A stretch of DNA of 37,850 nt from Bacteroidota bacterium (lineage in GTDB: Bacteria; Bacteroidota; Rhodothermia; Rhodothermales; Rubricoccaceae), in assembly GCA_022561755.1 (NCBI GenBank), contig JADFQN010000010.1, positions 1 through 37,850 of the forward strand, read 5' to 3'. Under the pieces are notes generated by a model, which saw only the letters and a list, made by a program, of their open reading frames with translations, had not been told where the DNA came from and ran no database searches. Made by a program: the position numbers and the translations under genes. The first letter of the stretch is position 1; each line of letters begins with the position of its first letter. Positions 1 through 37,850 of the stretch are shown piece by piece.

Positions 1-2059
1 CCAGGCCACGCGAATCATTGATCGTGATGCCCAAATTGCCATCGATGGTGGTGGAACCAAACGTGGTGTATCTCGAGCCAAATGAGGCCGTGTTGCCCGT
101 CTGGCCGAAGGCAAAGCGGAACTTAAGAAGATCCACCGCGGATACGTTCCAGAAGTCGAAGTTCGACACGTTGATCGCGACGGACGCTTTCGGATAGGTG
201 TAGTACTTGTCCACGTCGCCGTTGAGCGAGGAGCGCTCTGCTCGCACGCCCACTGTGCCGATAATTCGGCTGGCCCAGTTTACTTCCTCCTGGGCGAAGA
301 GAGCACGATCATCCTGGAAGAGCTGGAACTGATCGGTTTGAAGGGAGGCCGCCTGGTCTACATTCGTCTGGCCGGATAAAAGCCCGGAAGCCACAGCCGT
401 GGTCCGGTCCAGATCCTGACTGAAATAGGTGAAGCCACCCTGTGTGCTGAAAAACAGGTTGCTGTTCGGCAGGTTGAGCGAGTGGACGAGCAAGCCGCGT
501 AGGTTCGTGTTCAGATTGGTCGTCCTTCCCTGGATAGTCTGACCAGGCAGATCCTGACCCTGATAGAACTGGAGCCCGCGTGGAAACACGGAGGACTGGT
601 CGAGCCCGAAATAATCCAGCCCGCCCTCGCCGATGACCTGAAGCGTCTGGTTATCCCGCTGGAGGACGTTGAACGTAAAACGCGCCGAACCGAGAAAGCG
701 GTTCGTTGTTTCATCGATGTCGGCAAGATCCCGAACCTGAAGCGGATTCGAGGGATTGAACGGGTGGTCCGGGTAGACGCCATTCGCATCCGGCCTCAGG
801 TCGATGAAGCCGGGCGTCGCGGCGAGAGAGACACCAATCGTCGTGCCGGTGTTGTCGTTGCCGGTTAAGCCGCGGCGAGCGATGGAACGTACATAGTTGG
901 TGCTCACGTCGACGCTCGCTCGGTCCGAGAAACGATGCGTTATGTTGACACGGCCTGACTGCTTCTCATAGCCTGTCCGTTCTATTATTCCTTCGTCGTC
1001 CTTGATCACACCGGAGACGTAAAACGTCGTGCTCTCGTTGCCCCCTGCAGCGCTGATCCTCGTCGTCGAGAGCCTGCCGACATGTCCGTAAAGCTCGTCC
1101 TCATAGTCAATAACCCGGCCACCTGCCTGATTAAAAAGCTCCAGCCCCCTCACCCCAAACTGTTCTTCAGCCGTCGCGGCCGTAAACTGGCGCACTCCAA
1201 GTCGATTGGAGATCGTAGCAAAGCCCAGTGACTGGGCGACGCTGAACTGAACACCCGTGCCCGGGCGGCCCCTCTTCGTCGTAATGATGACGACGCCGTT
1301 GGATGCGCGTGCCCCGTAGATCGCAGCGGCACTCGGCCCCTTCAGGATCTCGATGGTTTCAATGTCGTCAGCCGTCAGATCGGCGAGACGGTTTACCGGC
1401 TGGTCCTGCTGAGCCGGATTGCCCGCTGCTGCCGCGGCGGTGACCTCATTAACACCATTCTGAATCGCGTCGTTCGAAATGATGATGCCATCCAGAATAA
1501 AGAGAGGCTGGGCGCGGCCGTTAATCGTGGTGATGCCACGGAGTTTGATGCTCAGACCTCCACCCGGCGCGCCGGTGTACGACGTGACCACGGCACCTGT
1601 GATCTTACCATTTAGCGCACCATCCAGCGTTTGGTTTGTCGATATGTCGGCCAACTCACGGGCCGTGATGGTTTCGACCGAGTTCGCCAGATTCGAACGA
1701 GCTATTGACGAGGCAAGACCGGTGACTACGACCTCATCGAGGCCAAGAATGTCTTCCCGGAGTTGCACATCGAGCGTGGTAGTGCCGGGCGGCACGTCGA
1801 TCTCACGCGTCCGATAGCCAACGAACCTGAACTCTAATTCTTCCGCGCCGGCAGGGAGCGTCGTCTCGTAGCGACCCTCCAGGTTGGTCGTCGTGCCAAT
1901 GGTTGTGCCTCGTACGAGCACGTTAACACCGGGAAGCGTTTCCCCGGAGGCAGCGTCAGTAACAGTGCCGCTCACAGTGGTCTGAGCCGACACGGTACCC
2001 GCGAGTAAGATCAGCAGAGCCAGCATAGTGCCGACACTGCCACTGTAGACGTTCTTCAT
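1..2059 (-). CDS. SusC/RagA-type TonB-dependent outer-membrane receptor (3'-truncated by window)
   Basis: I translated this by hand from the minus strand; it is absent from the ORF track because it has no stop inside the window. The frame stays open for 686 codons. It starts with a signal peptide (MKNVYSGSVGTMLALLILL...VSAQ). A carboxypeptidase-like regulatory domain follows (VSGTVTDAASGETLPGVNV...). Next come a TonB-box-like stretch (DEVVVTG) and the plug domain, with the SusC signatures INGRAQPLFILDG and IEILKGPSAAAIYGARASNG. The remainder reads as beta-barrel strands. SusC proteins import oligomers across the outer membrane with a SusD lipoprotein and TonB energy. The usual length is about 1000 residues, so roughly 300 are missing, and any susD would lie beyond position 1. 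The start was chosen because it gives a clean signal peptide. Substrate is unknown. Confidence 0.93.
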   Translation of the reverse strand, partial: MKNVYSGSVGTMLALLILLAGTVSAQTTVSGTVTDAASGETLPGVNVLVRGTTIGTTTNLEGRYETTLPAGAEELEFRFVGYRTREIDVPPGTTTLDVQLREDILGLDEVVVTGLASSIARSNLANSVETITARELADISTNQTLDGALNGKITGAVVTSYTGAPGGGLSIKLRGITTINGRAQPLFILDGIIISNDAIQNGVNEVTAAAAAGNPAQQDQPVNRLADLTADDIETIEILKGPSAAAIYGARASNGVVIITTKRGRPGTGVQFSVAQSLGFATISNRLGVRQFTAATAEEQFGVRGLELFNQAGGRVIDYEDELYGHVGRLSTTRISAAGGNESTTFYVSGVIKDDEGIIERTGYEKQSGRVNITHRFSDRASVDVSTNYVRSIARRGLTGNDNTGTTIGVSLAATPGFIDLRPDANGVYPDHPFNPSNPLQVRDLADIDETTNRFLGSARFTFNVLQRDNQTLQVIGEGGLDYFGLDQSSVFPRGLQFYQGQDLPGQTIQGRTTNLNTNLRGLLVHSLNLPNSNLFFSTQGGFTYFSQDLDRTTAVASGLLSGQTNVDQAASLQTDQFQLFQDDRALFAQEEVNWASRIIGTVGVRAERSSLNGDVDKYYTYPKASVAINVSNFDFWNVSAVDLLKFRFAFGQTGNTASFGSRYTTFGSTTIDGNLGITINDSRGL

Positions 2060-2114
2060 CTGTAAGGGAGCGTGGTGGTAACCAAAATGACAACCAGCCG
2101 GCTGTCTGAACAAC

Positions 2115-2143
2115 AATATAGGCCCCGCCGCCCTATCTCACAA
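2115..2143 (-). promoter_or_regulatory. Putative sigma70-like promoter of the SusC gene
   Basis: On the minus strand TTGTGA is followed, after exactly 17 bases, by TATATT. The -10-like box ends about 56 bases before the receptor ATG. The spacing is canonical. Bacteroidota main promoters usually follow a different consensus (TTTG / TAnnTTTG), so this is a moderate call. Confidence 0.45.
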
Positions 2144-2235
2144 TGAGAAAACAAACCCGATCATTCCTAGGGCCTGTTAACGCTCGATCGCGATGGACCG
2201 TTTCGGGCCATTCTGACCTGTTTCGGCGTTGCACT

Positions 2236-2365
2236 CCCCGCAGAGCGGGGCCCGGGATCCACCTCCCTCCAGGGAGGGGGATCCCCGCCGAATGGCGGGG
2301 AGACGGAGGGTGTTGCCCCGACCTCCTCCTGCGCCTAGAAACGACCGCCCCGCAGTACTGCGGGG
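2236..2365. repeat. Cluster of four short GC-rich palindromes
   Basis: Four compact hairpins occur in 130 bases. They are CCCCGC-AGA-GCGGGG (2236-2250), CCTCCCT-CC-AGGGAGG (2262-2277), CCCCGCC-GAAT-GGCGGGG (2283-2300) and the 18-bp perfect palindrome CCCCGCAGTACTGCGGGG (2348-2365). The same type recurs at 2722-2739, where CCCCGCC-ATGC-GGCGGGG lies directly downstream of ftsZ beside a GGTGACA/TGTCACC stem, and three times inside the repeat at 24100-24267. All share C-rich/G-rich arms and a 0-4 base loop. Confidence 0.7.
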
Positions 2366-2397
2366 TCCTCGAACTGACCTCACACATTAAGTGTTAA

Positions 2398-2557
2398 GAG
2401 GCTGTTGAAATACGTCATCCTGCCTGCGACGGCGCCTCTCGGCCGATCTCTTCGTTGCGAGATGCTCACCGAATCACCGATTCGACTACGATCTCGCGCC
2501 TCGATCTCAACCGAGATTCCTTCGTCTCGGCGACAGAGCACGTAATTCAACAGCCTC
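2398..2557. mobile_element. MITE-like element, family A, copy 1
   Basis: A 160-bp element is bounded by GAGGCTGTTGAAATACGT on the left and the inverted ACGTAATTCAACAGCCTC on the right (one mismatch). It is flanked on both sides by TTAA, a 4-bp target duplication. There is no transposase ORF, so it must be non-autonomous. The ends and YTAR-type duplication resemble IS5-like insertion sequences (known of that family; the parentage is inferred). A second copy lies at 24100-24267, and the left end recurs at 36384. Confidence 0.65.
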
Positions 2558-2601
2558 TTAACAGGCCCTAATTGCAACATCATCGGCCTCGAACAAAGCA
2601 C

Positions 2602-2636
2602 GAGGCCCTGCCGTGGCAGAACAGCGGCAGGGCCTC
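2602..2636 (-). terminator. Probable terminator hairpin of the dcw operon
   Basis: GAGGCCCTGCCG (2602-2613) is perfectly inverted at 2625-2636, giving a 12-bp stem with an 11-base loop. On the minus strand it lies about 125 bases beyond the ftsZ stop, followed by GTGCTTTGTTC rather than a clean U-run. A GGACAAC/GTTGTCC stem lies between it and ftsZ. It probably ends ftsZ transcription. Confidence 0.5.
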
Positions 2637-2762
2637 TTGGACAACCCTGGCGGAGTTGTCCGGGGGGATCCTTGGACGTAGTTGGAGACAGTGTAGCCCC
2701 GAATGGTGACAGAGCGTGTCACCCCGCCATGCGGCGGGGCTTACACCATCAGTTCGTCCGCT

Positions 2763-4067
2763 TCAATCCATCATCTTCCGCAGGAAGGCAGGTACGTCGG
2801 TGTCGTCTTTGCGGATACGCTCCTCGCCATCCTGCATGAACTCGCCGCGAAGGTGCAGGACGTTGGCGTGGCGCGGCTCCTCCTCTGTGCCACCCAATGC
2901 GGCGCCCTCTACCGAGCGCGTCTCCTCTATCTCCCGTACGCTGCCCGAGTCTACCGCCACAGGAGGCCGGCGCTCGAAGGCGGGGGTGTCGAGGTTCTTG
3001 AGCGAATTCTCGCCTTTGTAGTCCACGCGCGACGGGATGTTTTCGAGTGTGGCCTGTTTGCGGAATCCATCGCCCGACGAATTGACATCCGCTATCCGGT
3101 CGAAGCCGGTCGCGATGACGGTCACGCGCATGTCCTCGTCCATCGCCGAGTCGATGACGGCGCCGAGGATGACCTCGGCTTCCTCGCCGGCCTCGTGCTG
3201 GATGACACTCGTGGCCAGCGTGGCCTCCCGAATTCCGAGGCTGGGCCCGGCGGTAATGTTGACGAGCAGGTTACGCGCACCCTTTATGGAAACCCCGCCC
3301 AGCAACGGACTGGAGATGGCCTCCTGGGCAGCGGTCTCGGCACGCTTGTCGCCTGTAGCGGTAGCCGATCCCATCAAAGCCGTTCCACCTTTCACCATCG
3401 TCGTCCGCACGTCGGCGAAGTCGAGGTTGATGAGGCCGTGTACGGTGATCAGGTCGGAGATGCCGCGCGTGGCATTGTAGAGCACGTCGTCTGCCAGTAC
3501 GAAGGCATCCGTTAGCGTCGTTTCGTCATCCGCCATATCGAGCAGGCGCTCGTTGGGGATGATGATGAGGGTATCGACGGCATCGCGGAGATGTTCGACG
3601 CCCTGCTCGGCGGTGCGAAGCCGTTTTCGCCCCTCGCAATCGAACGGCATGGTAACGACCGCAACGGTTAGGATACCCATCTTCCTGGCCAACTCGGCAA
3701 CGATGGGCGCGGCGCCGGTGCCGGTGCCTCCGCCCATGCCGGCCGTGATGAAAACCATGTCGCTGCCTTCGAGGGCAGCCTCGATCTCGCGATGGTTTTC
3801 CATGGCGGCATCGGCGCCCACGGATGGGCGCGCGCCGGCGCCGAGGCCCTTGGTCAGATCGCGGCCGATCTGGATCTTGATGGGAGAGTCATTGACCTGC
3901 AACGCCTGCGAATCGGTATTCACGGCGACGAATTCGACGCCCTCAATACCTTTTGCAAGCATGTTGTTGATAGCGTTGCCGCCCCCTCCACCCACGCCTA
4001 CAACGAGGATGGTGGCTGACTCCTGGGCAGCATCGTCAAATGAAAAGAGGTTGGTAAAGTCTTTCAT
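2763..4067 (-). CDS. ftsZ: Cell division GTPase FtsZ
   Basis: The tubulin-like GTPase that polymerises into the Z ring at midcell. It is 434 aa from the chosen ATG (MKDFTNLFSF). The ORF-track start 19 codons upstream adds a non-conserved tail. Visible motifs are the nucleotide-binding VGVGGGGGNA near residue 24, the tubulin signature GGGTGTG near residue 113, and the T7 synergy loop NLDFADVRT, which supplies the catalytic Asp. The variable linker ends in the conserved C-terminal peptide DTDVPAFLRKMMD, which binds FtsA and other partners. It is the last gene of the dcw operon, 136 bases after ftsA, with hairpins and a probable terminator beyond its stop. Complete and unremarkable. Confidence 0.98.
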   Translation of the reverse strand: MKDFTNLFSFDDAAQESATILVVGVGGGGGNAINNMLAKGIEGVEFVAVNTDSQALQVNDSPIKIQIGRDLTKGLGAGARPSVGADAAMENHREIEAALEGSDMVFITAGMGGGTGTGAAPIVAELARKMGILTVAVVTMPFDCEGRKRLRTAEQGVEHLRDAVDTLIIIPNERLLDMADDETTLTDAFVLADDVLYNATRGISDLITVHGLINLDFADVRTTMVKGGTALMGSATATGDKRAETAAQEAISSPLLGGVSIKGARNLLVNITAGPSLGIREATLATSVIQHEAGEEAEVILGAVIDSAMDEDMRVTVIATGFDRIADVNSSGDGFRKQATLENIPSRVDYKGENSLKNLDTPAFERRPPVAVDSGSVREIEETRSVEGAALGGTEEEPRHANVLHLRGEFMQDGEERIRKDDTDVPAFLRKMMD

Positions 4068-4203
4068 GGGTTTTCTCGTCTCAAGTGGTTTCGCCAGGGA
4101 TGTGAGAGTGTTGATCCGGTACAACGCAGCCCAGGGAGGTCGTTGGGAAACGGCTCAATGGTTGGGCTGCGCAGTCCACGGAATGTGTCGGTGATGGGTG
4201 GTT

Positions 4204-5487
4204 TTAGAGTTCGTCGAACCAACTGCGCATGCGGCCGGTGATTTTGTTGACCAGGTTGTCCGCCGAACCGGCAAACCCGTCTCCTCCTGCACCAGCGTTC
4301 CCGAACTCGGAAGTCAGGAGCGATGCGCCTGCGCTGCCCGTCCGCAAGCCATGGAGCACAAGGCCGACACTGGTTGCAAATTGCGGGTCGGAGACCTCCT
4401 CGACGAGCCCGCCGGAAAGGCCGAGCGAGCGGCCTATACGGGCTTCGAGGCCGAGGATTTCGGAGGCAAGTTCAGCGGTACCCGGAATCAGCGAGCCGCC
4501 GCCCGTAAGCACGACGCCCGTCGAGAGGTGCCGGCCGTAGCCGCTCCGCTTGATTTCAATCCCCACGATTTCGAGGATCTCCTCCATGCGGGGCTGGATG
4601 ATTTGGGCAAGCGTACTCCGGCCGATGGTCTTCTCGGGGCGGCCCCCGATGCCCGGAATCGTGATTTCCTGGTCGTCTGTAACCTGGTTCACGAGAGCGG
4701 TGCCAAACTGCCGCTTGAGGCGTTCGGCCTGGTCCTGGAGGACACCCAGGCCCTTGCGGATGTCGTCCGTAACCCTGTTTCCGGCTACCGCGATGACGGC
4801 CGTGTGGCGGATCGTCTTGTCCTCAAAAACGGCGATGTCCGTCGTGCCGCCGCCGATGTCGATCAGCGCCACGCCCACTTCCTTCTCGTCCGGATGAAGC
4901 ACGGCGAGCGAAGATGCGAGCGGCTCGAGGACGATGTCCGACACCTCGTAACCGGCCTTTTCAATGCACCGGTATACGTTCTTTGCTGCCGATACAAGGC
5001 CCGTGATGATGTGCACATTCGCTTCGAGGCGGACGCCGCTCATCCCGATCGGGTCGGCGACGCCATCCTGTCCGTCCACGATGAACTCCTGCGGGAGCAC
5101 GTGGAGGATTTCACGATCGGCGGGCATGGCCACGTGGCGCGTGTCCTCCAGCAACCGGCGAACATCACCCTGTGTGATCTCGCCGTCGCGGCCGGAGACC
5201 GTGATCACGCCCCGGCTCTGGAAGCTCTGGATGTGATCGCCCGCGATGCCGACGACAACGGACTGTGTCTCCACACCGGCCGCATGCTCGGCCTCGCTAA
5301 TTGCTCGTTTCACTGCCTCAACCGTCTTGTCGATGTTGACGACGACGCCCCGGTTGAGGCCCTCGGATTCGGCCACGCCGACGCCCAGGATGTTAATGCG
5401 TTCGTGTTCGTCGGCAGAGGCCACCACGGCACATATTTTCGTGGTACCAATGTCGACGCCGACGACGATGTGTTCGCTTTCGTTCAT
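4204..5487 (-). CDS. ftsA: Cell division protein FtsA
   Basis: An actin-like ATPase that tethers FtsZ filaments to the inner face of the cytoplasmic membrane. It is 427 aa, in the normal range. It shows the phosphate-1 motif VGVDIGTTKICAVV at the N-terminus, phosphate-2 ALIDIGGGTTDIAVF near residue 210, and the adenosine motif VLTGGGSLIPG near residue 330. The 1C subdomain (SHS2) lies between phosphate-1 and phosphate-2. The C-terminal KITGRMRSWFDEL is the expected amphipathic membrane-targeting helix. It sits between ftsQ (26 bases upstream) and ftsZ, the usual order. Confidence 0.97.
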   Translation of the reverse strand: MNESEHIVVGVDIGTTKICAVVASADEHERINILGVGVAESEGLNRGVVVNIDKTVEAVKRAISEAEHAAGVETQSVVVGIAGDHIQSFQSRGVITVSGRDGEITQGDVRRLLEDTRHVAMPADREILHVLPQEFIVDGQDGVADPIGMSGVRLEANVHIITGLVSAAKNVYRCIEKAGYEVSDIVLEPLASSLAVLHPDEKEVGVALIDIGGGTTDIAVFEDKTIRHTAVIAVAGNRVTDDIRKGLGVLQDQAERLKRQFGTALVNQVTDDQEITIPGIGGRPEKTIGRSTLAQIIQPRMEEILEIVGIEIKRSGYGRHLSTGVVLTGGGSLIPGTAELASEILGLEARIGRSLGLSGGLVEEVSDPQFATSVGLVLHGLRTGSAGASLLTSEFGNAGAGGDGFAGSADNLVNKITGRMRSWFDEL

Positions 5488-5513
5488 GGCGGTATGGGTT
5501 GAGGGTGCTTGTC

Positions 5514-6299
5514 TTAGTTAGAAATGACGGTGCTGTCTTCGCGGGTTACGATCTGCCCGTCGAAGCGAAGGTCGATAATGCGAAAGGTGAGTTCGGGGCG
5601 AGTGAGGACGGCCTGATGCCAGAAGGCGTGGAGGCGGGTCAGCTTCTTGCCGTAGTTGCCGATGCCGAGGCGCACGGAGACCGATCCGTGCCCACCGCCA
5701 GGGCTGGTGCGCAGGACGGCATTGCCTCCGGCGTCAAACGTGATTTCGGAAATGAGGGCGTCCGTCTCCAGATCGGCTTCGGCGAGAGCCTGGAGCATCT
5801 CGAGCACGGATGCACGCTGGATGGGCTGCGTGGGGTGATAATCAGGAACGCGGCCACGAAGAAGCGGCACGTCGTAAACGGCGCCCCGAACCAGCGGCAT
5901 CGCATAGCCCTCGGCGTCGAGGTAGTGCCCAGGGCGGCCATCTGCCCGAACGACGAGGACAACCGGCTCGCGCTCCACTACCCGAATTGAAAGCGTGCCC
6001 GACGGGCGGCGGCGAATGACCGCATCGCGGACCCACGGCGTCCGGCGGACACGATCCACGAGCACGTCGGATTCGATGGCGAAGAGCCCTATCGAGTCGC
6101 TCTCGAGTGCGGCATAGCGCACCACTTCGGATGAATCCGCGTGGACGGCGCCCGAGACTACCACGCGCTTCATGGGCACACTCTGATGCCACGACCACGC
6201 CATAAACGCGATCATCGCGACCGTCAGAGTCATTCCACCCAGAACCATCCGGCGGAGGATGCGGCGGCGCCTGCGCTGCTTCTTCGTCTCGCGTGCCAT
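5514..6299 (-). CDS. ftsQ: Cell division protein FtsQ/DivIB
   Basis: A bitopic membrane protein of the divisome core that recruits FtsL and the late division proteins. It is 261 aa. A very basic cytoplasmic tail (ETKKQRRRRRILRR) is followed by one transmembrane segment (about residues 18-36). A POTRA domain begins at VPMKRVVVSG, and the FtsQ beta domain follows. Its ATG overlaps the murC stop (TGATG), so the two are translationally coupled. Sequence conservation is low in this family; position between murC and ftsA makes the call firm. Confidence 0.93.
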   Translation of the reverse strand: MARETKKQRRRRRILRRMVLGGMTLTVAMIAFMAWSWHQSVPMKRVVVSGAVHADSSEVVRYAALESDSIGLFAIESDVLVDRVRRTPWVRDAVIRRRPSGTLSIRVVEREPVVLVVRADGRPGHYLDAEGYAMPLVRGAVYDVPLLRGRVPDYHPTQPIQRASVLEMLQALAEADLETDALISEITFDAGGNAVLRTSPGGGHGSVSVRLGIGNYGKKLTRLHAFWHQAVLTRPELTFRIIDLRFDGQIVTREDSTVISN

Positions 6300-7732
6300 C
6301 AGGAGGCCACCTCCGCGTTGCGCTCAACGAGTTGTTCGTAAAAGGCCTTGCTTTGCCGCCAGATGTCGCCCGCGCCCATCGTTATCACGAGGTCGCCGGG
6401 CTCGACGAGGCCGAGCAGAAAGGCGGGGAGTTCGGTTTTGTCCTCCACGTAGTGCACCGCGCGGTGGCCGTTCTGCTTGGCGAGCTCGGCCAGCATGGCT
6501 CCATCCACCCCTTCAATGGGATCCTCCCGTGCTCCGTAGATGTCCGTGAGCACCAGCACATCGGCGTTGACGAACGCGCGGGCAAAGTCGTCGGCCAGGT
6601 AGGCCGTGCGGGAATAGAGATGCGGCTGGAAGACGGCCACGATCCGGCGCGAGGGCCATCCGGTTGTGGCGGCGTCCAGCGTCACGATGATCTCCGTTGG
6701 GTGATGTGCGTAGTCGTCAACCACAATCACACCACCTGCCTCGCCCCGAATCTGGAAGCGGCGGTCCACGCCGGAGTACATCGCCAGGCCTTGTACGATG
6801 GTCTCGAAAGGCACGTCGAGTTCCAACCCGACCGCAACCGCCGCCAACGCATTAAGGACATTGTGGAGGCCGGGTGCGTGCAGCATCGCGCCGCCGAGCC
6901 GGTCATTGCCCCGGAAGACGTCGAAATGCGTGGAGGCTCCAACCTGCTCGACGTTTTCCGCGCGGATTTCCGCCTGCCTGCTCGTACCGTAGGTCAGCAC
7001 CCGGCGGTGGATATCGCTCAGGATGTCGCGCACGTTCGGATCGTCCAAACAGAGGATCGCCGCACCGAAGAAGGGCACCGAGTTGGCGTACTGCGTGAAC
7101 GCCTGCTTAATGTCGTCGAGATCCTCGTAAATGTCGAGGTGCTCGGCCTCAATGTTCGTGATGAGCGCCAGGGCCGGCGTCAGCTTGAGGAACGTCCGGT
7201 CGTATTCATCGGCTTCGATTACGATAACGTCCCCCAAACCGGAAACGGCATTGGAGCCAAATACGGCCACTTTCCCGCCCACGATGATAGTGGGGTCGAA
7301 CCCGGCCTCCTGCGCCACCAGGCCAACCATCGTGGTGGTGGTGGTCTTGCCGTGTGTGCCCGCCACGCCGATGCCGAACTTCATCCGCATCAGTTCGCCG
7401 AGCATCTCCGAGCGCTTGATAATGGGAATGTGCAGCCGCTGCGCCTCTACGGTCTCCGGGTTCTCGTCGGCGCGCACCGCCGAGGAGTACACCACCACGT
7501 CGGCCTCCTGCACGTTCGCCGCCGCGTGGCCTTCGTACACCTCGGCGCCGAGGCTTTCGAGATGATCGGTGACCTCGCTCTTCCGAAGATCCGAGCCAGT
7601 AACGGTGTGCCCGCGCGCCAGCAGCACTTCAGCAATCGACGACATGCCGATTCCGCCGATGCCCACCATGTGGACGTTCCGGATGCGGCCCATCGGGGGC
7701 GCCGAGCGTAACAGGCGTGGAGACGCGCTCAT
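6299..7732 (-). CDS. murC: UDP-N-acetylmuramate--L-alanine ligase MurC
   Basis: Cytoplasmic Mur ligase adding L-alanine to UDP-N-acetylmuramate, the first residue of the peptidoglycan stem peptide. It is 477 aa. The N-terminal UDP-binding Rossmann domain has HMVGIGGIGMSSIAEVLL near residue 21. The ATP-binding P-loop is GTHGKTTTTTM near residue 119. The central domain has EADEYDRTFL, and the C-terminal domain has DDYAHHPTEI, a MurC hallmark. The start overlaps the murG stop by ATGA, indicating coupling. Confidence 0.97.
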   Translation of the reverse strand: MSASPRLLRSAPPMGRIRNVHMVGIGGIGMSSIAEVLLARGHTVTGSDLRKSEVTDHLESLGAEVYEGHAAANVQEADVVVYSSAVRADENPETVEAQRLHIPIIKRSEMLGELMRMKFGIGVAGTHGKTTTTTMVGLVAQEAGFDPTIIVGGKVAVFGSNAVSGLGDVIVIEADEYDRTFLKLTPALALITNIEAEHLDIYEDLDDIKQAFTQYANSVPFFGAAILCLDDPNVRDILSDIHRRVLTYGTSRQAEIRAENVEQVGASTHFDVFRGNDRLGGAMLHAPGLHNVLNALAAVAVGLELDVPFETIVQGLAMYSGVDRRFQIRGEAGGVIVVDDYAHHPTEIIVTLDAATTGWPSRRIVAVFQPHLYSRTAYLADDFARAFVNADVLVLTDIYGAREDPIEGVDGAMLAELAKQNGHRAVHYVEDKTELPAFLLGLVEPGDLVITMGAGDIWRQSKAFYEQLVERNAEVAS

Positions 7733-9183
7733 GCCGTGCCTCCGTGAGTTTCCGCCAACTCCACAACGCGATCTGCAATGGTGCGAGCCGCGTCGGGGCG
7801 AGCGATGTCGAGCGCGGCCTCGCGCATGACGGCGCGGCGGTCTGCATCCGTCAACAATTCCACTACTGTGGCCTCAAACTGGCTGTCGAGGTCCGTTTCG
7901 AGGAGCAACACGGCTGCGCCGGCCTCGGCCAGCGCGCGGGCATTCTTAGTTTGGTGATCGGCCGTAACGTTCGGACTCGGAACGAGCACAGACGGCGTAC
8001 CGGTCACGGTTAACTCGGAACAGGTGATGGCTCCGGCGCGACACAGGACCAGATCGGCCGCCGCGTAGGCCAGATCCATCCGGTCGAGGTACGGCAGCAA
8101 CCGCAGGCGCGGATGGCCGGGAATCCCCTTTTCGAGCGCCTCGAAATACCGCGAGCCCGTCTGCCAGATGAGGAACGCGTTCTCGTCGGCGAGCAGCGAA
8201 TCGATATGCAGTTTGAGCGCGCCGTTGATGGGCCCGGCGCCGAGCGAGCCGCCCATCACCAAAAGAACAGACGCGCCTGTGGGCACACCGAAATGGGCGT
8301 GGGCTTCGGCGCGGTCGGCTTCGGCCAGATCCTGCCGGACAGGATTCCCGGCCAGTACGCACTTCTTCTCCGGGAAGTAGGCCTTGGCAGCCTCGAATGC
8401 GACGAAAATGGTATCGGCGCGCTTCGCGAGCATTTTGTTCGTTGCGCCGGCGTACGCGTTCTGCTCCTGCAAAACCAGGCCGCGGCCCTTCACACTGCCC
8501 GCCATTCCGACGGGGCCGGAGGCGTACCCACCCGTGCCGACCACTACGTCGGGGTCGAACGAACTGACGAGGCGCAGGCTCTCCCACATGCCCTTTGCCA
8601 GCTTGAACGGGAACGTCAGGTTGCGGGTAAGCGCTTCACGCGAAAGGCCTCGCTGGAAGCCGCTTACTGTTACGGCGTGGATCGGGTACCCCGCCTTCGG
8701 CACAGCGGTCCACTCCATTCGGTCGCGCGTGCCTGCAAAAGCGATGGCCGCCGCCGGGTGCTCGGCCCGGATGGCATCCGCGATGGCGATAGCCGGGTAC
8801 ACGTGTCCGCCCGTCCCGCCGCACGCAAAGAGCACGCGGGGCGTTCCGGCAGGAGGCGTCTCCGGTTGGGAGCCAGTGTAGGCGCTATCGAGAACGGCGG
8901 TGGTCAGGGTTTGAGGGGTTGAGAGTGTGAGTGCGTGAGGGATTGAAATCGTAGGGACGTCCCTTGTGGGCGTCCTATGAGTATGAGTGAGTGAGCAGTT
9001 GAGGTAAGGCGTGATCGCCGAGCGCGCCGGGGAGGAGAGTGTGAGAGTATGAGGGATTGAAATCGTAGGGACGTCCCTTGTGGGCGTCCTATGAGTATGA
9101 GTGAGTGAGCAGTTGAGAGTTTGAGAGTCTGGGGGGGTGAGTGGATGAGAGGGCGATCGAGTATGTAAAGTGCTCTCGCACAC
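7729..9183 (-). CDS. murG: UDP-GlcNAc:undecaprenyl-PP-MurNAc-pentapeptide transferase MurG, with odd N-terminus
   Basis: The membrane-associated GT-B glycosyltransferase that converts lipid I to lipid II. Core motifs are FACGGTGGHVYPA (acceptor/diphosphate G-loop), VMGGSLGAGPIN, and CRAGAITCSEL near the UDP-GlcNAc site. The conserved part begins only at about residue 117 (near 8835) and matches the usual length of about 365 aa. The preceding 116 codons are open but non-conserved and contain two copies of an in-frame 114-base intergenic repeat. I find no ATG, GTG or TTG in this frame between the GTG at 9183, which abuts the ftsW stop, and the conserved core. Either the extension is translated or a rare start (for example CTG near 8907) is used. 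The coordinates follow the only canonical start. Confidence 0.9.
   Translation of the reverse strand: MCESTLHTRSPSHPLTPPDSQTLNCSLTHTHRTPTRDVPTISIPHTLTLSSPARSAITPYLNCSLTHTHRTPTRDVPTISIPHALTLSTPQTLTTAVLDSAYTGSQPETPPAGTPRVLFACGGTGGHVYPAIAIADAIRAEHPAAAIAFAGTRDRMEWTAVPKAGYPIHAVTVSGFQRGLSREALTRNLTFPFKLAKGMWESLRLVSSFDPDVVVGTGGYASGPVGMAGSVKGRGLVLQEQNAYAGATNKMLAKRADTIFVAFEAAKAYFPEKKCVLAGNPVRQDLAEADRAEAHAHFGVPTGASVLLVMGGSLGAGPINGALKLHIDSLLADENAFLIWQTGSRYFEALEKGIPGHPRLRLLPYLDRMDLAYAAADLVLCRAGAITCSELTVTGTPSVLVPSPNVTADHQTKNARALAEAGAAVLLLETDLDSQFEATVVELLTDADRRAVMREAALDIARPDAARTIADRVVELAETHGGTA
8941..9117. repeat. Two-copy 114-bp in-frame direct repeat with palindromic core
   Basis: The 63 bases at 8941-9003 recur identically at 9055-9117, a period of 114 (38 codons). 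Each copy contains the imperfect palindrome GGACGTCCC-TTGT-GGGCGTCC preceded by GTAG, followed by a GAGTATGAGTGAGTGAG tract. The core resembles the REP-like palindromes at 21281-22058. It lies in the predicted N-terminal extension of MurG. Confidence 0.85.
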
Positions 9184-10329
9184 TCATTCTGTCTGGCTGT
9201 GGCGCGAAATGTTGAGAAGGATGCCCACCATTGCGCCCGTAGCGATGAGCGAGGTGCCTCCGTACGAAACGAACGGCATGGCGAGGCCGGTAACGGGGAG
9301 CAGGCCGGAGGCCACGGCGGCGTTCACGAAGCCATATAAAACAATGGCGGTCGTGAGGCCAGTGGCGAGAAAGAGACCGAACGGATCGGGAGAGCCGCGC
9401 GCTATGCGGAGGTAGCCACGCAGCAGCAAGTACGCGAATATGAGGAGGATCATCGTGGCGCCGATGAGGCCGTATTCCTCTGCGATGATGGCAAAAATGA
9501 AGTCGTTGTAGGGCGCCGGGAGGAAGTCGCGCTGGATGCTCTTGCCCGGCCCAACGCCGGTGAGGCCGCCCATCGCAAACGCAATTCGCGCCTGGTCGGC
9601 CTGATAGCCCTCCGCTTGCGAGTCGAAGACCTCGTCCGGGTTCGTGTTGCCGAACACGGAGATGCCGAGGAAACTCTCGAAACGCGCCGCGCGCTCCGGG
9701 GATGACAACAGCAGCAGCGAACCCAGAGCAACAAAGAGCACTGCCACACTTACGAGGTGCGTGATCCGCACTCGCCCTACGAACATTACGATAGAGACCG
9801 ACAGCAATAGAATCGCGGCCGTCGAGAAGTCCTCGATACCAATCAGCAGAAGCGTGGGCCCAATCCAGAAGCAGAGGGGCACGAACGCCCGGTAGAAGTC
9901 GCCGATGTAGTCCTGCTTCTTTGCCAAAAGCACTGACACGTGAATCAGCAGAGCCACTTTTGCGAATTCGGATGGCTGGAAGCTCACCGACCCGATCTCA
10001 ATCCAGCGCACGGCGCCGTTTGTTATCGCGCCGATGATCAGTACCGCCACCAGGAGCACCATCGAGATGAGCATGAACACTTTCGAGAGCTTCGTGAGCC
10101 ACCGATAGTCGATCATCGACAGGACGCCGGCCACGCCCAGCGCCATGCCAACATGAGCCACGTGACGGAACAGAAAACGCTCCTGGTCGCCGCCGGATTT
10201 TGTTTCCGCGAGGAACGCCACCGCGCTGTACACCGCCACCACGCCCGCTGCGGCAAGCAGCAATACGGCCGCCATGACGGCCTTGTCCATCGGCGGAAGT
10301 GCAAGCGTTCGGGTGCGGGCAGTGCTCAT
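9184..10329 (-). CDS. ftsW: SEDS septal peptidoglycan polymerase FtsW
   Basis: The SEDS glycosyltransferase that polymerises lipid II at the septum together with FtsI. It is 381 aa from the ATG; the ORF track begins one codon earlier at a TTG. About ten hydrophobic segments are visible. Family motifs are NGAVRWIEIGSVSFQPSEFAK (split here only for description), FIFAIIAEEYGLIGA, and the signature LLPVTGLAMPFVSYGGTSL near the C-terminus. It follows murD by 12 bases, and its TGA adjoins the predicted murG GTG. RodA is the paralogue to exclude; the dcw location favours FtsW. Confidence 0.95.
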   Translation of the reverse strand: MSTARTRTLALPPMDKAVMAAVLLLAAAGVVAVYSAVAFLAETKSGGDQERFLFRHVAHVGMALGVAGVLSMIDYRWLTKLSKVFMLISMVLLVAVLIIGAITNGAVRWIEIGSVSFQPSEFAKVALLIHVSVLLAKKQDYIGDFYRAFVPLCFWIGPTLLLIGIEDFSTAAILLLSVSIVMFVGRVRITHLVSVAVLFVALGSLLLLSSPERAARFESFLGISVFGNTNPDEVFDSQAEGYQADQARIAFAMGGLTGVGPGKSIQRDFLPAPYNDFIFAIIAEEYGLIGATMILLIFAYLLLRGYLRIARGSPDPFGLFLATGLTTAIVLYGFVNAAVASGLLPVTGLAMPFVSYGGTSLIATGAMVGILLNISRHSQTE

Positions 10330-10341
10330 CAATGGGGTCGG

Positions 10342-11733
10342 TCAAAGGCTCCGGACGAGGTGCCTGAAGTGTTCGCCGCGCTGCTCGAAGTTCTCGTACA
10401 GGTCGAAGGACGCACAGGCGGGGCTGAGGAGGACGATGTCGCCGGGTTCGGCCATCAGGCGGGCGTACTGAATGGCTTCCTCCATCGTCTGGGCGCGGGC
10501 GGTTTGCTCGGCGAACGAGCCGAGCTCGGCGATCACCCTGCCGCCGCTCTCACCAAGGCCGACAATCCCCTTCACCTTCTCACTCACCAGCCGCTCAAGC
10601 GGCCCGTAGTCGTTGCCTTTGTCGCGGCCGCCGGCGATGAGCACGATGGGCTTGGAAAACGACTCCAGTGCATACCAGACGGCATTCACATTGGTCGCCT
10701 TCGAGTCGTTGATGTAGGTGACCTCATGCACCGTCCGGACGGTTTCCAAACGGTTCGGCACGCCTTCGAAAGAGGTCAGGCTCTCGCGGACAACGTCGCT
10801 GCGGATCTCCATTGCACGTGCCGCGATGGCGGCAGCGAGGGAGTTGTAGATATTGTGGCGCCCATCTAAGGCCAGATCGTCCGAGGGCATAAGCTCCTCT
10901 TCGTAAATCACTGTAGACTGTGGGTTAAGGGTCTCGGGGAGGGCGAGGACAACACGGCCATCACGAACGAATGCGCCGCGCTCCAATTGGCGTTCGTTAG
11001 AAATTGGCCACGCGGTAATTCCGCGCTCAGCGCACCACGGCTCCACAAAGTCGCGGACGACTTCATCGTCGTGGTTGTACACCAGCCAGTCGGTTGGCTG
11101 CTGATTTTCAAAAACACGGAATTTGCTCCGGGCATAGAGGTCGAAGTTGTTTTCGTAGCGGTCGAGGTGGTCGGGCGAGATGTTGAGCAGCACCGACACT
11201 TTTGGTCTGAACGTGGCAATGTGGTCGAGCTGGAAGCTGGAGACCTCCAGAACCACCACCGTGTCGTCTCCGATTTCATTGATGTAGCCTGAAAAGGCAG
11301 ACCCGATATTCCCGGCGACGACAAAGTCACGGTTGGCTGTGTGAAAGAGGTGGGCGATGAGCGAGGTGGTGGTAGTCTTGCCGTTCGAGCCCGTCACGGC
11401 GATGATCGGCCCCTTGCAGAGCCAACTCGCCACTTCGATCTCCGAGTAAACGGCGATGTCGCTGCTTAGCGCATCCTGAACGAGATCGGCGCTGGTCGGA
11501 ACACCCGGCGAGAGCACGAGGAAGTCGGCGTCGAGCGCACGACTGGTGTGGCCGCCGAACTCGTAGCGGATGCCCTCCGCGCCGAGGCCTTCCGCGACGG
11601 CCACATCCGGCGAACCCCGTTCGGTGAGGAATACCGACGCGCCCCGGCTCGCCAGCAGCTTCGCAGCCGCAAGGCCGCTCCGCGCCGCGCCGACGACGGT
11701 GATGCGGGAGCCTTTGATTTCGACGGGGTTCAT
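10342..11733 (-). CDS. murD: UDP-N-acetylmuramoyl-L-alanine--D-glutamate ligase MurD
   Basis: Cytoplasmic Mur ligase adding D-glutamate to UDP-MurNAc-L-Ala. It is 463 aa. The N-terminal Rossmann motif is ITVVGAARSGLAAAKLL. The ATP P-loop is VTGSNGKTTTTSLI near residue 115. The central domain has NISPDHLDRY, typical of MurD, and the C-terminal domain has YINDSKATNVNAV with the carboxylate-binding residues, then VLIAGGRDKGND. All catalytic motifs look intact. It lies between mraY (109-base repeat-containing gap) and ftsW. Confidence 0.97.
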   Translation of the reverse strand: MNPVEIKGSRITVVGAARSGLAAAKLLASRGASVFLTERGSPDVAVAEGLGAEGIRYEFGGHTSRALDADFLVLSPGVPTSADLVQDALSSDIAVYSEIEVASWLCKGPIIAVTGSNGKTTTTSLIAHLFHTANRDFVVAGNIGSAFSGYINEIGDDTVVVLEVSSFQLDHIATFRPKVSVLLNISPDHLDRYENNFDLYARSKFRVFENQQPTDWLVYNHDDEVVRDFVEPWCAERGITAWPISNERQLERGAFVRDGRVVLALPETLNPQSTVIYEEELMPSDDLALDGRHNIYNSLAAAIAARAMEIRSDVVRESLTSFEGVPNRLETVRTVHEVTYINDSKATNVNAVWYALESFSKPIVLIAGGRDKGNDYGPLERLVSEKVKGIVGLGESGGRVIAELGSFAEQTARAQTMEEAIQYARLMAEPGDIVLLSPACASFDLYENFEQRGEHFRHLVRSL

Positions 11734-11738
11734 TGGAA

Positions 11739-11840
11739 AAGCTCCGTTCTTCGGACGCTCGCTGCGCTCGCTTTCGTACTTCGTTCTTCACTTTAGTTGA
11801 AACGAGAAGACCGAAGAACAAAGACCGAAGAACAAAGCAC
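11739..11840. repeat. Intergenic short-repeat spacer between mraY and murD
   Basis: GACCGAAGAACAAA occurs twice in tandem (11809-11836). Inverted relatives (TTCGTTCTTC, GTTCTTCGGAC) occur toward murD, around CGCTCGCTGCGCTCG. The spacer can fold back on itself and has no coding potential I trust. Analogous spacers occur at 13016-13064, 19908-19989 and 33824-33900. Confidence 0.6.
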
Positions 11841-11842
11841 GA

Positions 11843-12997
11843 TTAACGTATCCGCAGGAGAAAGAGGGTCAGAGTCACGAGTAGGGCAGTCACGATCCAG
11901 AAGCGCACGACGATCTTGTTCTCGTGGACGCCGAGGGCCTCGTAGTGGTGGTGAAGCGGGGCCATCAGGAAGACGCGCCGCCCTTCACCGTACTTCTTTC
12001 GCGAGTACTTGAAGTAACCCGTCTGGATAATCACCGATACCGTCTCGATCACGAAGATGGCGCACAGAACGGGCAGATAAAGCTCCTTCTTGACCAGAAT
12101 CGCCAACGTCGCGATGGCCGCTCCAAGCGCAAGGCTCCCGGTGTCGCCCATGAAAACCTGCGCGGGGAAGCCGTTGTACCAGAGGAACCCGAAGCATGCC
12201 GCCGCCAGCGCCGCCGCGAACACGGTCAGCTCGCCCGTGCCGGGGAGGTAGAGGTCATTCACGAACTCCGCCAGGATGGTATTGCCGGTGATGTAGATCA
12301 TTACGATCAGCCCGAGCGAAACGAACGCCGCCGTGCCCGCCGTGAGGCCATCGAGGCCGTCCGTGAGGTTCACCGCGTTGGAAACGCCCGTCAGGACGAA
12401 GGTGATGATGGGGATGTAGACCAGCCAGCCAAGCTCGATGCCGAAAAGAGGCGTCAGAAAATCGTAATCGACGATGCCGTTCGTGAGGAACGGCATGCTC
12501 GTCACTGTGTGGATGCCTTCGAGCGCGTTCCAGTTCATGAGGAAGACGCTCAGCGCGATTCCTAGACTAATCTGCCCCGCCAGCTTCACCTTCCCTGCCA
12601 GCCCTTTCTTGTTCTTCCGCACCACCTTTATATAGTCGTCGGCGAAGCCGACTGCGCCCATCCACAGCGTAGAGATCAGCGCGAGCCAGACGTAGACGTT
12701 GGTCAGATCGGCCCAGAGAAGGGTGGCCCCAGCGATGGCCAGCAGGATGATCACCCCGCCCATAGTGGGGGTTCCAGCCTTGTGGGCATGGCTCACGACG
12801 CCGGCGTCTTCACCTTCCCGGATGGTTTCACCGATCTGCTGATGGGCCAACCAGCGGATGATCTTCTTGCCGGCAAAAAGCCCGATCAGCAGCGCCGTTC
12901 CGGCCGCCAGCGACGCGCGAACCGTGGTGAACTCAAAGACCTGAAAACCAGGAGGCTGAAAGGTCTGTTCGAGCCAGCTGAGGAGGTGGTAGAGCAT
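11843..12997 (-). CDS. mraY: Phospho-N-acetylmuramoyl-pentapeptide transferase MraY
   Basis: The integral membrane enzyme that transfers phospho-MurNAc-pentapeptide to undecaprenyl phosphate, forming lipid I. It is 384 aa with about ten transmembrane segments. Diagnostic motifs are GTPTMGGVIILLAI, GFADDYIKVVRKNKKGL (with the catalytic Asp-Asp), NLTDGLDGLTAGTAAF, and LMAPLHHHYEALG. All conserved Asp and His residues are present. In the transcript it follows murE directly. murF, which adds D-Ala-D-Ala, is not in the cluster and must lie elsewhere, as is common in Bacteroidota. Confidence 0.97.
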   Translation of the reverse strand: MLYHLLSWLEQTFQPPGFQVFEFTTVRASLAAGTALLIGLFAGKKIIRWLAHQQIGETIREGEDAGVVSHAHKAGTPTMGGVIILLAIAGATLLWADLTNVYVWLALISTLWMGAVGFADDYIKVVRKNKKGLAGKVKLAGQISLGIALSVFLMNWNALEGIHTVTSMPFLTNGIVDYDFLTPLFGIELGWLVYIPIITFVLTGVSNAVNLTDGLDGLTAGTAAFVSLGLIVMIYITGNTILAEFVNDLYLPGTGELTVFAAALAAACFGFLWYNGFPAQVFMGDTGSLALGAAIATLAILVKKELYLPVLCAIFVIETVSVIIQTGYFKYSRKKYGEGRRVFLMAPLHHHYEALGVHENKIVVRFWIVTALLVTLTLFLLRIR

Positions 12998-13015
12998 GGA
13001 GCTTGTGATTGACCA

Positions 13016-13064
13016 CCAACGGCCGACAACTGACTGCGGTCAACGGTCAGCGGTCAGCGGTCTT
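13016..13064. repeat. GGTCAGC-type tandem repeat at the murE 3' end
   Basis: GGTCAACGGTCAGCGGTCAGCGGTC consists of about 3.5 units of a 7-base GGTCARC repeat. It straddles the murE stop codon and supplies its last codons (PLTADR). Upstream GACCACCAACGGCCGACAAC is a degenerate relative. Confidence 0.7.
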
Positions 13065-14626
13065 TGAAGAAGAGCATTCTCCAGGTGCATACGATCATCA
13101 AAAGGTCGTTTTTCGGTACCGATGATCTGGTAGTCTTCGTGGCCTTTTCCGGCCACGACAACGACATCTCCGGGGGCGGACCCCGCGACGGCGGTGGCGA
13201 TGGCCTCAGCCCGATCGGGGAGCGTGGTTGCGGCGGATGGGTCTTGTAGTCCGGTCTGAATCTCGGCGATAATCGTGAGCGGGTCTTCCGTTCGGGGGTT
13301 GTCGTTGGTGAGAATGACCCGGTCGGCGTGGGTCTCGGCGACGCGGGCCATTTTGGGACGTTTCGTGCGATCTCTATCTCCACCGCAGCCGAAAACAGCG
13401 ATGAGTTTTCTGTTAGGCTCCATCATCTCGCGAGCCGTTCGGAGGACGTTGTCGAGCGCATCGGGCGTGTGGGCGTAATCCACAATGCCGAGAACGCCGT
13501 CTTCCGAGGCAAACGTCTCGAAACGACCGGGGACGCCGGGAGCCCTGGTTAGAACACCGAGCACTTCATCCCGCGAATACCCGAGTTCGCGGCCCACCGC
13601 ATACGCTGCGGCAACGTTCAACGCGTTGAAGCGCCCCGCGAGCCGGAACTTCTTTTCGACGCCATCGAGTCGGAGTAGCAAACCGCTAAGTGCGTTCTCC
13701 AGAACCTCCACGGGGACATCAGCATCCGCGTCAGTGCCGAACGTGATCACACGGGCCGCGGAGTCGGCCACCATGCTCTCCCACGCGGGGTCGTCGCAGT
13801 TTACGATGGCCGCGGCGTCGGCCTGGAGGCCATCAAACAGCCTCTTTTTGGCGGATGCGTAGGCCTCGGGCGATCCGTGGAAATCGAGGTGGTCGTGCGT
13901 CAGGTTGGTGAAAACACCGACACGGAAGCGTTGCCCTCGTACGCGATCGAGCGCGAGCCCGTGCGAGGAGACCTCCATGGCGCAGGTACTGCATCCGGCG
14001 TCCACCATCGCACGAAGCACGCGGTTCAATTCAATGGGCTCGGGCGTCGTGTAGCCCGTAGCGATAATCTGTTCGCCGATCCGGTTCTCAATCGTCCCGA
14101 CGAGCCCTGTCTTCTCGCCCAGCGCCATCATCAGATGGTGGAGCAGGAAGACGGTGGTTGTCTTGCCGTTGGTGCCGGTGACCCCGAGGATATCGAGCGA
14201 CGCGCCGGGATGCCCGTAGAACGCATTCGCGACCTCCGCCAGCGCGGCTCTCGTATCTGAAACAGGTACGAAAACCGCGCTGGGGAGGCGCTCACCCTTC
14301 CCCAAGGGACTCGTTGCAGGCGATGCCTCGCCTGCGGACGCCGTTGCTTCGCGGAGCCAATCGGCATCCACGATGGCGGCAACGGCGCCTTGTTGCACAG
14401 CCGTGTCAAGGAACAGGTGCCCGTCGCTGTGGTCGCCCTTGCGGGCGATGAACAGCGTGTCGGGCCCGACATCGCGGCTGTCTTCCGCGAGTCGGTGAAT
14501 CAGAACCTGATCGGCCTCCGGTACATCAACCACCAGCAAGCCTGCTGCACGCAGCGGTACGAGCAGGCCGGCCAGCGGCTGCGGGGGGACGACAGGGTCA
14601 GTAAGCAAAGAACGGGTAGCGCCCAC
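13040..14626 (-). CDS. murE: UDP-N-acetylmuramoyl-tripeptide synthetase MurE (meso-DAP type)
   Basis: Cytoplasmic Mur ligase adding the third stem residue. The motif DNPRTEDP is the known signature for meso-diaminopimelate rather than lysine. Other motifs are the N-terminal EDSRDVGPDTLFIARKG, the P-loop GVTGTNGKTTTVFLL, NLTHDHLDFHGS, and VDYAHTPDALDNVL. The ORF-track start (14746) would overlap ftsI by 115 bases and add arginine-rich non-conserved residues. I prefer the GTG at 14626, six bases after the ftsI stop, giving 528 aa. A TTG at 14608 is an alternative. An insertion-like stretch near residues 105-135 (GEASPATSPLGKGERLPSA) is not typical of the family and may be repeat-derived. The last residues come from the 7-base tandem repeat. 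Confidence 0.94.
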   Translation of the reverse strand: MGATRSLLTDPVVPPQPLAGLLVPLRAAGLLVVDVPEADQVLIHRLAEDSRDVGPDTLFIARKGDHSDGHLFLDTAVQQGAVAAIVDADWLREATASAGEASPATSPLGKGERLPSAVFVPVSDTRAALAEVANAFYGHPGASLDILGVTGTNGKTTTVFLLHHLMMALGEKTGLVGTIENRIGEQIIATGYTTPEPIELNRVLRAMVDAGCSTCAMEVSSHGLALDRVRGQRFRVGVFTNLTHDHLDFHGSPEAYASAKKRLFDGLQADAAAIVNCDDPAWESMVADSAARVITFGTDADADVPVEVLENALSGLLLRLDGVEKKFRLAGRFNALNVAAAYAVGRELGYSRDEVLGVLTRAPGVPGRFETFASEDGVLGIVDYAHTPDALDNVLRTAREMMEPNRKLIAVFGCGGDRDRTKRPKMARVAETHADRVILTNDNPRTEDPLTIIAEIQTGLQDPSAATTLPDRAEAIATAVAGSAPGDVVVVAGKGHEDYQIIGTEKRPFDDRMHLENALLQRPLTADR

Positions 14627-14631
14627 GGCCG

Positions 14632-16728
14632 TCAGCGCAAAGTCAGAACCGCCTGTGAGGGTAATGAGGCGCCGGAATTGGGGGATTGCGCGGTCACGAC
14701 ACCGGAGCCCTGAAGGCGGGCCTCCACGCCGAGCGACGCGAGCCATATCACGGCACGGCGGGTAGATAATCCGCTCAGGTCCGGCATGGTAATGGGTTCA
14801 GTAGGCGAATCGGAGGCGGCCGTAACCACGGTGTTACGGCTCGGCTCGCGCCGTTCGGAAGGTGTAGTCGTCAGACGTACGGCACTTCTGATGCGCGTCG
14901 TATCACCGCCATTAGGACGTTGGGCCGATACAATCTGCCACGCGGCATCCCGCGCAAGGCGCACGGGGAAGCCGTTCGCGCGGAGGCGCCCGGCTGCCAG
15001 CACGCCCGGCATCCCGCCGACATCCGGAACGCGGGCTTCGGTGCGTTCGGGAAGGACATCCGCCGGAGCCACCTGTTCTGCGATGCTTGGGAACGTGCCG
15101 ATCCACCGGCGGGCGATCTCTCCGAAAATCGGCGCAGCGACGGTCCCACCATACGAACCGTTCCGGGGGTTATTCAACACCACGATCATTGCCACTTCGG
15201 GATTGTCCGCTGGGAAGAAGCCCACAAACGAGGCGCGGTAGCGGCGCTGGTAGCCGCCGCCCGAAGCAATCTGTGCGGTACCGGTCTTGCCTGCGATCCG
15301 AAGGCCTTCCACCGCTGCCCTGCGGCCCGTTCCCTCGCGGGAAACGACGCGCTCGAACCACGGCAACAAACGCTCGGCGGTTTCGGGATCAAAGGCGCGG
15401 CGGATGGAGTCCTGGCGAGCCGTCCACGTTACGCGGCCATGCACATTGCGGCGCTCGGCAACGACGTACGGCCGCACGAGCAAGCCACCGTTGGCGAGCG
15501 CGCTGTAGGCCGTAACAATTTGTAACGCCGTGGCTTCCACCTCATAACCGGTAGCCATCCAGGGGAGTGTGATGCCGCTCCACGTCTCGGGCCGTTTGAG
15601 GCTGCCCGCCACTTCGCCGGGCAGATCCACGAGCGTCGGCTGGCCGAAACCGAATGCGCGCGCATACTGGTAGAAGGTGCCGCGCTCCATCCGGTAGGCC
15701 GTGCGTGCCATAGCCACGTTCGACGATTTCACGATGGCCATCCCGAAAGGAATCCGCCCGTAGCCGTGGCTGTCGTGCATGGTGCGGCCATGGAAGACGG
15801 CCCAGCCCTGCCCGGTATCTACGGAATCCTCCAGAGCAATCAGCCCGCTTTCAACCGCCGCCACCGCGGTGACGAGCTTGAACGTCGAGCCCGGTTCGAA
15901 ACGGTCGGTAATCGCGTGGTTGCGGCGCGCAGCGGCCGAAAATGCGCCCGGGCGGTTGGGGTCGTAATCCGGGACGTTTGCCATCGCCAGAATGGCGCCG
16001 GTACGGGGGTCCATCGCAACGGCGGTGCCCCAGGTAGCCTCGGCTTCGGCAACACCGCGCGCTAGTTCTTCCTCCAGAATGGCCTGACGGACGAGATCGA
16101 TGGTCAGCACCAGATGCTCGCCGTGGCGGGGTTCCTCAACCGGCCCACCGACCAGAGCTTTTACGATGCCCCGGCGGTCGCGTTGCACCGCCTGGCGGCC
16201 GGGTTCGCCTTGCAAATACTCGTCGTAGAGCATCTCAAGGCCTGCCTGTCCCCGCAAATCCGTATCCACGTGGCCGAGGATGTGGCCGGCCGTGCGCGCG
16301 TAATTGTAGCGGCGCGCAAACGAGCCGGTCAGGAGCAGCCCAGGGATGTCCGCCGCGTCGATCTCTTCTTTCGAGGTCTCGTCGAGCGATCGAACGAGCA
16401 GCACGTACTGGCGGCTCGCGCGGCCGGCTACGCGGTTGCGGTAGTAGCTCGCAGGGCGATCCGTGAAACGGCCGAGCAACGCGTAGAACTCCTCGGCTCG
16501 CTCCTCAAAGCCGGCAATGGTCGGATCGAGCGCCACCTCATACCGTGCGGTATTGACCACAAGCGCACGCCCCGCCTGATCGTAGATGGATCCCCGCGTA
16601 GCCGGCAGATCCACAAACGACGATGCCTGCCGCTCACCCCGCTCGCGGAGTTCGCTTCCGTCGCTCAGGTGGATCCGCACCATCTGGGCGAACACACCGA
16701 CCGGGAGAATCAGCAGGAACGCGATCAC
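14632..16728 (-). CDS. ftsI: Septal peptidoglycan transpeptidase FtsI/PBP3 with PASTA domains
   Basis: The class B penicillin-binding protein that cross-links septal peptidoglycan with FtsW. It is 698 aa. A single N-terminal membrane segment is followed by the dimerisation/pedestal domain (LPATRGSIYDQAGR). The transpeptidase domain has the active-site STFK near residue 281, SSN near 335 and KTGTAQI near 481. The C-terminus carries two PASTA repeats (VPDVGGMPG..., MPDLSGLSTR...), as in SpoVD-like enzymes. The start is a GTG inside the expected transmembrane segment. Upstream, the frame is open to a TAA but contains no ATG, GTG or TTG; conserved-looking residues (ILSRLYV) lie in that stretch, so a non-canonical start such as ATT or CTG is possible. 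Confidence 0.95.
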   Translation of the reverse strand: MIAFLLILPVGVFAQMVRIHLSDGSELRERGERQASSFVDLPATRGSIYDQAGRALVVNTARYEVALDPTIAGFEERAEEFYALLGRFTDRPASYYRNRVAGRASRQYVLLVRSLDETSKEEIDAADIPGLLLTGSFARRYNYARTAGHILGHVDTDLRGQAGLEMLYDEYLQGEPGRQAVQRDRRGIVKALVGGPVEEPRHGEHLVLTIDLVRQAILEEELARGVAEAEATWGTAVAMDPRTGAILAMANVPDYDPNRPGAFSAAARRNHAITDRFEPGSTFKLVTAVAAVESGLIALEDSVDTGQGWAVFHGRTMHDSHGYGRIPFGMAIVKSSNVAMARTAYRMERGTFYQYARAFGFGQPTLVDLPGEVAGSLKRPETWSGITLPWMATGYEVEATALQIVTAYSALANGGLLVRPYVVAERRNVHGRVTWTARQDSIRRAFDPETAERLLPWFERVVSREGTGRRAAVEGLRIAGKTGTAQIASGGGYQRRYRASFVGFFPADNPEVAMIVVLNNPRNGSYGGTVAAPIFGEIARRWIGTFPSIAEQVAPADVLPERTEARVPDVGGMPGVLAAGRLRANGFPVRLARDAAWQIVSAQRPNGGDTTRIRSAVRLTTTPSERREPSRNTVVTAASDSPTEPITMPDLSGLSTRRAVIWLASLGVEARLQGSGVVTAQSPNSGASLPSQAVLTLR

Positions 16729-16809
16729 GACGTAAAGGCGGCTCAGTATGGTATCGCGAGCGGTAATGGGCTCAGTGTGAAAAAGGTGGAGTGTTTAAAA
16801 GTTGGAGTT

Positions 16810-17364
16810 TTAGTCGTTCACGTTGATGACAGGGCCGTAGGCTGCGCCTTCCTCGAGGCCGAGGGCGGCGGCTCTGTCCATGACTTGCTGCGGACCGGTC
16901 ATCCGATTAAAAGCGCCGCGGAGCCGGTCCCGTGTAAGGCGGAGGCGGAGGTTTTCGCGCCGCTCGCTCTGTAGATTGGCCAACGTCGATTGCGTGGCGT
17001 ACACGTGGCCCACGTACAGCGTCACTGCGATGCAGGCGATCAGCGTCCAGACTGCAAACCGCAGCGACGGCGCAACGTCCAGCACGCGCAATCTCGACTT
17101 CCTTCGCGTTGAGGGGCCACTTCGCTTCCGCCTGTTGGTCTTCCGCGCCGTTCCGTTGTCGGATATCCCCAGGTCGTTCCATCCGGGCAAACCCGTGCTG
17201 GGCGCAACAAGGCGGGAATGCGTGGAGCGACGGCTTTGGCTGGTCTCGGCCGTGCGGCTCGGCTTACGGACCGGGCGACGGCCGGAGTTCCGCAATGCGC
17301 GCCTCGCAGACGTAGATGTGCGCCTCGCAGACTTGGATGTACGCGTCGCAGACTTGGCGGGCAT
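16810..17364 (-). CDS. ftsL: Cell division protein FtsL-like, with long basic N-terminal tail
   Basis: A bitopic divisome protein bridging FtsQ and FtsW-FtsI. It is 184 aa, longer than the usual 100-130. About 100 residues of Arg/Ser/Thr-rich cytoplasmic sequence come first, including near-repeats (TSKSARRTSTSARRA). One transmembrane segment follows (FAVWTLIACIAVTLYVGHVYA, about 103-123), then a short coiled-coil-like periplasmic segment (LANLQSERRENLRLRLTRDRLRGAF). FtsL is poorly conserved in sequence. The assignment rests on topology and the position between rsmH and ftsI. The tail may be overextended, but no obviously better start was seen. Confidence 0.8.
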   Translation of the reverse strand: MPAKSATRTSKSARRTSTSARRALRNSGRRPVRKPSRTAETSQSRRSTHSRLVAPSTGLPGWNDLGISDNGTARKTNRRKRSGPSTRRKSRLRVLDVAPSLRFAVWTLIACIAVTLYVGHVYATQSTLANLQSERRENLRLRLTRDRLRGAFNRMTGPQQVMDRAAALGLEEGAAYGPVINVND

Positions 17365-17460
17365 GAGTAGCGGTAGGGCGAGAAGTGAAAAGCGGGGCGA
17401 GCGCGGGAAGCGAGGGGGGGTGGGCGGGGGACGCGGGCATACGGGCCCGGGCCGGCCCCC

Positions 17461-18522
17461 TCACGATTCCCGCTGTCGCGGATGACTGGTTTGCGGATCG
17501 GGTTTCTTTTCGGAGATGCGTAGCCGCGCGCTGCGCGCGCGGGGGTTGGCCTGGATTTCCTCGGGCGTGGCCACGATGGGCTTCCGGGTGAGGAGATTCC
17601 ACGGTGTGAGCAGGTTGCCGTAAAAGTCCTTTTTGGCCTCGCCTTCCAGATTGCCGAAGCGGAGGTAGTGCTTGGCGCGGCGGTCTTCGAGCGAGTGGTA
17701 GCTAATAACCGCAAGGTGCCCGCCGGGACGAAGAACGTTGAGAGCCGCCTCCAAAGTGCGTTCAAGCGCACTCATCTCGTCGTTGACGGCGATGCGGAAG
17801 GCCTGGAAAACGCGGGCGAGCGTCTTGACCTCTTCCTTCGCGGGAACGGCGCTGCGCACGACCTCTGCTAATTCACCGGTCGTGGCAAAGGCGCCGTGCT
17901 CTACAATAGCGTTGGCAATGGGCCACGCCCGCGGCTCGTCGCCATAGGCCCGGAGGAGGTCGGTGATGGCCTGTACATCGAGGCGGTCGATCAGTTCGGC
18001 GGCGGTTTCACCAGTGCTGGCATCCATCCGCATGTCCAACGGGCCGTCGGCCGAGAATGCAAAGCCGCGCGCGGCCTCGTCGATCTGATGCGAGGAAATG
18101 CCGAGATCGAGCAAGACGCCATGCACAGCCTCTACGTCGGCGTCAGCCAGCAGGTCTTCCATATCGGCGAAGTTGCCATGGATCGTCCGGAAGCGTCCGG
18201 CTTCGACCGCATATGACAAACGCTCTTCAGATGCGGCAAGAGCTTCTGCATCCTTATCGATCCCGATCACACGCCCCGTGGGAGTGAGTGCGTTCAACAA
18301 AGCGTCGCTATGGCCTCCGCCACCCAGCGTACCATCTATATAGATCCCTGCACGATCCGTCACGAGCCCGTCCACCACAGCAGCGGCCATCACGGGCGCG
18401 TGGTAGGCAGAAGCAAAGCGGAGCGGATCCGCCGACAGGCTTACGGGCCGGCCGGTGGATCGGGCTCCACGGCCCGAAGGCCGATGGGATTGGGGAGCCA
18501 TGTGGATTGCTGCCGTCTGCAT
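17461..18522 (-). CDS. rsmH: 16S rRNA m4C1402 methyltransferase RsmH (MraW)
   Basis: SAM-dependent N4-methylation of C1402 in 16S rRNA. It is 353 aa. Motifs are YHAPVMAAAVVDGL, the SAM-binding YIDGTLGGGGHSDALL near residue 63, LLDLGISSHQIDEAARGFAF, and the C-terminal LRPGGHLAVISYHSLEDRRAKHYLR. An extra N-terminal stretch of about 35 residues (Arg/Ser/Gly-rich) precedes the conserved core and is probably unstructured. The gene begins six bases after mraZ, the standard second position of dcw clusters. Confidence 0.96.
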   Translation of the reverse strand: MQTAAIHMAPQSHRPSGRGARSTGRPVSLSADPLRFASAYHAPVMAAAVVDGLVTDRAGIYIDGTLGGGGHSDALLNALTPTGRVIGIDKDAEALAASEERLSYAVEAGRFRTIHGNFADMEDLLADADVEAVHGVLLDLGISSHQIDEAARGFAFSADGPLDMRMDASTGETAAELIDRLDVQAITDLLRAYGDEPRAWPIANAIVEHGAFATTGELAEVVRSAVPAKEEVKTLARVFQAFRIAVNDEMSALERTLEAALNVLRPGGHLAVISYHSLEDRRAKHYLRFGNLEGEAKKDFYGNLLTPWNLLTRKPIVATPEEIQANPRARSARLRISEKKPDPQTSHPRQRES

Positions 18523-18528
18523 GGTGGA

Positions 18529-18987
18529 TTACTCGGATTCGAACTTGCTCATAACGCGCTCAACCAGACTCTCATATGAGTCGGCCTGGGCGTCGTCTTC
18601 GGCTTTCAGGATGGCGGGGTCCCAGATCTCAATCGTGTCGATCGTTCCGATGATGACAACCTTCTCGCCATCGAGACCGGCATGGTCGATGTGTGTGCGC
18701 GGAAGGCTGATTCGTCCTTGGGCATCGAGGATTACCCGCTCAGCCCTGCGCGATTCGGTGCGCTTGACTATCCGGTTATCCTTGAGAAACGGGCTTAGCT
18801 TCGTGAGCAAGTCCGCCTTCTCTTTCCAAACATTCTTGGGAATCAGCGTGACGCATTGCTCGATGCCCTGCCAGGCAATGAACGTCTCGTCCGCATCGGG
18901 GCTCAACTCGCGTCGCATCCTTGCCGGCAAGGCCACGCGGCCCTTGTCGTCAATGGAGTGCTCAGATTGTCCTAAGAACCCGACCAT
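18529..18987 (-). CDS. mraZ: Transcriptional regulator MraZ
   Basis: The first gene of the dcw operon; in other bacteria MraZ represses its own promoter by binding tandem G-rich repeats. It is 152 aa from the chosen ATG (MVGFLGQSEHSIDDKGRVALPARMRREL). The ORF-track start adds 22 residues translated from the G-rich leader. A GGGGGAG Shine-Dalgarno-like run lies just before the chosen ATG. Two SpoVT/AbrB-like domains are present, the second at ERVILDAQGRISLPRTHID. Length is normal (about 145-155). Confidence 0.95.
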   Translation of the reverse strand: MVGFLGQSEHSIDDKGRVALPARMRRELSPDADETFIAWQGIEQCVTLIPKNVWKEKADLLTKLSPFLKDNRIVKRTESRRAERVILDAQGRISLPRTHIDHAGLDGEKVVIIGTIDTIEIWDPAILKAEDDAQADSYESLVERVMSKFESE

Positions 18988-18995
18988 GGTCGGCT

Positions 18996-19051
18996 CCCCC
19001 ACAATTCGCCAGAGTTTGGGATTCTTCCCCACAATTCCCCCCCACGGCCCC
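18996..19051 (-). promoter_or_regulatory. Putative MraZ operator (G-rich repeats in the mraZ leader)
   Basis: On the minus strand the leader contains TTTGGGGCC, GTGGGGGGG and twice GAATTGTGGGG (19027-19037 and within 18996-19007). In E. coli MraZ binds three TGGGN repeats about ten bases apart near its own promoter. Spacing here is roughly 10-11 bases for the upstream three and about 31 for the last. The family behaviour is known; binding here is inferred. Confidence 0.4.
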
Positions 19052-19080
19052 AAAGTATCTCTGAATGCCCAATAATCAAG
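19051..19080 (-). promoter_or_regulatory. Candidate Bacteroidota-type promoter of the dcw operon
   Basis: On the minus strand CTTG is followed 19 bases later by TACTTTG, close to the Bacteroidota -33 TTTG / -7 TAnnTTTG consensus, though one base shorter in the -7 box. It lies about 64 bases upstream of the mraZ ATG and directly before the G-rich repeats. Confidence 0.35.
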
Positions 19081-19151
19081 TTATCGCGAGCGAAAAAGTT
19101 GGATTTGTGGACAAATAGGCCCCAAGAGGGCACCAGAGAGGGTAGTGAGAC

Positions 19152-19185
19152 ATCGCTATGGTGAATATGAATTCACCATAGCGAT
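19152..19185. promoter_or_regulatory. 34-bp near-perfect palindrome, candidate LexA operator 1
   Basis: ATCGCTATGGTGAAT is perfectly inverted as ATTCACCATAGCGAT around a 4-base centre. The core reads GGTGAA-N6-TTCACC and ends 66 bases before the lexA ATG. Symmetry this long next to an HTH repressor gene implies a dimer-binding site. Binding by this LexA is inferred. Confidence 0.7.
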
Positions 19186-19201
19186 TACGTCAAGCCTGGA
19201 T

Positions 19202-19219
19202 GGTGAACGTATTTTCACC
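19202..19219. promoter_or_regulatory. Second GGTGAA-N6-TTCACC site, candidate LexA operator 2
   Basis: GGTGAACGTATTTTCACC has the same core as operator 1. Its centre (19210.5) is exactly 42 bases from that of operator 1 (19168.5), four helical turns, so both face the same side of the DNA. TATTTTC inside it could be a -7 box for lexA, which would make the site repressive. Confidence 0.65.
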
Positions 19220-19251
19220 CCTGTTGTCGACGCGCTTTGCGATTGAGGGAC

Positions 19252-19899
19252 ATGGTGATCAAACCCAGTCTGACGGAGAGGCAAAACCAGGTGTATGAGT
19301 TTCTCCGCTCATACATCCGCGATCATCAGAAGCCGCCGACGATGGCTGAGATCGGCAACGCCCTCTCGATCCGGTCCACCAACGCGGTGTTCAAGTTCGT
19401 CGTGGCGCTGGAGAAGAAGGGCTACCTCACGCGGACGCCACGTGTGTCCCGGGGGATTGCTCTTACCCAGGCGGGCGACCAGCTATCCTTCACCCGGCCA
19501 CCCCCTCTTTTGCCGATCATCAGGGCGGCGCGTAGCGATCAACCCGAACAGCTTCGCCACCACCCAACCGGGGCGCTGCACGTCGATGCCCGCCTACTTG
19601 GCCCCACCGACGCCGACGTGTGCCTCGTTACCGTCGCGGGCGATGACGGCATGAGCGAGCAGGGGATTCGCATGGGCGACTTCCTCATCGTAGAAGAAAC
19701 CAACCAAGAGCAGCTCTTCAGCGGCGAGTTGGTCGCCGCGGTCATCGGCGAGCGAATCATGGCGCGCTCGTTCGATTTCTCACGCAACCGGCTCCACCTC
19801 CAGCCCTCAGCCCGAGGGTATGCTGCCGAATCGTTTCCGCCTGATTCGCCCGGCTGCCACATCATTGGGCGAGTGCTGGGGGTGATGCGGAAGCTGTAG
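19252..19899 (+). CDS. lexA: LexA-family repressor with apparently inactive autoprotease domain
   Basis: It is 215 aa from the ATG at 19252; the track start is an upstream TTG. The N-terminal winged helix (TERQNQVYEFLRSYI ... TMAEIGNALSI ... ALEKKGYLTR, residues 7-62) is clearly LexA-like, and the C-terminal S24 fold is recognisable (MGDFLIVEE, LHLQPSARGY, IIGRVLGVMRKL). The three elements needed for self-cleavage look absent. The hinge reads IIRAARSDQ where Ala-Gly is expected (about 92-95). The serine motif GDSM reads GDDGM (130-134). The lysine segment (LKRF in typical LexA) reads MARSF (170-174). It is divergent from mraZ with two palindromic sites upstream. It is probably a constitutive or otherwise controlled repressor; another cleavable LexA may exist elsewhere. 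Confidence 0.88.
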   Translation: MVIKPSLTERQNQVYEFLRSYIRDHQKPPTMAEIGNALSIRSTNAVFKFVVALEKKGYLTRTPRVSRGIALTQAGDQLSFTRPPPLLPIIRAARSDQPEQLRHHPTGALHVDARLLGPTDADVCLVTVAGDDGMSEQGIRMGDFLIVEETNQEQLFSGELVAAVIGERIMARSFDFSRNRLHLQPSARGYAAESFPPDSPGCHIIGRVLGVMRKL

Positions 19900-19907
19900 A
19901 CGGATTG

Positions 19908-19989
19908 GTGCGTATTGCGTAGTGCGTATCAAGGTCGCGGGTTGAGACGCTTTTACGCCATCGAATTACGCAATACGAACTACGCACTA
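19908..19989. terminator. Inverted repeat between convergent lexA and DUF819 gene, possible bidirectional terminator
   Basis: GTGCGTATTGCGTAGTGCGTA (19908-19928) is inverted imperfectly at 19966-19989 (TTACGCAATACGAACTACGCACTA). It can form a long stem with a roughly 40-base loop. Both arms are built from GCGTA-type short repeats. It lies exactly in the gap between two convergent stops. Confidence 0.5.
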
Positions 19990-20004
19990 GCCCAATACCT
20001 ACCC

Positions 20005-21195
20005 TCAGGCCACCGCGCCGAGCATCCACGCGCAAACGAGCGCCGCGTAGATGCCTAGGATGTACCCGGCCACCGCCATGAGAAGGCCCACCGGCGCCAT
20101 GGCGGGGTGGTAGACGCCCGCCACGATGGGGGCGCTCGCCGCCCCGCCGACGTTGGCCATGCTGCCGGTGGCCACAAAGAAAAGGGGCGCTTTGAGGAGT
20201 TTAGCTGCGAAGATCAGCAGCGCGACGTGGACGGCGAGCCAAACCACCCCTGTCAGCATGTACAGCGGGGCATCGAGGACCGCTGCGAGGTTGCCCTGCG
20301 CGCCGATGGCTGTGAGCAGCAGATAGAGGCCCACATAGCCGATGTGGCTGGCCCCATCGGCCTCCAGCTTACGCATGGGCGTAAACGAGAGAACAAGCCC
20401 CACCGTCACCGCGATGAGCACCGCCCACGTGCCGTGCGAGATAATGGTCGGATCGCCGAGTGCTGGAAGGGCCTCGCCAAGCACGCGCGATAGCACCGCA
20501 GCACCAAATCCCAACCCGACGATAATGGAAAGGGTTGTCAGTGTAGTTGGGCGCCGCGTTTGGTCAAGCTTCTTGATGGTTTCGTCCACCCGGTCCATGG
20601 CCGATGTATCGGCTCCTACCCAGGCGTTGAACTGTTTCTGGTAGCCCGAGAGGAACAACAGAATCGCCATCCAGCCGTACCCGACGACCGTGTCCACAAC
20701 GATAATGGGCCCCAGGTCGTCGAGTCCGACGCTTTCCTGAATCGCCACCATATTGGCCGTGCCGCCGATCCAACTGCCGGAAAGCGCCGCGAGACCCTTC
20801 CACGCGTCCGGATCGCCTATGAACTGGCCTACGGCGAGGTACGCAATCGGCCCGCCGATGACGATCCCGAACGTACCCACCAGCAACATGATCAGCGCGA
20901 GCCGTCCGAGGCTGGCAATCGCCCGCAGGTCGATGGTGAGCATGAGGAGGAACAGCGCCAGCGGCAGCAGCACATACGTGAACCAGTCGTAGGCAGCGTT
21001 TCCTTCCGGCGTGACCCCGAACGTGGTGAGGAGCATGGGCACGAAGTAGGCCCACAACACGGGTGGCACGATCTCGAACACCTTCTTGAACGCCTCTATC
21101 CGAGACAGCGCAAACACCGCCGCCAGCACGGCCGCCAGCAATGCAGCTACCTGTGTGGGTTCGGTGACGAGGGCGACTATTTGGTCGTCGGGCAT
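20005..21195 (-). CDS. DUF819 family integral membrane protein
   Basis: 396 aa with about 10-12 hydrophobic segments. Each half has a related glycine-rich re-entrant-like motif (GSWIGGTANMVAIQE near residue 145 and GSMANVGGAASAPIVA near 350), as in DUF819 proteins such as B. subtilis YjcL. The two-fold arrangement suggests a secondary transporter, but no substrate is established for the family that I can name. A charged cytoplasmic loop (DETIKKLDQTRR) separates the halves. It is convergent with lexA and followed upstream by REP-like palindromes. Confidence 0.85.
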   Translation of the reverse strand: MPDDQIVALVTEPTQVAALLAAVLAAVFALSRIEAFKKVFEIVPPVLWAYFVPMLLTTFGVTPEGNAAYDWFTYVLLPLALFLLMLTIDLRAIASLGRLALIMLLVGTFGIVIGGPIAYLAVGQFIGDPDAWKGLAALSGSWIGGTANMVAIQESVGLDDLGPIIVVDTVVGYGWMAILLFLSGYQKQFNAWVGADTSAMDRVDETIKKLDQTRRPTTLTTLSIIVGLGFGAAVLSRVLGEALPALGDPTIISHGTWAVLIAVTVGLVLSFTPMRKLEADGASHIGYVGLYLLLTAIGAQGNLAAVLDAPLYMLTGVVWLAVHVALLIFAAKLLKAPLFFVATGSMANVGGAASAPIVAGVYHPAMAPVGLLMAVAGYILGIYAALVCAWMLGAVA

Positions 21196-21280
21196 GGGGA
21201 GGGATTTGGCTTGGCGAAGATAATGGGTGATGATGCACGGCGGACGGCAGACGAGGGACGGCGTATCAATGACGGAACCG

Positions 21281-21432
21281 GTAGGGGCGATTCATGAATC
21301 GCCCCTACGACGCAATGTTCGGGCATTCGTAGGGGCGAGATACATCTCGCCCTGGAGTGCCATCCCTGCCCCTGTGGCGCGGCCCGGAATAGCGTCCAGG
21401 TGCCCATTGGCGTGATGTATCACGCCCCTACG
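21281..21432. repeat. REP-like palindromes (three) between DUF819 and Nudix genes
   Basis: A perfect 28-bp palindrome starts at 21281 (left half GTAGGGGCGATTCA). GTAGGGGCGAGAT-AC-ATCTCGCCC follows at 21329-21352, then GGCGTGAT-GT-ATCACGCC with CCCTACG at 21409-21432. The outer arms are shared and the inner arms vary with compensating changes, so palindromicity rather than sequence is conserved. No gene is seen in this 240-base gap. Confidence 0.8.
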
Positions 21433-21434
21433 CG

Positions 21435-21968
21435 TTACCTCAACGCCCCCACGAACTGCACGCCACCCTCAAAACCGCTCCGGGCATCCTCAGGCAGCCA
21501 CTCCCCCATCCCTTCCGGATACACATTCAACCCTTGCAACTCTCCAAACGGCACCATCCTCACGTTTCGGATGAGTTGCCCATTCCCGAGTTCGGGATCG
21601 GAACCAGTTGATAGCGCGTCCAGGCCATCCGGAGCCCTGCACTCGAAGTAAAATGACACCGCGTGAAGGGGCGGACGGATGAAATCGAGGATGTAGCGGA
21701 GCGTACCGACTTCCACGTCCAACCCGGTTTCTTCCTTCACCTCCCGAACAAGGGCCTCTTGCAGCGATTCCCCGAACTCCACGCCACCGCCGGGCGACGT
21801 CCAGAAGGGTTCATCAGACCAAATGCCGTCGTGCTCCACGAGGACGAGCGCGTTCGGATCGTCAGCGTCATCGAATAGCAGCCCGCCCACGCGAACACGG
21901 ATTTTGCCCTTCAAGTGCTGAAGGGTCTTCTTCAGGCGCGTAAGCTTCGGGTCGGTTGGGATGCTCAT
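21435..21968 (-). CDS. Nudix hydrolase
   Basis: A 177-aa cytoplasmic hydrolase of nucleoside diphosphate-linked substrates. The complete Nudix box is visible from about residue 61: GGVEFGESLQEALVREVKEETGL, matching GX5EX7REUXEEXGU with all metal-binding glutamates. An N-terminal arginine-rich strand (KIRVRVGGLLFDD) and a C-terminal region follow the ADP-sugar/(d)NTP-type layout. Substrate cannot be told from sequence. It lies between REP-like repeats and pyrG, transcribed the same way as pyrG but separated by over 200 bases. Confidence 0.9.
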   Translation of the reverse strand: MSIPTDPKLTRLKKTLQHLKGKIRVRVGGLLFDDADDPNALVLVEHDGIWSDEPFWTSPGGGVEFGESLQEALVREVKEETGLDVEVGTLRYILDFIRPPLHAVSFYFECRAPDGLDALSTGSDPELGNGQLIRNVRMVPFGELQGLNVYPEGMGEWLPEDARSGFEGGVQFVGALR

Positions 21969-21984
21969 TTTTTTGCGTGTTTAT

Positions 21985-22058
21985 GGCGATTCGTGAATCG
22001 CCCCTACGAGTTGCATTGCTCTACCATCATTCGGGCGATCCACCGGATCGGCGCTACG
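21985..22058. repeat. Further REP-like palindromes upstream of the Nudix gene
   Basis: GGCGATTC-GT-GAATCGCC followed by CCTACGA lies at 21985-22008. A degenerate GGGCGATCC-AC-CGGATCGGCGCTACG lies at about 22033-22058. They belong to the same family as 21281-21432. The rest of 22059-22184 shows nothing I can name. Confidence 0.65.
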
Positions 22059-22184
22059 AATGTGTTGTCGGGAGGGTACCACTGGGTCGTCCCTGGGGCT
22101 TCTGCGGGTTCAATTATTCCGATTCGCCGCCATTGCACTCCGCACTCTCTCTCGCCCACACCCCTTTTCTCCCTAGCTCAAAAA

Positions 22185-23918
22185 CTATCCGTCCGCGAGC
22201 GCGCGCGCCGAAACCCGCTGGATACGCCGCATACGAGTAGGTTCACGGGGCTCGGAGAAGGTGCCACCGGCCTCAGCGTGCGCAACGGCCGCCTCAACAA
22301 AGGCCACGAACAAAGGGTGCGGCGCCAGCACTCTGGATTTGTACTCTGGGTGGAACTGAACGCCCACGAACCAAGGATGTGTCGGGCCGTCGCCATCCAC
22401 GGGCAACTCCACGATCTCGATCAAATCCTGGTCGGGGTTGACGCCCGAGAAAACCATCCCGCTCTCCTTCAACTTGTAGCGCAGTTCGTTGTTGACTTCA
22501 TAGCGGTGGCGGTGTCTTTCCCAAACCGTCTCTTCGCCGTAGATCGAGCGCGCCTTTGTTCCGGCCGTTACACGGCATTCGTACTGCCCGAGGCGCATCG
22601 TGCCGCCTTTCTCGGTGATCTCCTCCTGCTCGGCCATTAGCGCGATAATCGGCAGCGGAGTGTTTGCATTAAACTCCGTGGAGTGCGCCTCGGCCCATCC
22701 GCACACGTTGCGCGCAAACTCGACCACGGCGACCTGCATCCCGAGGCAAATCCCGAAAAACGGGATACCATTCTCGCGGGCAAAGCGCACGGCCTCAATC
22801 TTCCCGTCGATCCCGCGATCGCCGAAACCGGGCGCTACTAGAACGCCCGAGACGCCGTCCAGCTTCGCGGCCACGTCCTCGGCAGTCAGGTCGTCCGACA
22901 GAATCGGGACGACATCCACCCACACGCCGTTGGCGGCCCCAGCCAGCAGCAGGCTCTCAGTAATGGACTTATAGGCATCCTGATGGCTCACGTACTTGCC
23001 AACCAGCGCAATCCGAACCTCCCCCTCGGGGTTCTTCAACCGGCGAAGGAACTCTACCCAATCGGCCAGGCCATCTGTCAGGTCCTCGGTGGCATGCTCC
23101 TGCAGTTGGAGTCGTTCGAGCACCACAGCATCGAGGCCTTTTTCGCGTAGTAACAGCGGCACCTCGTAGATGGACTCGGCGTCGCGGGCCTCCACCACGG
23201 CGCGGGCCTCCACGTTACAAAACAGGGCGATTTTCTTGCGGATGTCGTCGTCGAGGGGGTGCTCGGTGCGGCACACGAGCACATCCGGCTGGAGGCCGTA
23301 GCTCTGGAGCGTCTTGACCGAGTGCTGGGTTGGCTTCGTTTTAAGTTCGCCGGCTGCGGCGAGATACGGTATCAGCGTCAGATGCACGAGGCACACATTG
23401 GCGCGACCTGCCTCTAACGTGAACTGACGAATAGCCTCGAGATAGGGCAGACTTTCGATGTCGCCGGCCGTTCCTCCGATTTCGGTGATGACGACATCGT
23501 AGTCGCCCGTGTCAGCGAGGCGGCGCATCCACCCCTTTATCTCATCGATGACGTGCGGGACCACCTGCACGGTTTTGCCGAGGTACACGCCCGCCCGCTC
23601 CTTCGCAATAACGCCCGAGTACACTCGGCCAGTGGTCACATTGTTGGCCTGGCTCATCGGCACACACAGGAAGCGCTCGTAATGGCCGAGGTCGAGGTCG
23701 GTTTCGGCGCCGTCATCGGTCACGTACACCTCGCCGTGCTCGTACGGGTTCATCGTCCCCGCGTCCACATTGATGTAGGGGTCGAATTTCTGGATCGTGA
23801 CGCGCAGCCCGTGGGCCTCGAGCAGCCGCCCTAGCGACGACGAGATGATCCCCTTGCCCAGCGAAGAGGTAACTCCGCCCGTGACGAACAGGTGCTTAAC
23901 GGGTGCGGAGGAAGCCAT
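22185..23918 (-). CDS. pyrG: CTP synthase PyrG
   Basis: ATP-dependent amination of UTP to CTP using glutamine. It is 577 aa from the ATG at [16 protein letters not shown]. The ORF-track start adds 29 basic residues before a strictly conserved N-terminus. The synthase domain has [19 protein letters not shown] (P-loop), [20 protein letters not shown] and [17 protein letters not shown]. The class I glutamine amidotransferase domain has [10 protein letters not shown] with the catalytic Cys, and FHPEYKSR with the catalytic His/Glu. The C-terminus extends about 25 residues past the family norm ([15 protein letters not shown]-like tail). Confidence 0.97.
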
Positions 23919-24099
23919 TGCGAACGAAGCAGAAACCGAAAGAGGCGTTCGCTCCGCAAAGTACGAACGAACCGTGCGCTTCCGGTGGCCTCGCCGGGCT
24001 TTCACCCAATCCTCTGGCCGATGAATGGCCCTGCATTCGGTAGAAATAAATGCTAACTCTTTCGCACTCAGCCAAATAACCCCGCCATGCGCCTTTTAC

Positions 24100-24267
24100 G
24101 AGGCTGTTGAAATACGTCATCCTGCCTTCCCGCCATGCGGCGGGACTCTCGGCCGATCTCTTCGTTGCTCCGCAGTACTGCGGGGCGCCTTGATCTCAGC
24201 CGAGACGCGCTCCCCGACAAGTCGGGGCAGGCTGTCTCGGTGAAAGAGCAGGTAATTCCACAGCCTC
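24100..24267. mobile_element. MITE-like element, family A, copy 2, carrying inserted palindromes
   Basis: The left end GAGGCTGTTGAAATACGTCATCCTGCC is identical to copy 1 at 2398; the right end is GGTAATTCCACAGCCTC. Relative to copy 1, three compact palindromes replace or interrupt the interior: CCCGCC-ATGC-GGCGGG (24129-24144), CCGCAGTACTGCGG (24170-24183) and CCCCGAC-AA-GTCGGGG (24212-24227). Its right end abuts CTAG, which contains the gmhB stop codon. No clear target duplication is visible on the left (TTAC). The remaining bases 23919-24099 between this element and pyrG hold no recognisable gene. Confidence 0.65.
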
Positions 24268-24834
24268 CTAGGAGGCGTCGTGTTCCACGATCCAATCGGC
24301 AGCAGCGGCTATGCCCGTTACGACGATATCTGCGGCGGGTGTTTCCTTGTGGTTCTCGCCCTGTCCTGTAAGCACGAGAACAGTCTTCATGCCCAGCTTT
24401 TCGGCGGGGATGAGGTCGGAGGCTTTGTCGCCCACCATGAACGACAGCGCCGGGTCGATGTCGTGCTCGCGCATGGCGCGCTCGAACAGCCCCGTGCCTG
24501 GCTTGCGGTCCTCGTGCCTGACGGCGAACTCGGGAACGATGCCTTTCACATGGTATGGGCTGATGTAGAACGCGTCGACCTGGGCACCCAAATCCTCCAG
24601 ATCCTTTTGCACAGCATCATGTAATCGGTTCACATCATCCGCTGTGTAGAGCCCTCGTGCGATGCCTGCCTGGTTGGTAACGACGATTACGAGGAAGCCT
24701 GCCTCGTTCAGTTTGTGGATGGCTTCGCGGGCGCCGTCGATCCAATGGAAATCCCGCACTCGGTGGACGTAGTGGAGGCCACGCTCGTCATTTAATGTGC
24801 CATCACGGTCCAGGAAAGCAGCTTTTCTAGCCAT
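24268..24834 (-). CDS. gmhB: D-glycero-D-manno-heptose bisphosphate phosphatase-like HAD enzyme (GmhB)
   Basis: A 188-aa HAD phosphatase expected to remove the 7-phosphate of D-glycero-D-manno-heptose 1,7-bisphosphate. Motif I is AAFLDRDGTLN with both nucleophile Asp residues, motif II VTNQAGIARG, motif III Lys in EDRKPGTGLF, motif IV MVGDKASDLIPAEKLG. The Cys-rich zinc loop of classical GmhB (CxH ... CxC) is missing: the region reads SPYHVKGIVPEFAVRHEDRKP, with no cysteine. It overlaps gmhA by 8 bases, supporting a shared pathway. Its TAG stop is part of the CTAG bordering a family A element. A related histidinol-phosphatase role is less likely given the context. Confidence 0.88.
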   Translation of the reverse strand: MARKAAFLDRDGTLNDERGLHYVHRVRDFHWIDGAREAIHKLNEAGFLVIVVTNQAGIARGLYTADDVNRLHDAVQKDLEDLGAQVDAFYISPYHVKGIVPEFAVRHEDRKPGTGLFERAMREHDIDPALSFMVGDKASDLIPAEKLGMKTVLVLTGQGENHKETPAADIVVTGIAAAADWIVEHDAS

Positions 24835-25432
24835 CGTCCTTGCTGAACATGATCCTCTCGACCAGCGCGCAGAGGACGTGCCCGCACAGTTCGTGGCCTT
24901 CCTGGATGCGGGGAGTATCCTCGCTCGGAATAGAGATTACTACGTCACAGATCCCGGTCATCCGCCCTTCACCCTTTCCTGTGAAGCCAACGGACAGCGC
25001 GCCTTTCTCCCGAGCGACTTCAAGGCCGCGCACGACGTTCGCCGAGTTTCCGCTGGTTGAGATACCGATGGCCACGTCGCCGGGTTGGATCAATCCGGAA
25101 AGCGGGCGGGCGAATACTTCCTCGAACCCGTAGTCGTTGCCGATGGCAGTGACCTGTGAGGAGTTGCCTGTGAGCGCGAACGCCGGAAGCGACGGGCGGT
25201 CAAGGTAGAAGCGGCCGGAGAACTCGGCGGCCCAGTGCTGGGCGTCGGCCGCGGAGCCTCCATTGCCGAAAAAGTACGCGCGGCCCCCGCTCCAAAATCG
25301 CTCGGCAATCTGCTCGGCCAAATCCGTGAGTAGCGGCGCCAGTTCCGCGACCGCCTCGTGAACATGTACGCTGTCCGCGATCTGCGCGTGCGCGAAACTC
25401 AGCAACGAATCGGTGGTGGCGTTCGGCGTCAC
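24827..25432 (-). CDS. gmhA: Sedoheptulose-7-phosphate isomerase GmhA
   Basis: Converts sedoheptulose 7-phosphate to D-glycero-D-manno-heptose 7-phosphate, the first step of heptose activation. It is a 201-aa SIS-domain protein. It shows FFGNGGSAADAQHWAAEFSGRF near residue 54, GNDYGFEEVFARPL, the phosphate-binding GISTSGNSANVVRGL, and the C-terminal EGHELCGHVLCALVE with the conserved Glu/His. Length and motifs match GmhA rather than DiaA. It is upstream of and overlapping gmhB. Confidence 0.94.
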   Translation of the reverse strand: MTPNATTDSLLSFAHAQIADSVHVHEAVAELAPLLTDLAEQIAERFWSGGRAYFFGNGGSAADAQHWAAEFSGRFYLDRPSLPAFALTGNSSQVTAIGNDYGFEEVFARPLSGLIQPGDVAIGISTSGNSANVVRGLEVAREKGALSVGFTGKGEGRMTGICDVVISIPSEDTPRIQEGHELCGHVLCALVERIMFSKDDG

Positions 25433-25489
25433 GGCAAATTGAATGGGCTCAGCCCGAAGCTACCGCGCGATCTCAGCCGCAACCACTAG

Positions 25490-25646
25490 GAGCCTGTCTG
25501 ACTAAGGGGATTGTAACGAGGCGAGTGAGGAATCGAGAACATTTTTTCGATCTTTTGAAGCGCATAGTGGGGCTACGCAATGAAAAAGATCGGAGAAACG
25601 GGCCGATTTATCGCCGCAGTAGATCCGTCCTTAGTCAGACAGGCTC
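25490..25646. mobile_element. MITE-like element, family B
   Basis: A 157-bp element with 18-bp perfect terminal inverted repeats (GAGCCTGTCTGACTAAGG) flanked by direct CTAG on both sides (25486-25489 and 25647-25650). There is no transposase ORF. An internal hairpin spans about 25540-25600, with a stem CGATCTTTT/AAAAGATCG extended by G-T pairs and a GGGG-containing loop. It sits between gmhA and the AI-2E gene and may influence the 3' end of the AI-2E transcript or the expression of gmhA. Confidence 0.75.
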
Positions 25647-25671
25647 CTAGCACTTCTCCACGGGTAGTGAG

Positions 25672-26754
25672 TCATGCGTCGGAAGCAACGGGCTCGGGCA
25701 GAGGCTCCGGCGCTTTCGGAACGTTCTCCGGGCCAAGCAGTACGGCAACCCAGCGCGTCTCCTCACTGCTCTCCAGGGCAATCTTGACCGTAACCGACAG
25801 TGGCACGGACAGGATGAGACCCATGGGGCCGAGCACCCATCCCCAGAAAATCAATGAGAAGAACACCACCAGTGGCGAAAGTCCGACGCCGCGTCCCATC
25901 CAACGCGGCTCGATCATGTTTCCCATCACTATGTTAATCACCAGAAAACCGAGGACCACGAGCAGGGCGGCGCCCAGGCTGATTTGCACAAGTGCGAGCA
26001 GGGAAGCCGGAATGGCTGCGAGGATCGAACCGATGTTCGGGATGTAGTTGAGGAGGAAGGCCAGAAGACCCCAGAGAAGCGGAAAATCGACGCCCAGGAT
26101 GGCAAGCCAGACGGCAACGAGTGTACCAGTAACCAGGCTCACCATTGTCTTGATGACGAGGTACTGCTTCATGCCCGACGCGAACGCGGCGATCTGAGGA
26201 AATGAAGAGCCTTCGCGGTGGAAAGCTCGTTGCACCTTTACGCGGAACGACGAAGCTTCGAGTAAGATGAAAACAACGGTCAGGAGAATCAGCAGGCCGT
26301 TGGCGAGGGTGTCGCCCACACCGTTTAGTAGGGTTGCGACGAGGCTCAGCGCAACGCCTGGGTCAATGGTGTCCTGCAGTTGGGCGCTATCGGGTACCTC
26401 GAATCCGCGCTCTGCGAACCACGCCAGCAAATCGGCGACCTGTGTACCCAAACGCGCCTGGTAGAACGGTAGTGTTTGCACAAAGGCGGTCAACGACGAA
26501 CCCACGAAAGCCGCAATTGCAAACACCACGGCTACGACACCTAGCACAACAAACAAGACGGCAAGCACTTTCGGCACACGCCACGAGCGCAGCTTGTTGA
26601 CGGCCGGGAGACAGGCGAACGCTACGAACGCGGCGACCAGCATGGGCACGACCACCGGCCGCGCCGAGCGCAGGCCGGCGATAACGATTACCAGAGCCGC
26701 GGCGGCGACGAGCCCCCGCACCACATGGCTTCGCCGTTGTTGCTCGATCAGCAT
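25672..26754 (-). CDS. AI-2E transporter family (PerM/YdiK-like) membrane protein
   Basis: A 360-aa polytopic membrane protein. N-terminal paired hydrophobic segments (residues 13-75), a periplasmic-like stretch, and a C-terminal block of segments contain the family landmarks LLNYIPNIGSILAAIPASLLALVQ and GNMIEPRWMGRGVGLSPLVVFFSLIFWGWVLGPMG. The family is called AI-2E exporter, but members have various or unknown substrates, including Na+/H+ antiport in some. It lies within the heptose gene group, probably by chance of synteny; a role in sugar export is not supported by sequence. Confidence 0.9.
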   Translation of the reverse strand: MLIEQQRRSHVVRGLVAAAALVIVIAGLRSARPVVVPMLVAAFVAFACLPAVNKLRSWRVPKVLAVLFVVLGVVAVVFAIAAFVGSSLTAFVQTLPFYQARLGTQVADLLAWFAERGFEVPDSAQLQDTIDPGVALSLVATLLNGVGDTLANGLLILLTVVFILLEASSFRVKVQRAFHREGSSFPQIAAFASGMKQYLVIKTMVSLVTGTLVAVWLAILGVDFPLLWGLLAFLLNYIPNIGSILAAIPASLLALVQISLGAALLVVLGFLVINIVMGNMIEPRWMGRGVGLSPLVVFFSLIFWGWVLGPMGLILSVPLSVTVKIALESSEETRWVAVLLGPENVPKAPEPLPEPVASDA

Positions 26755-26827
26755 TCAGGCTTGGTTTGGCATTCTCAGCAGCAGTATACGCGTGAATCCG
26801 AGGCGGTTTCGGGGCCCCTTGCAAGAG

Positions 26828-27856
26828 TCAGCGCGTCCATGTTTCCAGCCCACGGTCGGTAAAGCTAAAGTGGACGACTTCGGCATTGTGCGCCTCGATG
26901 GCCTGCTCCACCTCGTGCCTCCGGTCGAAGGCCGTGAAGAAGAACATGAAGCCGCCGCCGCCCGCGCCGGAGACCTTTCCGCCGAGCGCGCCGGCGTTCC
27001 GCGCAGCCGTGTAGATGGCGTCGATTTCTGGATTGCTTATCCCGTCCGCCATCCGCTGCTTCACTCCCCAGGCCTCATGGGGGCGCTCGCCGAAGAGTTG
27101 GAGGTCGCCGGTAAGCAGGACGCGCTTCATTTCAGAGGCGAGGTCGCGCGTACGATCCATCGCTGCGACCGCCTTGCTGTCCTTGTTGCGAAAGTTCTCG
27201 ATCTGCTGCTCGATGATGGTGGAGGATAGGCGACTGCGGCCCGTCCACGCCAATACCAGCGAATATTCCAACTCCCAGATGGTTTCGGAAGGGATCCGCA
27301 GCGGGTTGACGAGTACGTCATCGCCCCTGAACTCCATGAAGTTAAAGCCGCCGAACGCCGCCGCGTACTGGTCCTGCCGCCCGCCGGGCATGCCCAGGTC
27401 TTCGCGTTCAATCTTGTAGGCCAGCCGAGCGATTTCGTACCGATCCAGCCCCGTCCGCAGCCACGCTTCAAACGCGCCGATGAGGGCAACGACCATCGTG
27501 GACGACGCGCCGAGCCCCGAACCTGGAGGCGCATCGGTGTGGGTGAATAGATCGAATCCCTGCCCCGGCTTATGGCCCACTACGTCCATACCTCGAACGG
27601 CGCCGAGGGCCAGCTTCATTTTCCCGGAGTCCTCCGGAAGGCCGTCCACGGCGGCAAGCTCAAGCTCTTCGTCATAATCCAATGACCGTAGCCGGATGGC
27701 GCCCGAGTCGTTGGGAACGAGCGTTACATAGGCATACCGGTTGATGGTGGCGTTGAGCACGAGGCCTCCCCGCTCGTCCGCGTAGGGCGAAACGTCGGTG
27801 CCGCCGCCGCCGAAAGCGATGCGGAGCGGGGCGCGAGATCGGATGGTATGCGTCAT
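26828..27856 (-). CDS. hddA: D-glycero-D-manno-heptose 7-phosphate kinase, HddA-type GHMP kinase
   Basis: GHMP-superfamily kinase expected to phosphorylate heptose 7-phosphate at C1. It is 342 aa from the ATG; the track begins at a TTG one codon earlier. Motifs are RSRAPLRIAFGGGGTDVSPY (N-terminal), the ATP-binding PPGSGLGASSTMVVALIGA near residue 110, DLGMPGGRQDQYAAAFGGFNFMEF, and the C-terminal GGKVSGAGGGGFMFF. The GGGGTD and GGRQDQYA patterns are those of HddA and related sugar kinases. Together with GmhA, GmhB and the HddC-like gene, it completes a nucleotide-heptose pathway. Confidence 0.9.
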   Translation of the reverse strand: MTHTIRSRAPLRIAFGGGGTDVSPYADERGGLVLNATINRYAYVTLVPNDSGAIRLRSLDYDEELELAAVDGLPEDSGKMKLALGAVRGMDVVGHKPGQGFDLFTHTDAPPGSGLGASSTMVVALIGAFEAWLRTGLDRYEIARLAYKIEREDLGMPGGRQDQYAAAFGGFNFMEFRGDDVLVNPLRIPSETIWELEYSLVLAWTGRSRLSSTIIEQQIENFRNKDSKAVAAMDRTRDLASEMKRVLLTGDLQLFGERPHEAWGVKQRMADGISNPEIDAIYTAARNAGALGGKVSGAGGGGFMFFFTAFDRRHEVEQAIEAHNAEVVHFSFTDRGLETWTR

Positions 27857-27866
27857 CAAAGCCTAC

Positions 27867-27995
27867 GGGGTACACCGTCGGCATACCCAAGAGTAGAGAA
27901 GAGAGTTGGGGCACACCGACGGTGTGCCCCAACCGGTGGTATGCCCTGACGACCAGCGTACTCGAAACAGTAAGGTCATACCGGCGGTGTGACCC
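27867..27995. repeat. Three related palindromes between hddA and hddC
   Basis: The units are GGGGTACACCG..CGGCATACCC (27867-27888), a near-perfect 27-bp palindrome with arm TTGGGGCACACCG (27906-27932), and GGTCATACCG..CGGTGTGACC (27974-27995). A half-unit (CGGTGGTATGCCC) sits between the last two. The consensus is about GG(G/T)YAYACCG-n-CGGYRTRCC. They fall between co-directional genes and could act as mRNA stem-loops. Confidence 0.65.
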
Positions 27996-28026
27996 AACGG
28001 AAAACAGGCGGCATATAGAGGGTGCG

Positions 28027-28758
28027 TCAAGCTAACATCAGGGTCGCGCGGGCGTAGTCTTCGGGCGTGCCGATATCGAGGAATGGGGCCGCGGGATAAC
28101 GCAGTGCCCACAACTCACCTCTCTTCGCCAGACGTGGAAAGACAACACGCTCCAGACTCACGCGCTCGTCCCTCGGGCCATCTGCCAGCGCGTCCGGTGC
28201 AAGCACGTAGACCCCCGCGTTGATCCATGCCGGACCTGCCGCCGTCGCCTCCTCGGCCTCCTTCTCGGCAAACCCCGTCACGCGTACGGGTGCATTATTC
28301 TCGGCCTCCTCGAAGAGCACGCGCCCGTAGCGGTCGGCGGAATCAACCTTCGCAAGCGCTAACGTGGCTTTGGCAGCGGGCGTGGTGTGGTGGGCTTCCA
28401 CGAGTTCGGCAACGGAGCCCCCGAAGAACGTATCGCCGTTCATCGCGACGAACGGGCCTTGTATTTCTGCCTCTTTTGTAGCGAACGCCAGTGCGCCGCC
28501 TGTGCCCAGCGGCCTGGGCTCTTGTACACACCGCACGTTCATGCCGTCCGGCGAATGCTCGGCAATAAATGCCTCCACCTGCTCTCCCAAATGCCCTGTA
28601 GAAAGCACAACGTCGCCCACGCCCTCCGTGGCCAGATGCTTCAGGAGGTGCTGCAAAAATGGCCTGCCGGCCACGGGGGCGAGCACCTTCGGGCGATCAT
28701 CAACAACCGACCGCAGCCGGGCGCCAAAACCGCCAGCGAGGATGATAACGGGGAGCAC
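28027..28758 (-). CDS. hddC: Heptose-1-phosphate nucleotidyltransferase (HddC-like)
   Basis: A sugar nucleotidyltransferase of the GT-A-like NTP_transferase family, expected to form an NDP-heptose (GDP-linked in HddC systems). It is 243 aa from the GTG at 28758 (MLPVIILAGGFGARLRSVV). The track start adds residues from spacer DNA. Motifs are LAGGFGARLRSVVDDRPKVLAPVAGRPF (pyrophosphorylase signature with Lys), QEPRPLGTGGALAFA, MNGDTFFGGS with the metal-binding Asp, and FLDIGTPEDYARA. Nucleotide preference cannot be read reliably; GDP is inferred from HddA-type context. Confidence 0.87.
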   Translation of the reverse strand: MLPVIILAGGFGARLRSVVDDRPKVLAPVAGRPFLQHLLKHLATEGVGDVVLSTGHLGEQVEAFIAEHSPDGMNVRCVQEPRPLGTGGALAFATKEAEIQGPFVAMNGDTFFGGSVAELVEAHHTTPAAKATLALAKVDSADRYGRVLFEEAENNAPVRVTGFAEKEAEEATAAGPAWINAGVYVLAPDALADGPRDERVSLERVVFPRLAKRGELWALRYPAAPFLDIGTPEDYARATLMLA

Positions 28759-28945
28759 GGGCCGAACGGTGAAGTCTGAACGATGAAAGCTGAAGGTCTT
28801 CGGAAGATGCACAATTCCTTTATCGGAGGCCCGGTATTCTCATACAGGGTGTCATCCAAACCGGTATCCATCAGACGCCACGGCGAGTCGTCCTTCCCAG
28901 AGGCATCTCAACTCTCTTCAGCATTCGTCCTTCACCGCTCAGCGT

Positions 28946-30064
28946 TCAAATCAGCTCCTCAATGGCCTCATACAGCCGGTCCCACGAGTATTTCTTGCGT
29001 TCGCGGCGGACGCCTTCCGAAAGCGCCGCCTCCAGCCCTTCCTTGAAATAGCGGACGATGGCGGCGGCAAGCGCCTGGGGATCCTCCGGCGGCACGACCA
29101 GTCCGGCCACGCCGTCGGGGACGACCTCGGCCAACCCGCCTACATCCGTGATGATGAGCGGCCGCCCGAAGTGGAAGGCAATCTGGGCGACACCGCTCTG
29201 GGTGGCGGAGATATATGGCTGAACGACCACGTCGGCGGCGCAGAAATAGGCGGCCACCTGCTCGTCCGGAATGTAGTCGGCGGCGAATTGGATGGCGTCG
29301 CCGAGAGGCGCAGCCTGCGCGCGGAGCGCATCCTCGTCGGCGTAGAACTCGCCGGCCACGACAAGGCGGGCATTCGGGATTTGCTCGAGGACGCGAGGCA
29401 TCGCCCCCAGCAGCACGTGCAGGCCCTTGTACCGGCGGATGAAGCCGAAGAAGAGGAGCATCACATCCGAGCCAAAGCCGAGCGATGCGCGCGCCTGCGC
29501 CTTCGGGATGGCCTCACCGAAGACATCGTACACCGGGTGCGCAACCTGCCGGACGGCCACGCCCAGCTTCAGCGACTCCACGTCGTGGTGCACCTGGTCG
29601 GACATGACGATAAGGCCGTCGCAGGCACCGAGCACGTAGCGGCCAAACGCCTTATCTCCCGGCCGCCGCTCATGGGGAATTGCATTATCCACGACTGCGA
29701 TCACCTTCACTCCGTGCTTTCGTAGCCTACGCGCCATGGCGCCAAACGCGGGAGCGAAAAACGGCATCCAATACTTGAAGACAACTACATCGGCTCCTTT
29801 TTCGAGGATCGCGTCGGCGGTGCGCTTCCAGGTGAGCGGATTGAGCGTGTCCAGCAGCCTCGGCGCCGGTTCGGCGGGCGCAGGCCCTTCGGCGTACTGC
29901 GTTTTCCCCGGAAACAGCCACGCAGGGTACTGCCTCCGGAATGTGACGGTGCTGACGAAAAAGCCGCGATTGGCCAGGCCAATCTCCATCGCGTGCAGAA
30001 AATGGGCGATTCCGCCGCGATATGGCCAAAACGGGCCGACGAGTATGAGACGCTGAGGCTTCAC
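28946..30064 (-). CDS. Glycosyltransferase family 4 protein
   Basis: A 372-aa GT-B retaining glycosyltransferase. The N-terminal domain has VGPFWPYRGGIAHFLHAMEIGL, typical of the acceptor-side G-loop of GT4. The C-terminal domain has LLFFGFIRRYKGLHVLLGAM, VVAGEFY, and the donor-binding ATQSGVAQIAFHFGRPLIITDVGGLAEVV with the E-X7-E-like region (GLAEVVPDGVAGLVVPPEDP). Location beside heptose activation genes suggests it transfers heptose or another sugar into a surface glycan. It lies 187 bases upstream of hddC in the same direction. The donor is unproven. Confidence 0.88.
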   Translation of the reverse strand: MKPQRLILVGPFWPYRGGIAHFLHAMEIGLANRGFFVSTVTFRRQYPAWLFPGKTQYAEGPAPAEPAPRLLDTLNPLTWKRTADAILEKGADVVVFKYWMPFFAPAFGAMARRLRKHGVKVIAVVDNAIPHERRPGDKAFGRYVLGACDGLIVMSDQVHHDVESLKLGVAVRQVAHPVYDVFGEAIPKAQARASLGFGSDVMLLFFGFIRRYKGLHVLLGAMPRVLEQIPNARLVVAGEFYADEDALRAQAAPLGDAIQFAADYIPDEQVAAYFCAADVVVQPYISATQSGVAQIAFHFGRPLIITDVGGLAEVVPDGVAGLVVPPEDPQALAAAIVRYFKEGLEAALSEGVRRERKKYSWDRLYEAIEELI

Positions 30065-30224
30065 GCGTAAAATAGCCTGGCCATTGAAAGCTTTCTACGA
30101 AACCCCTTGCGTGACATTGCAGCTTACTGTTCAATTAAATAGGACAATCGGCAGGGTCGTGTAATGCACGGTGTGCCTCGCACGAAGCGCATTAATACTC
30201 GCCGCCCCTCTCTCCCTTCCCCTT

Positions 30225-31445
30225 ATGCGCACAACCTTGAATTTCCTCGCTCTCTCCCTGCTTCTCCCCGTCCAGGTTGCTGCGCAGAATCTACCGATCA
30301 CGGCGCTGCCGTTCCTGGAGATCCCGCCGTCCCCGGCAATCAATGCGATGGGCGGCGCGGGCGTGGCGCTCCCCTCGTCCGATCCGCACGCGTTCCTGTA
30401 CAACCCGGCGCACCTCGGCATTGCGGCGCGCGATACCAGGGCCGCCGGCACGTTGTACCCTGGCGGATCCACCGACTGGCTTGCGATTGGCGATCTGAGT
30501 GTGGGAAGTACGGCGCTCTCGGCGGGCGTGGATTTGCGGCCGTTGGGCATTCCTTTTGTTGCCGGAATTGGCCTAGCGCAAACAGCCCTCCAGTTCAGCG
30601 AACGCGTTTTGGTGGATGAGTTCGGCGAAGCCATTGCATCGTACCAACCCCGCGACATGTACCGAGCGCTTTCACTGGGAGTGGCCACGACCGGTGCGGC
30701 GCGATTGGGCATCGGGGCAACCACCCGCTACGTTACCTCCACCGACGGGGCCTCGATTGAGAACGAACGCCTCACCGTATCCAGTCTTCACGGATTCACG
30801 CTCGACCTCGGAGTGTTGGCAGAGGCCGACATTACACGGTTGCTTGGCCGCCCCTCTTTCGGGCGCGTACAGCCTACCCTGTCGGTTGCTGCGGGATATG
30901 CCCAATCCAACATTGGTGGTACTGTTGCTTACAGCGGTCAGTTTGCGGCCTCAGCCCTTCCCCGGACAGCGCGGCTGGGCTGGTCGGCTTCGGGCGGGCT
31001 GGCTATCCCGCTTGAGGCCACCTCCTTGCAAATTGTTCAGGCGGATGTCTCGGTACAAGCAGAGCACTTGCTCGTGCGCGAGAACGGCGTGGCCGACTAT
31101 TCCTACGAGCCCTTCCTAGGCAGCCTGAATGTGATCCGGAACGGCTTGCTCGGCCGGGGTTCCGCCACCATAACTGCCCGCCACGGCTACCGGATTGCAT
31201 TCCTTGAGTCGTTTTCGATCAGCCGGGGCGGCTTCGACGGCTGGGGATTTGAGGACGTGAAGACGCGGGGCATGGAGTTTCGCCTCGCCGGGCCGCTGAA
31301 AATCATCAGCGAGATCACCGGAAACCCCCGCCTCCTCGCCAATCTGGCCAACCGCTACGATGTGCGCATCACCCGCGCCGTCTACTTCTACGGCGGGCTC
31401 AACGAAAGCACGTTCAACGGGATCTCGTTTGTGGTGAAGCGGTGA
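30225..31445 (+). CDS. PorV/PorQ family outer-membrane beta-barrel protein
   Basis: 406 aa from the ATG giving a clean signal peptide (MRTTLNFLALSLLLPVQVAAQ). The track start 18 codons upstream lacks one. The mature N-terminus reads ITALPFLEIPPSPAINAMGGAGVALPSSD...YNPAHLG. This resembles the PorV/PorQ pattern (PFL-I-P-R-GGMG-VA----WNPA). Alternating hydrophobic strands to the end (NGISFVVKR) fit a FadL-like barrel. PorV shuttles type IX secretion cargo to the PorU sortase; PorQ anchors PorZ. The gene converges on a cargo remnant with a C-terminal sorting domain only three bases away. Exact subfamily is uncertain. Confidence 0.6.
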   Translation: MRTTLNFLALSLLLPVQVAAQNLPITALPFLEIPPSPAINAMGGAGVALPSSDPHAFLYNPAHLGIAARDTRAAGTLYPGGSTDWLAIGDLSVGSTALSAGVDLRPLGIPFVAGIGLAQTALQFSERVLVDEFGEAIASYQPRDMYRALSLGVATTGAARLGIGATTRYVTSTDGASIENERLTVSSLHGFTLDLGVLAEADITRLLGRPSFGRVQPTLSVAAGYAQSNIGGTVAYSGQFAASALPRTARLGWSASGGLAIPLEATSLQIVQADVSVQAEHLLVRENGVADYSYEPFLGSLNVIRNGLLGRGSATITARHGYRIAFLESFSISRGGFDGWGFEDVKTRGMEFRLAGPLKIISEITGNPRLLANLANRYDVRITRAVYFYGGLNESTFNGISFVVKR

Positions 31446-31448
31446 TAT

Positions 31449-32755
31449 CTAGCGCCGGATGGTGATTAACTGGCTCTTTGCGCCTACCCGAACGATGTAA
31501 ACCCCATCGGCAGAGCCGAGACATCGATTGCTGCGGGTATCACCGTGCAGGACACAGCCCTACCTACCATGTCGTATAGAACGACGGGTTCATCGATGTT
31601 GGCTCCGCGGATGGCGATTCTATCTGAGGCAGGATTCGGGAAAACGACAAGGGGCGTAGCGGAAGGAGAAGTTGCTCCCGGCTCAACAGCTACCGCTACC
31701 GGATCCGGAGTGCGGTACAATCCGGCTTCCGGAGGAAAACCTGAACTGGGACCACTGTACGTTATGACGATATATATCCGATCATCGGGACCCATCACAG
31801 GACTTTCAACACGGAAGCTTTCGGGCAATTCAAGACTCTGGTCCAGCCATGTCCACGTAGCACCTTCGTCCGCCATGCGGAAAACATCCGTTCGATTCCA
31901 ATAAGTTGTAACGCCAAAAACATCTCCTGTGCTCGCCTGAAGCAAAATGGGCCAATGATCATTCCCCTCGGGATCGAGGATCAGCCCACGTGGCTCCCAG
32001 ACGACACCGTCATCGCTACTGTATATGTTATTGCTCGGGAAGTCTGGCCCATCTGCCAGAACAAGTGCAAGACCGTTCGGGAGTACCTCTACGTCTTCAG
32101 CAGTGTATGGATAGTAGGTTTCTTTCCATAATTCAGAGGTTTGCCAAGTATGCCCTTCGTCGTCGGAGTATGCCACTCCACCAATACAAGCAGCAAGAAT
32201 TCTCTCAGTCGGCAACTGAACGAAATCAAAACATCTCCGAAAGGATCTGGCTCCGGTTACGGGATAAGGAGCCTCAACCCATGTATCACCACGGTCATTC
32301 GAATAGGGGATGTTATCGCTTGATGGAGCGATTAGGGTTCCGCGGTTCGTCTGAAAAAATCCAATTCGCTCGTAAAATTCGATGCCTTCCTTATGCACCA
32401 GAGCCCAAGACGCACCTCCGTTCGTGGTTCTTTGCAAACTCCAACCGAGGTTGGCGATAAGAGTATCTGAATTAACTATGCCGAAAGGGCCATGTGAAAA
32501 ATGGAGGCAATCACCTGAATATCCACTGCACCGTTCCTCCCATTCCTCTGAGCCAAGTGACAGGGCAACAAATCCATAGCGATGAATCCCTTACATGGTA
32601 CCATCACCATCAAATGCAATCGATTCAAATCTATAATCCTCGAGTTCCTCAACGGCGTAAATCTGCTCCCAGCCGTAGGTCTGTGCTTCTACGGTAGTGT
32701 CTCCATACGCGTGGCTTGCGAGGAGACATGCGAGAAAGTGGAGCGTACGATTCAC
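31449..32755 (-). pseudogene. Broken Asp-box (sialidase-like propeller) protein with type IX C-terminal sorting domain
   Basis: Hand translation from the GTG at 32755 gives a signal-like N-terminus (VNRTLHFLACLLASHAYG). The reading frame then meets an in-frame TAA at 32591-32593 (codon 55) and continues in the same frame as the track ORF. Five Asp-box-like repeats follow (TTNGGASW, SNDRGDTW, SDDEGHTW, SSDDGVVW, MADEGATW). The sorting domain begins VVFPNPASDRIAIRGA. At a run of four C on the plus strand (31502-31505) one base appears missing. The zero frame ends MGFTSFG, whereas the shifted frame gives MGVYIVRVGAKSQLITIRR and a TAG at 31449. The region looks A+T-richer than its neighbours. It may be a decayed secreted lectin/sialidase-like protein or carry sequencing errors. 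Confidence 0.75.
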
Positions 32756-32831
32756 CTTACTGCGTCATGTTGTGTGAACTCAGAATACCAAGCAGCGTGA
32801 ACATACCGCAGGGAAAATCCTAGTCCCCGCT

Positions 32832-33815
32832 TCAACGTTGACGCGTCAGGGACGAATCAGAGTCGAGCGTGGTGTTCTGCCGAGTTGTTTCCACCACCTC
32901 GTAACGCCCGGTGTCCTCCATCTCGGGCCGCACGATCATCTCACCGAGCAATCCGGCCAGAAACGACTGCGCACCGAGAAGGATCAACATAACTCCCAAA
33001 AGCAGCAGGGGCCGGTCACCGAGCGGTTGCCCTAGAACAAGCTTCGCGTACGTGAGGTAGACCGAGATCACGAAGCCGCCCAGGAACGATAGTGTGCCCA
33101 GTGTCCCGAAGAAGTGCATCGGGCGGCGGGCGAAGCGGGTAAGGAAGAGGACGGTGATCAAATCGAGAAATCCGCGGACAAATCGTTCGAACCCGAATTT
33201 AGTCGTTCCGTACTTGCGTGCGCGGTGCTGCACCTCCTGCTCTTCAATCCGCGTGAACCCGGCCCACCTGGCGAGCATCGGGATGTAGCGGTGCAACTCG
33301 CCGTACACGTGGACACTCTTCACAACCTCCGCACGGTAGGCCTTAATGCCGCTGTTGAAATCGTGCAGAGGGATCCCGGAGGCCAGCCGCGTGATTGCGT
33401 TGAAGAAGCGGCTTGGGATGGTTTTGGTGATGGGGTCCCGGCGCTTCCGCTTCCAGCCCGAAACCAGATCCGCGCCGGCCTCCAGCTTGTCGATCATTGC
33501 GGGGAGCTCGGCAGGGTCGTCCTGCAGGTCGGCGTCCAGCGTGGCTATGTAGATCCCGCGAGCCCGTTCGAACCCGATGGCGAGGGCCGCGCTCTTGCCG
33601 TAGTTCTGCCGAAACCGTACGCCCCGGATTCGATTATCGTCCGCAGCAAGGTTCTCAATCACCTCCCACATACCGTCGTCGGAGCCGTCGTCGATCAACC
33701 AGACCTCGAATGTCCGTTCCGCTGCTTCCATCGCCGCCCTAATCTGATCTACCAGCTCTCGCAGGCTTTCGGCCTCGTTGTAGGCCGGGACGATGATGGA
33801 AACGGCTGGGGGCAT
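32832..33815 (-). CDS. Polyprenyl-phosphate glycosyltransferase, GT2 (DPM1/GtrB-like)
   Basis: A 327-aa inverting GT-A enzyme of the dolichol-phosphate-mannose synthase type, which loads a sugar onto a polyprenyl phosphate at the membrane. It shows SIIVPAYNEAESLRELV, LIDDGSDDG, the catalytic/metal motif TLDADLQDDP near residue 95, and HDFNSGIKAYR. Two C-terminal transmembrane segments (LGTLSFLGGFVISVYLTY and LLLGVMLILLGAQSFLAGLLGEM) are typical of GtrB/ArnC relatives. It may feed surface glycan modification with the GT4 gene. It precedes gyrB in reverse order and is separated from it by a repeat-rich spacer. Confidence 0.92.
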   Translation of the reverse strand: MPPAVSIIVPAYNEAESLRELVDQIRAAMEAAERTFEVWLIDDGSDDGMWEVIENLAADDNRIRGVRFRQNYGKSAALAIGFERARGIYIATLDADLQDDPAELPAMIDKLEAGADLVSGWKRKRRDPITKTIPSRFFNAITRLASGIPLHDFNSGIKAYRAEVVKSVHVYGELHRYIPMLARWAGFTRIEEQEVQHRARKYGTTKFGFERFVRGFLDLITVLFLTRFARRPMHFFGTLGTLSFLGGFVISVYLTYAKLVLGQPLGDRPLLLLGVMLILLGAQSFLAGLLGEMIVRPEMEDTGRYEVVETTRQNTTLDSDSSLTRQR

Positions 33816-33823
33816 GGGAAGTA

Positions 33824-33900
33824 ATTAGTGATTCGTTGTTAGTGGTTTACTGTTAAGATCAATTCCTCAGAAAACAACTAACCACCAACTACCAACCACC
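33824..33900. repeat. Short-repeat spacer between gyrB and the GT2 gene
   Basis: TTAGTGATTCGTTGTTAGTGGTT toward the GT2 gene faces AACTAACCACCAACTACCAACCACC toward gyrB. The arms are imperfectly complementary and each is built from short TAGTGGTT-type repeats. It could form a stem downstream of gyrB and act as a terminator or processing site. Confidence 0.5.
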
Positions 33901-33901
33901 C

Positions 33902-35998
<2,097 letters not shown>

Positions 35999-36115
35999 TC
36001 AACCGCCCCGATAGCCTCCTTAACCGAGTTTCACGGGGACTGCACGAAGAGATGAAAGCCCGGTCATGAAATGGCGCGTCTTGCACTGGGGCTAACCGAT
36101 GGCTAGACTGCATCC

Positions 36116-36383
36116 ATGCATCCCATAATCAAAGCTCTTGCTACCCAACTTTCGCACGTACCCGAAGTGGAACGCGTCGTCCTGTTCGGCTCCCGCGCCC
36201 GCGGCGACGCGTTCGGACATAGACCTTGCGGTTGAGTGCCCCCAAGCCTCTCGTGCCGTTTGGAATGAGATACGTGAGAACGTCCTGGATGCGCTTACTC
36301 TTCTCTTCATCGACTTGGTGCGACTCGACCGTGCTCCGGAGGCTCTAAGGCACCGTGTATTGACCGATGGCGTGGTTCTCTAT
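36116..36383 (+). pseudogene. Frameshifted minimal nucleotidyltransferase (MNT domain, COG1708-like)
   Basis: From the ATG at 36116 the reading is MHPIIKALATQLSHVPEV followed by the nucleotidyltransferase motif VVLFGSRARGDA, then a stop after HRPCG. Shifting frame by one base directly after GDA restores SDIDLAVECPQASRAVWNE and continues to LTDGVVLYE, the usual end of the family. So one base (a T around 36213) is extra, or two are missing. The G-S-x-(10)-D-x-D catalytic signature is intact apart from the shift. A chimeric inverted-repeat element begins exactly after VLYE and removes the original stop. Such proteins normally pair with a HEPN toxin as antitoxin; no HEPN gene is present here. Confidence 0.75.
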
Positions 36384-36571
36384 GAGGCTGTTGAAATACC
36401 TCATCCGGCCTGCGACGGTGTCTCACGGTCGATCTCAGCGTTGCGAGTGCGGAATCGAGTACATTTCTTCGATCTTTTGAGGCGCATAGTGGGGCTACGT
36501 AACGAAAAAGATCGGAGAAATGGGCCGATTTATCGCCGCCGCAGTAGATCCGTCCTTAGTCAGACAGGCTC
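36384..36571. mobile_element. Chimeric MITE: left half of family A joined to right half of family B
   Basis: It begins GAGGCTGTTGAAATACCTCATCC, as in family A, and ends CCTTAGTCAGACAGGCTC, as in family B. From about 36450 (GGAATCGAG) onward it aligns with family B to its end, with six substitutions and one 3-base insertion. The ends are not inverted repeats of each other, and the flanks (CTAT left, CTGA right) are not a duplication, as expected of recombination between two elements. The internal hairpin of family B is retained (36462-36522). Confidence 0.75.
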
Positions 36572-36623
36572 CTGACAGCCCAGAACCGTAAGGGTTGCTC
36601 AAACCAAGTTGATGCGCTGAAAC

Positions 36624-37280
36624 CTACACTTCCAGGTAGCGCATGAACTCCTCGACGCGCTCCTGCATATCGTCGTCCACCTCATCGAAAACGCCGACGA
36701 TCTTGTAGTCGAGGTGCTCCATCAGATGCCGTACACGCGCGGTGTCGCTCACGTTCAGTTTGAGGGTGGTCCGCATGACATCAGCCTCGAGATCTTCCTC
36801 CGTCGAGACCGACAGGATGCGCACGTCGTTCTGCTCTACCACGTGGGCAAGTTGGGCGAGCGAGAAATCGCGGGCTCGCGCTTCGAGCACTACGATTGCG
36901 CCGGTCTCCTCGGTGGCCAGCATGTGCGCCAATTGGCTGAATACCGCCGCGCGCTGCACCAGGCCGAGATACTCGCCCTTCGCCGTGGCAATAGGAAGCA
37001 CGCTCAGGTCGTGCCGCAGCATCATGTGTGCGGCGTCGAAGATGTGCGCCTCCGGCGTAACAAATGCCGGCCCAGTACCGATGAGCGCCAGCAGCGGCAT
37101 GTCCGGGCTCGACTGCTCGCGCAGTACCTGTTCGCTTACGAGGGCAAGAAGCTGGCCTTCCGCGCTTACAACCGGAAGGTGCTCAACGCCGTGTTCGGCC
37201 ATGCGGAAAAGTGCCTGGCCCACCGCATCGCCGACCGTGAGGGCCGGTGTGCTTGGACTAAGGAGCGTGCGGATAATCAT
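36624..37280 (-). CDS. CBS-pair protein with C-terminal ACT-like domain
   Basis: A 218-aa soluble protein. Two CBS motifs come first (residues about 8-65 with GVEHLPVVSAEGQLLALVSE, and about 75-125 with HDLSVLPIATAKGEYLGLV). Then comes an ACT-like fold (ETGAIVVLEARARDFSLAQLAHVVEQNDVRILSVST ... TTLKLNVSD). CBS pairs bind adenosyl ligands and ACT domains bind small metabolites, so a regulatory role is likely, but no partner enzyme is visible. The C-terminus is acidic (VFDEVDDDMQERVEEFM). It lies 146 bases downstream of the hflX fragment in the same direction. Confidence 0.85.
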   Translation of the reverse strand: MIIRTLLSPSTPALTVGDAVGQALFRMAEHGVEHLPVVSAEGQLLALVSEQVLREQSSPDMPLLALIGTGPAFVTPEAHIFDAAHMMLRHDLSVLPIATAKGEYLGLVQRAAVFSQLAHMLATEETGAIVVLEARARDFSLAQLAHVVEQNDVRILSVSTEEDLEADVMRTTLKLNVSDTARVRHLMEHLDYKIVGVFDEVDDDMQERVEEFMRYLEV

Positions 37281-37426
37281 GGCAATTCGGCGTGAAGGCC
37301 GGAAGCTAACAAGCAGTCAGCTAATAGACGAGCAAGGGACGTTCCACGTCACTCCGCTCACGCCCATTCGGCTACCATTCGCACTCGAAGAACGACCTCT
37401 CACGTTTTTTCTGCCGGTTGACGGGT

Positions 37427-37850
37427 TCATTCTTCCTCCACAATGGGAGAAAACGCCCCATCCTCTCCCCCGTTTCCTGCCAGTGTCGCAGAGTTCACGG
37501 CTCCGTCGCCGATGGGTCCGTCCAGTACAAAGTGCGAAAATCGGGACAGCATCCTATCCAGTTCCGATGCGTTTTTCCCCGAAGCACGGTAACGAATCCG
37601 GACGACCGGTTCTGGCTCACTATGCCCTGATGCCATAACCGTTTTTTCCGAAAGGACTTCAGCAACGCGGTGAACGTGGGCGCGGCTCTTCGCCTCCGCA
37701 ACAGGCAGCAGCGCTTCGCGCTCCACGTATTCAGCTTCGATGAAGCATCGCACCTGCTTGCGTAGGCCATCCAACCCGATTCCGCGCAGGGCGGAAACGA
37801 AAGCGGCGTGGTCGTACTCAGCTTTCAGGGCCGAAACGAGGCCTCGCACC
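37427..37850 (-). CDS. hflX: GTPase HflX, C-terminal part (5'-truncated by window)
   Basis: The last 140 or so residues of an Obg-related ribosome-associated GTPase. FVSALRGIGLDGLRK matches the G5 (SA) motif and the start of the post-G-domain helix. The following RCFIEAEYVEREALLPVAEAKSRAHVHRVAEVLSEKTV and VRIRYRASGKNASELDRM fit the HflX C-terminal domain. The rest, including the N-terminal and G1-G4 motifs, lies beyond the window edge, so the Met given by the track is not a start. The acidic tail (GEDGAFSPIVEEE) is non-conserved. HflX splits or rescues ribosomes under stress. Confidence 0.75.
   Translation of the reverse strand, partial: VRGLVSALKAEYDHAAFVSALRGIGLDGLRKQVRCFIEAEYVEREALLPVAEAKSRAHVHRVAEVLSEKTVMASGHSEPEPVVRIRYRASGKNASELDRMLSRFSHFVLDGPIGDGAVNSATLAGNGGEDGAFSPIVEEE

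Follow-up and report, generated by a model that had tools for sequence, protein, structure and literature searches.

What purpose do two closely spaced palindromes serve between a lexA-like gene and the division and cell-wall (dcw) cluster in a member of the Rubricoccaceae? The window, the whole stretch of 37,850 nucleotides that was analysed, carries both of them in the intergenic region shared by the lexA-like gene and mraZ (Table 1). An earlier note on this DNA had read the two GGTGAA-N6-TTCACC sites as a candidate new LexA box ahead of the neighbouring gene, which it took for lexA. The divergent mraZ/dcw cluster, central to understanding the locus, went unmentioned there.

Table 1. Features of the window around the paired palindromes.
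Feature	Position	Strand	Remarks
Remaining dcw genes	4204..18522	-	NCBIfam matches
mraZ	18529..18987	-	divergent from dead lexA, heads the leftward dcw cluster; PF02381 (3.4e-19), NCBIfam MraZ
Three GTGGGG repeats, likely MraZ boxes	18996..19045	-	sequence
Predicted mraZ promoter	19051..19079	-	TTGAT (19079-19075) and TACTTTG (19057-19051)
Box 1	19152..19185	none	perfect inverted repeat 15-4-15; core GGTGAATATGAATTCACC at 19160-19177
Box 2	19202..19219	none	GGTGAACGTATTTTCACC; the nearer of the two to the dead-lexA gene
LexA paralogue, predicted non-cleavable (dead LexA), 215 aa	19252..19899	+	ATG start inferred by alignment

As sites, the palindromes are what they were said to be. Both cores are found at their claimed positions without a mismatch, their centres (19168.5 and 19210.5) are 42 bp apart, and site 1 is indeed a perfect 15+15 inverted repeat around four central bases. 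It is the longest perfect inverted repeat of the window, where the longest stems in five shuffles measured 8-12 bp. The outer seven base pairs of its arms (ATCGCTA/TAGCGAT) are not kept in the sister species (G001), and some 7 bp per arm are peculiar to the window's genome; the conserved unit is a box of about 18-20 bp and not the full 15+15 repeat. The pattern GGTGAA-N6-TTCACC occurs nowhere else in the 3.06 Mb genome, and the same holds for the shorter GTGAA-N6-TTCAC, which places the pair far beyond chance. The motif is also, as claimed, unlike the well-known LexA boxes with which it had been compared (CTGT-N8-ACAG in E. coli, GAAC-N4-GTTC in Gram-positives and GTTC-N7-GTTC in alphaproteobacteria). 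A CRP-type site was considered and rejected, since the half-sites here are spaced GTGA-N8-TCAC whereas those of CRP sites are separated by N6.

A stem that is perfect over 15 bp could also form in a transcript, which would make site 1 an RNA hairpin or terminator. We find this barely credible, because the site has no T-run and lies between two divergent genes, the stem of site 2 is short, and relatives retain the operator-like core but not the long stem. Elsewhere in the window, two more long perfect inverted repeats (27905-27933 and 21281-21308; 14+14 bp, with loops of 1 and 0) are possibly terminators. Directly past the lexA-like gene, an imperfect inverted repeat of GCGTATTGCGTAGTGCGTAT-like units (19905-19990) is possibly a terminator or a repeat element.

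The protein encoded beside the boxes combines a LexA_DNA_bind domain (PF01726, 6.2e-19) with a Peptidase_S24 domain. Its structure model (mean pLDDT 87) finds its best PDB matches in the LexA proteins of E. coli and Thermotoga, so that both the domain search and the model identify a LexA-type winged-helix DNA-binding domain; the pTM of 0.60 leaves the arrangement of the two domains uncertain. Against the LexA equivalog model TIGR00498 it scores 107.7 bits, with a cut-off of 110.95. Aligned with its relatives, the catalytic motif GxSM reads DDGM, with Gly in place of the catalytic Ser, the catalytic Lys has become Arg, which leaves no Ser-Lys dyad, and Ser-Asp stands at the position of the Ala-Gly scissile site. 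The protein is thus predicted to keep the winged-helix domain and the S24 fold of LexA and to have lost self-cleavage, the loss of the catalytic site being read from residue identities. We refer to it and its homologues as dead LexA.

This loss characterises a family. In a tree of 69 proteins comprising the Rhodothermales dead-LexA branch and LexAs with the Ala-Gly site, Ser and Lys (AG-Ser-Lys LexAs), Lys is replaced by Arg in all 41 Rhodothermales members of the branch and Ser is gone in all but two; it is kept in a few diverged dead LexAs (G045, G071, G321). On the opposite side of the tree, the 27 separate LexAs of the order all retain AG-Ser-Lys; these true LexAs are encoded by genes distinct from dead lexA, which lack the box pair. 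LexA domains without cleavage residues have been maintained in these 41 Rhodothermales rows and in loci from other classes. Used as a single-sequence query against the genome contigs, the window protein returned no match, while the alignment as query returned 22 loci, including Rhodothermus, Roseithermus, Salinibacter and Salinivenus. The window's own genome encodes a second LexA-like protein (G000:C43:10377-10976, L036) with AG, Ser and Lys intact, which groups with the AG-Ser-Lys LexAs and is a candidate for the true SOS repressor or for a mobile-element repressor.

Could dead LexA nevertheless be an SOS repressor that governs DNA repair genes through a new motif? Its LexA domains and the palindrome upstream of its gene speak for this, as does the wide variation known among LexA motifs (PMC8565304). 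The regulon was addressed by genome-wide pattern searches that allowed mismatches. In the window's genome, one mismatch adds two further sites, both within long ORFs, and a scan upstream of recA, which the earlier note had proposed, found no site. Seven Rhodothermus-like genomes searched with up to three mismatches gave two sites each, both at the dead-lexA locus; six of them showed no second target and one had a single extra site. In nine genomes of the window's family the locus boxes were recovered wherever the gene was found. With sites confined to the locus and none at recA, the motif shows no sign of an SOS-like regulon. The identification of the neighbouring gene as an SOS LexA, and of the motif as its box, is therefore not supported: both the catalytic dyad and the Ala-Gly site are gone here and in nearly the whole family, the motif is absent at recA and from the upstream regions of 28 AG-Ser-Lys LexAs, and the same genome has a separate LexA-like protein with the cleavage residues. 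We consider an SOS role of the boxes very improbable.

The box pair is conserved all the same. A weight matrix derived from the regions upstream of dead lexA (RGTGAAAATATTTTCACY) identifies two boxes in nearly all Rhodothermales loci, and box 1 has a homologue in nearly all Rhodothermales relatives. Since the matrix had been built on the very loci that it scored, we used a separate strict rule, which recovers the pair in fewer loci than the matrix does: each site had to read TGAA-N6-TTCA, a single mismatch being tolerated where the flank was a complementary G/C, and two such sites 18-60 bp apart made a pair. Of the 58 intergenic regions between dead lexA and mraZ, 33 contain a strict pair, while the 57 controls contain none (Fisher p 3.5e-13, the counted loci including related genomes that are not independent samples); the Rhodothermales account for 22 of these pairs (43 loci) and other classes of the phylum for 11 (15 loci). 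None was found upstream of AG-Ser-Lys LexAs (0/28), upstream of mraZ genes without dead lexA (0/15) or at dead lexA genes away from mraZ (0/14), and shuffled sequences gave 0.00. The earlier note had held that its motif would fall if it were not conserved; orthologous genes do keep the motif in their upstream regions.

The relation between protein and boxes is one of co-occurrence and co-variation. In other classes of the phylum, dead LexA stands beside mraZ with paired CTGAA-N6-TTCAG boxes, and in the f5 genomes a diverged protein is accompanied by boxes changed to GTGTA-N6-TACAC. Boxes are weak or absent in G084 and in members of f15 and f34. Together with the controls, the two variants indicate that box and protein tend to go together in presence, change and loss. 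G084 has two dead-LexA copies (G084:C7 and G084:C111; L044 and L048). The one distant from mraZ lacks boxes, and at the mraZ-linked copy, too, no pair could be recognised.

This co-variation bears on whether a different regulator, be it canonical LexA, MraZ or an unlinked factor, binds the boxes and controls the divergent genes, as their position in the shared intergenic region might allow. We regard this as quite improbable, given that no boxes are found at mraZ where dead LexA is absent, that they change along with it, and that GTGGGG repeats close by, matched in 40 of 40 relatives, would serve MraZ itself. As for canonical LexA, that of the sister group Balneolaeota recognises a direct repeat, TTACACATATTTTWTACATA, and has an SOS regulon, as established by upstream motif conservation, the approach also taken here for the dead-LexA boxes, and by gel shift (PMC7739468). 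Elements of this ACATA type precede many AG-Ser-Lys lexA genes of the Rhodothermales, unlike the box pair of dead LexA. At intact lexA genes of the order (L099, L102, L105, L114, L115) they often take the form of an ACATAT-N5-ACATA-like direct repeat near the promoter, which by its closeness to the published motif is the probable true SOS box.

A further conserved element, ACACATAT (CACATAT), flanks the box pair at near-fixed distances in many relatives (L009, L021-L033 and others), 29-41 bp beyond the centre of box 2 and about 72-91 bp before it; it is absent from the window and from its own family. The element resembles half of the Balneolaeota direct repeat. We rejected it as a mark of canonical-LexA control of dead lexA, because a second half-site at 11 bp occurs only in the f4 genomes and the window's family lacks it.

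The spacing of the boxes follows the DNA helix. Across families their centres are 22, 31-34, 41-43 or 54 bp apart, near two, three, four and five helical turns, and palindromic, paired and helically phased sites, as first described, are borne out by the window and its relatives. For lineages that are only partly independent, the near-integral number of turns gave p = 0.0016 (eight Rhodothermales family values) and p = 0.002 (seven distinct spacing states), and with 14 families the observed value was reached in 0 of 50,000 simulations. A similar rhythm tends to link box 1 to the predicted -7 element of mraZ: most distances form a series (114/115, 125/126, 135-137, 146 and 158 bp) whose members are about 10.5-11 bp apart, while 89, 108, 112 and 117 bp fall outside it (p = 0.0007 by genus, not tree-corrected). 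The window's genome (115 bp) and its sister (126 bp) differ by one turn. This phasing suggests that the box pair may work together with the mraZ promoter.

The association with mraZ is itself conserved. In the window mraZ is followed by rsmH, a short ORF at the position of ftsL, ftsI/pbp, murE, mraY, murD, ftsW, murG, murC, a second short ORF and ftsA. Among the 41 Rhodothermales homologues, mraZ is divergent from dead lexA in 38, and the gap between the two genes is 207-420 bp in 37 loci and 828 bp in one more. A TAC.TTG/TTGA promoter pair lies upstream of mraZ in 24 of 40 relatives. The predicted mraZ promoter is clear of both boxes, which lie some 90-130 bp further upstream. Any effect on the dcw cluster would thus be exerted at a distance, whether by looping, by contacting MraZ or RNA polymerase, or by an upstream block, and a direct effect on these genes is less certain than autorepression.

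On the other side of the pair, a TANNTT (-10/-7-like) element is found 8-17 bp past the centre of box 2 in 15 of 36 relatives, against a mean of 1.7 and a maximum of 6 in shuffled sequences; the window itself shows no clear TANNTT/-7 element after box 2. At this distance box 2 would cover the -35 region of the lexA-like gene's promoter, and a bound protein would block it, which makes autorepression the most likely activity of the pair. Autorepression might even be all that the boxes do, with the dcw cluster incidental and the protein acting elsewhere via degenerate sites or protein contacts. The place of box 2 beside the gene's own promoter in relatives and the lack of overlap with the predicted mraZ promoter both fit such a role. 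It would leave unexplained why the mraZ neighbourhood is kept across classes, why dead lexA copies distant from mraZ have no boxes and why there is some phasing with the mraZ promoter. In G095, moreover, the gene is on another contig and the box pair is still beside mraZ, although this is one draft MAG and possibly misassembled. On balance we think pure autoregulation unlikely, though worth keeping in mind.

We propose instead that the two palindromes are probably a dedicated, cooperative operator pair for the adjacent dead LexA, serving autorepression and likely also control of the dcw cluster. One dimer would sit on each box and, as the boxes are on the same face of the helix, bound dimers could contact each other. 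The only other gene served by the intergenic region is mraZ, at the head of dcw, and because no second genomic target was found, dcw control, either direct or tuned together with MraZ, would be the most likely output. The old neighbourhood, the boxless copies elsewhere and the G095 boxes left beside mraZ would all fit. Being predicted unable to cut itself, dead LexA should not respond to RecA; its activity would instead depend on its concentration, on a ligand, on modification or on proteolysis.

The closest precedent, by analogy, is the LexA of Synechocystis sp. PCC 6803, which has lost the Ala-Gly site and the catalytic Ser and regulates non-SOS genes (PMC3091678, PMC7567884). Both proteins have a LexA fold without these residues. 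However, the Synechocystis protein is reported from a single cyanobacterium, as its LexA, and has many targets, whereas dead LexA is a family-wide paralogue that exists beside AG-Ser-Lys LexAs, with one putative target region (mraZ) and another motif. Duplication of lexA with a change of motif has also been documented, the diverged copies retaking SOS control in the proposed model (PMC8565304). Dead LexA resembles these paralogues in being a second lexA-like gene product with a probable palindromic operator of its own, but differs in having lost the cleavage residues and in having no SOS regulon. A tie between a LexA protein and mraZ has been seen in the gut SOS meta-regulon, where the region upstream of an mraZ homologue contained the B. 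subtilis LexA motif and was bound by that protein (PMC3998124); here, in contrast, the presumed regulator is encoded beside mraZ and lacks the cleavage residues. No account of a LexA-like gene in partnership with mraZ turned up in the open-access literature, most subscription papers being outside the scope of the search.

Homologues of dead LexA are likely to be annotated as LexA, the window protein falling 3 bits under the NCBIfam equivalog cut-off, while they lack what RecA needs to switch off an SOS repressor. The pair points to an old regulatory switch at division genes rather than to a new DNA-damage signal. More broadly, and with confidence somewhat short of even, it may belong to an ancient division regulator of the Rhodothermales and several other classes: a dcw-dedicated LexA paralogue with one phased operator pair, independent of SOS and acting alongside MraZ. 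If the dcw cluster is controlled in this way, its division and cell-wall genes would have a second dedicated regulator beside MraZ across several classes, and the family would illustrate one path open to an SOS repressor after duplication and the loss of its DNA-damage sensor.

Follow-up and report, generated by a model that had tools for sequence, protein, structure and literature searches.

The gene for which the name lexB (protein LexB) was coined in the present, purely computational analysis is located in a window of 37,850 nucleotides, the whole stretch of DNA that was analysed, and is oriented divergently to mraZ, with which the dcw (division and cell wall) cluster begins (Table 1). The open reading frame is a genuine gene. 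The remaining part of the cluster comprises mraW, an ftsI-type PBP gene, Mur ligase genes, mraY, ftsW, murG, ftsQ, ftsA and ftsZ. Since the downstream neighbour of lexB is convergent in the window, lexB appears to be transcribed alone. Inspection of the sequence by eye revealed an inverted repeat between lexB and this convergent gene. The string (G)AIHESP, or one close to it, recurs in several spurious open reading frames and points to a short palindromic element that is repeated.

Table 1. Features of the mraZ-lexB region and of LexB, with positions in the window
Feature	Position	Strand	Remarks
Remaining dcw cluster	2763..18522	-	Pfam
mraZ, divergent neighbour of lexB	18529..18987	-	PF02381, 3.3e-19
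TGGGG repeats near the mraZ start	18997..19052	-	MraZ-box-like
Predicted mraZ promoter	19052..19079	-	TTGATT-N16-TACTTT; similar element in 28/47 related loci
DnaA-box-like element	19106..19114	-	TTGTCCACA; between mraZ promoter and operators
Inverted repeat around distal operator	19152-19185		34 bp; 14-nt arms, 6-nt spacer
Distal predicted operator	19160..19177		GGTGAATATGAATTCACC; within the 34-bp inverted repeat
Proximal predicted operator	19202..19219		GGTGAACGTATTTTCACC; 42 bp downstream of distal, 32 bp before lexB ATG
lexB ribosome site	19245-19249	+	GAGGG
lexB, predicted non-cleaving LexA paralogue	19252..19899	+	ATG start, 215 aa; PF01726, PF00717
LexB winged-helix DNA-binding domain	19267..19455	+	PF01726, residues 6-68
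LexB former cleavage site	19534..19539	+	Ala84-Gly85 = S95-D96; alignment to 1jhf, family table
LexB Cys124	19621-19623
LexB D-D-G-M replacing G-x-S-M	19642..19653	+	residues 131-134; Ser119 -> G133
LexB R172 replacing catalytic Lys156	19765..19767	+	Arg in 51/51 of clade
Inverted repeat between lexB and next gene	19905-19995		by eye
Spurious open reading frames	~21190-21410 and 21960		(G)AIHESP or similar

LexB contains the LexA winged-helix DNA-binding domain (Pfam LexA_DNA_bind, PF01726, E-value 6.2e-19) and a C-terminal fold of the S24 type (Peptidase_S24, PF00717, E-value 1.3e-9). With 107.7 bits, the protein scored slightly below the cut-off of the NCBIfam lexA equivalog TIGR00498 (110.95). 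An AlphaFold (AF2) model was obtained with a pLDDT of 88 and a pTM of 0.61, for which the top Foldseek matches were full-length LexA proteins; the C-terminal domain matched LexA with a TM-score of approximately 0.8. The low pTM and a poor full-length superposition render the interdomain placement in the model unreliable. The domain assignments and the structural match are in line with the initial annotation, according to which the DNA-binding domain and the fold around the dead site are well kept.

LexA is the textbook self-cleaving repressor. LexB was profile-aligned to LexA of E. coli (1jhf), with no gaps across either catalytic segment. Gly117, Ser119 and Lys156 are replaced by D131, G133 and R172, respectively, Met120 corresponds to M134, and the scissile Ala84-Gly85 is replaced by S95-D96. 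Hence, both the Ser119-Lys156 dyad and the scissile bond are absent from the aligned protein. The initial annotation had described a hinge (AARSD) without Ala-Gly and the loss of the catalytic lysine in a segment reading ARSF, and both are borne out. Its third observation, a replacement of GDSM by GDDGM, was correct with respect to the lost serine and does not reflect an insertion: the segment corresponding to VxGxSM reads AGDDGM, with Gly exchanged for Asp and Ser for Gly. An alignment with characterised LexA had been proposed there as a check, and neither Ser119 nor Lys156 is retained in LexB; the simultaneous loss of all three autoproteolysis features is found consistently in the alignment to E. 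coli LexA and in a family alignment of 110 proteins.

This family alignment comprised 51 members of the LexB clade, 50 ordinary LexAs and nine proteins counted apart, which are class A LexAs (families f1 and f10) with a catalytic domain degenerate in another manner. All 51 clade members possess Asp at the position of Gly117 and Arg at that of Lys156, and none has the Ala-Gly pair. The Ser119 position is occupied by Gly (44), Ala (4), Thr (1) or Ser (2), the serine thus being lost in 49/51 and retained in two distant members only. In the same alignment, the Ala-Gly pair, G117, S119 and K156 are all kept in 50/50 ordinary LexAs. Because of this contrast between the entire clade and all ordinary LexAs, the residue pattern of LexB is not attributable to chance, sequencing error or decay. 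Since Lys156 is replaced by Arg throughout and Ala-Gly is gone from the whole clade, catalyst and substrate site are both lost. That LexB is unable to cleave itself is well supported by these alignments.

The 51 sequences of the clade are all distinct and originate from Rhodothermales as well as from further families of Bacteroidota; LexB was found in relatives of the same order, and a phylum-wide search added families outside of it. Named matches include Roseithermus, Rhodothermus, Salinibacter and Salinivenus. In a careful tree of 84 rows, to which the clade contributed 37, the branch setting off the LexB clade received a support of 100/98. A quick tree of all 110 proteins agreed on the clade, but flagged long branches, and in both trees the clade is deeply separated from the cleavable LexAs. 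Judged by alignment and trees, LexB is an ancient paralogue of LexA that forms a widespread orthologous family, and not a case of local decay.

The gene is located divergently from mraZ in 47 of the 51 clade members, while the other four (families f31 and f52) do not adjoin mraZ. No co-loss of mraZ with lexB was found: mraZ is present without lexB in seven Rhodothermales relatives. The intergenic region usually harbors two predicted operators (GTGAA-N6-TTCAC), which are 31-33, 41-43 or 54 bp apart. At no more than one mismatch per site, the pair was detected in 24 of 35 Rhodothermales loci, where shuffled sequences would be expected to contain 0.096 sites per 300 bp. Genome searches covered strict or near-strict copies of the motif. 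Both copies of the exact motif in the own genome, and 11 of 13 in six genomes, are located between mraZ and lexB. For another operator consensus (one mismatch, 30 genomes), 16 of 19 rows were placed there, some rows representing one site on both strands. Strict copies of the motif are therefore almost confined to the gene's own locus. No operator pair was detected in the mraZ regions of the seven Rhodothermales relatives without lexB, five of which keep the mraZ-type promoter. This co-occurrence of operators and gene ties the operators to LexB, which would be the protein binding them. In Salinibacteraceae, the operators at lexB loci are degenerate or missing, while a variant pair (TGAAC-N5-GTTCA) is found in the distant family f40 and, similarly, variant inverted repeats lie between mraZ and lexB in family f36. 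Direct repeats of the class A (Balneola-type) LexA were searched for in the mraZ-lexB intergenic regions without a consistent match.

A promoter-like element of mraZ (TTGA[CT]N-N16-TAC[ACT]TT) followed by TGGGG repeats, which resemble MraZ boxes in the window, was detected in 25 loci; three further loci with another spacer or -10 element are included in the count given in Table 1. In the window, the operators are located approximately 80 bp upstream of the predicted -35 element of mraZ, so that a simple occlusion of mraZ is unlikely. A -10-like hexamer directly 3' of the proximal operator is found in 18 of 24 loci, while no clear lexB -10 element was detected at this position in the window. 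The arrangement with the hexamer argues for autorepression; mraZ would have to be affected from a distance. A DnaA-box-like element matching the strict pattern is present in 16 of 47 loci, and the window carries a variant, TTGTCCACA. In several lineages (intergenic regions of L058, L060, L068, L101, L104, L106 and L126), a CACATA element is present on either side of the operator region, the distance between the two being about 111-131 bp.

We consider it likely that LexB is an ancient paralogue uncoupled from RecA and SOS, which represses its own promoter and provides mraZ and the dcw cluster with a local input independent of SOS. The C-terminal S24-fold domain would presumably serve for dimerisation only. 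One LexB dimer would bind each of the two GTGAA-N6-TTCAC operators, which are separated by approximately 3, 4 or 5 helical turns, and the two dimers would probably occupy the same face of the helix in a cooperative manner; this helical-spacing argument, which we infer here, is weaker outside Rhodothermales. Since the proximal operator lies in the lexB promoter region, LexB would repress its own gene, and autorepression is supported by the anatomy of the locus. A signal other than RecA would relieve the repression. As recognisable sites are found almost only between mraZ and lexB, it is most likely a local, SOS-independent input into mraZ/dcw transcription that constitutes the conserved role of LexB. 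Given the distance between the operators and the predicted mraZ promoter, this effect is a matter of inference. LexB gives the impression of a damage sensor that has become a local regulator, one which would not be switched off by the usual damage signal. A more far-reaching reading, in which LexB controls mraZ/dcw via two phased operators in response to a non-RecA signal and two LexA-derived regulators split damage response and division between them, is put forward tentatively, its chances being slightly below even.

Less probable than the local input into mraZ/dcw, but the strongest of the alternatives, is that LexB controls only its own gene and dispersed degenerate sites, the linkage to mraZ being inherited synteny with no meaning for dcw. 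The approximately 80 bp between operators and mraZ promoter, the seven relatives having mraZ without lexB and the four unlinked clade members would all fit such a protein. However, the linkage has persisted in many families, in combination with at least two variants of the operators, and, given that strict motif copies are almost lacking elsewhere, a purely self-regulating protein would be left without an output.

Besides RecA, the own genome encodes a cleavable LexA (G000:C43, L065) with the motifs PAG, GDSM and TLKR, in agreement with the suggestion of the initial annotation to search for a second, cleavable LexA. Its gene adjoins imuB-like and DnaE-type (dnaE2) polymerase genes, with which it probably forms an SOS mutagenesis cassette. 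Given RecA and this gene arrangement, the SOS function is probably held by the LexA encoded on G000:C43. A separation of LexB from RecA-triggered SOS is well supported at the sequence level. It is unlikely that LexB modulates SOS by forming heterodimers or competing with the cleavable LexA: the two are of the same fold and coexist with RecA in one genome, but they differ in residues of the recognition-helix region, the LexB motif is almost absent elsewhere and LexB stands far from the cleavable LexAs in the trees. The initial proposal of a LexA repurposed away from SOS is retained as far as loss of cleavage and, by sequence, separation from SOS are concerned. It has to be revised in that LexB is not the genome's SOS LexA gone dead, but an ancient paralogue fixed beside mraZ across many families and equipped with its own operators.

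The own genome is 88% complete, so that a class A LexA may yet be encoded in it. In class A LexAs encoded elsewhere (L029, L041, L043 and L045-L048 of f1, L039 and L049 of f10), the DNA-binding domain is intact, and the S24 domain is degenerate and devoid of the dyad. No cleavable PF01726-type LexA was found in the genomes G004, G007, G017 and G029, in which RecA is present and other S24 proteins remain.

Cys124 of LexB is conserved in 32 of 33 Rhodothermales members of the clade, compared to 8 of 50 ordinary LexAs, and could have a redox-related or structural role. The conserved cysteine and the serine at position 119 in two distant clade members might be taken to indicate that LexB is still cleaved by another route, for instance by itself with the help of Cys124 or a neighbouring Ser, or by a different LexA acting in trans; this is very improbable in view of the invariant Arg at Lys156 and the clade-wide loss of Ala-Gly. 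A decaying pseudogene or lineage accident can practically be dismissed, since, even though catalytic-domain decay without conservation occurs in class A LexAs (f1 and f10), lexB has an open frame, matching operators and a new invariant signature, D-x-[G/A]-M...R, over 51 distinct sequences, a conservation which already contradicts decay.

In the LexB family, catalysis has been replaced by a new fixed signature and the gene has been kept at one locus by the division cluster. The family provides direct access to the question of how a duplicated LexA departs from SOS, and to a possible regulation of dcw in Rhodothermota, including the cultured genera Rhodothermus and Salinibacter. A literature search, with most subscription journals outside its coverage, yielded no description of an mraZ-adjacent non-cleaving LexA; non-cleavable LexA as such is already known from cyanobacteria (PMC7567884).

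With canonical E. coli LexA (1jhf/1jhh), LexB shares the two domains (PF01726 and S24), catalytic segments alignable without gaps, inverted-repeat operators and, likely, negative autoregulation. In contrast to this protein, LexB lacks Ala-Gly, Ser119 and Lys156, has its own operator motif with almost no recognisable strict sites elsewhere and is fixed beside mraZ. The LexA of Synechocystis PCC 6803 is naturally non-cleavable, lacks Ala-Gly and the catalytic Ser and acts outside SOS; it is reported to regulate many genes, and phosphorylation was proposed as its control (PMC7567884). The comparison with cyanobacterial LexA made in the initial annotation is appropriate for the lost residues, but the resemblance is an analogy and not an established kinship: LexB is a paralogue that coexists with a cleavable LexA and is apparently confined to one locus. 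Non-canonical LexA proteins of Bacteroidetes, which control SOS, combine a phage-CI-like N-terminus with an intact cleavage signature (PMC8565304). LexB belongs to the same S24 family and phylum, but shows the reverse combination of a LexA N-terminus and a dead catalytic domain. The LexA of Balneola, from a sister lineage of the LexB hosts, governs an SOS regulon via the direct-repeat motif TTACACATATTTTWTACATA (PMC7739468), whereas the LexB motif is an inverted repeat at one locus and not a direct repeat at SOS targets. MraZ is described, in the part of PMC8475190 citing Eraso et al. 2014, as a regulator at the head of dcw which binds just upstream. Like MraZ, LexB would be a regulator whose gene lies at the start of the dcw cluster and whose binding sites are located just upstream of it, although the folds of both proteins are unrelated and the TGGGG repeats of MraZ are separate from the LexB operators.
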